Below, in pieces: positions 1 through 64,000 of a stretch of 64,000 nucleotides of DNA (positions within the stretch are counted from its first letter, which is position 1; each line of letters begins with the position of its first letter). The position numbers were made by a program, and so were the translations under genes. The DNA comes from Paenibacillus sp. OVF10 (GTDB lineage Bacteria > Bacillota > Bacilli > Paenibacillales > Paenibacillaceae): the NCBI GenBank assembly GCA_022836915.1, contig CP094668.1:5828001-5892000 (forward strand). Direction: 5' to 3'. The notes under the pieces were generated by a model. That model ran no database searches. It saw only the letters and a program-made list of their open reading frames with translations, and was not told where the DNA came from.

Positions 1-3000
1 CGTTGTGATGTTCCTCGCCATCCAGATGTAAACGGGATACAAGCTCCTCTCCTGAAGCTATTCCTCGAATCTCTTGAATGGAAGGGACCAGACGTACAAG
101 TGTCTCAAGCAAGGTCACCCAGTAGTTCAAGGTAGATACCGTATCTTCATTAGAAATGTCTGGCCTGATTACTTGGCGTGCTTCCGCTTCATCTTCTTCG
201 CGAGTCTCATGCCCCCCAACCACAATATTGACACGAGCAGCTCGGTTTCTAGGCTTGAAGCCAAATTCCATCTCTTCGATGTTCCACTCTCCGGTGGAGC
301 TGACAGCTACTGCTGCACGATACCGATAATGTTTTCTATATCTGTTCCGGGTAAAACAAAGATCCTCTAGTGCCAGGTCCGCATGTTTCTTCACATATTG
401 CTCCGTGTTATCAATCAGCTTTTTTAAAGCCTGCTCTGATTTCGCAGAGAACGTTAACAATTGGCCTCGTGCCGGGGCATCTGCACGGACAGGGGCTTTC
501 CATTCTTCCAGCACAATGTGGGCATTCGTACCTCCCAGGCCAAACGAACTGATGCCTGCCTTCCGTGTTTTTCCTTCAGGTACATCCCATGATCTACGCT
601 CGCTAACGATATGGAACGGCGATTGGTCCAGTCGGAGGGCCGGATTCGGATTATCCATATGCAGACTTGGTGCCAGTTCCCCATGCTGCATACTGAGCAG
701 AACCTTGGCAAGACTGGCTCCACTGGAGGCTGTAAATAAATGACCAATATTGGTTTTGACTGAACCTAATCCAATTGAATTGTCGCTTGTATATCCCTTT
801 TCTCGGAACAGTCGGAGCAAGGCATTCACCTCAATTGGATCTCCAATCCTTGTCCCCGATCCATGTGCTTCAATATAAGAAATCTCGCTCGGGTTTAGGT
901 TGGCATCGCGATAAGCGGCACGGAGTACCTCATATTGCCCCTGAGGGTTGGGTGCCATAATGCCCAGGGAATATCCGTCGTTATTCACCGCTGTCCCGCG
1001 AATCACACCATAAATATGCTTATTGTTGCGAACTGCCTCTGTTAGCGGCTCCAGATATACAACAACAGCACCTTCCCCCAGGACTGAACCATCTGCTTCC
1101 CGGTCAAATACCTTCGTATGTTGAGTGGAAGAACAGATTCCAGCATTGCGTGATAGTTGATGAACATGCGGTGTAGCCAAAATGTTCGCTCCACCTACAA
1201 CTGCCCCAGAGATACGCTTGTCCTGAATGCCCGCCACAGCTTGTGTCAGTGCTACCAGAAAGGAAGAACATGCCGTATCTATGGACAGTGCCGGTCCTGT
1301 GAAATTGTACATGTGTGAAATGGAGGCTGCTGCAATATTGGACATATTGCCTACCATAGCGTGAGAATGAACAGCCTTTCCAAAACTCCGGTTCATATAA
1401 TCAACAACCAGATCGAAGTATGTGCTAGGGTTAATCCCTACATACACACCCACATCACGCTTATCCTCATGGTCCACGAGCATACCCGCATCCTCCAGCG
1501 CCTCATGAGCAACTTCCAGCAGCTTGCGATGCTGCGGATCCATAAATGCAGCTTGTTCAGACGGGATTTCAAAGAACTCATGATCAAACGTATCCGGTTG
1601 CTTCAGTTCCCCAATCCAGTCATCCCAATCGGGTTGCTTGGAACGTGTTGCACGCTCTAGGCTAACCCGGTCAACACTATCTAACCCGTTAACCAAATTG
1701 CTCCAGAACTGCTCTTGGGTGTCGGCATCAGGCAGACGCAGAGACAGTCCGGTAATAGCAATAGCACGATGTACATTCAGGTGATTATCTGTGGTTTCAG
1801 CTTGTTCAAAGTCCTTCGTTTCTGCTGGAAGTTCCTGCAGATATTCCACCATCTCACGTACTGTACTGCAAAAAACAAGTAGTTCTTGTCCTAATTCACG
1901 TCCCATATGTGCAGACAGCTTGTCAAGTAATTGATAGGAGAGAATGGAATTGCCTCCAAGTGCGAGAAAAGAAGTATCCATCTCAATCTTTCCTGCGGTC
2001 AATTGAAGAATTTCGGCCCAGGCTTTACGTACGGTATACTCCAAAGACGATGCGGAAACCGTCTCGTGTCCTTGCTGTTGTGTGTTTTCGCGAATCAGTT
2101 CTTCAATGGCCTCGATGTCCTTGGTAAATGCTCCACGCTCATATTCGTTTCTCAGCATGAACCGCTGGACCTTGCCACTCGTCGTTTTGGGAATAACCTT
2201 GATTGGGAGAACATGGGTGATCTCAATACCCAATCCAGCCCTCATACGTTGGATCAGATCCTGTCGCACATCCAGAAACTGTGGAGTGCCCGATTTGTAT
2301 TTAACAAATACAAGCAGCTCCTCTACTTGTTTGAGGCTGTTAAAGTGCCCGACTACCGTCAGATTCCCTCTCGGAATGCTGCTATTCTGGTACAAAATTT
2401 CTTCAAGATCATGCGCATAATGGTTCTGTCCCCGAATAAACACAATGTCCTTGATTCGTCCGCTTACAACCAGGGAGCCGTCAGCCATATAACCCAAGTC
2501 TCCAGTGCGAAGCCACCCATCCACATACATTTCACGATTGATCTCAGGGAGACTGTAATATCCGGAAGTTACCGATTCCCCACGGATCTGGATTTCGCCA
2601 ACAACCCGCTCATCCAGCACTTCACCCTGTTCATCCGCAATCCGGATCTGAATCCCTGTCATGGGATATCCTTCATGGACAAATTCAATCACATCCGAAG
2701 TATGGCTATCACTGCTAGGCAGCTGGACTGGCACAGCCAGTCCTTCCTGCACCAGCCGTGAACGCGAAATACGTTCAATTCGTGGCTCTTCTCCCAGTCT
2801 GGAGGTACATACACCTACTGTCGCTTCTGCCATGCCATACGCAGGAAACATCATATTGGGACGATAGCCACAAGAGCTGAATTTTTTGACAAATCGCTCG
2901 ATAACAGACGTTGATATAGGCTCTGCACCATTCAAGGTCATACGCAGTGAAGACAGATCAAGCGTTGAGAGCTTGGAATCCGGGATCTTCTGAACCATCC

Positions 3001-3842
3001 ATTCGAAACCGAAATTGGTACAGCAAAACCATTTTCCCTGATGCTCCGTAATCTTGCGCAAGAACAGATAAGGGGACCGTACGAAAGTATAAGGTGACAT
3101 CACCATGATGTTGGCTCCACTCAGGACGGGTGTCAGATGCTGTCCAAATATCCCCATATCATGCGTATGCGGCAACCAGGTAAACACATTATCTCCTTCT
3201 TCAGCTCCAAGAAAAGTCTTGCATGCAATACTGTTGGCGATAATATTGTGATTTGTTAACTGCACGCCTTTGGGAATTCCCGTGCTTCCTGATGAGAATT
3301 GCAGAAACACAATGTCATCAGGAGAGGTTGGGCATAGATCAGCCATCTGTTGGCCTGCCTGAAGCTGGTTCACGCTAATCAACATAAGACCTTTGAATAC
3401 CGGACTTTCCGCAAGCTGCTTATACTTGGGCATGTAGGCTTCCTCGACGATCACTACCGGACGCCCGAGTACCTCCCACACTTTCGTGAATTTCTCCAGA
3501 CCGGCTGAGCCTGGTTCCCAGGCAGCCGGAGGACTAACCGGGGCGACAATAATGCCCCCAGCATACAAGCCCAAAAGGTACGGTAAAATTCCTGTGACTG
3601 GTCAATTTCCAAAATAACGACCTGTCCTTGTTGAATGCCTTGCTCCTGAAGAGACTGCAGGTACTTGCGCGCCTGCATCAGTAATTCAGGATAGGATTCA
3701 AACTGTTCGTCACCTGAAGAGCTGATATAGGTCATTCCCTTTTCTGGATGAGTATCTGCAATGTAGATTAGCATCTCAGCCACTGTTGAATAATGTTCTG
3801 GCACAATCAGCTCGGGTCCTCGCTGTATGGATTTACTGGACA
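1..3842 (-). CDS. FAAL-ACP-KS lipid-starter synthase (partial, runs off left edge)
   Basis: Multidomain starter protein. On the minus strand it reads a fatty acyl-AMP ligase (about residues 1-570, with PAYGMAEAT and the TGDLG/KDIVFIRG core), an acyl carrier protein (LGGNSILS, near 1945), then a type I ketosynthase with TACSSFL, EAHGSGT and NIGH motifs. It continues past position 1. FAALs activate a fatty acid as acyl-AMP and load it on an ACP, so this protein probably supplies or extends the lipid chain of a lipopeptide. The start ATG at 3842 has the ribosome site GGAGGTGCAAC and overlaps the end of the upstream megasynthase, implying coupled translation. One frameshift lies near 3550, in a G run of the stretch encoding ACMLGG. 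Its position after the NRPS gene means order of action need not follow gene order. Confidence 0.85.
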
Positions 3843-3864
3843 TGTTGCACCTCCATTGCCTCAT
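3454..3864 (-). CDS. N-terminal fragment of the FAAL gene
   Basis: Open frame holding roughly the first 100 residues of the FAAL domain (true start at 3842, Met-Ser-Ser-Lys) before the frame is lost in the run of five G near 3550. Residues after ACMLGAL are out of frame. Restoring one G gives ACMLGGIIVAPVSPP, which continues into the rest of the ligase. It is a piece of the gene spanning 1-3842, not a separate gene. Confidence 0.8.
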   Translation of the reverse strand: MRQWRCNMSSKSIQRGPELIVPEHYSTVAEMLIYIADTHPEKGMTYISSSGDEQFESYPELLMQARKYLQSLQEQGIQQGQVVILEIDQSQEFYRTFWACMLGALLSPRLVLRLPGNQAQPVWRNSRKCGRYSGVR

Positions 3865-5380
3865 TGTGAACTACCACTTTCACATCGCTACCAAGCTTGT
3901 CATCAATCAGCTGTTTCATACGTTTGATGTCCAGACCAGTCTGACAGGCCAGATGTACGTACAGACACTCTTCGTCGTAGCGAATGACCCATTCGAATTG
4001 GGCAAGTGCCGAATTCGAATCTTGGTCATCCGACGACTGAGACGACATTGGGATCGCTTCGCTGCTGGAGATGAAGCCTTGATAATTAAACAGAATCATC
4101 TGACGCGGCTCCTGTTCTACTTGCCTGTAGGCAGTTCCCAATTGTTCCTGTATGCCATCATATTGTGCCGAGAGGGAAGAATCATGTGTAAGTGCCATAA
4201 AGTTAATGCTGTGTTGCTTCGTAAATTCCAGACGTTTCAACAGATCTTCCTGTGTGAATTCACTGTCTACCAGCACTGGAATGAGATCTAGGAATTCTCC
4301 CACATAATCATAGTAGGATTCTTCGCCATACTCCCTTCCGTAATGCACCAGGGCTATTGGCAATTGGCTTATGTTCAGATAAGCCGCAATGATGTTGGCA
4401 AAAGTTTCAAAGCATGTCCACCAAACATCTGCAGGCTCCTTCCCTGCAAGGGACAACTCGACAGTCATCGCTGAAGGCAGCAATGTTTCTGTTTCCTTCA
4501 ACTTGTTCATGACGATGGTGTTACATCTATTCCATGCCTGAAGTGAAAATTGTTTCTTCATTTCATCTTCAGATACCCCTATGGGGCCTTGTGACAGAAA
4601 ACTTACATAATCCTCATAATTTCGTACTTGGTACAGAAGATCACTCTCTGTCCCTACACCTTGCGGTCTATATAATGCCTTCGACTCAAGTTGCTGCTTG
4701 ATGATCTGGGCACTCATACCATCAAACGCAAGGTGATCAAAACTCCAAATCAGCTTATGCTCTGTGGCTCCTGTACGCAAAATACACAGACGCCATGGTA
4801 GTTCCTTCAACGTATACGTTTTGTGTAACAGAGACTGAACCAGTTTGTACTCCAACTGCTCAATCGTATCCGAAGCATAATGACGAATATCAAGATATGG
4901 GATAAGCTGTTGCAGCATGTCCGCCGCTAATGACATATCACATGGATGCCAATACAATTGTTCTTCCTCATATATCATGCTGTGCAGCAACTGATGCCGG
5001 GATATAACCCCAAGAATCAGGCTTTTTACAGCTTGTTCATTCAATTCGCCTTCCAGCGTTGTTGTAAATCCGCTTGCTCGTGAAGTCGTAGAAGCATGTG
5101 CTTGTTGAATTGGAGATAGTGGGAATCGACCCATAGGGGTCATGCCCGCCATAAAAGATGAAACCTGATTGCAGCTGTTTAAAACGTGCAGGACCAGGCT
5201 GTCCAGTTGTTTCTCATGAAGTGTTATGTCCTGTGGTATGACTATCGGGGACTGAATATGCAGGCTATCTTCGGACCAAACTGACGCCGGAGGATTAATG
5301 TCTACCAATTTGGCAAGTCCTCTAACTGTCGGATATTGGAATAATTCGTTCACATTGATGGCAATTCCTTCTTTTGACAA
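3833..5380 (-). CDS. NRPS fragment: terminal condensation-type domain
   Basis: After the end of PCP3 (INVNELFQYPTVRGLAKLV), about 430 residues form a condensation-type domain whose active-site motif reads DHLAFDG, so the first His of HHxxxDG is Asp but the second, catalytic His and the DG are kept. The protein ends here with no A, PCP or TE. A free C-terminal C domain must accept an acceptor from elsewhere, release the chain, or work with the ACP of the overlapping FAAL protein. Confidence 0.8.
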   Translation of the reverse strand: MSKEGIAINVNELFQYPTVRGLAKLVDINPPASVWSEDSLHIQSPIVIPQDITLHEKQLDSLVLHVLNSCNQVSSFMAGMTPMGRFPLSPIQQAHASTTSRASGFTTTLEGELNEQAVKSLILGVISRHQLLHSMIYEEEQLYWHPCDMSLAADMLQQLIPYLDIRHYASDTIEQLEYKLVQSLLHKTYTLKELPWRLCILRTGATEHKLIWSFDHLAFDGMSAQIIKQQLESKALYRPQGVGTESDLLYQVRNYEDYVSFLSQGPIGVSEDEMKKQFSLQAWNRCNTIVMNKLKETETLLPSAMTVELSLAGKEPADVWWTCFETFANIIAAYLNISQLPIALVHYGREYGEESYYDYVGEFLDLIPVLVDSEFTQEDLLKRLEFTKQHSINFMALTHDSSLSAQYDGIQEQLGTAYRQVEQEPRQMILFNYQGFISSSEAIPMSSQSSDDQDSNSALAQFEWVIRYDEECLYVHLACQTGLDIKRMKQLIDDKLGSDVKVVVHNEAMEVQHVQ

Positions 5381-8300
5381 AATTTGAGTGAATGCAATTG
5401 CTTTGAGCGAATGCCCCCATTTTGAAAGAAGTGATCTTCCACACCAATGCCCGGATTACCCAGAATCTGTCGCATGGCGGCAAGAATGACACGCTCCGTT
5501 TTTGTCCGAGGTGAATTCACTTCCAGAGACCTCTGCTGCTCTTCAACCAAATTCTCGAACAATGCTCTTCGGTCCACTTTGCCATTGGCATTAATCGGAA
5601 GATGATCCAGTCGAATAATTCGTGCAGGCACCATGTACTCTGGCAGTTGCTGGTGAAGTTCTCTTCGAATATACTCAGCATCTGCTCCAGTATCGGTTGT
5701 ATAAAAAGCGGCAATGTATAGGCTTCCTGATGATTCTGTAGCTGTCATGACAAAGGCATCACGAACTCCCGAAAGACGCTCCATGCAATTGCCTATCTCT
5801 GATAACTCAATGCGAAAACCTCTAATTTTGACCTGGAAATCCGAACGTTCAATAAAAATCAGACTGCCGTCAATCAGACGTTTGACGATGTCACCTGTCC
5901 GATACATTCGTTCTCCCGTGCGGAAGGGATCATCAAGAAAGTGTTTTCGGGTAAGATCCTCACGGTTAAGATATCCAATACCTACCGCATCCCCACTGAT
6001 ATACAGTTCACCTGGAACGTTGGGTGGTACAGGCTTCAGCTCATCATCCAGAACATACAAGGCTGTGTTAGACAGGGGGTAACCTATGGGCAGTGAGCCA
6101 GTATAAGGCTCTGTTTGCATTAATAAGTGGTAGGAGGCAAAAAGGTTGCTTCCGTTGGCCCATATCCATTTAACAGCCTGCCCGGCCCTACACATGCAAG
6201 CGCTTTGTTGGCATGACTCACCGATGCAGCTTCACCACCAAACATCACTCTACGCACACTCTTCAAGCAATCAGCATCCCAATCCACCAGCAAATTAAAC
6301 AAGGATGTCGGAATATAAAATACTGAAATCCGTTGCTGTCGGATGACATCCGCCAAACGAGCCATATCCAAAATGGTCTCTTTTGAGATTAATACAAGAG
6401 TAGCGCCATTTATTAATGAAGCAAAAATATCAAAAATGGAACCGTCAAACGCATAGTTAGAAATTTGCAGGATACGATCCTCTGGCACAACGGTGACAAA
6501 ATTGCTATTTTTCATGACTTTGGTCACATTGCGATGACTCATCACAGTCCCTTTTGGGGTTCCTGTTGACCCTGATGTATAAATGATATAAGCCGGGTCA
6601 AGAGCAGTCTTGTTCATATGTTCAACGGGCTCCTGCATGTCTCCTGAATCAAATGCTGCCAGTTCATCTGCCGGCACGATACAAGGTACTACAGATTGCC
6701 ATGTGGAGACATATGCCGTTTCAGTCAATAACACAGCCGCATCGCAATCTTGCAAAACAAATTCAATTCTCGATGGCGGCGAAGCCGGGTCGATCGGAAC
6801 ATAACTGCAACCCACTTGGAGTGTAGCAAGAATACTGATCATCTGGATCGGTCCACGGTCCAGAATGAGAGCAATACTGGAGCCTGATTTTATCCCTTGT
6901 CCAAGCAACCTGCACGCCAGCCACTGAACACGTTCATACAGATCCGCATAGCTCCATTCACCGTCTTCCCAGACCAATGCTGTCTTCTGTGCATGCACAT
7001 GAACTTGTTCCTCGAATAATTGGGAAATGGTCGCATCTCGCGGATACTGGGCTGCATTATCGTTGACTCCGTACAGCAGCCATTCCTCTTCCTCCGGTGT
7101 AGTGAGCTTAATCTGACCAATTCGTTCATTATCCCCTGTTGTGATCTGAGACAGGATATACCGGAATTTATCCAGCATCAGTTCCATGGACTCCGCTTTA
7201 AACAAATCCGAGCGATAGTCAAGTTCAACCGTGTAACATTGCTTATGCTCGACCAGTGTCCAAGTCAGATCAAATTTGGCATCCACCTTACCTTCGACCC
7301 ATGGTTCAAGCATCAGTTCCCCGGCTTCAGGATCATCGGTTCCCATATTAATGTAATTTAACACCACATCAAATAGGGGTTGCGGCTTAAATCACCGAAC
7401 AGACCAAGTTGTTGCACAAGTGCTTCATAAGGATAATGCTGATGCTCATAACAAGATAACAGCTTGCCACGCATCTCATTCAAATACGCCTCTGTGGACC
7501 ATTCTCTGTCCATGCTGGTGCGAATGGCGAGCATGTTCACGAACATACCCATAACGTTATTAAGTTCTGGCTTCTCACGCCCCGCAACCGCTGTACCAAC
7601 GACCAAGTCTCCCTGACCCGTATACTTCCAGATTAATAGATTCAAAGTTGCCATGAACAACATGTAGGGTGTAAGCCCTTGTTGAGTACAGAAGTCATTG
7701 ACCTGTGTGCTTAACGACTCACCAAGTTCAATGGAACGTCTGTCTCCGCTGTAGGATGACGCGCCATGCCTTGGGAAGTCTGTAAGCAATTCAACCGGTG
7801 CAGGCATGTCCTCGAATTCCCGTATCCAAAACTTGGCGTCTTCAACAGATTGTCCATGTGACGCAGCTTCATCTCGCCATTCCGCATAATCCTTATACTG
7901 AATGTCAAGAGATTGCAATGTTTCTCCTCTGTACATGCGTGCAAAATCCTGCATCAGGATCGCAATGGAACTCTGATCCGAAATGATATGATGCATGTCT
8001 ATGAATAAGATGTGTTCCTCTTGAGAAAGGCGAATGAGCTTAACACGAACCAATGGTGCGCTGGTCAGATCAAAAGGCTTGATCCATTCCATGACCTGCT
8101 CTAACCCTGCCGTTTCCAATTCCAGCAACTCCACCACGCTTGGAACCTGATCCTCGACAACCTGGAAAAGCTCACCGTCAATCATTTCAAATCTGGTACG
8201 GAATGCTTCATGTCTCTCTACCAGTGCATCCATTATTAATGTGAATTGGGTAGGGTCAATTTTTCCTCTTACCCTATAGGAACTGGCGAGATTGTACGCC

Positions 8301-11300
8301 GTACTCTCACCTTTCATCCACTCATGCACCACATACATTCTTCGCTGTGCAGAAGTGGTCTTGTATTTCTCTTTCTTAGGTACAGGCAAGATTGGGTTCA
8401 CTGAATCAGAGTCACTTGTAGCCTGATGTTCAGCAATCCATTGGACCATGTGTTCAAACACAGAATGATCAAAAACCTCTTCCAGCCCCAAATTCAGTCC
8501 AAACATTTCTTTAATCCTCGACGCCAAGGAAATCGCTTTTAATGAATGACCCCAAGCTCAAAGAAATCATCTTCAAGGCCGACTTCTCCATTACCAAGCA
8601 ACTCCTGCCACAATTGCGACAATACATGCCTTATCTCATCATCAGTCCGTTGAACCCTGACTTTCCCAAATGGAGATTGGTCTAATGCTGCGATAGAACC
8701 CGCTGCAAGCTGATACAACGCAACATCATGTTGATGAACAATGGGATCAAAGGAATACGTCGGCAGGGAAATTTTTTGCCTACCCCCGTTCCGTTTAACT
8801 CTTCCCAATCCAACTCCATGCCAGAGCACCAGCAAAAAGCAAGTACTTTCATTAAATACACGTCTGCCTCAAGCAAGCTCTGACGATCTCCAGTAAGAGC
8901 AATGATGTTTGACTCTGAAAATGAATCCGGGACAATTGGTTCTGTATCCTGCAGCTGATTCGAAACGATCCACAACGTATGCCCATCAGATTCAGAAAGC
9001 GTTTTGCGATTTAGCAGCGTAAACAGGAAATTTGGAGATAACAGTGGTGCAATACTCGACGCATGGTCTGTTACAGTTGCATCTGTCATCCTTCCAGTCA
9101 AAGCATCTGACAATGCTCCTTCTTCTAGTGACCAATGCTCCATATTGTATAAAAGCCCTACGGCATGTACTGGATCAAGTGCATCACTAATAACCAACCC
9201 CACCAGTTCGCCAACGCCTTGTCCACAGACAGCATCTGGCTTGACACCAAGCTGCATCACGGTTTTATAAAGAGCATATTGCACAACAAAGCACTGCATG
9301 CGCTCAAGCCTTGAATCGGTTAACGATCGCCCTATGCCTTGGCGAATGGCATACTGTTCCTTGGACTCAAAGAGGTTCAGTATCTCTTCAAAGTGCTGTT
9401 TGAATATCTCTGAGACCTGGCTCCGATACACAGAAGCATATAGTTCCCGAATCTTGCGCGCTTCCCAATTTGCATTTCCGCTGAGGTAAAACATGACCTT
9501 AGGCTTCCCATTTATCACACTTGCCTGTGTCTCAAACTCCACAGACTGCTCGCTTGGCGGAATATAACCGTCTACAACGATTAGCGCTTTACGATGAATG
9601 AATCTGCTTCTTCCCTTCTGTAGCGTCCACGCAGCATTGGGCAACTGCTCCGGCAATGCATGGATCGCCTGTAGAACCGAATCGTACGTGCGTTCCAGCG
9701 CAGATTCACTCTTGGCCGAGAAGGGCAGCAGAAGCAAAGATTCATAATTGACTTGGCTCTCTTGGACGGGCGGCTGCTCCAGAATGACGTGAGCATTGGT
9801 CCCCCCGATCCCAAACGAACTGACACCTGCTCGCAAGATACGCTTCGCGTCTTCTAGTGGCTGTGGCTCCCTGTTGATATAGAAGGGACTATGCTCCAGC
9901 TCCAACATCGGATTTGCCCGATTCATGTGAATCTGTGGCGGAACCACCCTGTGATAAAGCGTCAGTACGGTTTTAATAAAACCGGCGACACCTGCTGCCG
10001 CATCAAGATGCCCAATATTGGCTTTCACAGAACCTAGAGCACAATAATTTCTACGATCTGTTCCCCATGACTGCCTGAGCGCTTCAATTTCAATCGGGTC
10101 CCCCAATTTGGTTCCTGTTCCATGCGCCTCCAGATAGGAGATCTCTTTAGGAGACACTCCCGAACGATGGAGGGCTGATTGAATAACCTTGACCTGCCCG
10201 GCCACACTCGGTGCCGTATATCCAATTTTGTCCATGCCATCATTATTAATCGCTGAACCTTTAATGACTGCATAGATATGATCTCCATCTCTCTGCGCGT
10301 CGCGGAGTGACTTGAGCACAACCATTCCGCATCCATTACCAGACACAGTACCAGATGCCTGCTCATCAAACGGTCTGCAATGACCATCCTTTGAATAAAT
10401 CATGCCTTCATGCCAGTGATAACCTTCTTTGAGCGGATAGGAGATAGAGACACCTCCCGCAAGTGCCACATCACACTCTCCCCGGATCAGCGATTCAGCA
10501 GCTTGGTGGATGGCGACCAAAGAAGTCGAACATGCGGTCTGTACGGCCATACTTGGCCCTCTCAGATTTAATTTGTGAGATACTCGGGTTGTAATATAGT
10601 CCTTTTCATTCAAAGTCATGGCTTCAAAAGCCTGTAGCAAATTACCGGAACGACCTAGAAATTGCACCATCCATGGCAAGCTCAGTCCACTTCCGGCAAA
10701 CAATCCTATAGCTCCCTCATAACTGTAAGGATCACACCCGGCATGCTCAAGCGCCTCCCATGAGCACTGATGCAGCAGCCGTATTTGCGGATCCATCATG
10801 TTGGATTCCTGATGCGGATATTCGAAAAATCCGGAGTCAAAATACTCAGTGTCTTGCAGTACACCTTTGGCCCGTACATAATCGGGATGTTTGAAGTCTT
10901 CCGGTCGTACACCCGCAGCGGTTAGATCCTCCTCATTCAGACGGGTGATACCATCCTTACCTGCCATTAGGTTATCCCAGAACTCCTCAATATTTCTTGA
11001 ACCGGGAAAATGCCCTGCCATGCCAATGACTGCGATATCCGTCGAAGAAGAAATTCTGCTACTGTGTTCTGAAGCAAACGGGATACTCTGTTCCGGTCTG
11101 CTCTGCTCCACTTTGCTGTTTTCAACTGTGCTCCTCACATACTCTTTGGGAGCTGCTGTCGGGCCCGGGTTCGTAACAGGATATCCAACCGAAGCGATAT
11201 TCCCGCTCTCCTCTTGTACCTGTTGTGTAACTGTCGGCAGCATCTGCTCCGCCACCAGATGATTGACCAGTGATGCAATGGAGGAATGCTCAAACAATTG

Positions 11301-14300
11301 CACCAGCGGAACGCTTTTATCCAGATAGGCATTCAGCCGATTATTAATCAGAATAAGCCCCAGCGAGTTGCCTCCGATGTCAAAAAGTGATCATGGATAT
11401 TAACCGTATCCAGATTCAATATTTCCTTCCACGCTGCAATAAGCATCTGCTCCAGATCAACTTTTGCCTGCTCCATTCCTTGAATCGATGAGCCATAAAC
11501 CAGAGCCGGATTAGCCTTCTCTCCCGTTTCAAAATCAGCCAGACGAAGGGCATTGCGATTCAGTTTGCCATTAGGCAGCACAGGCAGATTTTCCAGACGA
11601 ATCAAGCGAGAAGGCATCATGTACTGTGGAAGCCGCTGCTTTAACCAGGTCCGAAGCTGTACGTCTTCATCTTCCATAACGGAAGGCTCAATCCCAGGCT
11701 TCAGACTGTAGAAAAGGATTAATTGCAATGAATGTTGCTCGGCCCCTTCTACCTTAACGACAGCTTCTCTTACACGTTCATAATTCATCGCTGCCTGCTC
11801 AATCTCGTTCAGTTCAATCCGGTAGCCACGAATCTTCACCTGCTGATCCAACCGTCCCATTAACTCAACATCCCCATCCGGCAGTATACGGGCCAGATCG
11901 CCAGTTCGGTATAAACGGCCTCCCAAAACATTGGGGTTTGCAATGAATCGGGCATCGGTCTCGGCTGCATTGTGCAGATAACCGCGGGATATTCCTTTTC
12001 CTGCAATGCACAGCTCTCCATAACTTCCAGGTGGCAGTATTTCACCTTCATCATTCAGAATATAAATCTCTGTATTGGTAATGGGCTTGCCAATGGTAAT
12101 CGCGGCTGTGTCATTCAATTCTTTGGTCGTTGACCAGATCGTAGTTTCCGTTGGTCCATACATGTTAAAGACTCGAGCAGGCGTAAGCCGCTTCAGATCG
12201 GTGAGGAGTCCCACAGGGACATTTTCCCTCCGGTAAGAACACACCGCAGATTGCCCAGCGCCTGAGCAAATTCCGGATTTTCGACAAATGCCTTAATGCG
12301 TGAGACCGTGCTAAGAATGTGCGTAATACCATATTCACGTATTCGACGTGAAGCAAGAGCCGGGTCAAGCTGCTCCTGCTCATTGGCCAGATACAGCGAA
12401 TATCCGGTGCATAATGGTGTCCACACTTCAAATCCGAAAATATCAAAAGATATGGTCGTTACACTGATGATGCGATCTGTCTCATGTGCAAAAATATGTC
12501 GGTGCCTGATGTCCTCAACAAAATTGACCATCGCCTCATGAGTAATCATGACCCCTTTGGGACGCCCCGTTGATCCTGAGGTAAAAATCACACAGGACAG
12601 GTCCGAAGACAGGAAGCTTATGTCCGGGTTAACGGATGAGCGCACATCCTGGGCAGTTGGATCATACACAAATCTCTCTCCGCTAAAAGTCACTGTGCCT
12701 TCTTCATCAGGCGTACACAGCAATACGTTCATTCGGCTATCTTCGATCATATTCACGATGCGCTGCGGCGGAAAAGCAGGGTCCAGAGGCACATAAGCCG
12801 CCCCAGCTTTCAGCACCGCCAATAGCATAATGATCAACGATTCATCTCGTCTGGATAATATGCCTACAGGTTCATCCCGGCGCACACCTTGATCAATCAG
12901 CTTCCAAGCCAGCGTATTAGCTTTTTCATTAAGCTCCCTGTAGGTAAAAGAGGCTCCGGATGATACAAGGAGAGCTTTCTTGTCTGGTGTGTGTTCTGCC
13001 TGCAGCTCAAACAGCCGATGCAGACCCCCGCAGAATTGTAATCCAGACGTGGACCAGCAAGACGATGGACTGGGTGCTCATGAGAACGTTCGTTTCTCTC
13101 AAACAGTTCGCTCAGAGACAGATTAGGCTGTTGTACAACCTCTTGGCAGAGTCCGATAAACTCCTGCATCATACCTTCCACTGTGTCCCGGTGGAACAGA
13201 TCCAGCGAGTATTCGATATATCCTTCAATCACCTGCTTCTCCCTGTTTTCTTGACAAGTCATTAACAGATCATAAGTAGACGTACCTGTCTCCACCGGAA
13301 AAGAACTGAATTGCAAACCATGAAGTTCAAGTCCATGCAAATCCATGTTCTGATAATCAAAACAAACATCAAATACCGGATTTCGGTTCAACTCACGTGT
13401 CACGCCCAGTTGTGCCACAAGCTCATTAAACGGATACTCCTGATACGCAAAAGCATCCAGAGTATGTTGTTTAAGTTCGCGTAAAAAATCAGTGTACGTA
13501 CGATCAAACGTTGGAAAATTCCGCATCGCAATCATATTGACAAACATGCCTACCGTCTTTTTCCACTCCTCTTGCATCCTTCCTGCAACAGGCGTTCCTA
13601 CCACAATGTCCTGCTGACCTGAGCGGCGTGCGAGAAGAAGATTCCACACACTTAGCATTACCATATACATGGATGCTTCCGATGAGGAAGCCAGCTCGTG
13701 CAAGTTTTGTGTTACCGAACGATTCAACGTGAAATGGAGACGTCCCCTTGCATGGATCGCTGTGATGGACGTTCATGGTCAAGTGGGAGCTCCAGCACAG
13801 GTAAAGAAGGGCCAAGATGGTCCAACCAGTATGTTTGATGTAAATTGTATTCATTTGAAGCGAGACGCTGCTGCTGCCATACCGCGTAATCTTTATACTG
13901 CAATCGGACTGTATGCTCTTTGCCAAAATATAAATCATTGAAGTCACGAGTGATGATTTCGACAGATGTACCATCTGCGATAATATGGTGAATATCAAAG
14001 AATAGCAGGTGCCTGCGCTCGCCTATCTTAATCAGTTCAACCCGCATAAGCGGAGCACTCCCCAGATCAAAAGGACGAATCAATGTCTCGATCATCGCAG
14101 GCAACTCTTGGTCATCTGCCACATGCTGCTCTGCATAGCCCATAATTAAGCGAACCGAAGGTTGGATGATCTGAACGATCTGACCGCCCCGTATCTCAAA
14201 CGATGTTCTGAGCGCCTCATGATGCTGTATCAACTTCTGCAAAGCAGCCTCAACTCTTATACGGTCCAATTCACCTTCAATAATGGTTGCAGATGGTAGG

Positions 14301-17300
14301 TTGTAAGCCGTATTGCCTGGATCAAGCATCGCTTGTGTGAACATACGCATCTGTGCAGAAGAGATTGGATACGCATCCATAGTGGGTGCAGATTGAATGG
14401 TCTGTTGGTCCACTTTTGGTTTCGCCATGACATAGAGATGCTCCGCCAGTTGAATAGGCGTTGAATGATTGAAAATATCTGCTACCTCAGGCTGAATTCC
14501 AAAATGAGACCGGATCCATGCAGACAAGCTGACTGCTTTGAGAGAATCTCCTCCAACCGCAAAGAAATTAACCTCTTCATCTAGATCATCGATGCCAAAA
14601 ATCGTTCGATATGCGTCCAGGACAATCTGTTTCAGTTGGTCGGAATCACCTGTATAAACTGTCCCTTTTACTAGAGTAGAGCCACTTCCCTTACCCTGCT
14701 CTGCATGCCCCGTATCATCCCCGGTACCCATTCCTTCCGCTGCTGATGACCCAGAAAGAGAAACACTGACAGGATAGGATTGTTTGTTGAAAACATAAGT
14801 AGGCAGAGAGCATTTGCGTCGTACCGTCTGCCCTTTGAGCACCTTCCAGTCCGGTTCAATGCCTTCGCACCATAACTCCGCAAGTCTGCGGTTCACATAG
14901 ATACTATCCTGCTCCGTTTCCCTTACGTGACGCAGCATATTCAGTACCGCCTGGGAATCTCTTGATTGACTGTGCTGTCTGGCAAAGGAACTTAGCGTTC
15001 GTCCTGCACCTACTTCAATTAATACAGCCCGCTCATCCTTCAACACTTCAGCCAGGTTTGATTCAAACAACACCGGCTGTAAAATATGACGGGACCAATA
15101 GTCAGGTTGTGTGATTTCATCTCCAAGCGCCCATGTTCCACTGGTGTTGGACAGTAATGGGATCTGTGGCGTATGAAGTGAATGCTCTGCTAGATAACGT
15201 CTAAATTCCTCGGCAGCCTGATTCATCATTGGCGTATGGAATGCATGGGAGGTCTTCACACGAATGCATTTCCAGCCCAGTCCTTCAGCCTTGGCTTCCA
15301 TCCGTGAAATGGCTTCAGCTGTCCCACCAATTACACTGGAACCTGTAGTATTCACCAGGGCAAGCCACATGTCTTCCTCCAGTTGTGACTTCACCTGCTG
15401 TGCATCCGCCATAACGGCAAGCATGACCCCGGGTTGTTGTTGCTGCATCAGACGTCCGCGAAGTCGAACTAACTTGACAGCATCTCCGAGTTCGAACACA
15501 CCCGCTACCGCTGCGGCAGCCAATTCACCAATGCTATGCCCGATCATGCCATCTGGCTTGATGCCCAGATCCAGCAGCGATTTGGCCAGCGCATAACTTG
15601 TCATGAACAGTGCGAATTGGCTGTACTCTGTCTGGTTTATTCGCTCAGGCTGCTGATCTCCGTATACAACGGACAGCATTTCTTCTCGTTCTTCCGCAGG
15701 CAGAAGGTCCAATATTTCCTGAATATAACTTCTAAAGATTGGAGCTAGTCCTGCTTGCTCTGTAGATCTGTATAGTTCTGCACCCATTCCCTGATACTGA
15801 CTGCCTTGTCCGGGGAACATAAAGTATACGGGACGGTTGCCTTGAGCTGAATGGTATACGCGTGCTTTCCCCAGCTGCTGTATCAGCTTGTCCGGATTAT
15901 CCTTCCATGTCTTATCCAGAATGAGTGCCTTACGATACGCAAAAACAGATCTACCTGACTGCAAGGTCCACGCTGCGTTCGATACAGATTGCTCCGGGTG
16001 CTGAGTCAGATGTTCCATAATCCGTTCAGCGGTGCGGTTCAGCGAGTACTCTGTTTTGGCGGAAAAAAGCAATATATTTACGTCATCATCCGGACTGCAC
16101 TTCTCCATCTCGGGAGCCTCCTCCAATACCATGTGAGCATTCGTGCCCCCACACCAAATGAATTGATTCCTGCGCGCATGACTCCAACATGGCCCTGTTT
16201 CCAGTCCACACCTTGTGCATTAACTTTAAAAGGCGTATTCAAAAAATCAATTTTGGGATTAGGCTGCTCATAATTCGCTGTTCCAGGGATATAACCTTGT
16301 CCAAGACTGAGCGCTACCTTGATTAAACCAACCACACCTGCGGCTGTATCCATATGTCCCACATTGCCCTTTACCGAACCCAGATAACAAAATTGCTTTT
16401 GGTCGGAAGCAAAGGCCCGAGTTAACGAGTTTACTTCAATTGGATCACCAAGCAACGTTCCCGTACCATGTGCTTCGATATAACTCACCGTTTCCGGGTC
16501 TACTCCGGCTACCTTATAAGCATCCTGAATGACTTCAGCCTGTCCGCTTACGCTAGGAGCAAGAAAACTGAGTTTCTCTTGTCCGTCATTGTTAATTGCT
16601 GAGCCTTTGATGACCCCGTAGATATGATCTCCGTCCCGCAGAGCATCGGTTACCCGCTTCAGCACCACAATTCCCATACCATTGGAGAAGACGGTTCCAC
16701 TGGCTGCCGCGTCAAATGGACGACAGTGTCCATCTGTGGAGAACATCATGCCATCCTCAAATATGTAACCCCTTCATTGGGCAACTCCACGGTAATCCCA
16801 CCAGCCACGGCCACATCACATTCTCCAACGATCAAGGATTGACATGCCAGATGAGGTGTAACCAGTGAAGTAGAACATCCCGTCAGAGCAGTATAGGCCG
16901 GCCCTTTTAAGTTAAGCTTATAAGCCATTCGGGTAGCGAGAAAATGATTGGTGCTGAGGGTAAATGCTTCGTATTTACTGCTATAGTTAGCATCGTTAAA
17001 AAGCACTTGACGGTACCATTCGAAGTCATCGGACCCGCCAAGGAACACACCCACCTTACCCGCTTCATTCGGTCTGCAGCCTGCATCCTCCAGCGCTTCC
17101 CATATTCCCTGATACAAAAGTCTGAATTGGGGAGACATCATTTTGGCTTCACCGGGAGTATAGTCAAAGAACCCTGCGTCAAACTCATCGATGCCGTTGG
17201 CACGTCCTTTTGCCTTGACATAACGAGGTGAACGCAGCAGAGCTTCCTCCACACCAAGCTCCCTCAATTCATCATCACTATAAAAGTGAATGCTTTCCCG

Positions 17301-20300
17301 TCGTTCAACAAGGTTACTCCAGAACTCCCTTATATCCTCAGCGCCCGGCACATTCACCGCCATGCCCACAATTGCAATGTCCTCACGCATAATACCGTCT
17401 TTTCGTTGAAACAATTGTTCCCTTTCAGTTGGTATCCGAACTCCCTCATCTTTTGGTCCCAGCGCGGCAAATTGACGCAATGTCGGGCATTCGAAAAAAC
17501 GAGGAACAGGGAACTCCACATCGGTATAATGTTTTAGTTTATTGTGAGCCTGAATGACAGAAAATGAATTTCCGCCCAATTCAAAGAAATGGTCATCGCG
17601 CCCTACTCTCTCAACACCGAGCACTTCGGCCCACACTTCGGCTATAACCTTCTCAAGCTCAGAAGACGGGGCGGTATAGAACGTACTGGAAGCGTGAGCA
17701 TGCGTGATATCTGCCATGAGTGCCTTCCGGTCAATCTTCCCACTGCTATTCAATGGAAATTCGGATTTATGTACAAAAACGGATGGTATCATATATGCCG
17801 GTAACAAACGAGACAGGTGCTCTCTCAATTCGACAGAAGGCAGCTCCTGCTCTGACAGATAGTAGGCATACAGCAAGCCGGACCTACCTTCAAATGATTT
17901 CATGACTACCACGGTCTGGATGACACCCGGATAGGATGACAGGGTATTCTCAATTTCGCCTGTCTCCAGTCTGGCTCCCTGAATTTTAACCTGGAAATCA
18001 ATGCGTCCCAGATATTCGATCGTACCGCTTGGGAGTGAACGTACCAGATCCCCTGTGCGGTACATGTACCTGAAATGTTCTGCGTCCTGTCCTTCTTGAA
18101 AGAAAGGATTAGGGATAAACTTCTCTCGGGTCATCTGTTCCAGATTCAGATATCCACGTGCAAGCCCAACACCGCTAAGACAAAGCTCCCCTGGAATACC
18201 TAACGGCTGAAGCTCATCATGATGTCCGACGACATACCATCTGGACTCATTGAGCGGGTAGCCAATCGGTACATTGCCCAAGCCTTCATAATGGCTTAAC
18301 GGATAATGAGAAACCCATATGGTGCATTCGGTTGGACCATATACATTTTCCAGACTTGCTCTAATGCCTAACCTGTTAAATTTCTCAATGATGTCTGGCG
18401 TGACTGCCTCTCCGCCAACAAACATCCATTTTAGCGTTTCCAATGCTGACAGATCGGAGCGAAGCTCCATCGTTTCCAGAAAAAGACGGAATAACGTTGG
18501 AACAAAGTTAATGTGCGTCACCTTATGTGATGCCACCGTAGACACAATACGAGCAGGGTCTTTTTCTGCTCCAGGCTCAAGAATACTTAGTGCGCCTTCA
18601 CCCATGAACCAGCCGAAAAGTTCCGTGGCGGACACATCAAAGGTATATGCTGTTTTCAGCAAGTAAACATCCTGCGCCTGCATTGGAAAACGACGCTCCA
18701 GATCAAGCAGTGTATTGACTACGCTATGATTTTCAACCATGACTCCTTTTGGCTTGCCTGTTGATCCGGATGTGTACATGATATAGGCAAGGCTATGCGG
18801 ATTCAGCGCCTCTTCAAGATTTGAGGCATCCCCGTATAGGCCCGATCTCCTCAACGTAGATGTACTGGACATCCAGAGTCTTGTCATCTTTTTCGGGCTG
18901 CATAGCCAGCACTATGGATATGTCTGCATCCGACATAATATAGGCCTTTCTGGACAAAGGATAGGAAGGGTCCACAGGCACAAAAGCACATCCGGCTTTT
19001 AATACAGCCAATAGGGCAATGACCATATCCGAGGAACGTGGCATCTGAACGCCGACTGCCGCGTTATCACTCTTCTTACTCGCAACGATCTGCCTAGCCA
19101 ATTGATTCGCTTTTGCGTTGACCTGCGCATAGGTCTGATGATGCTTCCTTCCATTAGAGCTACCCGCTCCGGGAAACGTGCTACTTTATCGTGAAATATA
19201 TCCATAATATGTTGTGGAGTGTAGGGAAAATAAGAAGTTTGATTGAATCGGTACAGTAGGTTTTCTTTCTCATCCTGCATCAGGAGGCTGAACTCACTGA
19301 TTTTTTGATCAGAATTGGTTACTAGTTGATTCAGCAAGTATAGAAATCGTTGGCCCATTCGCTCCATTGAATCTTCACGGAACAAGCTCGGTTTATATTG
19401 CAGCTTCAACTGAGCTCCTTGCGGTAAACGACTCAACACCACCATTAGATCTCCTGGAAACGTAACCTTATCCTGATCCAGAATACGAGTTCCGAGGATA
19501 TCTTCCTCATAGGAATCATAAACAAAGGAGATATCAAACAACGATGGTGATCCGGGTTGAGCCTGTAACATGCTGTCTCTGACAATGAGGTTATTGGGAT
19601 ATCCGATGTTTCTATACGTATCCATCCAGGTTGTGGCTACTTGTTGCAGCAGAGGTTTTAGAGTTGATTCGAGGTCAATATGGAATCGCATAGGCAACAT
19701 ATGGACAAAACATCCAATCGTTTCTTCCAAGTCCATACCGGGACGATGAGAATATGGGGAGGCAAAGGTGATATCGTCTGTACCGACATATTTACTCATA
19801 AGAATGCCAAAGGCACCCATAAAGAACATAAAAACGGTTACTTCATTATCTTTGGACATCTGTGTAATATCAGCCATTAACGATTCCGAAATATCAAATC
19901 GCAGTTCATGACCAATTCCTTCTTGTAAAGAACCTGCTGGAAAGTCGTGCTTTAGAGAAAGAGGTTCCGCTCCCTTCATTTTGTTTAACCAGTATTCCCG
20001 CTCTTTGAAGTACTTGTTTTCGTGCAGTTTCTTGTTCTCTGCCTCAACATAAGAGATGAATCCTTCATCCAGCTTGACATCCACAGGCTGATCTTCAAAA
20101 AGACACGTATATGACTGAATAAGTTTGTTTTTCATCAGTTCAAGCGACATGCCATCACATATTAAATGATGAATACATAAGGTCAGAATATATCGGCTTT
20201 TATCCATCTGAACAATCATTATACGGAACAGAGGACCTTTCTCTAGATCAAAAGGTGTCCCGATGCATTCATCCACCAATGCTTCTAACTGTTGTTCCTT

Positions 20301-20588
20301 GGGATTCTCCTGATTCTCGCTACTTAGGTCCCAGAAGGTAAGTGAATAATCCATATCTTCATGAACGGATAACACGGGTACATCATTTTGAATCTCAATT
20401 CGAGTACGCAGCACCACTTGCTCATACATAAGCAATTCGATGGCCCGGCGAAATATCTCCATTTGAAGATGATCAAATTGCATTGAAGCTGAGATGTTAT
20501 ACGAAGTGGGATCATTCACCTGACAATCAAAATAGATTCCCTTTTGTGTTTCGGAAAGTTCAACGGTTTTTTGTACCATCACGACCAC
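3833..20588 (-). CDS. hybrid NRPS-PKS megasynthase (whole gene, interrupted by indels)
   Basis: One gene of about 5,585 residues once indels are repaired. Approximate order: C 1-430, A 460-960, PCP (Ser near 1008), KS 1066-1490, AT 1580-1900, ACP near 2013, C 2066-2500, A 2536-2996, PCP near 3073, KS 3176-3600, degenerate AT 3700-3930, ACP near 4010, C 4080-4500, A 4516-5003, PCP near 5056, terminal C 5160-5583. It thus alternates three amino-acid modules with two malonate-type modules that lack KR, DH and ER, predicting unreduced beta-keto units. There is no thioesterase in the window. The first AT has GHSIGE and HAFH (malonyl-type); the second lacks the serine. About 13 frame breaks fall inside conserved motifs, nearly all in homopolymers. 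It follows a small membrane protein gene by 54 bases and overlaps the FAAL gene. Confidence 0.88.
5350..6195 (-). CDS. NRPS fragment: C-terminal part of A3 and PCP3
   Basis: Contains YRTGDIVKRLIDG, RGFRIELSEIG and NANGKVDRRAL (A7-A10), then a carrier domain reaching DHFFQNGG. One G is missing near 5425. Restoring it gives GHSLKAIAFTQILSKEG, the rest of PCP3. Confidence 0.8.
   Translation of the reverse strand: MCRAGQAVKWIWANGSNLFASYHLLMQTEPYTGSLPIGYPLSNTALYVLDDELKPVPPNVPGELYISGDAVGIGYLNREDLTRKHFLDDPFRTGERMYRTGDIVKRLIDGSLIFIERSDFQVKIRGFRIELSEIGNCMERLSGVRDAFVMTATESSGSLYIAAFYTTDTGADAEYIRRELHQQLPEYMVPARIIRLDHLPINANGKVDRRALFENLVEEQQRSLEVNSPRTKTERVILAAMRQILGNPGIGVEDHFFQNGGIRSKQLHSLKFCQKKELPSM
6120..7367 (-). 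CDS. NRPS fragment: end of C3 and A3 core
   Basis: Ends condensation domain 3, then gives adenylation domain 3 with YTSGSTGTPKG, the pocket region NYAFDGSIFDIF and NGYGPTEAT. The frame is lost at a run of five T near 6145. Six restore ATFFASYHLL and the following fragment. Confidence 0.82.
   Translation of the reverse strand: MVLNYINMGTDDPEAGELMLEPWVEGKVDAKFDLTWTLVEHKQCYTVELDYRSDLFKAESMELMLDKFRYILSQITTGDNERIGQIKLTTPEEEEWLLYGVNDNAAQYPRDATISQLFEEQVHVHAQKTALVWEDGEWSYADLYERVQWLACRLLGQGIKSGSSIALILDRGPIQMISILATLQVGCSYVPIDPASPPSRIEFVLQDCDAAVLLTETAYVSTWQSVVPCIVPADELAAFDSGDMQEPVEHMNKTALDPAYIIYTSGSTGTPKGTVMSHRNVTKVMKNSNFVTVVPEDRILQISNYAFDGSIFDIFASLINGATLVLISKETILDMARLADVIRQQRISVFYIPTSLFNLLVDWDADCLKSVRRVMFGGEAASVSHANKALACVGPGRLLNGYGPTEATFLPPTTY
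7358..8527 (-). CDS. NRPS fragment: end of ACP2 and C3
   Basis: Continues ACP2 (MASRIKEMFG) into condensation domain 3, with HHIISDQ at the active site (Q replaces the usual G after Asp), DLVVGTAVAGR and VMGMFVNMLAIR. A run of four C near 7370 breaks the frame. Five would give RNPLFDVVLNY, the standard motif. Confidence 0.82.
   Translation of the reverse strand: MASRIKEMFGLNLGLEEVFDHSVFEHMVQWIAEHQATSDSDSVNPILPVPKKEKYKTTSAQRRMYVVHEWMKGESTAYNLASSYRVRGKIDPTQFTLIMDALVERHEAFRTRFEMIDGELFQVVEDQVPSVVELLELETAGLEQVMEWIKPFDLTSAPLVRVKLIRLSQEEHILFIDMHHIISDQSSIAILMQDFARMYRGETLQSLDIQYKDYAEWRDEAASHGQSVEDAKFWIREFEDMPAPVELLTDFPRHGASSYSGDRRSIELGESLSTQVNDFCTQQGLTPYMLFMATLNLLIWKYTGQGDLVVGTAVAGREKPELNNVMGMFVNMLAIRTSMDREWSTEAYLNEMRGKLLSCYEHQHYPYEALVQQLGLFGDLSRNPYLMWC
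8539..8835 (-). CDS. PKS fragment: ACP2
   Basis: In frame from RQKISLPTYSFD onward, this piece is an acyl carrier protein (LSQLWQELLG, then DDFFELG) that ends one G before GHSLKAISLA. Four G are present where five are needed near 8553. It is part of the megasynthase gene. Confidence 0.75.
   Translation of the reverse strand: MLVLWHGVGLGRVKRNGGRQKISLPTYSFDPIVHQHDVALYQLAAGSIAALDQSPFGKVRVQRTDDEIRHVLSQLWQELLGNGEVGLEDDFFELGVIH
8682..11303 (-). CDS. PKS fragment: end of PCP2, KS2 and a catalytically dead AT
   Basis: Carries the end of PCP2, then a complete ketosynthase with TACSTSL, EAHGTGT and ANIGH. The following AT-like region is short and eroded: the usual GHSxGE nucleophile motif reads GQGVGE, so the serine is glycine, and no HAFH-type specificity motif can be seen. 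The frame breaks near 8782 in a G run, just before RQKISLPTYSFD, the usual post-AT linker. This module must therefore be loaded by another AT, such as AT1, or be skipped. Confidence 0.85.
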   Translation of the reverse strand: MQLFEHSSIASLVNHLVAEQMLPTVTQQVQEESGNIASVGYPVTNPGPTAAPKEYVRSTVENSKVEQSRPEQSIPFASEHSSRISSSTDIAVIGMAGHFPGSRNIEEFWDNLMAGKDGITRLNEEDLTAAGVRPEDFKHPDYVRAKGVLQDTEYFDSGFFEYPHQESNMMDPQIRLLHQCSWEALEHAGCDPYSYEGAIGLFAGSGLSLPWMVQFLGRSGNLLQAFEAMTLNEKDYITTRVSHKLNLRGPSMAVQTACSTSLVAIHQAAESLIRGECDVALAGGVSISYPLKEGYHWHEGMIYSKDGHCRPFDEQASGTVSGNGCGMVVLKSLRDAQRDGDHIYAVIKGSAINNDGMDKIGYTAPSVAGQVKVIQSALHRSGVSPKEISYLEAHGTGTKLGDPIEIEALRQSWGTDRRNYCALGSVKANIGHLDAAAGVAGFIKTVLTLYHRVVPPQIHMNRANPMLELEHSPFYINREPQPLEDAKRILRAGVSSFGIGGTNAHVILEQPPVQESQVNYESLLLLPFSAKSESALERTYDSVLQAIHALPEQLPNAAWTLQKGRSRFIHRKALIVVDGYIPPSEQSVEFETQASVINGKPKVMFYLSGNANWEARKIRELYASVYRSQVSEIFKQHFEEILNLFESKEQYAIRQGIGRSLTDSRLERMQCFVVQYALYKTVMQLGVKPDAVCGQGVGELVGLVISDALDPVHAVGLLYNMEHWSLEEGALSDALTGRMTDATVTDHASSIAPLLSPNFLFTLLNRKTLSESDGHTLWIVSNQLQDTEPIVPDSFSESNIIALTGDRQSLLEADVYLMKVLAFCWCSGMELDWEELNGTGVGKKFPCRRIPLIPLFINMMLRCISLQRVLSQH
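11348..12244 (-). CDS. NRPS fragment: C-terminal half of A2 and start of PCP2
   Basis: Contains NMYGPTETTIW, YRTGDLARILPDG, RGYRIELNEIE and PNGKLNRNAL (A5-A10), then the start of a carrier domain. The sequence cacTTTTTgac near 11385 is one T short. Six T would give DHFFDIGGNSLGLILINN, restoring the phosphopantetheine serine. Confidence 0.82.
   Translation of the reverse strand: MCSYRRENVPVGLLTDLKRLTPARVFNMYGPTETTIWSTTKELNDTAAITIGKPITNTEIYILNDEGEILPPGSYGELCIAGKGISRGYLHNAAETDARFIANPNVLGGRLYRTGDLARILPDGDVELMGRLDQQVKIRGYRIELNEIEQAAMNYERVREAVVKVEGAEQHSLQLILFYSLKPGIEPSVMEDEDVQLRTWLKQRLPQYMMPSRLIRLENLPVLPNGKLNRNALRLADFETGEKANPALVYGSSIQGMEQAKVDLEQMLIAAWKEILNLDTVNIHDHFLTSEATRWGLF
12193..12885 (-). 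CDS. NRPS fragment: N-terminal half of A2
   Basis: Adenylation domain 2, first half, with LKAGAAYVPLDPAFP and the A3 motif FTSGSTGRPKG. It ends after VLTGG near 12225, where one missing G hides ENVPVGLL. I did not assign a substrate, because hand-extracted pocket residues did not match a specificity code I could vouch for. Confidence 0.82.
   Translation of the reverse strand: MRRDEPVGILSRRDESLIIMLLAVLKAGAAYVPLDPAFPPQRIVNMIEDSRMNVLLCTPDEEGTVTFSGERFVYDPTAQDVRSSVNPDISFLSSDLSCVIFTSGSTGRPKGVMITHEAMVNFVEDIRHRHIFAHETDRIISVTTISFDIFGFEVWTPLCTGYSLYLANEQEQLDPALASRRIREYGITHILSTVSRIKAFVENPEFAQALGNLRCVLTGGKMSLWDSSPI
12897..13727 (-). CDS. NRPS fragment: C-terminal half of C2
   Basis: Second half of condensation domain 2, with DIVVGTPVAGR, VGMFVNMIAMR and YPFNELVAQLG, the usual C4-C7 region. 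A break in a run of five G near 13030 hides the linker and the start of A2. One more G gives GGLHRLFELQAEHTPDKKAL and then the A-domain start. Confidence 0.82.
   Translation of the reverse strand: MNRSVTQNLHELASSSEASMYMVMLSVWNLLLARRSGQQDIVVGTPVAGRMQEEWKKTVGMFVNMIAMRNFPTFDRTYTDFLRELKQHTLDAFAYQEYPFNELVAQLGVTRELNRNPVFDVCFDYQNMDLHGLELHGLQFSSFPVETGTSTYDLLMTCQENREKQVIEGYIEYSLDLFHRDTVEGMMQEFIGLCQEVVQQPNLSLSELFERNERSHEHPVHRLAGPRLDYNSAGVCIGCLSCRQNTHQTRKLSLYHPEPLLPTGSLMKKLIRWLGS
13724..16132 (-). CDS. PKS-NRPS fragment: AT1, ACP1 and N-terminal half of C2
   Basis: Acyltransferase with FPGQGSQ, the nucleophile motif GHSIGE and HAFH, the last being typical of malonyl-CoA specificity. An ACP follows (VGGDSLKAV), with no ketoreductase or dehydratase between. 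Condensation domain 2 then begins and contains HHIIADG. This is the only intact AT in the window, so it may also have to serve the second PKS module. The frame breaks near 13735 in a T run. Confidence 0.85.
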   Translation of the reverse strand: MVLEEAPEMEKCSPDDDVNILLFSAKTEYSLNRTAERIMEHLTQHPEQSVSNAAWTLQSGRSVFAYRKALILDKTWKDNPDKLIQQLGKARVYHSAQGNRPVYFMFPGQGSQYQGMGAELYRSTEQAGLAPIFRSYIQEILDLLPAEEREEMLSVVYGDQQPERINQTEYSQFALFMTSYALAKSLLDLGIKPDGMIGHSIGELAAAAVAGVFELGDAVKLVRLRGRLMQQQQPGVMLAVMADAQQVKSQLEEDMWLALVNTTGSSVIGGTAEAISRMEAKAEGLGWKCIRVKTSHAFHTPMMNQAAEEFRRYLAEHSLHTPQIPLLSNTSGTWALGDEITQPDYWSRHILQPVLFESNLAEVLKDERAVLIEVGAGRTLSSFARQHSQSRDSQAVLNMLRHVRETEQDSIYVNRRLAELWCEGIEPDWKVLKGQTVRRKCSLPTYVFNKQSYPVSVSLSGSSAAEGMGTGDDTGHAEQGKGSGSTLVKGTVYTGDSDQLKQIVLDAYRTIFGIDDLDEEVNFFAVGGDSLKAVSLSAWIRSHFGIQPEVADIFNHSTPIQLAEHLYVMAKPKVDQQTIQSAPTMDAYPISSAQMRMFTQAMLDPGNTAYNLPSATIIEGELDRIRVEAALQKLIQHHEALRTSFEIRGGQIVQIIQPSVRLIMGYAEQHVADDQELPAMIETLIRPFDLGSAPLMRVELIKIGERRHLLFFDIHHIIADGTSVEIITRDFNDLYFGKEHTVRLQYKDYAVWQQQRLASNEYNLHQTYWLDHLGPSLPVLELPLDHERPSQRSMQGDVSISR
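16078..16749 (-). CDS. PKS fragment: C-terminal half of KS1
   Basis: Ketosynthase remainder with EAHGTGT (first catalytic His) and GNVGH (second catalytic His), so with the Cys in the preceding fragment KS1 has a complete Cys-His-His triad. The frame breaks in a run of five G near 16155. Six G would give FGVGGTNAHMVLEE, the classical KS end. Confidence 0.83.
   Translation of the reverse strand: MMFSTDGHCRPFDAAASGTVFSNGMGIVVLKRVTDALRDGDHIYGVIKGSAINNDGQEKLSFLAPSVSGQAEVIQDAYKVAGVDPETVSYIEAHGTGTLLGDPIEVNSLTRAFASDQKQFCYLGSVKGNVGHMDTAAGVVGLIKVALSLGQGYIPGTANYEQPNPKIDFLNTPFKVNAQGVDWKQGHVGVMRAGINSFGVGARMLTWYWRRLPRWRSAVRMMT
16746..18887 (-). CDS. NRPS-PKS fragment: A1 core, PCP1 and N-terminal half of KS1
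   Basis: Holds the A3 motif YTSGSTGKPKG, NVYGPTE, the A7 motif YRTGDLV, the A10 region NSSGKIDRKAL, a carrier domain with ELGGNSFS (phosphopantetheine serine) and the first part of a ketosynthase with active-site TGCSTSL. The sequence after NEGV is out of frame. One more G near 16772 restores NEGGYIFEDGMMFSTDGHCRPFD. The PCP-to-KS hand-off marks an NRPS-to-PKS junction. Confidence 0.85.
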   Translation of the reverse strand: MTRLWMSSTSTLRRSGLYGDASNLEEALNPHSLAYIMYTSGSTGKPKGVMVENHSVVNTLLDLERRFPMQAQDVYLLKTAYTFDVSATELFGWFMGEGALSILEPGAEKDPARIVSTVASHKVTHINFVPTLFRLFLETMELRSDLSALETLKWMFVGGEAVTPDIIEKFNRLGIRASLENVYGPTECTIWVSHYPLSHYEGLGNVPIGYPLNESRWYVVGHHDELQPLGIPGELCLSGVGLARGYLNLEQMTREKFIPNPFFQEGQDAEHFRYMYRTGDLVRSLPSGTIEYLGRIDFQVKIQGARLETGEIENTLSSYPGVIQTVVVMKSFEGRSGLLYAYYLSEQELPSVELREHLSRLLPAYMIPSVFVHKSEFPLNSSGKIDRKALMADITHAHASSTFYTAPSSELEKVIAEVWAEVLGVERVGRDDHFFELGGNSFSVIQAHNKLKHYTDVEFPVPRFFECPTLRQFAALGPKDEGVRIPTEREQLFQRKDGIMREDIAIVGMAVNVPGAEDIREFWSNLVERRESIHFYSDDELRELGVEEALLRSPRYVKAKGRANGIDEFDAGFFDYTPGEAKMMSPQFRLLYQGIWEALEDAGCRPNEAGKVGVFLGGSDDFEWYRQVLFNDANYSSKYEAFTLSTNHFLATRMAYKLNLKGPAYTALTGCSTSLVTPHLACQSLIVGECDVAVAGGITVELPNEGVTYLRMA
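18814..19101 (-). CDS. NRPS fragment: early A1
   Basis: Middle piece of adenylation domain 1, with the A2-type motif VLKAGCAFVPVDPSYP. It ends after VEEIGP, where an indel near 18840 separates it from the next fragment, which resumes at LYGDASNLEE. It is part of the 3833-20588 gene, not an independent gene. Confidence 0.75.
   Translation of the reverse strand: MARQIVASKKSDNAAVGVQMPRSSDMVIALLAVLKAGCAFVPVDPSYPLSRKAYIMSDADISIVLAMQPEKDDKTLDVQYIYVEEIGPIRGCLKS
18999..20588 (-). CDS. NRPS fragment: N-terminal condensation domain and start of A1
   Basis: First piece of the megasynthase. Residues 1-430 are a condensation domain with the catalytic motif HHLICDG. A further stretch begins adenylation domain 1 (RFPERVALMEG) before the frame is lost near 19140. 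Adding one A in GGAAG restores KHHQTYAQVNAKANQLAR, the expected A-domain start. The gene opens directly with a C domain, so it is either a starter C acylating the first amino acid or it receives an intermediate from another protein such as the FAAL-ACP. Confidence 0.82.
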   Translation of the reverse strand: MVVMVQKTVELSETQKGIYFDCQVNDPTSYNISASMQFDHLQMEIFRRAIELLMYEQVVLRTRIEIQNDVPVLSVHEDMDYSLTFWDLSSENQENPKEQQLEALVDECIGTPFDLEKGPLFRIMIVQMDKSRYILTLCIHHLICDGMSLELMKNKLIQSYTCLFEDQPVDVKLDEGFISYVEAENKKLHENKYFKEREYWLNKMKGAEPLSLKHDFPAGSLQEGIGHELRFDISESLMADITQMSKDNEVTVFMFFMGAFGILMSKYVGTDDITFASPYSHRPGMDLEETIGCFVHMLPMRFHIDLESTLKPLLQQVATTWMDTYRNIGYPNNLIVRDSMLQAQPGSPSLFDISFVYDSYEEDILGTRILDQDKVTFPGDLMVVLSRLPQGAQLKLQYKPSLFREDSMERMGQRFLYLLNQLVTNSDQKISEFSLLMQDEKENLLYRFNQTSYFPYTPQHIMDIFHDKVARFPERVALMEGSIIRPMRRSTQKRINWLGRSLRVRRVITRQSAFRCHVPRIWSLPYWLY

Positions 20589-20642
20589 ACCTCATCGTTT
20601 AATTGAGATTCAAGCTGTGTAAGGCAAAAAATCAATTACAGC

Positions 20643-21118
20643 TTAGTGCATTACCCAGATTCCACCAGCCAATACGGAGAGAACCGTGATAAACGTTTGA
20701 TACACCACATCCATAATGAGATTCCCGATACTGTCTCCATCTGCCTTGCGATTTTTAATCATGACATAAGTATGTGACCAAAGACCACTTAATCCGTATA
20801 TGTACATCGTTACCAATACACCAACCCAAAAGTTCCCCTGGAACCAGATGGCCATAATCCCCATAACTCCAAGCCCTACCTGGGAAAAACCGTATTTAAC
20901 CTGAAATGGTCCACCAGGCCATCCTAACATTTTGGCTGTCTGATCCGCTCTGGCAATGTTGACAACATAACCAATCACTCCAACCAATCCAAACGTAACC
21001 ACAAACTGATGAAGCAGCAATACTCTGCTAATCTCGCTCATTTCTCCGGGAAAACCTAACACATATAGGTGTACTCCCCTGAAATTAGACCTAACAACCA
21101 TAGAACCAAAAACCACAT
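20643..21118 (-). CDS. small multi-pass membrane protein (DUF6790-like)
   Basis: About 158 residues with four or five hydrophobic segments, first gene of the NRPS transcript. An ATG at 21118 starts MWFLVLWLLGLISG, a good first membrane segment, but needs one extra G near 21085 to join the long frame HLYVLGFPGEMSEIS. Without that repair a longer, non-hydrophobic N-terminus from 21155 would be predicted. It resembles the DUF6790 membrane family by composition and length, which is a tentative match. It ends 54 bases before the megasynthase start, so it is probably co-transcribed. Its role is unknown. Confidence 0.65.
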
Positions 21119-21189
21119 GCCTGTCCCACTCCCGCCGTTTGTTATTTGGAATCATTTGTAACTAAATGTACAATCTTGTAGATACACAC

Positions 21190-21217
21190 ATTATATAATC
21201 GCTTTTACATTTGTCAA
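21190..21217 (-). promoter_or_regulatory. sigma-A promoter of the NRPS operon
   Basis: On the minus strand TTGACA (21212-21217) and TATAAT (21190-21195) are separated by 16 bases, both matching consensus. They lie about 70 bases upstream of the first gene start at 21118. This is the only strong promoter seen ahead of the operon. Confidence 0.7.
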
Positions 21218-21488
21218 TTCATACATAATTTTCTATTTTGTCGAAGCTTTTGTCATTTTTATTCTTCTGTACGCAAACAAGAAAACCATATAGTTCCATT
21301 TAACTTGAAAATAATAGGAATCAAGCCCTATTATTACATTAAAAGGTTTGAAACCTACTTCTTTTTTAACGCTTCAAAAGAACCACAACTCATTTATTTG
21401 ACATAGGTGATAGTTCAATTATCATTTGTTTGATCATCTACGATTACAGGATAACAGCAACTATCAATTCACATATGATATAAAAGAA

Positions 21489-21523
21489 TTGACAACCAAT
21501 CACTTTGTAACTATTATAGTTAC
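21489..21523 (+). promoter_or_regulatory. promoter with operator palindrome for the Rrf2 regulator
   Basis: TTGACA at 21489-21494 and TATTAT at 21512-21517 with a 17-base spacer. The palindrome GTAACTATTATAGTTAC (21507-21523, seven-base arms) covers the -10 box, the usual arrangement for autorepression by an Rrf2-type regulator encoded 20 bases downstream. Confidence 0.6.
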
Positions 21524-21541
21524 AACGGTGGTGATTATCCC

Positions 21542-21967
21542 ATGAGACAAATCAGCAGTCGCTTTTCCATTGCGGTTCATACCCTGTCCCTGATCGCTGT
21601 TATGCCCAATGAATGCACCGGAGATGTTATCGCGCAGAGTGTGAATACAAATCCCGTGATTATTCGGCGGATTATGTCCAAGCTGAAACAGGCGGGTCTG
21701 ATTGACGTCAGACCCGGTGTGGGCGGTGCTTCCTTGTTGAAAGATCCAGCCGACATTACCCTTCTTGATGTATATCGAGCGCTTGAGGTCGTGGAGGATG
21801 GGGAATTGTTTAACTTTCACAAACATCCGAATCCGAAATGTCCGGTCGGCAACATGATTGAACACACCTTGCGTGCCGAACTCATTGAGGCTCAGACAGC
21901 CATGGAACAGCGCTTGAATCGTGTAACCATACAGCAGATGATGGATCAGATTCATGTCTCTGAATAA
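21542..21967 (+). CDS. Rrf2-family transcriptional regulator (YwnA-like)
   Basis: 141 residues, the normal length for YwnA-type Rrf2 proteins. An N-terminal winged helix (SRFSIAVHTLSLIAV, then a recognition region NPVIIRRIMSKLKQAGL) is followed by GGASLLKDPADITLLDVYRAL, the family's wing and hinge. A single Cys (PKCPVG) is too few for an iron-sulfur cluster of the IscR type, so thiol sensing is more likely. The ATG follows GGTGGTGATTATCC. Its promoter is overlapped by a palindrome. The reductase gene downstream is the likely target. Confidence 0.85.
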   Translation: MRQISSRFSIAVHTLSLIAVMPNECTGDVIAQSVNTNPVIIRRIMSKLKQAGLIDVRPGVGGASLLKDPADITLLDVYRALEVVEDGELFNFHKHPNPKCPVGNMIEHTLRAELIEAQTAMEQRLNRVTIQQMMDQIHVSE

Positions 21968-21990
21968 AAAGCTCATTATGAGCTTTTTTA
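21966..21990 (+). terminator. intrinsic terminator after rrf2
   Basis: Hairpin AAAAAGCTCAT-TATGAGC followed by TTTTTT immediately after the stop codon. Confidence 0.75.
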
Positions 21991-22001
21991 ACCCTTTCGT
22001 T

Positions 22002-22033
22002 GTAATCACACCTGTTATAACATTTTTGATTAC
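22002..22033 (+). promoter_or_regulatory. possible operator upstream of reductase
   Basis: Seven-base inverted arms GTAATCA and TGATTAC, 18 bases apart, sit about 45 bases before the reductase start. They partly resemble the GTAACTA arms of the rrf2 operator. No convincing -35/-10 pair with normal spacing was found here. Confidence 0.3.
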
Positions 22034-22076
22034 ATCCATATGCAACCAACAACACATATCCTAGGAGGAAAAGAAA

Positions 22077-22934
22077 ATGAAAATTTTGGTTACTGGCGCA
22101 ACAGGTCATTTGGGTTCACTGGTTGTAGAGGCATTGTTAAAAACGGATTCTGCCAAAGATGTGGCAGTAAGTGTACGTAATCCGGAAAAAGCTGAAGCAC
22201 TCCGCACTCAAGGCGTTGACGTGCGTCACGGTGATTTCGATCAACCGGAGACGTTGGAGAAAGCTTTTGCCGGTGTAGACCGTCTGTTGCTCATCTCGAC
22301 TGATGGTGACAATGAAACGCGTATTCGCCAACATCAGGCTGCCATTGACGCTGCCAAGAAAGCAGGCGTGGGTTTCATCGCTTATACAAGCGTTGTGAAT
22401 GCAGAGAAAAATACCCTTTCCCTGGCGGAAGTCCACCGCGCTACAGAAAAAGCTATTCGTGAATCCGGCATTCCGTATTCTTTCCTGCGCAACAACTGGT
22501 ACCTGGAAAATGAAGCAGGCAGTGTACAAGCAGCTACGCAAGGTGCACCTTGGGTTCATGCCACCAATGACAGCCAAGTAGGCTGGGCTACCCGCAGTGA
22601 CTACGCCCATGCTGCAGCAGCTGTACTCGCAAGCGAAGGACACGAGAATACCGTATATGAACTGTCCGGCAAACTACGCACGCAAGCTGAACTGGCTGCC
22701 ATTGTTGGTGAAGTGCTTGGACAGGACATCAACGTGCAAAACGTGGACGATGCCGCTTACGCTGACATCATGAAAGGTGCAGGTCTACCGGATTTTGTCG
22801 TTTCGATGCTCGTTGATATGCAAAGTGCCATCCTTGAAGGCGCATTGGCTGTAGAGAGTGATACTTTAGAGAAATTGCTTGGCCGTCCGGCTCAGCCACT
22901 TAGCGAAGGTATTAAAGCAATTGTAGGCAAGTAA
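22077..22934 (+). CDS. NmrA-like NAD(P)-binding reductase (QOR2 type)
   Basis: 285 residues, atypical short-chain dehydrogenase. The N-terminal Rossmann motif VTGATGHLGSLV and Asp/Arg at the end of strand 2 region (VRNPEKAEAL) suggest NADP(H). RNNWYLEN is typical of the QorB/NmrA group that lacks the classical YxxxK pair. Ribosome site AGGAGGAAAAGAAA precedes the ATG. Probably a cytosolic quinone or aldehyde reductase controlled by the YwnA-like regulator just upstream, by analogy with similar gene pairs. Ends in a strong terminator. Confidence 0.82.
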   Translation: MKILVTGATGHLGSLVVEALLKTDSAKDVAVSVRNPEKAEALRTQGVDVRHGDFDQPETLEKAFAGVDRLLLISTDGDNETRIRQHQAAIDAAKKAGVGFIAYTSVVNAEKNTLSLAEVHRATEKAIRESGIPYSFLRNNWYLENEAGSVQAATQGAPWVHATNDSQVGWATRSDYAHAAAAVLASEGHENTVYELSGKLRTQAELAAIVGEVLGQDINVQNVDDAAYADIMKGAGLPDFVVSMLVDMQSAILEGALAVESDTLEKLLGRPAQPLSEGIKAIVGK

Positions 22935-22950
22935 GTTTTGGATATGAGAA

Positions 22951-22988
22951 AGGGACACACCAACAAATGTTGGATGTGTCCCTTTTTT
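22951..22988 (+). terminator. intrinsic terminator after reductase
   Basis: Long hairpin GGGACACACCAACA-AAT-TGTTGGATGTGTCCC followed by TTTTTT. Confidence 0.85.
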
Positions 22989-23114
22989 GTGTAGCTAAAG
23001 ATCAATACAATGATATTCCCGTTGTACGAATGACCGTACACTCACCCGTTGATTGCGACTGCTGTAATTCGAGATAGGTATTTATGCTTTCCACAACAGT
23101 TCATCACTCATTGG

Positions 23115-23672
23115 TCACTGCTCAAGAATATAACGTGCGGGAATGTGATCGGCCAGCCAGATATTTTCGTTTCCATGGTAAAAGAGGATTCCATCTATGG
23201 CCGCTTGAGCAGCATTGATTTTCAAAATGACAGGCTGATCATCACGTCTTCGCCCCACCTGATTGGCCGTATCAATATCTGCGGACAGATGTACATATTG
23301 CCTTTGCCGCGGCTGTAAGCCATGTTCCATAATAGAATTCACGGCGCGTGCCGGTGTACCATGGTAAAGGGTTTCCGGTGGCTCAGCAGCTATCTTGGAT
23401 ATCTTATGTGGCGTCGAATGTCCATACAATGCCCGGATGCGGCCAGAATGGATTTCATGTCTCTTTTTCTCCGAGGCTTGAATCATCTGCTCCAGATCGG
23501 CTTGCGTGACTTCCTTCCACTGCGGACTTTCATGTAAAGCCACCAGCAATTGCGAGATTTCCACCCAACCCTCTTCATCCAGTTCCAACTCATACTCCCA
23601 TGGTGCATGTCGCAGAGCGTATGAGAGTTCTTTGCTTAATTTCATCAGATCCAATGCAATCATCTCCCACAT
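23115..23672 (-). CDS. kptA: RNA 2'-phosphotransferase (KptA/Tpt1 family)
   Basis: About 180 residues, full length for the family. Motifs in order: LSYALRH near the N-terminus, then RHEI, RIRALYGHS, LYHGT and RQYVHLS, which build the two-lobed NAD+-dependent enzyme that removes an internal 2'-phosphate from RNA. The first ATG (23672) gives a short extra N-terminus; MKLSKELS a few residues later is an equally good start. The physiological substrate in bacteria is unclear. It follows a small unknown gene by 13 bases. Confidence 0.88.
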   Translation of the reverse strand: MWEMIALDLMKLSKELSYALRHAPWEYELELDEEGWVEISQLLVALHESPQWKEVTQADLEQMIQASEKKRHEIHSGRIRALYGHSTPHKISKIAAEPPETLYHGTPARAVNSIMEHGLQPRQRQYVHLSADIDTANQVGRRRDDQPVILKINAAQAAIDGILFYHGNENIWLADHIPARYILEQ

Positions 23673-23685
23673 CTAATAAAACCGT

Positions 23686-24126
23686 CTAATTTTGCGATTG
23701 AACCGCGGTTAAAATCTCCTGAATGTTACGTTCCAATCCTTCATCGTCTTCCTGATTGAATTGGCGGTGTCCATCAATCCCACGTTGGATAATCGTATTC
23801 ATCACCGGATGAACCTCACGATCGGAAGCCACTCGAATCAGATCATCGGCAAAATCAACCGCCTGCTGTTCACTATAATTAAATGGTTTAATCAGCATCC
23901 GAATGCTCAAGGCATGGGCCTGCGGCTCCGCTAGCTGATCCCGATGAGTGATGCCATACACCGCACCAAAACCAAAAGCAGCCATTACCTGACGCTCCAG
24001 TTCTGTCGTCTGCTCCAATGGCGTGCCAATCAGCTCACACATTTTGTCCACCATCTGCTCCAGCTCGTTTGCTGCCGCAGCCAGAATTACGTCATTAATA
24101 TCGTCAGCGTTGATAAATTCAGTCAT
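23686..24126 (-). CDS. small soluble protein of unknown function, possibly immunity-like
   Basis: 146 residues from the ATG at 24126, which has the site ATGGAG eight bases upstream. A longer open frame to 24219 lacks a ribosome site. Acidic and helical, with AAFGFGAVYGITHRDQL in the middle. No membrane segment or signal peptide. The composition resembles small Imm-type proteins of Paenibacillus (Imm48-like), but I could not confirm this. Confidence 0.6.
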   Translation of the reverse strand: MTEFINADDINDVILAAAANELEQMVDKMCELIGTPLEQTTELERQVMAAFGFGAVYGITHRDQLAEPQAHALSIRMLIKPFNYSEQQAVDFADDLIRVASDREVHPVMNTIIQRGIDGHRQFNQEDDEGLERNIQEILTAVQSQN

Positions 24127-24304
24127 ATTGGTTTCTCCATTTCTGCACCGTATTTGATCCATTCTCTCAGACTCTATGAGAACATTGTATCGGAGTTGGG
24201 GTGTTCGTTTCAAACTCATCTACGAATAAAGGCGAAGTGAATGCTCCCGAAGCAGTTTTCTTACAGAAAGCTTTTAGGTCTGCTTCTTCAGTGCATGAAG
24301 ATCT

Positions 24305-25237
24305 TTATGTATGCGTGGGGCAACTTGGTAAATGTTCATATGCGTCACTGTTAATACCAACGTGATTCATCGTTTGGCGCAGCTCCGATACAAATTCCAT
24401 AAAATACACTTCAGGACTACGGCTTCCGGCATAATACTGCAAGTCATAATCGTAATTCAACCTCGAAAATACATCATGCAGATCGTCAACCAGTATCTTT
24501 TTCATATCCTCTCTCGTAATAGCTGGGTCCATGCTGCACTCGTTGGCCAGGGTCTGCATTGTCTCCTTGAGCGCCTGCTGATCGTATAACGGGTTAGACA
24601 ACAGATGCTGCAAATCATACAAGTCTTTAAACCTGGGCCTCACTATCGTTTGATGCAGCTTCCATGCAATTTGGATGGAGAGTGGTACAGTGTAAGGAAC
24701 GACAAAAGCTTCACCAACCATGGGTTGGTAGGATAGAGTAACAGGCTTCTCATCCAAGTCGAGGTTAAAAGATATATCAAGATGCAGTTCATCCTCATAC
24801 TCATTTTCATTCCTTGGTTCATTATCAATATAAAAGGCAAGCTCCGTGTTCACCGTAGGAAAATCATCCGCCATCGCGTAGTCTATTCTTCTCCAGAAGG
24901 CATTCTCCCGAAAGCTACGGAATATGATACCGTCATTCAGGTCCATCTCCGTTACCTGGATCATCCAGTCTGTAAATACTGCATTGGCCTGATCCTCAGT
25001 CTCAATTCGACCTGTATACAGAAAGTCGATGTCATCCACATAACGAATATTGGGATTCTCCAAATACTGTCTTGTTAATAAGCTTCCTTTTAATACAAAT
25101 GGACTATTCACTAGAGAAGCGCGTTTTAATAGAGCTTCTAACACAACAATGAATCTCTCATCCTCATTTAGGAGGTGCATTTTTATGTTTTTTCTGACAC
25201 TCGTTCTCCTCCTCCATTCATCGTACTCAACATCCAA
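24305..25237 (-). CDS. AbiEii/AbiGii-type nucleotidyltransferase
   Basis: 310 residues. FVLKGSLLTRQYL followed by RYVDDIDFL gives the GS and DxD catalytic motif of the nucleotidyltransferase fold, with a third acidic position in LHLDISF. The later RFKDLYDLQHL matches the conserved KDhYDL block of the AbiEii family. Such proteins act as type IV toxins or phage-defence enzymes. Its start overlaps the end of the preceding gene, so the two are translationally coupled, but the partner does not look like an AbiEi antitoxin. Confidence 0.8.
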   Translation of the reverse strand: MDVEYDEWRRRTSVRKNIKMHLLNEDERFIVVLEALLKRASLVNSPFVLKGSLLTRQYLENPNIRYVDDIDFLYTGRIETEDQANAVFTDWMIQVTEMDLNDGIIFRSFRENAFWRRIDYAMADDFPTVNTELAFYIDNEPRNENEYEDELHLDISFNLDLDEKPVTLSYQPMVGEAFVVPYTVPLSIQIAWKLHQTIVRPRFKDLYDLQHLLSNPLYDQQALKETMQTLANECSMDPAITREDMKKILVDDLHDVFSRLNYDYDLQYYAGSRSPEVYFMEFVSELRQTMNHVGINSDAYEHLPSCPTHT

Positions 25238-25819
25238 TTAGATCCATCCACGATCCAGTTCTTCCCGGCTGTCATAGATGCACAGTTCATATTGCTGTTT
25301 TAACAGTTCGATCTTGTTCGTATGCAAAATGGTATGTATCTCTCCCACTCTACGATAAAAATGTTCTGCACTCTCATATTCACGAACCGTTACGAATCTC
25401 ACCTTTCCATCTGCATGCAGCGAATTCCGTGAGATATTTCCGCCCGAATCCGCGCACAGTTGTTTAAAGACGGCCACATCATCCACATATACCTTTCCGT
25501 GCCATTCGAAATAAGGCTTGGACTGTGCCAGCATCGGCTGATCAAAATACGTTTCTTCCTTAGCCGGAATTTCCACCTTCGTCCGAACAACTGTGAATCC
25601 GTTATCCCGAAACTTCGCCCCAACTTCTTCAATAACATTCTTCACTTCTTCGTAATTCGTGCTATGTACAATGCCTGTAATCATTGGCTGATTAATATAT
25701 TCACCTTTGTCCAAGACGATCAACACGGGCTTCACGTTCTCTTCATTACAGATGTTGATAAAGGTCTCTTTCTCGTTCTGCTTCAGATCACGCATGGTTA
25801 CATGATATTCAAATTCCAT
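25238..25819 (-). CDS. unknown protein coupled to AbiEii-type nucleotidyltransferase
   Basis: 193 residues, not recognised by name. The visible pattern is an alpha/beta repeat: YHVTMRDL, an HST segment in ITGIVHSTNYEEV, and a second region FRDNGFTVVRTKVEIP, ending in REYESAEHFYRRV. No signal peptide or membrane segment. It directly abuts the nucleotidyltransferase. A possible role is partner or regulator of that enzyme; this is inference from spacing only. Confidence 0.7.
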   Translation of the reverse strand: MEFEYHVTMRDLKQNEKETFINICNEENVKPVLIVLDKGEYINQPMITGIVHSTNYEEVKNVIEEVGAKFRDNGFTVVRTKVEIPAKEETYFDQPMLAQSKPYFEWHGKVYVDDVAVFKQLCADSGGNISRNSLHADGKVRFVTVREYESAEHFYRRVGEIHTILHTNKIELLKQQYELCIYDSREELDRGWI

Positions 25820-26030
25820 CAGGTCACTTCCTTACTGATTTTTGTCATCTCTCATTAGACAGATCTCTCTTCTATCTTCTGTTAATTCTCCACTCACATC
25901 GCTCAACTCAAATATTTCCACAGATCTTCTTTAAGTTTTACAATTCACGTTCAAAACGCACCCCTAATTTCTCTACAAGATACTGACAACTGGGACATTC
26001 GTTAACATGAACTAGGAGAACTTTATTTAC
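25820..26030 (-). pseudogene. possible toxin-tip remnant with CPSC motif
   Basis: Reading directly on from the SMI1 stop codon at 26031, the minus strand is open for about 30 codons and gives HVNECPSCQYLVEKLG before stopping. The CPSC pair followed by a short helix resembles the C-terminal CxxC part of nucleic-acid deaminase toxins. The rest of the interval has no gene. Weakly supported. Confidence 0.3.
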
Positions 26031-26504
26031 TCAGCAATTCAAAAATTCTAATATATTGGTCGCGACTTTTTGTGTCACAGGAGAAAACTCCTCTGACTCT
26101 TCATGAAACCAAATAACTACAACAGGCTCTTTCTTCTCTCTATAGTCCAAACAAATAAAATCTCCTGAAAAAAGTACCGCAATAGGAACTACATTCATCC
26201 CCACTAAATCTTCATTATCAGTTAATCTATCTCCTATTTGTGTAATAATAACTTCAACATCATACCATCCATTAATAGGACCAGACTCACTGTCACTCAA
26301 TAAACATAGAAATTTTTCTATTATGTATTCTTTCTGATTCATACTAAATATATTTGTGATTGGTACAGCTCCATTATGTTCCTTAATAAAGTTCCTATAA
26401 GATTCAGGAAATGAAACTCCTAAACCTCGCTCAACTTCATCTAATAAATCATCGCTTGGTAATGGAACGACAATCGTATTAACATCCATTCTCATTTTTT
26501 TCAC
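26031..26504 (-). CDS. SMI1/KNR4 (SUKH) family immunity protein, orphan
   Basis: 157 residues with the SUKH core: LGVSFPESYRNFIKEHNGA, then PIAVLFSGDFICLDYR and EPVVVIWFHEE. Close relative of the SMI1 protein at 34998-35472 (shared FCLL, GDF(V/I)CLDY and IWxxEES). Family members neutralise nuclease toxins, most often of the HNH type. No matching toxin tip lies next to it, so it looks like the last survivor of a displaced cassette. Start at MKKMRMDV, with GGGAGTG just upstream. Confidence 0.85.
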   Translation of the reverse strand: MKKMRMDVNTIVVPLPSDDLLDEVERGLGVSFPESYRNFIKEHNGAVPITNIFSMNQKEYIIEKFLCLLSDSESGPINGWYDVEVIITQIGDRLTDNEDLVGMNVVPIAVLFSGDFICLDYREKKEPVVVIWFHEESEEFSPVTQKVATNILEFLNC

Positions 26505-26550
26505 TCCCTATATTATCTTTTTTCGTGTTCCTTTGATTTTGAGCATGAAG

Positions 26551-26589
26551 AAGCTCATTCCTACTCATAATTCAAGTGAGAAAAAGCTT
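26551..26589 (-). terminator. class 2 cassette-boundary hairpin
   Basis: AAGCTCATTCCTACTCA paired imperfectly with TGAGAAAAAGCTT around the loop TAATTCAAG. It separates the immunity gene at 26699-27196 from the next orphan immunity gene. One of five related hairpins in the array. Confidence 0.5.
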
Positions 26590-26698
26590 TTGAAAAGCTT
26601 ATCCAGGTGTTTGAATAGCCTAGTCTTGGATTTGTTGATGTATTTTACGATCTTGTATTAATATTGTAAGTTGTTTAAAATCCGAGCAAATCCATAAA

Positions 26699-27196
26699 TT
26701 AATCAGCATGTCCATTGTCAAGTGCATCCAAGGTTTCTTCACTTATATCAAGTGGTTCCCTTTTAACTCGATTTGCAAGCGAAAGAAAATTAGTAGCACC
26801 AGTTACATTCAAATAACCTGCCCTTATAAAGAAATAGCCACCTCTTTCATAGAGCTTTATTACTGGCTCAAACAAATCTTTATTATCAATAGCAATTTGA
26901 TTTCCTTCATCAATGAGTGCGTTTAACTCTAAATAACTGGTAGCAATTTCTCTAACATAACTATTGTCAATCTCCTTTAGTATCTGTAATTCATCAACAC
27001 TTACTTGTGACTTAGTTATTGAATTTGAAATGATAATAAAAGGATACCTACACGGACCAGGATAAGATTGAAGAAATATTGATGCTCTTCTTAAGTATTC
27101 TTTACTCAAGTGAACATGTGATCTTGCTTGCTTATTTCCAATACAACCCCAATCTATTGCAGAAATACACTTAATTGCCTGATTAAAATTTTCCAT
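26699..27196 (-). CDS. orphan immunity protein (same family as 29082-29606)
   Basis: 165 residues. It shares with the protein at 29082-29606 the order IKxIxW near the start, then L(F/Y)(E/D)PxIKL(Y/F)ERGG in the second half and the C-terminal LDALDN. That relative is paired with toxin tip 6. Upstream of this copy a decayed stretch ends in GAHDVAS and PGAYEYY, resembling the end of tip 6, so both toxin and immunity belong to one family and this toxin has been lost. ATG at 27196, site ATGGAG. Confidence 0.7.
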   Translation of the reverse strand: MENFNQAIKCISAIDWGCIGNKQARSHVHLSKEYLRRASIFLQSYPGPCRYPFIIISNSITKSQVSVDELQILKEIDNSYVREIATSYLELNALIDEGNQIAIDNKDLFEPVIKLYERGGYFFIRAGYLNVTGATNFLSLANRVKREPLDISEETLDALDNGHAD

Positions 27197-27470
27197 CAAT
27201 TATTTCGCTCCATCTTCTGTATTTTTATTGACCAAGAACATTTTTCGAATAATATTCATATGCTCCTGGGAATTCAAATGAAGGTTTGATCAGAAGCTAC
27301 ATCATGTGCACCAGGAGGATTGTTTATATGCCATTTGCATTTTTTTTGACTTCTCCTCAATCGTTATTTGATTTCCTTACTCCAATAAAATTTGTGATTC
27401 ATCTTTTTTTATACTCATGATTGATTTAATTAATACATTTGCAAGTAAATTTGATAAAAGGTAAGAAAAT
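27197..27470 (-). pseudogene. decayed end of a tip-6-like toxin
   Basis: Minus strand reads NNPPGAHDVASDQ and then, after a one-base shift, KPSFEFPGAYEYYSKNVLGQ before a stop (about 27220-27330). The GAH(D/E)xA...PG pattern matches the end of the toxin at 29608-30261. Upstream of this I see no recognisable coding sequence as far as the hairpin at 27471. Confidence 0.45.
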
Positions 27471-27660
27471 GAAAAAACAGGTCAATTACGGTGGAATCTT
27501 ACCATAATCAACCTGTTTGATGAAACGGAATAGCGCTATTTAGTTATAACATTATGCAATTGATGTACTTACAACCGAAAATGTGCAATCTTATACAAGT
27601 AATATAGGGTTAGATGTGTTACTAATTGATTAATTGGCTCATTTCTCACTGGGTAGGTAC
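27471..27660 (-). repeat. 190-base repeat, copy A, with class 1 hairpin
   Basis: Begins with the hairpin AAACAGGTCAATTACGGTGG / CCATAATCAACCTGTTT (27475-27518), T-rich on the minus-strand exit side, so it can act as a terminator. The following bases (GCGCTATTTAG, then TTATACAAGTAATA) match copies at 33898 and 36236. It fills the gap between the DUF6985 immunity stop and the boundary. Confidence 0.65.
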
Positions 27661-27669
27661 TTCATACTG

Positions 27670-28149
27670 TTATAGTACTATATCTTGAAAGCCTACCTCA
27701 ACTATTTCTTCATCCTCAATTTTCACAGCAAGCCCATGTTCTATTTCCCAAGTACAATTAAAAAGCAACCCAATTCTTCTAACTCCATTTTTTCGCACTC
27801 TTCTGATAATCAATTGAGTTGGTTCAATTAAATGATCTAACTCTTCTTTATTTTCAATAATTGATGCAATCTTGTCAGCTTCTTCCTCTCCCAGCATTTC
27901 TCTATAATCCATGTATACTTCTTGATAATAGTCAAAGATAGCCTCTTCTACTTTAGTCATGATATCGTCCATATTTCCAATAAGATTGGTATATGCTTCT
28001 TTTTGAGCATCGTGGAATTCACCTTCTTCATTTCCATCAACACTTAAAATTATGGCTTTGTCTTTTCCAAACATTTTCATTTTCTGTTGTCCGCTCCAAT
28101 ATAAATCGTAAGAAATTTCACCAAATAGTTCATGGTTAAGGTTAGCCAT
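27670..28149 (-). CDS. DUF6985/DUF2004-like immunity protein 1
   Basis: 159 residues. Starts FGEISYDLYWSG, contains LSVDGNEEGEF, ends LLFNCTWEIEHGLAVKI and VGFQDIVL. The protein at 31610-32077 has the same layout (FGVLEYNYGW, MIDGDEDGRF, LFSCTWDSENGLGL, VGYQDVAI). Both follow toxin tips sharing a TWHELND nuclease motif, which makes a cognate role likely. Soluble, acidic. The start lies four bases after the toxin stop. Confidence 0.75.
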   Translation of the reverse strand: MANLNHELFGEISYDLYWSGQQKMKMFGKDKAIILSVDGNEEGEFHDAQKEAYTNLIGNMDDIMTKVEEAIFDYYQEVYMDYREMLGEEEADKIASIIENKEELDHLIEPTQLIIRRVRKNGVRRIGLLFNCTWEIEHGLAVKIEDEEIVEVGFQDIVL

Positions 28150-28153
28150 GCCG

Positions 28154-28980
28154 TCACTCTCCTAGCTTCTCTTTGATTCTATGTTCCCCAACTCCACCTA
28201 AATGATTATATGTACATACCATTAATTTTGCTTGGATACTAATTGCATACCCTCAAGGTCATTTAGTTCATGCCAAGTATAATTATTGTCCTTTCGCCAA
28301 TCTGCAACATCACCCGCAGTCCACTTTTTCTCAGGAGTCGACCATTCCTTAGCTAATATTTCATCAGCCATTGCAAAGTTCTTTCTTCTGTCACTAGTCA
28401 TATTCGGAATTTTCACCTCAGCCTTTGTAAAAGGAGAAAAATCAGGCATTGCATTCTTATACTCTACTCCATCAACGCCCGCTTCATCTAGATATTTCTT
28501 CACTTCAGGTTTCTCTGAAACAAATTTTGACTCTTCTCTTTCACCACTCCATTCCCTTTATTAACTGGTATTCTTTTTAGTCTGTCATCATAAGTACTAT
28601 ACTTTGGTGTTACATCATAACCTTTTGTTACCTTAGGAACATCACCCGTCCCATCAGCCTCTGATTCACTTTTTTGTCTTTCTTCCTCTTCCCTTTTACG
28701 TTTTTCCTCCTCTTTTTTCTCTTTACCATCTTTACCTTTTCCTTTTTTCTTCGATGAATCTTGTTTCCACTGATTATGACTGTCGGGAATCTGATTCTCT
28801 TTCTTGTTAGAGCTAGATGAGCTTGTTCCTTCACCCTCGCTCGACTTTTTCCCTGTACCTGTATTTGATCCTGTAGTATCCGGTTCTCCGGATGTTTGGG
28901 TCTTCTTACTGGTATTCGGAGTTGGATCCTCTATCTTTCCACTACTTAATGATCCTGTCCCTTCACCATTTGAATTTAGG
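28154..28980 (-). pseudogene. displaced toxin tip 7: WHE-type HNH nuclease
   Basis: A 5'-truncated coding stretch with no start. The N-terminal half is a Lys/Glu/Ser-rich linker. The last about 110 residues are a nuclease tip with PNMTSDRRKNFAMAD, DVADWRKDNNYTWHELND, MQLV and, after a one-base shift, HLGGVGEHR. TWHE..MQLV..HLGG is the layout of HNH/EndoVII toxins. The same tip recurs at 32064-32459. It stops five bases before the immunity gene and abuts the hairpin at 28985. Frame breaks near 28235 and 28545. Probably a silent cassette left when the spike gene acquired a new tip. Confidence 0.7.
28222..28503 (-). CDS. open part of toxin tip 7
   Basis: The 93-residue open segment of tip 7, carrying the TWHELND motif and stopping one indel before the HLGG end. 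It has no ribosome site and is not likely translated alone. Confidence 0.45.
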   Translation of the reverse strand: MKKYLDEAGVDGVEYKNAMPDFSPFTKAEVKIPNMTSDRRKNFAMADEILAKEWSTPEKKWTAGDVADWRKDNNYTWHELNDLEGMQLVSKQN

Positions 28981-28984
28981 CATA

Positions 28985-29027
28985 TAAAAAAGGCTATTCC
29001 TACCCGTTGTTCAAGTTAGAATAGCCT
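28985..29027 (-). terminator. class 2 cassette-boundary hairpin / terminator
   Basis: On the minus strand AGGCTATTCTAACTTG, loop, GTAGGAATAGCCT then TTTTTT: a good intrinsic terminator. It lies after the immunity gene at 29082 and abuts toxin tip 7. Confidence 0.75.
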
Positions 29028-29081
29028 CTGAAATTTATCGCACTTCGTATTACAGTCCGTCTTGTGAAAAAATTTATTACT

Positions 29082-29606
29082 CTATGATTCAATTTTTTCA
29101 TTATCGAGTGCATCCAGAACCTCATCTTTAATATCCCTTGGGGAAAGTTCCCTAGTTATTGCCCCAGAATTACGCGACCATGCATGTTTCCCACATACTA
29201 ACTCATTATGATGATAACTGATCCTTCCACCTCTCTCAAACAACTTAATAATCGGGTCATATAGATCGTGAAACTGCAGAGCAATAGGCACGTGTTGGTC
29301 TACTACGTATGACCATTCAAGATAAAAAGTACAAAGATACTCCGTAACCCAATCAATGTCTTCGTTTACCAATTTATTAAATTCTTCTTTTATATGAACA
29401 GGTACATCAAAATTAATTATTTCTGCTGCATTAAATACTGCACGTCTGTTATCCTCCTTGGAGTTGAAATCCATAAAAATATTACCTCTTCTAATAAACT
29501 CTGTTACTAAAATTGCATATGAAGGTTTATCCATCGCATTACTTTCCCAGTTAATGCTCTTTATTCTTTCTTTGGCTTGTTCCAAGTTAGAATTCAATTT
29601 TTCCAC
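29082..29606 (-). CDS. immunity protein for toxin tip 6
   Basis: 174 residues, same family as 26699-27196 (IKSINW, DPIIKLFERGGR, VLDALDN). GTG start at 29606 overlaps the toxin stop, with GAGGTG at the start. Soluble. Assigned as immunity from position and from repeated association with the same toxin end; the family name is unknown to me. Confidence 0.75.
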   Translation of the reverse strand: MEKLNSNLEQAKERIKSINWESNAMDKPSYAILVTEFIRRGNIFMDFNSKEDNRRAVFNAAEIINFDVPVHIKEEFNKLVNEDIDWVTEYLCTFYLEWSYVVDQHVPIALQFHDLYDPIIKLFERGGRISYHHNELVCGKHAWSRNSGAITRELSPRDIKDEVLDALDNEKIES

Positions 29607-29607
29607 C

Positions 29608-30261
29608 TCAAATTTTCGGTTTAAACCCAGGAAATCCGCCGGGTTGTGGTGGTGCTAACTCATGAGCACCTTTTGTACTTTCGTTCGTTGTACCATCTTT
29701 GAAATAATTAATATCACGATACGGCAATCCTTCTTGCATCATTTTACTTTCTGCCAATTCATGGTCGGCTAATTGTCTAAACCATGCTTTTTCCTTTGCT
29801 GACAATTCACCTTCTAGTGCTTTTTTCCATCCATAGGCAATATCAATATCCGGGTCAAAGTATCCTTTATAATAGTACTTGCCGTTAACAGTATCAACTA
29901 AATTAATATGTTCTGACAGTATTACATGTGTTTTTAACTGACTTGCCTCTTCAAAACTAAGTCCTGTATTCCGTGAAAAGGTTTCTAATTCTACGGCATC
30001 TAAACCAGTGGATCTTAATTTTCCATATGTCTGTAAAGCAATCTCTTCCTGTTTAAAATTAGGAACAAACTGAATAGGTTCTCCACGTGGGTCAATTGGC
30101 TTAGGTATTCTAGCCGTTCCCTTCCCCTCAGTGCCTTCCGTATTTTCCTTCGGTTTATTTGTATCCTGTTCTCCCTCTGGTTCTGGTGGCTTGGGTGGTT
30201 TAGTATCCGCTTCAGAATTACCCTCAACCTTATTTGGCAGAGATTTCTTCCATGAATTCAC
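29608..30261 (-). CDS. open reading frame of toxin tip 6
   Basis: 217 residues: Pro/Glu/Lys-rich linker (1-65), then about 150 residues of toxin with AVELETFSRNTGLSFEEAS, ADHELAESKMM and GAHELAPPQPGG. The HExxE-like and GAH blocks are shared with the decayed copy at 27220-27330. Not matched to a named toxin family. Confidence 0.6.
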   Translation of the reverse strand: MNSWKKSLPNKVEGNSEADTKPPKPPEPEGEQDTNKPKENTEGTEGKGTARIPKPIDPRGEPIQFVPNFKQEEIALQTYGKLRSTGLDAVELETFSRNTGLSFEEASQLKTHVILSEHINLVDTVNGKYYYKGYFDPDIDIAYGWKKALEGELSAKEKAWFRQLADHELAESKMMQEGLPYRDINYFKDGTTNESTKGAHELAPPQPGGFPGFKPKI

Positions 30262-30845
30262 TTCATTTGGAGTAGCATTTTTTCTGGATTCGTCTTAGTT
30301 TCGGTATCTTTTGGTTTCTGTTTTGGTGGCTTCTGATCACTACCCGCTTGGTTAGGTTTAGTTTCAGTTTCACCTTCTGTTTTGCCACCAGAACTTGCTT
30401 GTCCCGTTTTTTTCGACTTTTCCCCGCTCCAATCACTTCCTCCACCAGAAGCGATCCTCATTTTCTGACCGTCTGTCCATTTCTTCTTTGCAAATGTCGC
30501 TGCTGTTTTTAATCCGTTACCAACAACTTGCATGACCTTTCCTTCAATGTCTGGCGTCCTTACCCTTAGATTACCACCAATCATCGTTCCGTTCTCTATT
30601 AAATCGCGATTCATTTCATAATCGTAGATCATCTCTACGAATTTCTCATCGCTAATCGGATTGTAAATCAACTGTGTCAGATATTTCATCTGTTCCAATG
30701 TCAGGTCCTGACGCAACCAAAAATCGTAATCTTTTACTTCCTCGACGGTAATATTATGATATATGCCAGCCCTGTCTAATGCCCATGAAATTTCTTGGTA
30801 ATAGGGCGAAAAGAAGGTTTGATGTTGAACATCGTCTTTCTCCAC
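30258..30845 (-). CDS. pre-toxin domain fragment of truncated VgrG copy
   Basis: Contains ITVEEVKDYDFWLRQDLTLEQMKYL and ISDEKFVEMIYDYE, matching ITVEELGSYDYWKAQGLSVEE in the full spike gene (38142-38765), then a Lys/Thr/Pro linker ending NPEK. Part of the truncated copy at 29608-31465. Confidence 0.6.
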   Translation of the reverse strand: MEKDDVQHQTFFSPYYQEISWALDRAGIYHNITVEEVKDYDFWLRQDLTLEQMKYLTQLIYNPISDEKFVEMIYDYEMNRDLIENGTMIGGNLRVRTPDIEGKVMQVVGNGLKTAATFAKKKWTDGQKMRIASGGGSDWSGEKSKKTGQASSGGKTEGETETKPNQAGSDQKPPKQKPKDTETKTNPEKMLLQMK

Positions 30846-31485
30846 ACTCTTAAAAATTCCAGCGACTTCTGCAGGTCACGTTGGGCTTTTTCATGCGCCC
30901 ACTTCTCACGGAAGTAACTCGGAATCTGCTCATAAGCAAGGCTAATCTCCTTGTTCTGTTGTTCCAGCTTCTTAAAGAAATCAGTCACCGAAGTCGATGT
31001 AGTCAACTCTTTGGCGGCCGTCAACATTTTCCCAAGCATCGTCCATTTCGCTTCGTTCTCCTGCTGTTGCAGTTCAGCAAAACCATTCGTAAATCGGTCC
31101 AGCAAATTCAAAGCCGAAGGCTTGAAGGAGTCTATCTTCGGCACGCTCGCGATGAGACCCGTGGCAACGGCAGCAATACCCCTAGAGCTCCCAGGATCGG
31201 AATCATAGCAGTGATGGCCAACGCAGCTCCAGCCAACGATCCATCTTTCGGGTTCGTCGTTGATGCCTGCGTCACTGCAGCAGCCTCTGCGGCAGCTGCG
31301 GCCTGAGCTGCTTCGTACTCCTTAATCGGCATCAGCGGTGGCTCCGGCTCCGCAGGCAGATCCGCCACATGAACAGGCGCTTTGTTGCTTCCTCCTGTTG
31401 CAATAGACCTGCTCGTACGTTGGTCTCCCCGTCCAAAATGAAGCTACCACCCCCGTCAAGTAGCCATTAGTTATTTTCGACACGC

Positions 31486-31528
31486 AAAAAGCTCTCTCCA
31501 ACTCATAAATCAAGTAAGAAAGAGCTTT
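31486..31528 (-). terminator. class 2 cassette-boundary hairpin / terminator
   Basis: AAAAAGCTCTCTCCAACTCA paired with GTAAGAAAGAGCTTTT. Lies between the immunity gene at 31610 and the breakpoint (about 31465) of the truncated VgrG copy. Confidence 0.65.
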
Positions 31529-31609
31529 TGAATGTTAATCAAATGTTTGAATCATTTAATGTTGGGTTCGTTGGATATGGTTGTGCTATACGATTTAATT
31601 AGCCTGGTA

Positions 31610-32077
31610 TCAAATTGCAACATCTTGGTATCCTACATCAGCTATTTCTTCATCTAATAAACGCAACCCTAAACCATTCTCTGAATCCCATGTACAACTA
31701 AAAAGAACTCCAATGTCACGTTCTTCATTAATGTCTCCATACGGAACAACAATCCCCTCTAAAGTAATCATCTTCATCAGTTGAGTTGTTGTTTCAACTA
31801 ATGGATAATTCTCATTAAACGCAACATCATAACCCAATTCACTTCTTTTTTGTATGTAATAATCCAAAATAGGTTGTAATAAGTTAAATTGCACTTGTTT
31901 CCAATCTTGTATCAATGATTGATATGCCGAATATTGTTTTTCATCAAATCTTCCATCTTCATCTCCATCAATCATCAATGTAATTTCAAGTTCTCCTCCG
32001 AATAATTGAAACATAGTCTTCCTAGTCCAACCATAGTTATATTCGAGCACTCCAAAAACAGGATCATTCTTTATCAT
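31610..32077 (-). CDS. DUF6985/DUF2004-like immunity protein 2
   Basis: 155 residues, paralogue of 27670-28149 (see FGVLEYNYGW, LMIDGDEDGRF, VLFSCTWDSENGLG, DVGYQDVAI). It overlaps the end of toxin tip 5 by 14 bases, with GGAGTACACA before the ATG. Predicted to neutralise the TWHELND nuclease tip upstream. Confidence 0.75.
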   Translation of the reverse strand: MIKNDPVFGVLEYNYGWTRKTMFQLFGGELEITLMIDGDEDGRFDEKQYSAYQSLIQDWKQVQFNLLQPILDYYIQKRSELGYDVAFNENYPLVETTTQLMKMITLEGIVVPYGDINEERDIGVLFSCTWDSENGLGLRLLDEEIADVGYQDVAI

Positions 32078-32459
32078 TGTGTACTCCCTCTTTATTGTTT
32101 ATTAGAAATCCCCCAGGTTCAAACGCTCCTGCATTCATTTCTCCCACACCTCCAAGATGCCCAAAAGTACTATTCATCTTTGTAGGTACTAGTTGCATTG
32201 TTTTAACATCATTTAATTCGTGCCATGTTAGTTTATTTCCATCTCGATAAATCTTTATATCTTTAGCAGTAATTTTACCAGACTCCATACCAAATTGGCG
32301 TGCTATTTCAGGAGAATTATTAAGTTGTTCAGCTAACCTTTGATCTGATTGAGCAAAATTAGCTCTTCTCGCTGCTCCTCCGTATGTGCCTTTTCCACCT
32401 AACATATACTCAATTTGCACTTCTGCTTTAGCTACTGGTGAAAGATCAGGGATCAGACA
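32064..32459 (-). pseudogene. displaced toxin tip 5: WHE-type HNH nuclease
   Basis: About 130 codons: PDLSPVAKAEV, then ARRANFAQSDQRLAEQL, LTWHELNDVKTMQLVPTKMN and FGHLGGVGEMNAG. The same order as tip 7 identifies the same HNH-type nuclease family. It begins inside the toxin domain directly at the hairpin 32463-32503, without linker or start codon, so it is truncated and silent unless restored by recombination. Confidence 0.7.
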
Positions 32460-32462
32460 AAT

Positions 32463-32503
32463 AAAAAAGCCAATTTCGACTTATAATTCAAGTTGAAATT
32501 AGC
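32463..32503 (-). terminator. class 2 cassette-boundary hairpin / terminator
   Basis: Minus strand GCTAATTTCAACTTGAATTATAAGTCGAAATTGGC then TTTTTT, one mismatch in the stem. Sits after the SMI1 gene and abuts tip 5. Confidence 0.7.
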
Positions 32504-32530
32504 ATTTCTGCATCCGTCATTTTCTAAAGA

Positions 32531-32971
32531 TTAAACTTCATATAAACTATCTAAAAAGCTATCAAAAGAATCAGATATAAGAAACATATTGCTCATCTTC
32601 TCAGTAGGTTCTATATCATGAAGGAAAATATATATTTTCCCCGCATACTCTTCGCTAGTTCCCAGACAAATTTGATTTCCTCCAGAATCATCACCTATAG
32701 ATATAAATTCGTTTGGGATTTCGCCATATAATGAGTCAAACACACTTGATAACTCATCGTAGGATTCATTGATATCTAGCCCATAAAGTGTGTTGAGAGC
32801 AGTCTCTCCTTCATCATCTGAAATTTTGAAAACATTTGGCTTTACATTACCACCGTTATACTCAAGCAAAAAATCGCGATATTGAACCGGAAGCAAGAAA
32901 GCATATTTTGCTTCAAATTCCTCAATATTTTTTAATTTAATTTTTTTATTTGTGTTATAAATCGTTGCCAT
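32531..32971 (-). CDS. SMI1/KNR4 (SUKH) immunity protein for toxin tip 4
   Basis: 146 residues with YAFLLPVQYRDFLLEYNGG, FISIGDDSGGNQICLG and GKIYIFLHD, the SUKH fold used against nuclease toxins. The ATG, preceded by AAAGGAGAATTACC, lies 40 bases inside the end of the WHH nuclease tip, so the pair is coupled. Confidence 0.88.
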   Translation of the reverse strand: MATIYNTNKKIKLKNIEEFEAKYAFLLPVQYRDFLLEYNGGNVKPNVFKISDDEGETALNTLYGLDINESYDELSSVFDSLYGEIPNEFISIGDDSGGNQICLGTSEEYAGKIYIFLHDIEPTEKMSNMFLISDSFDSFLDSLYEV

Positions 32972-33354
32972 GGTAATTCTCCTTTATAATCATTTTTTCC
33001 GTTAACTGTAGACTGACCACCGATATGTCTAAACTCCCTATGAATATCTTCATCGACAAGAACCATTGTCTTTCCATCTTCATGATGATGCCAAGTGTAC
33101 CCAGTTGGAGGTTGATTTAGTTCAGTAACTGGTGGATCAGAATCCTTATTTAGTCCTGCTTCTAAGTTCGCCTTCTTGGAGTCCGCCTGAGGGTTTTTAG
33201 GAATAGTAATTTCTATTGTTACTGCTGGTTTAATAGTTAGATGGTAAAATGCTGAAAAGTCAGGACACCCATTAGGATAACTAACTGATATTCCATTTTT
33301 GTTAGTATATGTCCATGTTCCATTCCCATCAATTGAGATATGTCCACCTTTATC
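32932..33354 (-). pseudogene. displaced toxin tip 4: WHH-type HNH nuclease
   Basis: Reading the minus strand from 33354 gives about 140 codons with no start: GTWTYTNKNGISVSYPNG, PQADSKKANLEAGLN, then PTGYTWHHHEDGKTMVLVDE, HREFRHIGG and a stop at 32932. TWHHHEDGKTM is the signature of the WHH subgroup of HNH/EndoVII toxins. It overlaps its SMI1 immunity gene. The region lacks a start and is separated from its linker by a stop codon, so it is silent as it stands. Confidence 0.75.
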
Positions 33355-33897
33355 CTACCATTTTTAGGGACAGGTGAAATCATTGGCCTCGTTTCCATTA
33401 CTTCTTATGTCAAATCCGAAAGTTCTCACTTCTTACCTTTACCCGTCTCCTCAGTGCCTTCCGTATTTTCCTTCGGATTTTTTGTATCCTATTCTACCTT
33501 TGGTTTTGGTGGCTTGGGTGGTTTTGTATCGCTTCAGAATTACCCTCCACCTTATTTGGCAGAGATTTCTTCCATGAGTAGCATTTTTTTCTGGTTTCGT
33601 CTTCGATGTCGTGCTACTTTTCGGTGTTGTCGTTGCATTAGGTTCATTCGTTTTCGAAGACGGTGTTATATCTTTTCCTTATATTCCCACCCCTATCTGG
33701 TGCAAGAGTGGCCTCATACTTTGGTTTAGGTAGCTTTAACGAGAAATCAGCATAGTCTTTTGCCTTGTTATCTCCATTCGAACTACAATGTGCATAAAAC
33801 TCCTTTTGTCTATTCCTGTTATGTCTACTACGGAATATGCAAAATTAAGCTCATCTACAGTTGTGAGTAAATTTGAAACGCAAGAAAACTAAGAAAC
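33355..33897 (-). pseudogene. decayed linker and unidentified fragment ahead of tip 4
   Basis: At about 33560-33690 the minus strand reads PSSKTNEPNATTTPKSSTT and TKPEKNAT, the shared linker of the VgrG toxin gene, then SLPNKVEGNSEA as in tip 6. Multiple shifts and a small deletion interrupt it. Further upstream (about 33690-33880) it reads ELNFAYSVVDITGIDK and AHCSSNGDNKAKDYADFS in two frames, vaguely like the N-terminal part of deaminase toxins. No intact gene is present. Confidence 0.5.
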
Positions 33898-34085
33898 AAA
33901 AAAACAGGTCAATTACGGTGGTATCAGACCATAATCAACCTGTTTAATGTAACTAAAAAGTAGATTTCAGAATATAAAATTAGAGCATTTAACTTTCTTA
34001 TAATCTGGAATGGAGAAATCTTCAGACTTTTATTACATGAGTTAAATCATATGGAGTCAATTACCTGACTCATTTGACAGTAACT
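33898..34085 (-). repeat. 190-base repeat, copy B, with class 1 hairpin
   Basis: Hairpin AAACAGGTCAATTACGGTGG / CCATAATCAACCTGTTT (33902-33945), then sequence related to copies at 27471 and 36236 (GAGCATTTAAC, GAAATCTTCAGACTTTTATTACAT). Lies between the YezG-like gene stop and the next toxin cassette. Confidence 0.6.
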
Positions 34086-34118
34086 TTAAAGCTCATACTC
34101 CCACTCATTTTAATGGGT

Positions 34119-34607
34119 TTATATTGGATTATCGGGATACTCTTCTAGATACCTATCTATTAGTTTTCTGCTTTTTTCATCCTCTGGTATGTTACCCAAA
34201 TATTTATATTCCCAAATAAGTAGCTGGTCATCAAAACTATATTTCGTATCAAACCAATTTGTATAATCATAATGAATCTTGAATTTCCCATTCCTATCAA
34301 TAGATAATGTGAAGGAATACCAAGGTTCTTGTTCATTATCTATAAAATTCTTTCTTAGTTTTTCACTCAGTTCAAATAGAACTCTGCCTTTGATTTTATA
34401 TTGATCTTTATAATCATGATAATAAAGAGGGATTTCTAAACTATACTTAAAATTTTCCACATCCTCAGGTGTGTTATAAAAAAAGTATGTCCCGCCCCCG
34501 GTTTCAGAAATTTGTGCATAGTAATGAAATTTTTCCCATTCTTCCGGGATCATTTCATTAACTGTTTCAGCTATTTGATTATATATTTGATTCATCTCTT
34601 TTTCCAT
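34119..34607 (-). CDS. YezG/DUF600-family immunity protein
   Basis: 162 residues from the ATG at 34607; TTG codons at 34613 or 34622 are alternatives because GGAGG lies further upstream. IYNQIAETVNEMIPEEWEKF is the family's N-terminal signature, with SFDDQLLIWEYKYLG and a C-terminal YLEEYPDN. YezG-type proteins neutralise the nuclease tip of YeeF-type toxins. The fragment just upstream ends like a YeeF tip, so this is its cognate immunity gene. Confidence 0.85.
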   Translation of the reverse strand: MEKEMNQIYNQIAETVNEMIPEEWEKFHYYAQISETGGGTYFFYNTPEDVENFKYSLEIPLYYHDYKDQYKIKGRVLFELSEKLRKNFIDNEQEPWYSFTLSIDRNGKFKIHYDYTNWFDTKYSFDDQLLIWEYKYLGNIPEDEKSRKLIDRYLEEYPDNPI

Positions 34608-34618
34608 GCTCAACGAAA

Positions 34619-34908
34619 TCAACCTCCAGCTTGATTTTTAATAGTTTTTTGTACTGGCCTATTTCCTTCAATTTGATAAGTTACTTCAAAGGAATCGGGT
34701 CTCATTGAAGTACCTGAATAAACTGGTTCAATTTTTACAGTAACTTTTTTCGGAGGTATCTCTCTCAACGCATCCGCCCATTTAGACTCCATATTCACCG
34801 CCAGAGCTTTGTTTTGAGCCTGCTGGTTTCTGAGGTCCGGCGGTAGAACCAGGTTTTACCGTAGGCTTCGGAGTTTCGGGTGCTGTCTTCGATATATCCA
34901 TTTCATAA
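34619..34908 (-). pseudogene. displaced toxin tip 3: YeeF-like nuclease end
   Basis: Only the last about 80 codons of a toxin remain: DLRNQQAQNKALAVN, ESKWADALREIPPKKVTVKI, PVYSGTSMRPDSFEVTYQI and a stop next to the YezG gene. This matches the C-terminus of YeeF-type nuclease toxins as I know them. Before it, KTAPETPKPTVKPGS is a Pro/Thr linker joined by an indel near 34850. It starts at the hairpin 34914-34950. Confidence 0.65.
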
Positions 34909-34913
34909 ACATT

Positions 34914-34950
34914 AAAAAACTCACTCCTGACTCATTGTTTGAGTAGGAAT
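34914..34950 (-). terminator. class 2-like cassette-boundary hairpin / terminator
   Basis: CTCCTGACTCA paired with TGAGTAGGA, followed on the minus strand by TTTTTT. Separates the SMI1 gene at 34998 from tip 3. Confidence 0.6.
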
Positions 34951-34997
34951 AAGCCTTTTTAATTATTTTTGTCATATGATTGCATTATAGGAAGAAC

Positions 34998-35472
34998 CTA
35001 TTCTTCTAGCATATCAAGAAAACGATTAACATTATCTGCAATCTTTTCTGTAACTGGGTCATACTCATCTGATTCCTCATTATACCATATACAAACAACT
35101 GGATTGATTTTACTTTCAGTATAGTCTAAACAAACGAAATCTCCTGCAAATAGAGCTGCAATTGGTACTAATTCAGCACCTGTCATATTTCCATCAGAGA
35201 GTATCCTTTCATCCAATTGACTGAAAACAACCTTAATATCATACATACCTTTATCATGCTCGCTTGGCTTGTCCAATAAACAAAGAAAACGATCAACCAC
35301 ATATCTATTCGATTTAAATTCAAAAAATCGAGTTATTGGAATAGATCCATTACTTTTCGATATAAAATCTATAAAATCTTTGGGAAACTCGATTTCAAAA
35401 TTTTCTTCTACACGCTTAATTAAATTACTACCTGGAAGCGGATAAATTATACTTTTTTTGTATTTCCAACAT
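34998..35472 (-). CDS. SMI1/KNR4 (SUKH) immunity protein for toxin tip 2
   Basis: SUKH protein with FEIEFPKDFIDFISKSNGS, GDFVCLDYTE and VVCIWYNEES. Two starts are possible. The open frame allows an ATG at 35519 with GGAGGAAGAACAA, overlapping the toxin end by about 30 bases. Adding one A to the A run near 35455 would instead give MLEIQKKSIIYPLPG from an ATG at 35472 with AGAGGTGAAAT, matching the length of the orphan relative at 26031-26504. I favour the second. Confidence 0.82.
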
Positions 35473-35487
35473 ATTTCACCTCTCAAA

Positions 35488-36222
35488 TTAATGTCTTGGG
35501 GCATCTGCCCAGTGTCCATTTGTTCTTCCTCCATTATGCTTTGTAATATTATGAATACCAAAAGGTACAAGTTGCATCAAACCACTTTCTTCATTATGTT
35601 CCAAGTTGTTCCTTCTGGCTGTACTTTATTTGGTAATCTATCATTCAACCATTTGAATTGTACAGCATCTGTTGCCTTCCAAAGGTCCTTTGGTAATACA
35701 TCTTCATGCAATACTGCACCTGCTCTTTTAAAGTCTGCATATCCAAATTTCAATCCTGGAATCTTCTTCACTTGAATCGTAGGAATATCAGAATGTAATT
35801 CTAAGGCTCTCTGTTTAATCATACTTCTTTGGTCTGAATTTAATTTACCAACAAAGTCATCTTGCCATGACCACACTTTATTTAATTTTACAATATCCCC
35901 ATATATTAAAGCATAATCATCAAGAACCTCATTAAATTTTTTATTACCTTTTGCAAAATCTTTTATGTTTTCAAGGTTAGCTGTCCTGTCAACACTGCCA
36001 CTATTACCCGTTCCCTCTGTACCTTTCGGACTCTCCTGCGGTTTCTCCGGTTCGGATGATTTAGGTGGTTTCGTATCGGCTTGCAGTTTACCTTCGTCCT
36101 TTTTCTTCGTTGGTGGTTTCCAGGTATTCACTTCATTCGGTGTTTCTTTTTTCTGGATTCGTCTTTGGTGTCGTACTTGGTTTCGACGTTGTCGTTAAAT
36201 TTCCTTTTCCTTCATTCTTTTT
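35488..36222 (-). pseudogene. displaced toxin tip 2: HNH-type nuclease
   Basis: Begins in the shared linker (TTTSKPSTTPKTNPEK, then PNEVNTWKPP), continues through KPPKSSEPEKPQE and a domain with KVWSWQDDFVGKLN and KFGYADFKRAGA, and after an A-run shift near 35605 ends HNEESGLMQLVPFGIHNITK, HNGGRTNGHWADAPRH, stop at 35488. MQLVP..IH..HNGG is an HNH toxin ending. It is followed by an SMI1 immunity gene, the usual partner of HNH toxins. No start codon or spike domain, so it is a stored or abandoned tip. Confidence 0.72.
35577..36131 (-). CDS. open reading frame of toxin tip 2
   Basis: 184-residue open segment of the cassette above. It starts at MNTWKPP inside the linker and stops early at an indel, losing the HNH end. 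The N-terminal third repeats residues of the main VgrG toxin linker (37670-37960) almost word for word. Confidence 0.55.
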   Translation of the reverse strand: MNTWKPPTKKKDEGKLQADTKPPKSSEPEKPQESPKGTEGTGNSGSVDRTANLENIKDFAKGNKKFNEVLDDYALIYGDIVKLNKVWSWQDDFVGKLNSDQRSMIKQRALELHSDIPTIQVKKIPGLKFGYADFKRAGAVLHEDVLPKDLWKATDAVQFKWLNDRLPNKVQPEGTTWNIMKKVV

Positions 36223-36235
36223 CCAAGAACATAAC

Positions 36236-36406
36236 AAAAAACAGATCAATTATGGTGGTATCTGACCATAATCGACCTGTTCAATGTAACGGAATAGCGT
36301 TATTTAGGTTATAAAATCAAAGCATTTGATGTGCGTACCAACGGAATGTAGAAATCTTTATACAAGTATTACATTGGTTAAGTCTACTTGAAATCAGCCG
36401 CCCGAC
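36236..36406 (-). repeat. 190-base repeat, copy C, with class 1 hairpin
   Basis: Hairpin AACAGATCAATTATGGTGG / CCATAATCGACCTGTT (36239-36282) plus flanking bases (GCGTTATTTAGG, CTTTATACAAGTATTACAT) shared with copies at 27471 and 33898. It marks the end of the live VgrG-toxin-immunity cassette. Confidence 0.65.
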
Positions 36407-36796
36407 TTATTCGGCACTGGGTGGGGATAAATCGTATTCTAAATATTCCTCATCCCATTTGAGAACATGATCTTCTACCGCCACATACCATTCAGTATTC
36501 AAAACAGTACATCGTATTTGTGACAGTAAAGCAGTCCAATGCTGAACACCTTCCCAGATTGCATCATCCATGTTATCAGGTAACTGTGTAGAACCTTCAA
36601 AAATAATCTCCGGATCAGACGAATCTTTCAGATCATATACATCAAAACCAGTCCAATTGTATCCTTCTCCTGTATTGTTGAATTTTTCAATTTCTTGTTG
36701 TACCGAATACTCGGAAATCAATTTCTTTATAAGGTCTCCTTCGACATCTGTTAATGATTCCTTTCGTTTTGCTGAGTAATATATTGAAATCGCCAT
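36407..36796 (-). CDS. small acidic protein, probable second immunity protein
   Basis: 129 residues, strongly acidic: ISIYYSAKRKESLTDVEGD at the start, EGVQHWTALLSQIR and EYDLSPPSAE near the end. Not recognised. It lies 27 bases after the predicted immunity gene of the live VgrG toxin and before the boundary hairpin, so an immunity or accessory role is inferred from position. Confidence 0.65.
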   Translation of the reverse strand: MAISIYYSAKRKESLTDVEGDLIKKLISEYSVQQEIEKFNNTGEGYNWTGFDVYDLKDSSDPEIIFEGSTQLPDNMDDAIWEGVQHWTALLSQIRCTVLNTEWYVAVEDHVLKWDEEYLEYDLSPPSAE

Positions 36797-36822
36797 GCTA
36801 CAAACCTCTCAATCGTTTTTCA

Positions 36823-37269
36823 TTAGTGCATATACTCTCGTTTAAAGTCTTCATAAATTAAAAATGCATCAGCTAATAATTCTTTCAATTCTTCGTAATT
36901 ACGGAATATCGGCTTCCTTACTTTATCATTTTCCAGACCATCTAGTTGTTCTTTTAATATTCCCCATGTCCCACCAATCTTAAGTTCGGAATTTTCCCAT
37001 AGAGACCATATAAATTCAGCTACACCATATTTTAAAGAAATAACGTATTGAAACTTATAATTATTCTGTGTTTCTGTAATCTTAAAAAACTTTTCCTTCT
37101 TATTAAACGAGGACTCGTACCCTAATTCACTAATAATTTTTACTACTTGGTTACTTTCATAGTCTTCGAAACTTTCACTAACATTAAATTGATACTTTGT
37201 GGCTAGATTCTTATACCTTTCAATAAATTTTATCTTCTCAAAAGTGTATTTGGTATGTTTATCTATCAT
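36823..37269 (-). CDS. predicted immunity protein for the VgrG-borne nuclease tip
   Basis: 148 residues directly after the toxin stop (37272). Features: YTFEKIKFIERYKNLATKYQ, SESFEDYESNQVVKII, ELKIGGTWGILKEQLDG and a helical C-terminus YEELKELLADAFLIYEDFK. No signal or membrane segment, as expected for a cytosolic nuclease antidote. The family was not recognised by name. Confidence 0.72.
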   Translation of the reverse strand: MIDKHTKYTFEKIKFIERYKNLATKYQFNVSESFEDYESNQVVKIISELGYESSFNKKEKFFKITETQNNYKFQYVISLKYGVAEFIWSLWENSELKIGGTWGILKEQLDGLENDKVRKPIFRNYEELKELLADAFLIYEDFKREYMH

Positions 37270-37271
37270 AT

Positions 37272-37703
37272 TTACTCCTCCCTAAATCTGATTTCGATCC
37301 CATATTTATTCTTTGCCAAATCAATGTAATCTTGTATCCCTGAAAAGTTCTTATTAGACGCAGGAATCTCAAGTATTTGTTTTCCCTTAAGTGGTTGACC
37401 GTCAATTGGAGGTTTAAAATCAGCGTATTTATCTGTTCTAATTATTGTTCCCGGCTCGTACTTCACCTTCATTTCCTTTAAATAACTCTCAAATGTAGAT
37501 AACTCAATATCTGCTAAATCAGTCGCTTTTCTTGATACTATCTCGCCTTTTATAGGATCGTATGAATCCAAACGTTTTCCATTACTCAAATGTACTTCAT
37601 TACATGGATACCATTCTTCCACAACTGACTTTTTATTGAATGCATTGCCTCTAGCCATTGGCGAATCATTCAACCAGTAATCTCTGGCCTTTTTCCACTC
37701 CAA
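37272..37703 (-). CDS. C-terminal nuclease tip of the VgrG toxin
   Basis: The in-frame last 140 residues of the gene: RLEWKKARDYWLNDSPMARG, FNKKSVVEEWYPCNEVHLSN, KRLDSYDPIKGEIVSRKATD and DYIDLAKNKYGIEIRF. Recurrent as a C-terminal tip of LXG and WapA-type toxins. The acidic D, E and QILEIP positions could form a PD-(D/E)xK site, which is inference. Confidence 0.7.
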   Translation of the reverse strand: MEWKKARDYWLNDSPMARGNAFNKKSVVEEWYPCNEVHLSNGKRLDSYDPIKGEIVSRKATDLADIELSTFESYLKEMKVKYEPGTIIRTDKYADFKPPIDGQPLKGKQILEIPASNKNFSGIQDYIDLAKNKYGIEIRFREE

Positions 37704-40665
37704 CCGATCTCGTGGTGGTTTCCCTCTTTAGATTTACGAGCAAGATACTTTTGATAATCCGATTCTAACTTAGAATCTTTAAACTTTCCATTGGAAGACA
37801 GTAAATCTTTACCCATCCCCTCAGTGCCTTCCAGTTTATCCTTCGGTTTGTTTGTATTCTCCTCTGGTTTCTCCGATTCGGATGATTTAGGCGGTTTCGT
37901 GTCGGCTGGTGGTTTTACCTCGTCCTTTTTCTTCGTTGAAGACGGCTTCCACGTATTCACTTCATTCGGTGTTTCATTTTTTCTGGTTTCGTCTTTGGTG
38001 TCGTGCTTGGTTTCGACGTTGTCGTTGAATTTCCTTCATTCTTTTTCGAAGAAGGTGAACTACCCGAACTTGTTTTCGACTTCGGTGGGTTCTCTACAGG
38101 CTTAGAGGTTGATCCGCCCCCACTGTTTGCTGTCTTTCCATTCACTGAAGCCGTCTCACCTGTTTTGTTCGTCTTATTATTGCTCCAATGACTCCTCCAC
38201 CAGACACGATCCCCATCTTCTGACTGTCTTCCCAATACTTTCGGACAAATGTCTTCACTTTGGGCACGATGGACGAAGACGGGCTCGTGTTCACTTTGGG
38301 CGTCGTTGTTCCACTTGCCTGCGGGATGGACCGTCTCAGGCCTACAGAACCGCCTGCCGAACCTCCCTTGCCCTTAAAATTAATTTGAGTATCCAGGCCT
38401 TTCAGCGTCGCATCATATTGATAATATCCATCCCATAGTTCAGCAAAGGCTTCATCGCTCATGGGGGCCTTTAGCCTACATGATAGATACTTCATCTCCT
38501 CAACACTTAGCCCTTGTGCCTTCCAATAATCATAACTCCCTAGTTCCTCTACCGTGATATGAGGCCTGCCAATATCGAAGGTAATATTCGCAAAATGAGG
38601 CCCTACGAAAAGAATATCGTATTCCTCCGGGTTTTCCATCACTTTATTGTAATAATCCAGCGAACTTTTCAGTTCCTGATCCGCCTGTTGTTTCGTCCAT
38701 TTCTCTCGAATATAAGCTGGAATATCATAGTATGTGGCACTAATTTCCTGATGCTGCTGATGCAATTTCTTGAGTAGATCAATGGGGAAGTCGATGTGGT
38801 CAGCTCTTTGGCGGCCGTCAGCATTTTACCCAACATCGTCCATTTCGCTTCGTTCTCCTGCTGTTGCAGTTCAGCAAATCCATTCGTAAATCGGTCCAGC
38901 AAATTCAGAGCCGAAGGCTTGAAGGAGCCTATCTTCGGCACGCTCGCGATCAGACCCGTGGCAACGGCAGCAATGCCTACGCCGAAGGCTGTCTGGGCAG
39001 CAATCCCCCTAGAGCTCCCAGGATCGGAATCATAGCAGTGATGGCCAACGCAGCTCCAGCCAACGATCCATCTTTCGGGTTCGTCGTTGATGCCTGCGTC
39101 ACTCCAGCAGCCTCTGCGGCTGCTGCGGCCTGAGCTGCTTCGTACTCCTTAATCGGCATCAGCGGTGGCTCCGGCTCCGCAGGCAGATCCGCCACATGAA
39201 CAGGTGCTTTGTTGCTTCCCTCCTGTTGCAATAGACCTGCTCGTACGTTGGCCTCTCCGTCCAAAATGAAGCTACCACCCCCGCCAAGCAGCCAAATCGC
39301 TTCTGGTGCTGTGGCTTCGATCTGTCCGGCCGCAAGCAGGATATTGCTGCCTTGAATGGACAGATTGCCTGGACTATTCAATACGATCCCCTGATCATTC
39401 AAGGTAATCGTCAACCCGGATCCAGATTGCAGTGTAACCTCCTCAGGCGACATCCCGATAGAGCTTCCGGCAGGATGCCCCCAGACTTTATGCTCTGTCC
39501 CTCCGTTAGTGGAACGTTTACCCTCAGAGATAGAATGACGAATGTACGCTCCGGATTCCAGACTACTTGGAAAATATAATTCCACCTGATCCCCGATCTC
39601 CGGCATCATGTATAATCCGCTATGCCCTTCCGCAGCATAAACTGGCGCGACCGGATAGGGGCAGGCGGAGCCTTGCGTCATCGGGCCCTCATCCATGGGT
39701 AATTTGATCTGAATGTGATCATGAATCACGCGGACCACCTCGCCGTACAGCGATAACCCAATCAGGTCCGATAGGTTGCATCTAGGTACACGAATATGGT
39801 CTTCGAGTACCATGCGGTATGTCGTCATGAGCAACCCGGATTCCAGTCGCGAATGGGCATACACCACGGTCAGCTCTCTGCCATCCGGAAGTTCGACCTT
39901 GTCTCCCAACGCATAGGTCTCGACACTTTCCACCGTATATTGCAATACGCCTTGCGATCCCTTGGGACCCTGAATGATATATCGATCTTCCATTCCGGAG
40001 CTAAGCCAATCAATTCCGGCCAGCTCCTTACGAACCTGATAAGCTTGGTCTTCTGGCCATTTCCACAACTTACCTGCGGGCAAACCGATATACAGTTTGG
40101 GTGATGCCGCTGTGATTTCGGGGACCAGCACTGTACCGAATCGCGAGGCAAGCCTGCGTAGGAACATCCAATCGGTCTCTTTATATTGTAATACAAGTCC
40201 GCTCAATGAGGTATTTCCAGTAACCTGATCCATGACATCCGAATAGCGGTAAGAATTCATAATGAATTGAATGAGTTCTTTGAACGTCCACCCTCTGTTT
40301 TGAAAGGCTCGTTCCTCAATTCGCATATCCATTTGATAGGAGTTGGACAAGGCTTCAAGTTCGAATCGATAGACCCCTCCCGACAAATGAACCGAGAGCG
40401 ATGTCATTACGCCATGGAAGAGTCTCCTCACTGATCTACCATTTTCATCGACTTGTCTGAGTACGATAGATTCCCCTTCAGCCTGAACTTGAAGAATGCC
40501 CGGCCCATCCTCTTCCGGAATTATACCGCTGACGTAGAGTTTCGCATGCTCGTTCACTTGGCGGGTAATTTGCACGCCTTCTAACCACTGTGCACGATAA
40601 GGCCAATATAGACGTATTTGCTCATAGCCGATCTGGTCGAGTTTCTTCTCCGTAATTTCATTCAT
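37272..40665 (-). CDS. VgrG-like spike with C-terminal toxin (whole gene, interrupted)
   Basis: About 1,130 residues after repair. Residues 1-450 are the gp27/gp5-like spike (KETDWMFLRRLASRFGT, YMMPEIGDQVELYFPS), then a beta-rich end, PAEPEPPLMPIKEY, a hydrophobic segment (AALAITAMIPILGALGG), the SFKPSALNLLDRFTNGFAEL pre-toxin domain, low-complexity linkers ending KPEKNETPNEVNTWK, and a tip with ARGNAFNKKSVVEEWYPCNE, KRLDSYDP, EIVSRKATDL and KGKQILEIP. That tip matches a DNase-type polymorphic toxin of Bacillota, probably a restriction-endonuclease fold. Breaks near 39005, 38785, 38195, 37990 and 37720. ATG at 40665 is close behind DUF4280. Confidence 0.8.
38142..38765 (-). CDS. pre-toxin domain fragment of the VgrG toxin gene
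   Basis: Contains ISATYYDIPAYIREKW, ITVEELGSYDYWKAQGLS and MSDEAFAELWDGYYQ, aligned with the equivalent domain in the truncated copy at 30258-30845. Probably a trafficking or adaptor region between spike and toxin. Part of 37272-40665. Confidence 0.6.
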   Translation of the reverse strand: MHQQHQEISATYYDIPAYIREKWTKQQADQELKSSLDYYNKVMENPEEYDILFVGPHFANITFDIGRPHITVEELGSYDYWKAQGLSVEEMKYLSCRLKAPMSDEAFAELWDGYYQYDATLKGLDTQINFKGKGGSAGGSVGLRRSIPQASGTTTPKVNTSPSSSIVPKVKTFVRKYWEDSQKMGIVSGGGVIGAIIRRTKQVRRLQ

Positions 40666-40671
40666 CGTCAA
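38977..40671 (-). CDS. VgrG-like spike portion of the toxin gene
   Basis: Open 564-residue part: spike with LRRLASRFGTVLVPEI, DYIRVPRC-like OB region and GDQVELYFPSSLESGAYIRHS, a Gly/Ser-rich beta-helix needle, the PAEPEPP linker and Ala-rich helix EYEAAQAAAAAEAAG. It ends at an indel in a run of five G near 39010; six G restore GALGGIAAQTAFGVGIAA. Confidence 0.85.
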   Translation of the reverse strand: MTMNEITEKKLDQIGYEQIRLYWPYRAQWLEGVQITRQVNEHAKLYVSGIIPEEDGPGILQVQAEGESIVLRQVDENGRSVRRLFHGVMTSLSVHLSGGVYRFELEALSNSYQMDMRIEERAFQNRGWTFKELIQFIMNSYRYSDVMDQVTGNTSLSGLVLQYKETDWMFLRRLASRFGTVLVPEITAASPKLYIGLPAGKLWKWPEDQAYQVRKELAGIDWLSSGMEDRYIIQGPKGSQGVLQYTVESVETYALGDKVELPDGRELTVVYAHSRLESGLLMTTYRMVLEDHIRVPRCNLSDLIGLSLYGEVVRVIHDHIQIKLPMDEGPMTQGSACPYPVAPVYAAEGHSGLYMMPEIGDQVELYFPSSLESGAYIRHSISEGKRSTNGGTEHKVWGHPAGSSIGMSPEEVTLQSGSGLTITLNDQGIVLNSPGNLSIQGSNILLAAGQIEATAPEAIWLLGGGGSFILDGEANVRAGLLQQEGSNKAPVHVADLPAEPEPPLMPIKEYEAAQAAAAAEAAGVTQASTTNPKDGSLAGAALAITAMIPILGALGGLLPRQPSA

Positions 40672-41105
40672 AAGTCCAATTGCTGTCCGTCATTCTCTAT
40701 GACGATATCTCCGCCATACAGACACTTGTGCGTACAGTGACTGAGCAGTGCAGCTTTCCCTTCCACCTTGGTATCTCCCTTTCCATGAAGCCAAGGCATG
40801 GTCAGCACGGGAACACAAGGCGCTTTCTTAACCCCATAGATGTCAACCATCGTGCTTGCCGCTACTGCTGGATTAGCTGGATTGGAACAGTTACCGAATG
40901 ATCCAATATGAATACCTGGAACATAATCCTCGACAGTCATCTTCGCCTTCCCCTTGATATATACGCCATGACTGAATGGTATCTTCAATCGTGTACGCTG
41001 CGTCCCGCAATTGCATTTAAGTATTGCTCCTGCAACGACATAGCTTTTAGAGGCTTCTCCAGCCGTATGAATCTGGGCATCATGATCTTGACTTTGCGCC
41101 ATCAT
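40668..41105 (-). CDS. DUF4280 PAAR-like spike-tip protein
   Basis: 145 residues. The DUF4280 pattern is clear: YVVAGAILKCNCGT, FGNCSNPANP, APCVPVLTMPWLHGKG, HCTHKCLYGGDI. Conserved Cys and Gly/Pro turns give a PAAR-like cone that caps a VgrG trimer. It sits directly ahead of the toxin-bearing VgrG and overlaps its likely start, which suits a spike and tip made together. Confidence 0.88.
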   Translation of the reverse strand: MMAQSQDHDAQIHTAGEASKSYVVAGAILKCNCGTQRTRLKIPFSHGVYIKGKAKMTVEDYVPGIHIGSFGNCSNPANPAVAASTMVDIYGVKKAPCVPVLTMPWLHGKGDTKVEGKAALLSHCTHKCLYGGDIVIENDGQQLDF

Positions 41106-41117
41106 AACCTCTCCTTT

Positions 41118-41633
41118 CTAATTCGTTTGTTCCAAATCCAACGGAATGAATTGTACTCCTGCGACATCTCGCCGCAGAATGCTCTCCGACAACGCTAGAT
41201 TGACAATGATCACGGTTTCGCGCAGCTCCATCAATTGGAACAGGGGTACCTCCGGGAAATCTCGCTTCAGTACGATCCGCTCCAGACTTCCATCCATGCG
41301 CCGACGAGTATGAGGAGATAATACGTTTGCCAGTGCAGGAGGGTGAATGGCCCAATACGTCTCTTGGGTCATTCGCTCCTTGTCCGTTAATACGGTAGCC
41401 CTTCGCTTGAGCTGAGGACAATACAAAATAAGTGTTTCAAGCAATTGATCTGAAACCAAGGGAACCGGCTGTTCCAAATAATCCGTATAATCCACATGGA
41501 ATCCGCTTCGCACATAAAGGTTAATGGCTGTATGCTCACTGCCCGAATCATGAAAAGCCTGATTCCAGGTCCTGCGTTGCAGTTCACCAACAGGCTCAGT
41601 CTCTACGCGGTGTATCCATCTGGGATCGGCCAT
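41118..41633 (-). CDS. Imm11/DUF1629-like protein
   Basis: 171 residues. VSDQLLETLILYCPQLKRRA, YWAIHPPALANVLS, LFQLMELRETVIIVNLALSE and RRDVAGVQFIPL follow the layout I associate with Imm11-type proteins, which sit near spike and effector genes. Start overlaps the stop of the pentapeptide-repeat gene (TAATGG). It could be an effector adaptor rather than an immunity protein, since no second toxin is next to it. Identification is moderate. Confidence 0.55.
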   Translation of the reverse strand: MADPRWIHRVETEPVGELQRRTWNQAFHDSGSEHTAINLYVRSGFHVDYTDYLEQPVPLVSDQLLETLILYCPQLKRRATVLTDKERMTQETYWAIHPPALANVLSPHTRRRMDGSLERIVLKRDFPEVPLFQLMELRETVIIVNLALSESILRRDVAGVQFIPLDLEQTN

Positions 41634-42739
41634 TAGACGAAAGTATCGGATAACCCTCGCCTCCTCTGGGCATCGTCAAAAATCGCACCCTCCACATCAG
41701 CACCCTCCCATAACGTATCTGTTAGATTGGCTCCACGGAATATGGCTCCACGAAGGTGTGCTCCTCGGAAGTCAGCACCTGAAAGGTTTGAATTCTCGAA
41801 GTTAAGCGCATCGTATTCTGGACCCTGAGCGAGTCCTTCCGGATGTCCCACCTCCCCTATGATCTCCCTGAAAACAGCTCTTTCCAGAGAACACCCGCTG
41901 AAATCTGCCCCATATAGAATGCTTCCGGTGAAATCGGTGTTCTCCAGACTACAATCGCGCCAACGTGTCCCTATCAAGATACAGCGTTGAAAATCGGTAG
42001 AATGCAGATCGATACGATCAAAACGGCTGTAACGAAAATCTAGATCGCTGCATTCTATTTCACTCATATCCAGTCCCTGAAAGTGCGCGTACATGACCTC
42101 CAGACCATCACTTTCTTCCAATGCTTCACCAATCTCCTCAATGCTCCTATTCCTTCGATCAAGACGAAATACGCACTCGCTGGCATCCAAGTATTCTCCC
42201 ACACGTACTTCGAATATCTGTTCCAGATCCATAAGGGAGTTCCATTCGAAGTCCTCCAGCGCGCGACAGCTACGACGTATAAAATGTACAAGATACCGAT
42301 TCACCAACGCCGCTTCCTGTAGCATGATTCGGTCCAGTTCTACCGCTGTAACGGTTCCTTGATAGTGAGGAAGTTCTTCTCCTAATCCATTGAGCATCCG
42401 TTCAAGACACTCATAGGCCCAGCGGGAAGAATAGAATGAACGGATGGGTGTTCGATCCAGCAACCATGAAGCATCATACGCTTCGACCAGGACATTCATC
42501 GCCCCTCCAAGAAGTTCTGTTCGCAACATAGAATATTGAATGTAAGCGATCGGCCCTTTCGCCCCACGCTTTTGGGCGTCGCTGACTTCCTGAATCATCA
42601 ACCTGAAATGACTTAGGAACTCGGCTGTCAATTCCGTATACCTTGTATGCAGCGTCTGCTGCAAATCATCCATAAGTTTGGCCCGCGCAGGTTTTACCTG
42701 ATGGGTATAAAAATGTAATATAGATTCCTTGCGATCCAT
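41633..42739 (-). CDS. pentapeptide-repeat protein of the injection-system operon
   Basis: 368 residues: a helical N-terminal region of about 200 residues (LHTRYTELTAEFLSHFRLM, EYLDASECVF), then a pentapeptide-repeat right-handed helix (LDFRYSRFDRIDL, NTDFTGSILYGADFSGCSL, LSGADFRGAHLRGAIFRGAN). Such repeats form a rigid quadrilateral rod. With VgrG on both sides it may be a baseplate or cargo scaffold; this is inferred from neighbours only. Good ribosome site GGAGGGATAATTTCCA. Confidence 0.85.
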   Translation of the reverse strand: MDRKESILHFYTHQVKPARAKLMDDLQQTLHTRYTELTAEFLSHFRLMIQEVSDAQKRGAKGPIAYIQYSMLRTELLGGAMNVLVEAYDASWLLDRTPIRSFYSSRWAYECLERMLNGLGEELPHYQGTVTAVELDRIMLQEAALVNRYLVHFIRRSCRALEDFEWNSLMDLEQIFEVRVGEYLDASECVFRLDRRNRSIEEIGEALEESDGLEVMYAHFQGLDMSEIECSDLDFRYSRFDRIDLHSTDFQRCILIGTRWRDCSLENTDFTGSILYGADFSGCSLERAVFREIIGEVGHPEGLAQGPEYDALNFENSNLSGADFRGAHLRGAIFRGANLTDTLWEGADVEGAIFDDAQRRRGLSDTFV

Positions 42740-42801
42740 TGGAAATTATCCCTCCTGCCCATACGTCACCCTATACTAGTTGGCTTTCACTTCTGATCCA
42801 C

Positions 42802-43749
42802 TCATTTTTGCTTGTCCATCCAATTTGAATGTCCCTCCCCGCCTTCCAGCAACAATTGTGAATCCGCAGATAACGTAATTTTCTTTCCGGCTTTGAGCGA
42901 GATATTGCCCCCAGCAGACATCCGAATCTGCTGGCTTCCGATGATCTGAATGCCCTCGTCCCCGCTGAGACGAATGAACACCTCGCCCTCTTTGCTGCTA
43001 ATGGAGATGGAATCTGGGGTCAGTCTGATTTCTTTACCATAAGGCGTACGGAAAATTTTATGATCCGGTTTGTTCAATTGGTTCGTTCCAGTTACCTTGT
43101 TATCCAGACGGGGTGCTCCTGTCGCATAGGCTTCTTCTTCGTTTTGCGTAGGAAAATATACGGCCACCGGATCACCCACTTCAGGCATGACATACCAACC
43201 TGTCTGCCCCTCTGCGATGTATGGCGACTGATACAACAGCCACAACGCTTCCTCTTCCTCCTGTTTTTCATCACAGTCCAGCTGAACTCTTACATGACCA
43301 CCATGCACTGAAAGGATGCGACCAAGTAATGAGCTTCCGGCAATTATCGAATTGTAATATGTCTTTTGTCTTAGTCCTCTATGAAGGCTAAGTACATATT
43401 GGTGCTTCACTATTCCTCCCACAAGCTCGGTATATGCCTCAGTCACATATAGGCTTCTGCCTCGGAAGGTAATATGATGTCCAAGCTCCATCACCTGATC
43501 TGTCTCGATTTCGTATATAATGAAATCTGATTCGTTGACCTTTAACGTATCGTTTTCGGTAAAGTACATGAATGGTGCCATGTTTTTGCGGATTGTATAA
43601 CGTGTATTGTCCAGATCGATTGAGTTTCCGTGCTCAAAGACGCCAAAATAAAATTTGGGGCTGTCAAACTGAGCGGCCGGCATCAAGCTGGTGTGAAAAC
43701 GAGAAGCAAGTCTCCTGAGAAATGCCCAATCCGTTTCTTGATATTGCAC
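42802..43749 (-). CDS. C-terminal part of the structural VgrG
   Basis: Open 315-residue part of the gene above, from QYQETDWAFLRR through the OB fold to the C-terminal GGEGHSNWMDKQK. Needle repeats (IRLSGDEGIQIIGS, IRMSAGGNISLKAGKKITLS) are visible. Confidence 0.8.
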   Translation of the reverse strand: MQYQETDWAFLRRLASRFHTSLMPAAQFDSPKFYFGVFEHGNSIDLDNTRYTIRKNMAPFMYFTENDTLKVNESDFIIYEIETDQVMELGHHITFRGRSLYVTEAYTELVGGIVKHQYVLSLHRGLRQKTYYNSIIAGSSLLGRILSVHGGHVRVQLDCDEKQEEEEALWLLYQSPYIAEGQTGWYVMPEVGDPVAVYFPTQNEEEAYATGAPRLDNKVTGTNQLNKPDHKIFRTPYGKEIRLTPDSISISSKEGEVFIRLSGDEGIQIIGSQQIRMSAGGNISLKAGKKITLSADSQLLLEGGEGHSNWMDKQK

Positions 43750-44188
43750 GGCAACCTTCCCGATCTTGGCCCCCCTGTTCCCTCATCAATCACGTCCAGC
43801 CCCGGATAATCCTGATCCAGTTCCTTTAACAAATCGGGTAACTTCATTTTGACATTTTGAAATGTACGCGTTCGTTTTGTAATGTCCATCCGGTATGTAT
43901 GTGAAATGGCCTCCACGTGGAGCGTATATACGCCTCTGACAACCTGCACTTCAACAGATAGTGGAATGCCTTTGAACAGAGGCTTCTTATTGCCATCCTC
44001 ATCTTTTTGCCACACTTCAATTGGGGTATTTTGATCCGTAACATCGACATAGCGATCCTTCCATTCCTCAGACACCATGCCCTTAAACACGAGCCGAGTG
44101 TGCTCATTCATTTTTTCCGGATCGTCAGTTCTTGCAAATGCACCAGTTCATATGGTTCAATAATCAGATTCTCATAAGTCAGACTCAT
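42802..44188 (-). CDS. VgrG-like spike protein without toxin (whole gene, interrupted)
   Basis: About 462 residues. ATG at 44188 (site AAGGAGATGGGCAAC) starts MSLTYENLIIEPYELVHLQ, then one missing A near 44115 and one missing G near 43770 break the frame. Domain order: gp27-like N-terminal half (MNEHTRLVFKGMVSEEWKDR), QYQETDWAFLRRLASRF shared with the second VgrG, an OB region (GRILSVHGGHVRVQLD), YVMPEVGDPVAVYFPT and a beta-helix needle with repeats like SISISSKEGEVFIRL. It ends with the needle and carries no tip, so it is the structural spike. Confidence 0.82.
43683..44111 (-). CDS. N-terminal part of the structural VgrG
   Basis: Open 142-residue part starting at an internal Met after the first indel. 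It contains PLSVEVQVVRGVYTLHVEAISHTYRMD, equivalent to SLSVHLSGGVYRFELEALSN in the second VgrG. Residues after EGTGGP are out of frame. Confidence 0.7.
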   Translation of the reverse strand: MNEHTRLVFKGMVSEEWKDRYVDVTDQNTPIEVWQKDEDGNKKPLFKGIPLSVEVQVVRGVYTLHVEAISHTYRMDITKRTRTFQNVKMKLPDLLKELDQDYPGLDVIDEGTGGPRSGRLPCNIKKRIGHFSGDLLLVFTPA

Positions 44189-44209
44189 GTTGCCCATCTC
44201 CTTTCAACT

Positions 44210-44845
44210 TCAATGGATCGCAAGTGAATTTAGAATCGTCTCGCCAGGCTCCAGCCAATCGCGCTTTTCTTCATCCGTGCAATTAAATCCGTAAACAAGA
44301 ACTGACTGGTCTAAAATCGAAAAACCGATATGGTTATAAATCTGATTATTCAACCCCTGAACGGAAAACTGACAGTAGCCCGTGAACTGTCCCGTTTCAG
44401 TAATTCGAACGCCATGTTTCTCCCATTGTCTGATAGGCTGCGTTCCGCGAATGACATTGGCCATCGTTTCGGTAAAGGAAGTCAGCTCCTCTTCCGAAAT
44501 TCGATGCTCCAGTCTGTTAAACGTAAAATTGACTGTCCCTGAATCATTGGTATATATCCATTCCGGCCGATGAGACGAAGGATACTTCATGCTCGCTTCC
44601 TTCTCTGAAATTAAACGCAATGAACGTGGAAGGGATATGGCTACCCTACTATCGTACAACTCGGTTCGTTTTAGAAATACGCTTTCCTTTCCAATACGGA
44701 GCCTCGCTGGCAACTCTGTTGAATCAATAGCCTGGGATTTATGTGCTAATTTAACCACCTTTTCTATTTCACTGTTTTGATCATTCTCTTCATTTTCACG
44801 ATGGTTATATAATATGGGAATTACTTTGCGATCGAGATATTCCAT
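44210..44845 (-). CDS. DcrB/DUF1795-like protein next to VgrG
   Basis: 212 residues from the ATG at 44845, which has AAGGAAAGGAAG upstream; the open frame extends to a TTG at 44887. The later half (ISLPRSLRLISEKEASMKYP, VNFTFNRLEHRISEEELTSF, GYCQFSVQGLNNQIYNHIGF) resembles the PsbP/DcrB fold. In proteobacterial T6SS, DUF1795 (EagR) proteins chaperone effectors with VgrG or PAAR domains. Here it lies 21 bases before a VgrG gene, so a similar chaperone role is plausible but unproven. Confidence 0.55.
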   Translation of the reverse strand: MEYLDRKVIPILYNHRENEENDQNSEIEKVVKLAHKSQAIDSTELPARLRIGKESVFLKRTELYDSRVAISLPRSLRLISEKEASMKYPSSHRPEWIYTNDSGTVNFTFNRLEHRISEEELTSFTETMANVIRGTQPIRQWEKHGVRITETGQFTGYCQFSVQGLNNQIYNHIGFSILDQSVLVYGFNCTDEEKRDWLEPGETILNSLAIH

Positions 44846-44876
44846 ATGAAAAACAACTTCCTTTCCTTGTGCTGAA

Positions 44877-45650
44877 TCAATCCACAATCATTCGATGTGG
44901 TCCGCCCACCGGCATACCCGAACGTCCCGTTCCCCGGCCTGCATTCGCCAGTATACGATCCAGATATCGATGAATTTGCGCATTATCATATTCTCTGTAC
45001 TCCAGCCCCAATCGACTGGCAATGTGATGCAAGATGACGCTACGCCCAACCGTTCCTTCATTGAGACACATCATGGCGAAGACCAGATCCTGGGGATCAG
45101 AGGTCCCCGTTCGAAGCAACCTCTCGGCATAATCCTTCATGACAACCGGGGATAAGGTGCTTGTCCCCTCGGCTGCATAAGGGACATGAATGACATGCAG
45201 CGTGTTGAACTCCGTTGCCAAGTCGGCAAAGGTCTGGTAGTCACGCCGCAGCCGGGCCCCTTCCTTCAGCTTGAATCGAGCCAGCTCCAACTCACTCGAT
45301 GTGCACGTTGCCTCTTCATCCAGGAGCAGTTCCGAGTGGCTTATCGTCATGTCACTCACGGTCTCCTCCGCGGTAAACCGAAGCTTCAGCACATTGACCC
45401 GTCCCGTAGCTTGGTATGCCAGTTCCATAGGCTCTGTCAGCATATAAAGCCTTCCTTTATACAGCACCATCCCAGGAGCGACGACCAATTTGTCCGGGAA
45501 GACTTCTACCTCTGCACCTGCAAGAATGCCATCTGCATAACCGCGATAGTACAGTTCGATGAAGTCTCTGGGGAAATCACGTAGTCCCTCCAACATGGAT
45601 GTTTTCAGAATTCTTCCCTTGTTAAAATGCGGATACGAATATGTGAACAT
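44877..45650 (-). CDS. conserved injection-system protein, possible baseplate component
   Basis: 257 residues, not named. Beta-rich N-terminal half with EVEVFPDKLVVAPGMVLYKG and YMLTEPMELAYQATGR, reminiscent of baseplate or fibre attachment folds, then a helical part with LVFAMMCLNEGTVGRSVILHH and a Gly/Arg-rich tail NAGRGTGRSG. No signal peptide. It lies between the Hsp70-like ATPase and the DcrB-like gene, and the next gene starts within its last codons. Confidence 0.6.
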   Translation of the reverse strand: MFTYSYPHFNKGRILKTSMLEGLRDFPRDFIELYYRGYADGILAGAEVEVFPDKLVVAPGMVLYKGRLYMLTEPMELAYQATGRVNVLKLRFTAEETVSDMTISHSELLLDEEATCTSSELELARFKLKEGARLRRDYQTFADLATEFNTLHVIHVPYAAEGTSTLSPVVMKDYAERLLRTGTSDPQDLVFAMMCLNEGTVGRSVILHHIASRLGLEYREYDNAQIHRYLDRILANAGRGTGRSGMPVGGPHRMIVD

Positions 45651-45680
45651 GAGCGGTGTTCCCCTTTCTGCTCGTGGTCC

Positions 45681-48331
45681 TCACTTCATTCCGTCAAAGA
45701 AGTCCAGTTCCGACAAGTCTGTCTCAAACGGAAGCAGCTTCTGCGATCCCAGATACAGCCGTTCATTTCTGCGAGCTACAGGCAACACATGGAAGCCCCA
45801 ATGACGATCATCCGGAAAGACAAAAACTTCGTCTCTCCATTCACGATGGAATCCGTATCATCTTGCGGAATTTTATCTCCATATCGATCTCGAATGTCTT
45901 CGTAGAGTACCTCTTTATAGAAATCCGGGCGGTTCGCATATACGAATTTTTGTCTCAGCTGGCCATCGCTTCCGCTAAGGTACAACTCCACTTCTGCCGT
46001 CTCGAATGGCCGGGAAATGCTACCGGGAATACCATCACTCCGATCCAGACTGCTGATCAGCATTTTTTCCCGTCCATTATGCGTGTAGGCACTTACGGTA
46101 TACGGAATTACAGCGGCATCATGCGTGATGTCGGCTTGAACGCTTCCTGTTTTGCGGGCACTCAGATAACGAATCGCCCCTCGAAGGCAGGCAAGTTTAA
46201 GATCAGGCACACGCCCTTCCGCAGGTTTTTGCCGAAACTCAATGCTTCTGCCTGGAACGAACTCTTTCAATGCTTCCCGAAATACATCAATGCGACAGGA
46301 CTGACCTGTCAACTTAATAATCGAGTACTGGTTCATCCGCCCTTGCCGATAGAAATCATCCAAAAACTTGCGAACCACCTCATAGATATCGGCCTTAATC
46401 AGCTGGGTAATTTCCTTGATATTGAACACCACATCAGGGAACTCATATTCATCCTTCAACTCCCCATTCCGTTCTACCGAGAGGAACCAACGCTCCATGG
46501 TGGTGATCTGCAGATCACTGTCCCCGTCGCCCTCCATCTCCGAGTGGAATCGGTTACGCAAGATGCCGGTTTTGCGGAAAAATTGCTGCTTCATCTCTTC
46601 TGCGATTTCCCATAGAAAGTAGAAGTTGCCTCTTACCCGCAAATACTCGTCCCGTGAACGATTCTCTCGACGTGCAAACGCAGTAGGGATGATATGTTCT
46701 GCCTCCTCATAGCGTTGCTCCAGCTTTTGATAAACGGACTTCACACCCTCTTCGTCCACCTGACGGAACACATCCGCACCAGGTGCCTCGATTAGACTAT
46801 CAATATCCGTCACCTGACGGCGTCCGCTATAGTAGTCGGCGAATACAATTTTCATGAATTGCATAATACGATAGGTAATGTTGTGACCTCCGAAGTTCGT
46901 ATCCCCATTTTCGTAGGTAGTATGGATATCGAGCTTGTACGCCATATGTCCGTCCTCGATCGTAAAGGCACAGGAAGACAAATCGGTCGTTCCACCTCCA
47001 CAATCAATCACGAGCGCATGGTACGTCTGCCCTTCCATGAAAGCACCACGTTCCATGCCGTCAGCAAGGGTGTTATAGAGCACAGCCATTCCCTCATCCA
47101 GCGCATACGTCTGCTCAATCCGATAATCCGGAAGCATCTCTCCGAACATCTGCAAAAACTGTGTTTTCATCTTCACGGGACTGGTAAAATGCACATGCCG
47201 AAACTTGCACTTGAACTGATGCTCTGCCGTTCGGATGATGTAGTTCATGTACGCACGCAGCAGATCCATACGAGAAACCATGGCTGCATTGCCATGAACA
47301 TCGACAATTTCTTCCATTTTGTTGTAGTTGTTCACCCAGCGCTTCATACTGCGGAAAACACTCGCCCGGCTGCTGTACCCTCCCCGACGCATGCTTCGCA
47401 GCGCTTCATAGCCGAACTCGTAACGAATGTTCGCTGGATCCGAACACTCCGCCACACCGATTGCCGTAGGCAGGACCTCGATCCAGTCCGTATCTTTGTA
47501 TGTAGGGTCGGGAAAAGCAACATAGTTGATGGCATCCATACGGACTCGTCCATTCAGCAAATCCTGGCTACTTGGCGCCTGAATATAACCGTTATGCAAA
47601 TAGGCGCCTGCCGTCGTATTGGAGGTGCCAAAATCAATTGCAAGCACTGCTTCTGTCGGTTCAAGCTCCCGGATGTCCAGATCTGCCAGTGGGATTTGAG
47701 TATATTGAATATGAACCGGTGGAAGCGGTCTGCTGGAATGATAGGTTTCATATAGATACTCGGAGTCGCGTTTACGGAAAAAGAGAAGACTGTATTGTCT
47801 GTTTCCCGATCTCTTCCAGGTTGATCCACTTCCTGCCGTCAAATAAAAGGTTCCCGATACGGAGTCGTCCTTAACCAGGTTGAAGATGCCACACAGCTCC
47901 ATGCTCTCATTGACTAAAAGTACGTTGGATTCGGTTAATCCACCCGGTGCCGTGACCACATATCGATCCAGCTTGTCCACGTTCAATCCTTCGTACAGAA
48001 TCAGTCGCGCAGGCACACTAATGCCTCCATCACTGCTCATGGGAGCCGTCATATGACGAGAGATAGCCTTTTGGATGCGCTCGAATCCACCTTCAACAGA
48101 CTGATCGATCCACAATACATCGTCCGCTCCCAGAAATTTTAAAATAATCCGAATCAGTTCTTCCCGCTCCGTCCGAGGGCCCAATCCCTCAATTAACCGT
48201 TCCTTGTAGCAAATGTTCCGTAATTGGAATGTGGTCATGTCCATCAATTCTTCGCGCGTATAACGCATGGTTCCTCTGGAACGTTCCCTGCTCGTGGCGT
48301 CAGGATACAATCGGTATGAATAGCCGTTCAT
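45681..48331 (-). CDS. Hsp70-like actin-fold ATPase of the injection-system operon
   Basis: About 883 residues. A 225-residue N-terminal extension, unlike DnaK, precedes the nucleotide-binding domain: phosphate-1 VLAIDFGTSNTTAG (near 230), phosphate-2 VIDCGGGTTDLSS (near 430), an adenosine-region IKLTGQSCRIDVFREAL. There is no canonical DnaK substrate-binding domain; the C-terminus is beta-rich and ends ELDFFDGMK after one T-run repair near 45810. With the J-domain gene in the same operon it could provide the chaperone or remodelling ATPase, a role ClpV has in T6SS. AAGGAGGAAGTATAG precedes the ATG. Function is inference. Confidence 0.82.
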
Positions 48332-48363
48332 CTATACTTCCTCCTTACAACTGCTGATGCTGC

Positions 48364-49053
48364 TTAATATAGGGCAATCCCGTCCTGTATCATCGTATAG
48401 TCCACATCCAGAATGCCAAAATGATGCCCCCAGTATATTTCCGTGTCGAAACGTACCGGCAGAAAGAGCTCAAGAATCAGTTCCAGCTTCTCCTTCGCTT
48501 CTGTACGTTCTACCTGACCAATATACAAAAGCAATTCATCCTTCTCCTCACAATTGGCATAAAGGGTTGAACGCGGGAACATTCGAACAAGGGTATCCCT
48601 CAGTAGATGAACGGCCTCTCCCGTATCATACAAACGGAGCATATTGCAGGCGATCACTTCCTGCTCCTCCTGCCCGAACAGCTCCAGTCGCCGCCGAACC
48701 CGATCCCCGTATACACCCGAATGCATATCCTTCAGAATGAAGCGAATATAATACTCCCTCTTGTTCATACCCTGCATCAAATCCATATCCGCCAGAAAAT
48801 GAATAACCAGATCAAAGAGTGCTTCCCGCAACTCCACCTGCTCTTCATTATTGATATCGAACAGGTCCCGGAAAATATCAAAAAAGCGATAATACGGATT
48901 GACTTCAACCGTACCTTCCACGCCTGAAGCATTCAGGTTTGTCTGGCTAAGTTCCATATAAGGCGAATATACACGTGCTGGCACAAAGGTTACGTCGCGC
49001 AGATCGGTTCCATCACGTTTAGCTCGAATAATCAGATCCCAGATGTAATTCAT
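48364..49053 (-). CDS. conserved injection-system protein of unknown role (229 aa)
   Basis: Soluble, mixed alpha/beta. Start MNYIWDLIIRAKRDGTDLRD, middle NPYYRFFDIFRDLFDIN, end EIYWGHHFGILDVDYTMIQD. The last block looks like a phage baseplate edge motif but I cannot name a family. Located between the larger unknown protein and the Hsp70-like gene, in the same direction with an eight-base gap. Confidence 0.65.
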   Translation of the reverse strand: MNYIWDLIIRAKRDGTDLRDVTFVPARVYSPYMELSQTNLNASGVEGTVEVNPYYRFFDIFRDLFDINNEEQVELREALFDLVIHFLADMDLMQGMNKREYYIRFILKDMHSGVYGDRVRRRLELFGQEEQEVIACNMLRLYDTGEAVHLLRDTLVRMFPRSTLYANCEEKDELLLYIGQVERTEAKEKLELILELFLPVRFDTEIYWGHHFGILDVDYTMIQDGIALY

Positions 49054-49060
49054 GCTGTAC

Positions 49061-50355
49061 TCACACCCATTCCCCTTCGCAGCAGTATTCCGGGAAAGCC
49101 AGCTGGATTTCGGATACCAGAAAGCTCAGCAGATCATCCAGAAAAATAGCCTGTAACGGCTGCTTCCCGTGTCTGCTGAACCTTAAAATCATTCGATGTT
49201 TATCTGCCTCAACACGGACATGGTCGCTTACAAATGTATTAAGTGGGTACGTAATGCCCAAAGCGGGTCCTGGCGCCACCACTTGTACATCTTCCAGTTC
49301 CAATCCCTCTGCTGCCTGAAAAGCGTGAACCATGCGGGCAATCTCCCTTTGGACCGCACAGAACGTCCTTCCTGACGCGCATATTTACCGGCAAACCCTT
49401 CCCGTTTGTTATTGGAAAACAGTGGATAGTCCATTCTGCCAATTCGAGTTGCGACAGGACCGGCTATTTTCAGCACCGTCCATGAATCGGATTTTTCCAG
49501 CGGTGATACGATGGTGATATCTTCTTCCGATCTTTTGATATACCGAATATGCGATTCGTCTCCATCCACCAGATATCCGTGTTCCGTTCCGGTTTTGCGG
49601 AGTGGCAACACATGTTCATAATTGATTCGGTCCGAAGCCGGAACAGGGAATCCACCCGTTTTCATATCAATCTTCTGGATGTTCCACAGCGGAATCATAT
49701 TGGTTCTTTTATAAGACTCGAACTCCTCCAGATGGATGGAAAGTTCCTTGACAGTATGTTGTTTGTCCCATGCCTCTCCGTCATCCGAACCCACTAGAAC
49801 ACAATCAACGAATTTGAAAATATAAGGTGCATTAATCGATTTCCATGGCAGGCTGTTCTTACGAAAGACCCGGTACAATTCTTCAACTTTGGAGATATAC
49901 GCAGTACTTGATTTCAACCGAACCGTTATGGCATGTCTGCCTTCATTGGTTACAATCTCCCCGCGAAATGTCCGATTACTGTTCAGCAGAGATTGGAGTT
50001 CCTGTTGCCCACATTCCATGTAGAATGTGAACAATTTCATGTCTTCCTGACGCGCCAGTGCCTCTGAGGCCTCGCTCAAATAGACGGTCTGTGGTTCAGC
50101 ATCCTCAGGAATGATCGGGTACAGAAATTCATGAATGGGGTCCAGATCTTCCCGCGCGCATAATGTGACATATACATCATGACGTTCCTCCTGCGGCAAC
50201 ACCTCATCAAAAACTCGTTGCTCAATCTGTTTGTTCAGCGTCTCCTGATACTCCACAAGATTAAGAAAAACGCCTGTCATGAGATCTTTGAGCATGCGGC
50301 GTTGTTCCAGATCCTCCATCTTGTTAAGACGGTCACGAATCATGTCTTTCATCAT
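49061..50355 (-). CDS. conserved injection-system protein of unknown role (about 430 aa, interrupted)
   Basis: ATG at 50355 (GGAGGAGGAGATTC) overlaps the preceding stop by four bases, ATGA. The N-terminus is helical (MMKDMIRDRLNKMEDLEQRR), the middle contains AYISKVEELYRVFRKNSLPW, and after a C-run shift near 49340 it ends VVAPGPALGITYPLNTF and FLVSEIQLAFPEYC. No known domain. Tight coupling to the pseudophosphatase suggests a structural or baseplate role. Confidence 0.65.
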
Positions 50356-52195
50356 GAATCTCCTCCTCCCGATGATTCCTGTTCGTTCACGTCAGCCTCC
50401 GTAGTGTCGGTGCTTCCGTCAGCCTTGGAGGCAGAATTACTGCTAGCATTACTTGTCGTTTTTCCAGAAGAAGCACCTGAGCCAGAAGCATCCGCATTGC
50501 CATTTCCAGCCGAGGTGACATCACCAGTGGAAGAACCGTTCCCCACTGTATTGCCTGCGCCCATACTTCCGGTACTGCCGGTCATATCCGAGGTCATTCC
50601 CGATGTATTTGCTGTATCTAATCCTGCCGTATCCTGCGTAAGATCAGCCGCCGGTACAGGTGGGTTCAATTTCTCATCCAGCTTGTTTATTTTCCGCTCC
50701 ATGGCCAGCACGCGTTCCAACATATCGATCTCCTGATAAATTTCTTGTGCCGAAGCATAAGCATCCCTGGCTCCACTATAGTCTCCAGCTTCATTGAAGC
50801 GGTCACCCTTCTGTTCCAGCGTATCTGCTTGAAGCTGCCGGGATTGCCGTTTGATATCTGCACGTTTGGTCTCGGCCGTCTCCAGTTGCGTAGCAATTTC
50901 CTTCAGCGCATCCTTGTAAGCTGTCTCCGTCGCGGCTGTTCTGGCCCTTTTATACAAAATGATCGCTCCGCTGTAATCTCCATTCTGGAGTTTCAGATCG
51001 CCCTCGGTGATCCAGTCTTGCACTTGCTGGAAGGTGGTCATCTGCTCCAGACGCTCCTGAATAACTTCCCGGTTGAACATGCTATAGGATTCAGACAACT
51101 CCAATGCTTTGGTGTAACTCGCGGTTGCTTTGGTAATGTCGCCTTCTTTCAGGTGAGCTTCCCCATCAACCAGCGTCTGGGCAGCAGCCATCTTCGCAGT
51201 CAACAGCTTTTTATGTATCGGGTCCTTGATTTTGATGGAATTATTGCGCGCCAGGCTGTAGTCCGAGACTGCCTTGGCATACTCTTGTTCCTTGACGTAC
51301 TGGTCTGCGGTCTGTTCATATTGCAGCATATCTACGGCCAATTCAGCTTTTTTGGCTGCACTTTTCACCGCGTAGAATATGCCGGCTCCACCAAAAATCA
51401 GGAGCATAACCAGCATGATGGCAATCCGCTTAATCCATTTCTTACGGTTCTTGGGCTCTTCATGAAAAATCTTGTTCACATATATGGCTGCCGCACTATA
51501 ATTCTCGATACGGGTACGCTGCTTGCTAAGCATTACTTCTTCAAGCGTATCCGCCAGTGTCTGCGGGTCATTGGCACCTTCAACCGCATCGATCATCTCG
51601 GCATCCTGAACCCCTTCCCATAATCCAGGGGTACAGAGCACAAGCACATCGCCATCGGCCAGCTTGATCTTATCCGATACATACGGTCTGATCATGCCAG
51701 GTTTGCCCGCGTATTCATTCAGATTGCCGCGTTCATCATGTTGATCCACACGATCCTCTGCAATCTGGCCTTCGGCTGCCAACTGGGCAGCAACGCTATG
51801 ATCCTTGCTTTTTAGTGCAAGCCGATTTCCACGAAAATGATACAACCGGCTGTGTCCGGCAGATGCCCACACCATACGTGTATAATCTGTCACTACAATG
51901 ACGAATCCCACTTTGAGCCTGACTCGGCGGCTTTCATACTGCAACCATTCATGGGCAATCTTGATATATTCTGTCAGTCTGCGTTTGGACATGGTTGGCT
52001 TTTCCAAAAGGATTCCAGAATCGTCTGTACTGTGATCTGTGCACTATTCACTTCCGTGTCTGTATCCAGGCCATCTGCAATGACATAACAGGCCCAATCT
52101 TCCAGCTCAACGCAGCCGTAGAAATCCCGATTCTTCAGGAAAGATCCTGCTTCCGAGACAAAAGCCGTCTTGAATTCACTGTTCTCCTTCCTCAT
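50352..52195 (-). CDS. membrane-bound PP2C-like pseudophosphatase with repeat domain
   Basis: About 614 residues after a T-run repair near 52010. An N-terminal PP2C fold (DWACYVIADGLDTDTEVNSA, AGHSRLYHFRGNRLAL) lacks key metal ligands: the usual DGxGG after the first Asp is DGLDTDTE and the CSDG motif reads CTPGLWEGV. A membrane segment (IAIMLVMLLIFGGAGIFYAV, near 265) follows, then TPR-like helical repeats (LQNGDYSGAIILYKRART, FNEAGDYSGARDAYASAQE) and a Ser/Gly/Thr-rich tail. Likely a phosphosignal-binding membrane scaffold rather than an enzyme. It follows the active PP2C gene, overlapping within about 40 bases. Confidence 0.75.
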
Positions 52196-52300
52196 CCGTC
52201 TCCCCATTTCCCTTCCCTGTGCGTTGCCTGATCCGCTACCATCCTTGCTCCAAAATGATAATCGTGGCATTATCCTGATGCACGAGCTGTTTTTCTTCAA
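51974..52300 (-). CDS. N-terminal open part of the pseudophosphatase
   Basis: Contains the real N-terminus (MRKENSEFKTAFVSEAG, start near 52195) and the first strands of the PP2C-like fold. The frame ends at an indel after ESFWKSQ near 52010. Residues before the ATG overlap the end of the active PP2C gene. Confidence 0.6.
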   Translation of the reverse strand: MKKNSSCIRIMPRLSFWSKDGSGSGNAQGREMGRRMRKENSEFKTAFVSEAGSFLKNRDFYGCVELEDWACYVIADGLDTDTEVNSAQITVQTILESFWKSQPCPNAD

Positions 52301-53117
52301 TCAAATCAATGATGGTCTGGGCTGCATCAAATGGCGCCATGTCTTTCGCCAGTATAGTCTCCAGTTCCATTTCAGTAAGGGAGTTGTACACCCCGTCACT
52401 GCATAACACAATCTTGTCCGCCGGTTGCAGTGCAAACGGCTCGTCCGCGATTTCCATTTGTTTAAAATGGTCGTACCCCAAATAGTTGACCAGCCTTTTG
52501 CGCTGCGGATTATCCAACGCCTCCTGCTCCGATATTTCTCCAGACATATACTGTTCTTCGAGTTGAGTTTCCAGCGTATGTTTATGATTGATAGCAAGTA
52601 GCTCACCTTTGCGAAACACGGCCAAAATGCTGTCCCCTACTGCGCCCCAATACAGCTCCCTGCCCTTGATCATGGCAGATACCAACGTCGTTCCTCCAGG
52701 AACGCCAAGTAAATTGCGAAGAATCGCCTGGTTTGCCGCATGGGCAGAAGCATCCCAAAACTCTCCCGGATCAGGAAACCGCTCCAACTCTTCAAACTCA
52801 CGGATAAATGTTTCTACAGCAGTTGTACTGGCTACTTTCCCACCAGATAAGCCGCTAATTCCATCGGCAAGTACCGCGAGTACACCATATGGCTCCACGG
52901 CACAGGCAAAATAATCATCCTGCTCACTGCGAGCACCGATGGTCTGTCCATTCCCAATCTGAACACCCACTGGCCTATCGTCACGTTGCCTTACCGGAAT
53001 CCGGCTTCGGACGAATAACAACAACCAGATCGACAAACAGCCTGCTGCCAGAACCCAATAAGGCGTTAGCTCCTTGTCGTTCCACAAGATCATGAAGGTA
53101 TTCACTGTTGCTCCCAT
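52236..53117 (-). CDS. PP2C-family protein phosphatase
   Basis: 293 residues. An N-terminal membrane segment (YWVLAAGCLSIWLLLFV, near 20-38) anchors a cytosolic PP2C domain with every metal-binding motif: ARSEQDDYF, VLADGISGLSGG, GDSILAVF, CSDGVYNSLTE and QDNATIII. It should dephosphorylate Ser/Thr residues, opposite the kinase at 60443-61431, and its likely targets include the FHA partners or the VWA protein. ATG at 53117 overlaps the FHA gene stop by 16 bases. Confidence 0.9.
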   Translation of the reverse strand: MGATVNTFMILWNDKELTPYWVLAAGCLSIWLLLFVRSRIPVRQRDDRPVGVQIGNGQTIGARSEQDDYFACAVEPYGVLAVLADGISGLSGGKVASTTAVETFIREFEELERFPDPGEFWDASAHAANQAILRNLLGVPGGTTLVSAMIKGRELYWGAVGDSILAVFRKGELLAINHKHTLETQLEEQYMSGEISEQEALDNPQRKRLVNYLGYDHFKQMEIADEPFALQPADKIVLCSDGVYNSLTEMELETILAKDMAPFDAAQTIIDLIEEKQLVHQDNATIIILEQGW

Positions 53118-53634
53118 TCAAAATGCACACCACATAATGGGATGAAAATGAATTTGCTGCGTCCCAATTGAATGACGTCATATGCAGCCAGTTCCACCGG
53201 AGAATAGACCGCTTCATTGTTGTGATAAGCAAGGCCGGAAGCATCGCCGGGCAGCAGATAGAAATTCCGTTTTTTGGATCATATACAATCACTGCATGAT
53301 TACGCCTTGAAATCGTGTTATCCCCGAGGATTCGAACATGCATCTCTTCCGAACGTCCAATAAAGTTCTTTTCAGCCATAATTCGATAATCCTGGCCCAT
53401 CTGCGGACCTTCGATACACACCATCCATCCCGTTACCGGTTCAATTCCTGTTGTTTCCCCCAGGTATGGCATCGTTCTGTCATCCTCTGCTGTGCGAGGC
53501 GCGCGTGGGATTGCTCCCGCTGCTTCACTATTGCCGGAAGCCGGTGACTCGACGGCCAGATTGCAATATGGACACGTGTTTCCGTGCCGTCTCGTGCTGA
53601 ACATATGTCCGTTTCCACATCTTGTCAGACTCAT
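53102..53634 (-). CDS. zinc-ribbon FHA protein
   Basis: 177 residues. An N-terminal CxxC pair (RCGNGH and CPYCN) suggests a zinc ribbon. The C-terminal FHA domain has NFIGRSEEMHVRILGD, ISRRNHAVIVYDPK and a repaired end NFYLLPGDASGLAYHNN, IQLGRSKFIF. Open frame to 52981 is an artefact of a missing A near 53270. FHA domains read phosphothreonine, so this is a sensor of the kinase. In T6SS an FHA protein (Fha1) switches on assembly. Confidence 0.82.
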
Positions 53635-53677
53635 TTCTTTTCATTCCCCCGTAAGCTTGTATAATGGTACGCCAACG

Positions 53678-54200
53678 TTATTTCACCAAAATTCGGGTAT
53701 TGGCAATATAAATTAAGTCCCCTGCCTCAATCAGGCTGGGTTCTTCGATTTCCAATTTGGATGATCTGCTTTGATTTCCCTTACGTACACCTACGCCGCT
53801 AGCCGAGTCAATATCCTCGATAAACCATTGGCCCGAGGCTTTGTTCAGCACAGCATGTTGCGGACTGATGAGGGAAGCATATGGAGTATCGGACAGATCA
53901 ATGTCCGCCTCACTGTTCTTCGAACTTTTTCCGATCAATACACTCGTCTCACCCTGAATGTACCATTCCTTCACACTTGTACCGTCGTCGTCCAACAGCA
54001 CGAGTTTCACAACACGTGAAGACAGCTTCTTCTTTTCCCCCTTGGTGGCAGGTATGTATTTAAAAATAGGTATGCTCCCCGGAGAGGACTACAATAATTC
54101 CAGTTATCCACTGGGCACCCATGTCCCGGTTAATGATGAATATGTAATACAGCACGGCTAACGAAATCATGGCGACGCATGCATCAAGCCCTATAGTCAT
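53678..54200 (-). CDS. membrane-anchored FHA protein
   Basis: About 174 residues. From the ATG at 54200 (GAGGAAGGTCGGTA) two hydrophobic stretches (VAMISLAVLYYIFII, WITGIIVVLSG) lead, after a missing G near 54085, into a polar linker and an FHA domain: TSVLIGKSSKNSEADIDLSD, ISPQHAVLNKASGQWFIED, DSASGVGVRKG. Phosphothreonine reader at the membrane. The open frame starting at 54010 lacks the membrane part. Confidence 0.78.
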
Positions 54201-54217
54201 TACCGACCTTCCTCGTC

Positions 54218-54729
54218 TCACTTCCATAACCTCCGCCTGAACCGGCACGATCCATTACAGGTCACCGGCTTACTTTTTCGAACTCCGAAATATCGGTCAA
54301 ACATGGCGGACATATCCATTCCTTTATTGGGATCGGCTTTGCCACTGTTTGAGCTTTCCTTGCCTTTGGGGCTATAGCCAAAAAATTGTTCAAACTGTTC
54401 CTGCATTCGTGATGGATCAGACCATACCTTCTCGGTATTCATAGGTCCATTTTTTGTATGTCCACTCTTTTCTCGTGCAGTATTGGATGTTGTTCCTTTT
54501 GCCCCTTCTGGATTCCCCGTAGATCGAGGTTGTTGATTGTATGTTGCCCTTAGCTCGGGGTTTCCGAGTGTGCTGTAGGCCTCATGTACTTGCTTGAAAC
54601 GCGCCTCTGCCTGCAGATCTCCCCGTTAACATCCGGGTGAAATTTCTTCGCCAATTGACGATAAGCCTTCTTGATCTGCTCCGGAGAAGCTTCACGTTCT
54701 ACACCAAGCACGGCATAATAATCTTTCAT
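54218..54729 (-). CDS. J-domain (DnaJ-like) co-chaperone
   Basis: ATG at 54729 begins [20 protein letters not shown], then [16 protein letters not shown] with the HPD motif needed to stimulate Hsp70 ATPase, and [17 protein letters not shown] ends the J domain. A missing base near 54625 breaks the frame. The rest is a Ser/Gly/Lys-rich linker and a C-terminal MFDRYFGV helix. About 170 residues, with no DnaJ zinc or C-terminal domains. It likely serves the Hsp70-like protein in the same operon. Confidence 0.8.
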
Positions 54730-54855
54730 GGTATTCGTTCCTGCCTCCCTGCCGTATTCGGGCGTAAATAAAGATTAAGGGGCACAAGGGCCCCTTAACA
54801 TGACAGCGTTATTCTAGGCCAGTCATAACTGACCCGGAACATTAGTTGCCCCCTT

Positions 54856-55281
54856 TTATACCGGGAAGCCGCCTTCGATTTTAGTGAATTCAGTTTTGTC
54901 TTTTTTCTGTTTGATGAACAGGCTGAATTCACCCACGCCTTCGGTATCTCCGAAACGCTCTGTGTAATCCACAACGAACGCGTTAGGCATGTAAATTTTG
55001 CGTACCACTTGATCCGCTGCAACCACTTCCAGGGTTACTTTACGATAGCAATCTGCTTTTTCAGCTGGAACGAGGGACCACAGAGCAAGTTTCATCGTGT
55101 CATCTGCATTGTCACCGTCTGTTGCTGTAATAATTTTGCCACTGATGCGAAGTGTTGCACCTACATCTGTGGATCTAGCGTTGGAATCATCCGGTGTATC
55201 TGTGTCATACACTACTGTGCGGATATTATCCATTCCCAATTCGATTGTTTCTGCGCCTTCTACTTTCAATACAAAACCCAT
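54856..55281 (-). CDS. tube (Hcp/TssD-like) protein
   Basis: 141 residues, size and beta content of a tail-tube subunit: VLKVEGAETIELGMDNIRT, ISGKIITATDGDNADDTMKL, VTLEVVAADQVVRKIYMPN and a strong end YTERFGDTEGVGEFSLFIKQ. AGGAGG lies ahead of the ATG (GGAGGTTTTTATTA). It is directly downstream of the sheath-like gene, the classical sheath-tube order. Confidence 0.68.
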   Translation of the reverse strand: MGFVLKVEGAETIELGMDNIRTVVYDTDTPDDSNARSTDVGATLRISGKIITATDGDNADDTMKLALWSLVPAEKADCYRKVTLEVVAADQVVRKIYMPNAFVVDYTERFGDTEGVGEFSLFIKQKKDKTEFTKIEGGFPV

Positions 55282-55465
55282 TAATAAAAACCTCCTTAAG
55301 ATTAGAAAACAATGTGCCCGGCATGCTCTCCATCTGGGGAGAGGTACCGGAATATATGTATAAGGTCAGCCAGTAAAGGCTGCCTCTAACACCAAAATAA
55401 ATGTCTACAATTCGTTGTTTGAAGAATTATATTCAAAATCCAAAACTTGTAACTACTCCAGTCTC

Positions 55466-57634
55466 TTACACTTTCATCGCGCTGGTGCCTTTGGTAATCA
55501 TGACCTCCAGGTTCTTCACATTGCCGTTGAATACCAGATCAATGTGGCACATATTGCTCTTCTCATCGATGATAAAGCTCATGTCGTCACCTTCCTGAAT
55601 GATCGAATTGATCGACCCTCGGGTTCCCAGCCACCGGCTCTTCTGACTGCTCGGATTGTTGCTGAAGAATTTGACGATATTTTCATGCTTGAAATCACCC
55701 GTCTGGAAACGGAGCAAGCGCTCAATGTAAGTACTTACGAGTGTTTTATACAAGGAATCAAAGCCATCTTCGGACATCGCCATGCTTCTCGCTTTGTATA
55801 CCGTGATCCGCTTGATATCGCTATCCTGGATTTGGGCATTTTCCGATGAGAAAATAAATCCAAAGTTTTTGCGGTTAATCGAATCCTTGATGGTGTTCGT
55901 GAATCCGGAGATTTCTTTGGTCATCGTAGTCACGACACGCAGACTGTTATCGCCTGCTTCAATATCAAAACGCACACCTGGATAATCCCGGTTCACGGTT
56001 TTGAATGCGCCTCGTAGATACTCGGGGCACTGATATGCAGCCACAATTCCGGCAGATACATAAGACGCACCGACATACACACCTTCAATCCACAGCTTCA
56101 AAATGTCTTCTTTCTCCTTGGAAAGTTCCACACCATTCTCTGTCTGAAGCATACGACTGTCGATAACGACACCGGACTTCTCTTTCGGAATAATGGTGAA
56201 ATTCGGAGCACTTGGAATGGCGAATTCGCTGTAGTCCTTGCGAGTTAATACCGAGCATTTATCAATATATTTATCGATGCCCGCAGTAGCCATGCTACTG
56301 AATGTAGTCTCTTCTCCGGATTCAAAGCTGAAGAATACTTGTACTTTGTAGTCTTTAACGACTTGTAGGAGCATGGACAGGGATTCCATACTGTTTCCGT
56401 CTTGTTTAACCACTTTCTCGTTACCACGGAAACGGGCACGACTGACTTGAACTTGTCCCGTATTCTCCAGTTCAACGGAAGGAACAATACCGAACCAAAT
56501 GGTGTCGGTAAAATCATTCTTCGCATTGACTGTGTTGAGATAGGTCTCCAGCCGCGGAATGTTACTGCTCTTAACAAGCATATCCAGCTTGGCATTGGCA
56601 ATCAGCATGGAAGGCAGCATGCCTTTGTTTTTGGTCGCATATTGATCAAAGAACATTTTGACACCCAAAATTTTCTCTACCAGCGGTTTTACGGTTTTCA
56701 CAAAGTCATCCTTGGCGTTCTTGTAAAATTCCAGGTATGTATTGTAATTCTGTACTTCAACTGCCGTATCAACATCCGTCTGAACCGCAGGAAGTGGGCA
56801 GAATGTACGAACGACCAGATCCTGTACATACGGTGAAGGTGCCTCGGAGAGTGAATCATAATCTTCGGCAAACACCTGAGTCAAATCTGTGCTTGTCGAC
56901 TCATCCAGGAGCATCAACTCGTTGTTATCACTCTTTGGAGCTTCAATAATTTTCAATTCTCCGCTCTCACCAATCGTGAGTTGTCCTACCTGAATCGCTT
57001 CGGAAGAAGTTTCTTCTTGAGCACGGCCCAGCAACAAGCGGGTTTTGATATCTTCGATGGCCAGTGGCAGCATTGCCATAACATTGTTATAGTTCCGGCT
57101 GGCATCTTCAAACATGACATTAAGTTTATCCCCGATATCCAACTTCTTCGGGTCCCCGTCATCAAGCTTCTCATGCTGGCCATACATGTAATGAATTTCT
57201 TTCCGTACCTGCCGAATGTCATCCATAACCTTTTTCGGTGAAATCATATCCAGCAAATTTTCAAACTTGAAATCTACATTCGTAATCCCCTGACTACGTT
57301 TGGTATCGATCAGGGTAAAGAGCATTCTCAGGAAGTCATTGCTATGATCAATTTTGATCTCAGAGATTGCTTCATCCGGAATCCCTTCCGGTTTTTTAAG
57401 CGTATACATGACTTTCTGGTTTACCGCATTGAAAAAGGAATACACACTGGGAGAAAACTTGTCCAAAAACTCATCGAAGTTGCGTACAAGCAAGTGTTCG
57501 TTGATCTCCTTGATCTTGTCATCATTCAAACTGTCGATCCCTTTTACGTCACCGACAATCGTAATCAAATCCATTTTCTCAGGATTGATCTCTTCAAAAA
57601 GCATCGTTCGGTTCGTTTGATTAATAATATCCAT
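55466..57634 (-). CDS. large sheath-like protein of contractile injection system
   Basis: 722 residues, intact. N-terminal helical part (VRNFDEFLDKFSPSVYSFFNA), middle DKLNVMFEDASRNYNNVMAML, second half with TTMTKEISGFTNTIKDSIN, RLLRFQTGDFKHENIVKFFS and the C-terminal block MCHIDLVFNGNVKNLEVMITKG. The end resembles the handshake strand region of TssC sheath proteins, and size and gene order fit a fused TssB-TssC. I am not certain: similarity is by pattern only. AGGGGGATGTTGC is ahead of the ATG. Confidence 0.55.
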   Translation of the reverse strand: MDIINQTNRTMLFEEINPEKMDLITIVGDVKGIDSLNDDKIKEINEHLLVRNFDEFLDKFSPSVYSFFNAVNQKVMYTLKKPEGIPDEAISEIKIDHSNDFLRMLFTLIDTKRSQGITNVDFKFENLLDMISPKKVMDDIRQVRKEIHYMYGQHEKLDDGDPKKLDIGDKLNVMFEDASRNYNNVMAMLPLAIEDIKTRLLLGRAQEETSSEAIQVGQLTIGESGELKIIEAPKSDNNELMLLDESTSTDLTQVFAEDYDSLSEAPSPYVQDLVVRTFCPLPAVQTDVDTAVEVQNYNTYLEFYKNAKDDFVKTVKPLVEKILGVKMFFDQYATKNKGMLPSMLIANAKLDMLVKSSNIPRLETYLNTVNAKNDFTDTIWFGIVPSVELENTGQVQVSRARFRGNEKVVKQDGNSMESLSMLLQVVKDYKVQVFFSFESGEETTFSSMATAGIDKYIDKCSVLTRKDYSEFAIPSAPNFTIIPKEKSGVVIDSRMLQTENGVELSKEKEDILKLWIEGVYVGASYVSAGIVAAYQCPEYLRGAFKTVNRDYPGVRFDIEAGDNSLRVVTTMTKEISGFTNTIKDSINRKNFGFIFSSENAQIQDSDIKRITVYKARSMAMSEDGFDSLYKTLVSTYIERLLRFQTGDFKHENIVKFFSNNPSSQKSRWLGTRGSINSIIQEGDDMSFIIDEKSNMCHIDLVFNGNVKNLEVMITKGTSAMKV

Positions 57635-57649
57635 TCAGGCAACATCCCC

Positions 57650-57745
57650 CTAATGATGGTTCATTTGGGCGAATGCTTCCCCCTCCATCAATTTTTGACA
57701 CTCCGCACGCACTATCAGTCTTTGGTCATGATCTAAGAGAATCAT
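57650..57745 (-). CDS. possible small ORF upstream of sheath gene
   Basis: 31 codons, MILLDHDQRLIVRAECQKLM followed by EGEAFAQMNHH and stop, 15 bases before the sheath start. Upstream GAGAAG is a weak ribosome site. It could be a leader peptide or a chance frame. Confidence 0.3.
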   Translation of the reverse strand: MILLDHDQRLIVRAECQKLMEGEAFAQMNHH

Positions 57746-58207
57746 CTTCTCAGGCCATCACAAGTCCAATAGAACGAGCTGTCAACATATGACTGGAACT
57801 TATGTACCAGATTATGCCGTTTGCTTTGGAGATTTATGGAATTCATCTTAATCATCAGCGATATGTTTTGTCAATATTCCCCTATATAGGTCTAAAAGCT
57901 CATTTATGTGACTTCGATATACCTATAGAACTATTTTCCGAATTTCGCTTCACTTCCCTTCGAATCATGCCGATGATAAAGAATATCCTATAATTTGGAT
58001 GATGTTCAATGATTTAAGACTAGTGGAGTTTTTCCCTAATCATAAGGAAATCACCTTAACGTATGCGGTGTTGCAATATTCTTAACTTATCAAAACTACG
58101 CATAACGGGGTTTTATCGAGTGAAAACAAAAGTTTTTCAACAAAAATCAGTTTCACCTCTAAAAACAATTGTAGTGCCCAAAACAGAAAGGAGATTCAAA
58201 GCATCGT
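57746..58207. other. divergent intergenic region, sheath operon / VWA gene
   Basis: 462 AT-rich bases with no ORF of interest. It must carry the promoters of both the minus-strand injection operon and the plus-strand VWA gene. I could not pick a consensus -35/-10 pair with confidence. Confidence 0.5.
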
Positions 58208-60277
58208 ATGATATTAATAAAATTAAAAAAAACAATTTTCTCTCTCTTGTTCATCAGCTTTTTAATTCCAGCATGGGACATGGGAAGCATATACGCTGAA
58301 TCATCCGTCAAGACCCAGACGTATGAAGGACTCGATGCCATGTTTGTCCTGGATGTTAGCTACTCCATGAATGAGACCGACAAAGATCGCATCGCCGAAG
58401 AAGTTATACATATGTTTATGGATATGACTAGTGGACCTAAGACCCGATTGGGGTTTGTAGCTTATAATGACAAGATCACTTCATCCGTACCACTGATGGA
58501 TATTTCATCCTCTGGAGCTCGCAATAATCTTCGTAGCCGTGTGGATGGCTTAAAACGTTCAGGATATACAGATCTCGGACTTGGCTTACGCCGAGGTGCT
58601 AGCCTGCTTGAACAATCACAGACGGACAAACGTAAACCATTTATGATTTTGCTCTCTGACGGAGAAACGGATTTACGAGGATCGACGAGCAGAACACCTG
58701 CCGACTCATCCAAGGATGTGGACAAGGTTATTGAGATGGCACAACAAGCTGGTTATCCCATCTATACTGTGGGACTAAACCGCGACGGTACGGTTAACCC
58801 CGCAGAATTGGAGCGCATCGCCAAAGAAACGGGTGGTTCTTCCTTCATTACCGGAAGTGCGGACGATCTGCCTGAAATCTTCAATCGTATTTTTGCAGAT
58901 CAGATTCAATCTGTTCTTGTGTCTGTAGCGGCTGTGACTGCAACTGGAGCAATGCAGGAAGTAACCGTGGATATTCCTAACTCCAGCATGGCGGATGCCA
59001 ACATTATCATGCTCTCTGATCATGCTGTCTCGGAAGCTCAGCTCTATTATCAGTCGAGCAATGTCAGCTTCATTCGATCTGATAAATATGCTCTGATGAA
59101 GATCATTCGTCCGGTCAAAGGACAGTTTAAACTGAAGTTTAAAGGTCGTAGTGGTGATCTGGTGAAGATTAATCTACTGGGAAATTACAACGTAGCTGCT
59201 ACTGCAAATATGGCAACGGAGCAGCCAGTCAAGGGGAAAAGCATCACATTTGAGGCATCACTCTACGATCAGGCTGTGGACCCTAAACCCATTCAGGACT
59301 TGGATGTGTACAAGGGACTGGAAGCGGAACTCATTGTAACTCCATCTGATGGAAAGACAGAACGTATCCCTTTGACCAATACAGGTAGCGGATTTACGGG
59401 AAAATACACTTTTCCCAAGTCGGATCTGTACACATGGGGACTACGGATCGACGGTCCAGACTTTTATCGCGAAATTACTCCGGTTGAAGTAGACATTACG
59501 AATCAAGCACCCGTATCCACCGGCGAATCCATGGTGTTATCCAAAGATGACAGCAATACAGATGTCGACCTGAACAACTACTTTAAGGATGCCAATAATG
59601 ATCCTTTAACGTATGTCCTTGCTGAAGGTGGAAATGAACGCAAGCTCGGGGAGGCCGTCATTGAAGGTAACCTGTTGCGATGGTCTTCTCTTCACACTGG
59701 AAGTTCCACCATTAAGGTGACAGCAACGGATTCTGAGGGAGCAAGTATAACTACAGACATTACGTTGCAAATTCAGTCTTTACGTGAAAAGGTACTTCTC
59801 TATACAGGATTGGGCCTGCTTCTTACTGGTGGTATTTTCGCACTGTATTGGTTCGTATTGAAACCAAAACCCGTATTCCGCGGAAGACTGGAAGGATACT
59901 TTCTAGCTACAGCGAACGGCGAGGATATACCAGTGACCAATTGGCCTCTAACCTCATTGGAACGTCGAAAAGTAAGTCTCAGTGAACTTTTTGATCGCAT
60001 GGACATTGGGGTCAAAGTACCTGAAGCGGGACGAATCTGGCTGGAAGCGGGTAAGAAAGAAACGTTATTGGTACGGCACGATACGAATTGTACGGTTGTC
60101 CGAGGCCGAACGCCAGTGAAGCGTAGATACACGGAAGCTATGGAGTACAATGAAAAGTTGTATATTACGTTTGAGGATGGTGTTACGGAGATCGAAATTC
60201 GTTACAAAGCCATCAAACCAAGTACCAATATCTATGTAGGACAAAGAGAGACCCCCAGTAAACTACGTGTTAACTAA
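58208..60277 (+). CDS. secreted or membrane-anchored VWA-domain protein
   Basis: 689 residues. A signal-like N-terminus (IFSLLFISFLIPAW) precedes a von Willebrand A domain with intact MIDAS: DVSYSMNETD (DxSxS) and LSDGETD. A beta-rich middle is followed by a cadherin-like domain (NNYFKDANNDPLTYVL, ATDSEGASITTDI), a C-terminal membrane segment (LLYTGLGLLLTGGIFALYWF, near 535) and a cytosolic beta domain rich in Lys. Bridging outside and cytosol, it could relay a surface signal to the kinase or FHA proteins. The start is divergent to the sheath gene. No indels seen. Confidence 0.82.
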   Translation: MILIKLKKTIFSLLFISFLIPAWDMGSIYAESSVKTQTYEGLDAMFVLDVSYSMNETDKDRIAEEVIHMFMDMTSGPKTRLGFVAYNDKITSSVPLMDISSSGARNNLRSRVDGLKRSGYTDLGLGLRRGASLLEQSQTDKRKPFMILLSDGETDLRGSTSRTPADSSKDVDKVIEMAQQAGYPIYTVGLNRDGTVNPAELERIAKETGGSSFITGSADDLPEIFNRIFADQIQSVLVSVAAVTATGAMQEVTVDIPNSSMADANIIMLSDHAVSEAQLYYQSSNVSFIRSDKYALMKIIRPVKGQFKLKFKGRSGDLVKINLLGNYNVAATANMATEQPVKGKSITFEASLYDQAVDPKPIQDLDVYKGLEAELIVTPSDGKTERIPLTNTGSGFTGKYTFPKSDLYTWGLRIDGPDFYREITPVEVDITNQAPVSTGESMVLSKDDSNTDVDLNNYFKDANNDPLTYVLAEGGNERKLGEAVIEGNLLRWSSLHTGSSTIKVTATDSEGASITTDITLQIQSLREKVLLYTGLGLLLTGGIFALYWFVLKPKPVFRGRLEGYFLATANGEDIPVTNWPLTSLERRKVSLSELFDRMDIGVKVPEAGRIWLEAGKKETLLVRHDTNCTVVRGRTPVKRRYTEAMEYNEKLYITFEDGVTEIEIRYKAIKPSTNIYVGQRETPSKLRVN

Positions 60278-60325
60278 GTGGAAACGAAACACGTTAATGC
60301 GAGTTCTCTCTGAAAATATAAAAGA

Positions 60326-60373
60326 AAACAAGCCAGTGCACCCCATATGTGAGGGTAAGAACTGGCTTGTTTA
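60326..60373. terminator. bidirectional terminator between VWA and kinase genes
   Basis: AAACAAGCCAGT and ACTGGCTTGTTT flank a 23-base loop, T/A-rich on both sides, between two convergent genes. Confidence 0.7.
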
Positions 60374-60442
60374 TGTTTACACCTATTTAACGGCTATGTT
60401 TCATTGAAACGTCTCTACTTTATGAACATAGGTTATGACTGC

Positions 60443-61431
60443 TTACGCCGTCTCATGTTGCTTTTTCGACTCCACTTCATAGACCTGCGTATGTTCATTC
60501 TCGGCCAAAGACCATTCCACTGTACCTGGTTTGCGCACTTTCCATACCCAGGCTTGAACTCGCAGCGAGCTTCTGACCCATGCTAAAGAGGCACAGCGTT
60601 TCTCAGACCGAACCGTCAACCCCCAATGAATAACACGAGCAAGCCAAGGATTCACATACTCATTATGTGAGCGAACAGATGGCAATTCATCCTGGAACAA
60701 CCGCTGTTTCACGTCCATAGGGGTTGCCCGCATGTCCAATAATGGAGCAGAGCTGCCAAACTATAGATGTCCGACATCGGTCCCTGACTGGATTTCTCCG
60801 AATAAAACTCCAGCGGAGAATAACCTGCCGATGTAAATATCACCTGTTTCTCTCCGGATTGCATTGGCCAACGGGTAGCTGAGCCAAAGTCCAGAAGTTT
60901 GGGTGTACCATCCTCCATAACCATAATGTTGGAAGGTTTCACATCCCGGTGAAGAATGCCTTGCTTATGTATGTAATCCAATGTATCCACCAGTGGAAGC
61001 AGCGTCTCCGTTATGAAGGCAGCATCAAGAGCATGATTATGTTCATTCAAATACTCGGTCAATGTGATTCCCGTGCAGTATTCCATCACCAGATACCCCG
61101 TATCATTCGCTTCAAAATGATCCAAATACGAAACAATATGAGGATGATCCAGTTTTGATAACAATTCACCTTCGAGCAGAAATGCAGCCAGTAACTCCTG
61201 ATATTGCCCACCGTATCCTCGCGAAGAGCAGAACACCCCTCGCTTGTCTGCCTGACGTTCAGCCAGTCTCTGTGGGAAAAATTCCTTAATGGCTACCTTG
61301 GCACCTGTGTTACGATCTCGCCCTGCATATACAATAGCCAACTCACTGCTGGCTAATACCTGTCTTATTTGATATGTATCATTTATAATTACATTGCGTT
61401 GCAATGCCATTTTGCAATTGTCTTTTCTCAT
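60443..61431 (-). CDS. eukaryotic-like Ser/Thr protein kinase (interrupted)
   Basis: About 329 residues after repair of a C run near 60735 (GQPPMDVKQRLFQ). Kinase core: VAIKEFFP (lysine), LSKLDHPHIVSYLDHFE, HRDVKPSN (catalytic), LLDFGSA, SAGYSPLEFYS (activation segment and APE equivalent), MSDIYSLAALLHYW. No obvious membrane segment. The start MRKDNCKMALQRN at 61431 follows AAGAGGT. With PP2C and FHA genes in the neighbouring operon it should be the threonine kinase of an injection-system signalling loop, like PpkA in T6SS. Confidence 0.85.
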
Positions 61432-61518
61432 AACCAGACCTCTTTTCAACCTTGTCAATCGGAAGACTTTCCGCGTAAATGCATCATTTGGTTCAACCAG
61501 TAAGCAATTCATCGCCAA
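60709..61518 (-). CDS. main open part of the kinase
   Basis: Open frame with all catalytic motifs. Residues upstream of the Met at 61431 are not expected to be translated. It ends CGQPLWT at the indel. Confidence 0.75.
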   Translation of the reverse strand: MAMNCLLVEPNDAFTRKVFRLTRLKRGLVMRKDNCKMALQRNVIINDTYQIRQVLASSELAIVYAGRDRNTGAKVAIKEFFPQRLAERQADKRGVFCSSRGYGGQYQELLAAFLLEGELLSKLDHPHIVSYLDHFEANDTGYLVMEYCTGITLTEYLNEHNHALDAAFITETLLPLVDTLDYIHKQGILHRDVKPSNIMVMEDGTPKLLDFGSATRWPMQSGEKQVIFTSAGYSPLEFYSEKSSQGPMSDIYSLAALLHYWTCGQPLWT

Positions 61519-61731
61519 CTATACATATAAACCAAATGATGCAATTTGAAACACCTTCACGCGAAATATTTAAATATTAATGATATCAAGCCTTCTACGA
61601 TCCACTGCTAATCCCTATCCACACTATTCTATAGAAGAAAAGCATTCTCTTATATAGAGTATCGACAGATGGATGTAATTACTTTATTAAACTGGAGAAA
61701 AACATTTTTCATCCTTCATTTGCAGCTTTTA

Positions 61732-62616
61732 TTAATAATTATTCTGTAAAAAACGCCCGATTTCCTCGTTCATCTGAACCAATACGTCCTGTGAAGGGAA
61801 ATGTCCTGTATCATACTTGATGGCTTTTACATTCGTAATAATCTTTTGAGCTCGCTCAATACACTTATCCGCAGGGAAAAAGACATCCTTCTCCCCTACC
61901 AATAACAAGGTCGGTGACGTATAATTCATCAGTTCTTCCCGCTCCGTGAGCTTGGGCAGATCCTGATCTATGCTGACGTATTTAAAAAGTTTGCCGATAA
62001 TGTTTTTATCCATTTCTTTCATGCAGTTGCACGACATGTTGTCCGTAATTTTTTGCAAAGAAGATGGTGAAGACGTCATACGATACTTGACGAGCGGCAG
62101 CGTGATATCCTGAGCTGTTTTAATTTTGGAGTTGACCGCAAGACCAGCAGGAGCAACCAATACGGCACACGAGATGCGTTCCGGAATATAGGTAGCCAAT
62201 CTGAGAATAATGCCTCCTCCAAACGATGGACCGATAAATGCACTCTTTTCAATATCATAGTGATCCAGCAGATCGGACACCCATAAAGCCAAGCTATCAA
62301 ACCGTGTGGAGATACTCGCTTCCTCACTATAACCAGGATGACCAATCGTATCAGGAGCAATAATCCGGTATTCTTTAAATAAAGAAGAGAACCATGACAA
62401 CGTCATCGGATTCACACAATTACCGCCTTGGAGAATAAATAACGGCTTACCATCTAGAGGACCCGTCAGTAAAACATGCGTCTTTCCAAAACGCGTCTCT
62501 ACATACTCCCGCGTAAATTCCTCACCCAACTCGTTCAAATAAATCTCATACTCTTCAAGGATGCTGCTCTTGCCTTCTTCACTTCTATAAATGGAACTCA
62601 TGTCTGCCTCCTGCAA
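61732..62616 (-). CDS. alpha/beta-hydrolase
   Basis: 294 residues. Oxyanion region LQGGNCVNP and the nucleophile elbow FIGPSFGGGI (GxSxGG). A candidate acid in LLVGEKDVFFPADKC and His in KYDTGHFPSQ complete the triad. An N-terminal extension MQEADMSSIYRSEEGKSS may start at a later Met (MSSIYRSEE). Soluble, substrate unknown. It is separated by 213 bases from the kinase and is likely not part of the injection system. Confidence 0.85.
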   Translation of the reverse strand: MQEADMSSIYRSEEGKSSILEEYEIYLNELGEEFTREYVETRFGKTHVLLTGPLDGKPLFILQGGNCVNPMTLSWFSSLFKEYRIIAPDTIGHPGYSEEASISTRFDSLALWVSDLLDHYDIEKSAFIGPSFGGGIILRLATYIPERISCAVLVAPAGLAVNSKIKTAQDITLPLVKYRMTSSPSSLQKITDNMSCNCMKEMDKNIIGKLFKYVSIDQDLPKLTEREELMNYTSPTLLLVGEKDVFFPADKCIERAQKIITNVKAIKYDTGHFPSQDVLVQMNEEIGRFLQNNY

Positions 62617-62810
62617 TATATACTCAAATAACTCATTCTAGTGAATGCACTTGCTAATCAATGGACCAAAAGATAAAGAGGGCCTGCAGATGACAGGCTC
62701 CTCCATATGTTTAACTAATCATATTCAGATGATTATAGAGCGGAAACTGGAAATTGTAAATAACGATTCTAATAGACCAGAAATAAAGGGCTCATCTAAA
62801 AAAAATATAC
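62617..62810. other. intergenic region
   Basis: Short AT-rich gap between the hydrolase start and the RNase HI stop. Nothing recognisable. Confidence 0.5.
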
Positions 62811-63464
62811 TTACTTCCGGCCGTAATCGGCCTTGATTTCGCCCCACTGTTTGGTCTGCCATTTTAACACTTTATTGCTATACGTATTTGTCTGGAGCCA
62901 CTGCTCCGCACGATCAATCATCAGCCAGATTTCTTCCGTGGAGTTGTCTCTTGGTAATGTTGTGGCTACTTTTTTCTGCTTAAGCCATTTCATGGCATTG
63001 ACCGAGTCGGTATACACCGTTTTGGTACTTCCTTCTTTTTTCAGATGTGCAAGGGCATGTACAATGGCCAAAAATTCACCCAGATTGTTCGTTCCTTTGG
63101 AGATCGGTCCAACAGAGAAAATAATCTCACCGGTGCGGGTGTCTACCCCTTTGTATTCTACAGGTCCGGGGTTACCGCGTGTCCCCACATCAACAGAGAT
63201 ACTGTCATAATCCACTTCTTCCGATGTTTCCATGCCTGCGCTTCTTCCGCTACCAGCCGACTTGGTCTTCGACGCTCCGCCGGCACTTGAACCCCAGTTC
63301 CCTTTCCATCCGGCACGATACGCTTCTTCTGCGGCCGCTTTAGACTCATAAGATTTATATTTAGCTCCGGTATACTGATCCGTCTGCGCTTTGCATTCTG
63401 CCCATGTGTTATATACGCCTGGCTTCTTACCTTCCCAGACAACATAGTATTTCTGTTTTGCCAC
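62811..63464 (-). CDS. ribonuclease HI with viroplasmin-like N-terminus
   Basis: 217 residues. N-terminal hybrid-binding domain (YYVVWEGKKPGVYNTWAECK, YKSYESKAAAEEAYRAGW), Ser/Gly linker, then the RNase H domain with Asp in SISVDVG, Glu in NNLGEFLAIVHAL, Asp in TVYTDSVNAMKW and the C-terminal Asp in IKADYGRK. These are the four metal ligands. It degrades RNA in RNA-DNA hybrids. AAGGAGCGGGTC precedes the ATG. Confidence 0.88.
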   Translation of the reverse strand: MAKQKYYVVWEGKKPGVYNTWAECKAQTDQYTGAKYKSYESKAAAEEAYRAGWKGNWGSSAGGASKTKSAGSGRSAGMETSEEVDYDSISVDVGTRGNPGPVEYKGVDTRTGEIIFSVGPISKGTNNLGEFLAIVHALAHLKKEGSTKTVYTDSVNAMKWLKQKKVATTLPRDNSTEEIWLMIDRAEQWLQTNTYSNKVLKWQTKQWGEIKADYGRK

Positions 63465-63594
63465 TTTGACCCGCTCCTTTATTTAACTTCATCAATACCC
63501 TATTGTAAACGATTGGGAGGGTGAATGAAAGTTAAGTTGTTCGTCCAAGCTAAGGAATACGACACATGATTTGGTATAGAAAGGAATACAACCA

Positions 63595-64000
63595 ATGGAC
63601 TGGATATGGAAATCCATCTTGCTTGTACTGATTGGCATGATTCTGCTACGGATTGCTGGACGTAAATCCATCTCGCAAATGAGTGTAGCCACGACAGTCA
63701 TTATTATCTCGATCGGAACAACGATCGTGCAGCCAATTGCGAATCATGAGTTAGGCAAAGCGATCGGGTCAGCGGCGGTATTTATCCTCATGCTTCTGAT
63801 CGTTGAACAATTACAGTTGAAGTTTAATTGGTTTGAACCAATGATGAGCGGAAAATCCAAGGTTATCGTGGAAGATGGGAAGTTGAATCTACCGAATTTG
63901 AAACATATGCGCTTTTCCGTGGACCAATTGGAGATGCAGTTGCGGGAAAAAGGGATTACAAGTATTACCGATCTGGAAACGGCCACGATGGAACCAAACG
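63595..64000 (+). CDS. DUF421/YetF-family membrane protein (partial, runs off right edge)
   Basis: Starts MDWIWKSILLVLIG after AAAGGAATACAACC. Two or three membrane segments (VLIGMILLRIAGRKSISQMS, AVFILMLLIVEQLQLKF) are followed by the cytosolic YetF domain GKSKVIVEDGKLNLPNL, HMRFSVDQLEMQLREKGI. The family is widespread in sporulating Bacillota, with an uncertain role. The C-terminus is outside the window. Confidence 0.85.
   Translation, partial: MDWIWKSILLVLIGMILLRIAGRKSISQMSVATTVIIISIGTTIVQPIANHELGKAIGSAAVFILMLLIVEQLQLKFNWFEPMMSGKSKVIVEDGKLNLPNLKHMRFSVDQLEMQLREKGITSITDLETATMEPN

Follow-up and report, generated by a model that had tools for sequence, protein, structure and literature searches.

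The DNA analysed here (the window, 64 000 nucleotides) is part of the genome of Paenibacillus sp. OVF10 (7.24 Mb in one contig, completeness 89.4). It carries a T6SS-like injection cluster together with genes for a kinase, FHA proteins and PP2C-type proteins (Table 1). The gene under study encodes a PP2C-like domain followed by a membrane helix, a TPR-like region and a tail (the pseudo-PP2C) and lies beside the gene for an active-type PP2C (PP2C-A).

Table 1. Features of the cluster, in window coordinates.
Feature	Position	Strand	Basis or remark
VgrG-like spike, frame broken in window	42779..44188	-	
257-aa core protein	44877..45650	-	
883-aa core protein, weak Hsp70-like segment, frame broken in window	45684..48331	-	
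229-aa core protein	48364..49053	-	
431-aa core protein, frame broken in window	49061..50355	-	
Pseudo-PP2C / membrane helix / TPR-like protein	50352..52195	-	614 aa in L005; frame broken in present assembly
Ser/Gly/Thr-rich tail, variable among relatives	50355..50666	-	Residue composition
TPR-like helical region, residues 281-510, predicted extracytoplasmic	50667..51356	-	Profile search and structure model
Membrane helix, residues 258-276, predicted N-in/C-out	51369..51425	-	Most hydrophobic 19-mer; flanking K/R
PP2C-fold domain, residues 1-246	51459..52195	-	Coordinates computed from alignment to relatives' protein
CTPG replacing CSDG, residues 188-191	51624..51635	-	Sequence
DGLDTDTE replacing DGxGG, residues 41-48	52052..52075	-	Sequence
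Active-type PP2C (PP2C-A), N-terminal hydrophobic segment (by eye)	52236..53117	-	Motifs
Zinc-ribbon FHA protein, frame broken in window	53105..53634	-	Pfam, alignment to L005
FHA protein with N-terminal hydrophobic segments (by eye), frame broken in window	53678..54248	-	
DnaJ-domain protein, approximate	54270..54660	-	35% match to that of L014
Hcp-like tube candidate, 141 aa	54856..55281	-	Weak TssD matches of homologues
722-aa sheath candidate	55466..57634	-	Assigned by size and gene order
VWA protein, Ig-like match below cut-off, hydrophobic segment by eye	58208..60277	+	
Ser/Thr protein kinase, frame broken in window	60446..61431	-	

An earlier note made from the sequence had placed one gene at 50352-52195; the gene is present there, but it is not one frame in the window. 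It is divided between the ORFs 51974-52300 and 50352-52007, which overlap and differ in frame, with residues 1-63 of the relatives' protein aligning to positions 52195-52007 and residues 63-614 to positions 52010-50355. The nearest named relatives of the protein, from P. amylolyticus and Paenibacillus sp. LS1, are 97% identical. With the genes of one relative (L005) as the reference, seven of the 13 cluster genes are frame-broken in the window (the kinase, both FHA proteins, the pseudo-PP2C, the 431-aa and 883-aa proteins and VgrG) and the remaining six are unbroken; an assembly error is therefore likelier than a dead gene. The broken frame could be taken to mean that the window's gene is itself decayed or an artefact of assembly, a reading that is hardly credible given this general breakage, one uninterrupted reading frame (588-614 aa, counted from the conserved start) in all 12 loci fetched by protein similarity and the presence of the gene in 35 genomes of the class (one internal stop in three of their 37 match rows). 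For the family as a whole, decay is refuted by the open frames and by this distribution.

A profile of 11 family members was searched against the PDB and matched PppA of the Pseudomonas aeruginosa T6SS (PDB entry 6jkv; E = 1.1e-8), Stp1 (E = 4.2e-8) and further bacterial PP2Cs, as well as designed TPR proteins for the repeat part. A first model of residues 1-509, predicted from the family alone, reached mostly 80-94 pLDDT by block in the TPR part and mostly below 60 in the PP2C domain; poor as it was there, it still matched Stp1 at E = 9.5e-4. The domain was therefore refolded (residues 1-246) with the active neighbour PP2C as extra rows in the alignment. The resulting model, which is of moderate confidence (mean pLDDT 63.8, pTM 0.68), matched Stp1 with Z = 18.0 and an rmsd of 3.4 over 216 residues, PppA with Z = 17.2 and the pseudophosphatase TAB1 (PDB entry 2j4o) with Z = 14.6. 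At the level of profile and predicted model the PP2C fold is confirmed, as the earlier note had proposed for this domain. All 53 loci have a hydrophobic helix near residue 258, and Lys and Arg residues on its N-terminal side exceed those on its C-terminal side in 51 of them (two do not fit); from these charge counts the PP2C domain is predicted to be cytosolic and the TPR part to lie outside. The membrane segment and the TPR-like repeats read from the sequence by the earlier note are each supported, as one membrane helix and TPR-like helices.

Of the checks that had been suggested, structure prediction gave a PP2C fold, and a comparison of the metal-site positions in the sequences showed that the catalytic metal site is lost. 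Motif positions were matched to tPphA through an active type-B relative (see below), D34, D119, D193 and D231 of tPphA being taken as the metal-binding residues. The changes described previously (CSDG to CTPG and DGxGG to DGLDTDTE) are real and are accompanied by GH for GD and EN for DN; the family form of DGxGG is DG-L-D-x-D. Among 49 distinct sequences out of 53 loci, the metal Asp is kept in 25 (DG), 0 (GD), 0 (SDG) and 5 (DN); 23 sequences retain none of the four, 22 retain one and four retain two, and the window's own copy has lost three. The loss of the GD and SDG Asp in 49/49 is more than chance. The Arg of motif 1, which we take to be at the position of the phosphate-binding Arg of tPphA, is present in 46/46 neighbouring PP2Cs and in both type-B relatives and in 0/49 pseudo-PP2Cs, 13 of which have an Arg one or two positions off. 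Invariant in all 53 loci are G17, N22, D24, G42, E155, N158, D183 and G191, and conserved acids stand where DGxGG was (D44 in 48/49, D46 in 45/49), a pattern suggestive of selection on a property other than catalysis. Sequence and predicted fold support the protein as a PPM pseudophosphatase, in which a PP2C fold has consistently lost its catalytic ligands, and so uphold the earlier reading.

Occurrence was surveyed in a class sample of 398 genomes from 145 genera, with cut-offs of E <= 1e-30 for the pseudo-PP2C and E <= 1e-20 for the 722-aa protein; both were found in the same 35 genomes (eight genera). Gene order was compared in 46 loci (34 of the class and 12 by protein similarity, four with an identical protein in both sets). 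Between the sheath candidate and VgrG the genes follow the same order in 46/46, VgrG being unmatched in L014 and L057 and L059 ending before the tube. The pseudo-PP2C and PP2C-A are directly adjacent in every locus (<=194 bases between matches) and in six of seven genomes outside the class. A phylum draw of 398 genomes gave the 722-aa protein in 13, nine of them outside the class; seven of these nine have both the pseudo-PP2C and the zinc-ribbon FHA protein (zinc-FHA) and two have neither. The latter two carry the most divergent sheath candidates (25-26% identical), gave no zinc-FHA match and hold only short PP2C frames (238-244 aa; E = 4e-8 and 5e-7). They keep the tube candidate, VgrG, the 431-aa and 229-aa proteins and an 883-aa-like match, and the 257-aa protein was matched in one of them (L134). 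In genomes G466 and G758 the run DnaJ, FHA, FHA, PP2C, pseudo-PP2C, kinase sits behind the 257-aa gene, the kinase directly behind the pseudo-PP2C, whereas the usual place of the DnaJ/FHA/FHA/PP2C/pseudo-PP2C block is before the 431-aa gene. The run is unbroken in G466, on the same contig as the injection genes and beyond the 20-kb surroundings of L130; G758 has about 7 kb, with two lipoprotein-like and three other large frames, between the PP2C and the pseudo-PP2C. In L127 the signalling run comes after the tube, and the sheath candidate is preceded by the 883-aa and 257-aa genes and by the kinase. Given the other position of the block in some genomes and its own joint absence with zinc-FHA in two, the pseudo-PP2C is a member of the signalling block and is required only in genomes that have this block.

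PP2C-A keeps all four metal Asp in 45/46 loci, the exception (L057) being a very long branch; the PP2C that had been noted as active beside the pseudo-PP2C is thus of the active type by its motifs. The kinase was matched in 36/46 loci and the VWA protein in 33/46, some loci ending before the kinase; kinase residues are kept throughout (Lys 35/36 with one gap, HRD 36/36, DFG 36/36). Zinc-FHA retains Arg in 46/46, Ser in 45/46 and His in 46/46, presumably the phosphothreonine-binding residues, and the membrane FHA protein has Lys in 46/46 where zinc-FHA has the canonical Arg. Since the residues of the kinase and of zinc-FHA are intact, a live phosphorylation switch probably surrounds the dead phosphatase.

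As to the injection genes, the VgrG-like protein of L005 matches Phage_base_V, a T6SS/phage OB domain, at 26 bits, above the cut-off, and Phage_GPD at E = 1.5e-6, just under the cut-off. A DUF4280 match (E = 3.7e-32) lies near the cluster at window positions 40671-41105; the part of a review available to us places DUF4280 together with PAAR domains. Eight of 12 homologues of the tube candidate match TssD weakly at E <= 0.5 (best 1.6e-5; Hcp1 at E = 0.04), and the window's own candidate has no Pfam match. The 722-aa protein gave no sheath match with Pfam, PHROGs, VipB or the sequences of solved structures, and VipB had no match in the genome. Neither TssM (PF06761) nor TssL (PF09850) was matched anywhere in the genome at E <= 1, hence not at the locus either.

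The closest relatives found for the pseudo-PP2C are the second (type-B) PP2Cs of loci L082 and L083 (33% and 30% identical), which differ from it in their full metal motifs (by eye). Each of these loci encodes kinases and a zinc-ribbon FHA protein besides two PP2Cs with such motifs, which are neighbours in L083 and are separated by a single gene in L082; no injection gene was matched in either. L082 also has a protein that is VWA-like by eye. In a tree of 47 domains, 16 of them pseudo-PP2Cs from 16 of the 46 loci, the pseudo-PP2Cs form one group sharing a branch with the type-B PP2Cs (support 100/99), PP2C-A groups with the first PP2C of L082/L083 (98/98) and a third group consists of PrpC phosphatases. 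The tree does not unite the two type-B rows (59/36) and it brings long branches together, so that the exact join of the pseudo-PP2C with the type-B PP2Cs calls for caution. When the active type-B PP2C of L082 was searched against 200 class genomes, the best non-self matches were the dead domains of injection clusters. Tandem duplication of the neighbouring PP2C is disfavoured as an origin by the tree, in which the pseudo-PP2C goes with type-B and not with PP2C-A, subject to the same caution over long branches. On our reading, a kinase/FHA/two-phosphatase signalling set may have joined the injection genes, after which one phosphatase would have lost catalysis; that phosphatase would also have gained the membrane helix and the TPR part.

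We favour, at a probability of about one half, the view that the dead membrane-anchored PP2C is a docking hub of a Ser/Thr-phosphorylation switch in a T6SS-like injection cluster of Bacillota. Its computed basis is the PP2C fold, the lost metal site, the one membrane helix and the TPR-like region, together with the fixed association of the gene with those for an active-type PP2C and two FHA proteins, with the injection genes and, in most loci, with a kinase gene. A lost metal site in a gene that relatives keep as a fixed part of the cluster points to what is probably a docking hub rather than an enzyme. The cytosolic dead domain would rely on protein contacts, and not on phosphate and metals, to bind its partners (the FHA proteins, the kinase or the active PP2C), with the TPR part facing outside; gathering the FHA proteins, the kinase or PP2C-A at the membrane would couple them to the apparatus and would gate or place its assembly, in the manner of the pseudokinase EssB/YukC. 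The preference draws on precedents, each taken from the portions of the papers available to us: a kinase and FHA protein control T6SS assembly, in Agrobacterium via phosphorylated TssL (PMC3953482, PMC10482370); the Agrobacterium PppA domain represses T6SS secretion without altering TssL phosphorylation (PMC5995506); and YukC, with its dead kinase domain, membrane helix and outside helical part, is the hub of the type VII secretion complex (PMC9600267). According to the same part of the last account, the YukC pseudokinase domain copurifies with the FHA domains of YukB, which are without phospho-binding residues, apparently without phosphorylation (PMC9600267), and the YukC parallel is thus no proof of a phospho-gate.

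The earlier note had instead seen in the protein the membrane platform of the injection system in place of TssLM. Replacement of TssL/TssM by the pseudo-PP2C is possible; that the protein is a structural platform which anchors the baseplate is rather unlikely in our estimate. The proposal draws strength from the missing TssL and TssM matches, from the helix in all 53 loci, from the linkage to the cluster, the pseudo-PP2C being present in all 35 class genomes with a sheath candidate, and from the use of pseudo-enzymes as membrane-complex hubs by EssB/YukC and TraF in the available parts of two reports (PMC9600267, PMC13037476). It is weakened by the two machines with 25-26% identical sheath candidates, which keep the tube candidate, VgrG and the 431-aa and 229-aa proteins without a pseudo-PP2C (being very divergent, they may use another anchor), by the changed place of the block in G466 and G758, by the grouping of the pseudo-PP2C with signalling phosphatases and by hydrophobic segments in three other cluster proteins (by eye). 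We consider a hub for regulation or docking more probable than a purely structural platform. The dead domain could also be a regulatory subunit that forms a pair with PP2C-A and determines what PP2C-A acts on or how active it is. The adjacency of the two genes (46/46 loci and 6/7 genomes outside the class) would suit such a pair, as would the grouping of each with one of two PP2Cs from other signalling clusters; with the distance of about 7 kb in G758 and the gene separating the two PP2Cs of L082, we hold it to be unlikely.

The other two alternatives both place a function in the former active site. That it binds phosphopeptides without cleaving them, in line with the earlier statement that the protein binds rather than removes phosphates, could be argued from D24 (49/49), from D41 (25/49) and from the displaced Arg near motif 1 in 13/49. 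At D41, however, 24/49 sequences carry Arg, His, Lys, Gln, Ser or Glu; all 49 lack the GD and SDG Asp as well as the motif-1 Arg, and 23/49 have no metal Asp at all; the statement is unsupported, the conservation pattern speaks against a phosphate-reading pocket and we regard this reading as very improbable. Residual or altered catalysis with another metal is more improbable still. In its favour are the new acids D44 and D46 at the former DGxGG, and PHLPP2 is reported, in the available part of one paper, to have retained one zinc, but PHLPP2 itself is without detectable activity in that account (PMC12002173), and the Asp of both SDG and GD is missing from every pseudo-PP2C sequence.

The docking hub that we prefer has counterparts in several known systems. 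With EssB/YukC, and with TraF of Gram-positive type IV secretion, which resembles YukC in the available part of its description (PMC13037476), it would share a cytosolic dead signalling-enzyme domain, a single membrane helix and an outside helical part, all predicted here, and a place in a Gram-positive secretion machine. It differs in that the dead enzyme is a phosphatase instead of a kinase and the machine is another one, and in that here Arg/Ser/His are retained in zinc-FHA (Lys stands at the Arg position in the membrane FHA), with an active-type kinase and PP2C alongside. The pseudokinase fold is absent from the pseudo-PP2C, which has the PP2C fold instead; the parallel is one of a way of working and not of membership. 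The PppA/PpkA/Fha threonine-phosphorylation pathway of the T6SS likewise has kinase, PP2C and FHA genes, and PppA is among the closest solved folds, whereas here a second PP2C is present that is dead and membrane-anchored, in a genome without a TssL/TssM match. TagF-PppA of Agrobacterium tumefaciens is similar as a T6SS PP2C domain that acts without a change in TssL phosphorylation, and differs in being fused to TagF and in not being described as dead at its metal site in the part of the report available (PMC5995506).

A literature search gave no description of the cluster, nor of any bacterial secretion-linked PP2C pseudophosphatase, among the matches listed. To our knowledge, TAB1 and PHLPP2, which are eukaryotic, do not have a membrane helix plus a TPR part. 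They share with the pseudo-PP2C a PP2C fold with lost metal ligands, and PPM pseudophosphatases of this kind occur in eukaryotes according to the part of the source at hand (PMC12002173). On the present sequence and model evidence, the pseudo-PP2C is a putative bacterial, membrane-anchored variant of the PPM pseudophosphatases that is tied to an injection cluster. A broader idea, tentative and somewhat doubtful, is that a dead phosphatase takes the place of TssL/TssM in T6SS-like machines of Gram-positive bacteria and serves there as the principal membrane anchor and as a docking point gated by phosphorylation. If it is true, pseudo-signalling enzymes would be a recurring membrane-hub solution of Gram-positive secretion machines, with a dead kinase in types VII and IV and a dead phosphatase in T6SS-like machines. 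The family offers a testable handle on the membrane anchor and the firing control of a monoderm injection cluster, and it parallels the pseudokinase hubs found in type VII and type IV secretion.

Within the family the mean consensus over 53 loci is 0.70 in the dead domain versus 0.58 in the TPR part. The Ser/Gly tail pointed out in the earlier note holds for 16 Paenibacillus loci (L004-L013 and L048-L053), in which Ser, Gly, Thr, Asn, Ala and Pro make up 0.72-0.80 of the last 90 residues, but it is not general, this share ranging from 0.21 to 0.81 over the 53 loci.

The core genes encoding the 431- to 257-aa proteins were found in two versions, ∼43–55% identical, inside one species group, as established by comparing the homologous loci L004, L009–L011 and L013 with L005, L006 and L008. 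Across the same loci 85–100% identity was retained in the sheath candidate, the tube, both FHA proteins, PP2C and pseudo-PP2C. The switch point between the versions was located within the 431-aa gene, past ∼50 common residues. Comparison with L005, a relative's locus serving as the frame reference, revealed frame breaks in seven of the 13 cluster genes of the present assembly (window 42779–61431).

Positions of the features discussed
Feature	Sequence	Positions
Low-GC region	Window	24000–38000
Core genes present in two versions (431 to 257 aa)	Window	42779–50355
Conserved core protein with weak Hsp70-like segment	Window	45684–48331
DnaJ-domain protein in cluster	Window	54270–54660
Insert in genome G758	L154	3480–10232

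ClpV is the sheath recycler of the T6SS; the core protein with the weak Hsp70-like segment and the DnaJ-domain protein form a candidate pair that could recycle the sheath in a ClpV-like manner.

The low-GC region (GC 0.32–0.43) contains small ORFs, adjoins the VgrG and DUF4280 genes and has the appearance of an effector/immunity region. In G758, PP2C is separated from pseudo-PP2C by an insert of ∼7 kb composed of repeated lipoprotein-like and large frames, possibly effector/immunity genes.

L082 and L083, which contain the closest relatives found for pseudo-PP2C, are kinase/FHA/two-PP2C signalling clusters in which injection genes were not matched. VgrG and Hcp-like proteins were present in both divergent machines outside the class (L133 and L134); kinase, FHA and PP2C gave no match within the stretches fetched for these two loci. 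L133 also carries DUF4280/AHH-type proteins, and additional Hsp70-like genes were noted there by eye.
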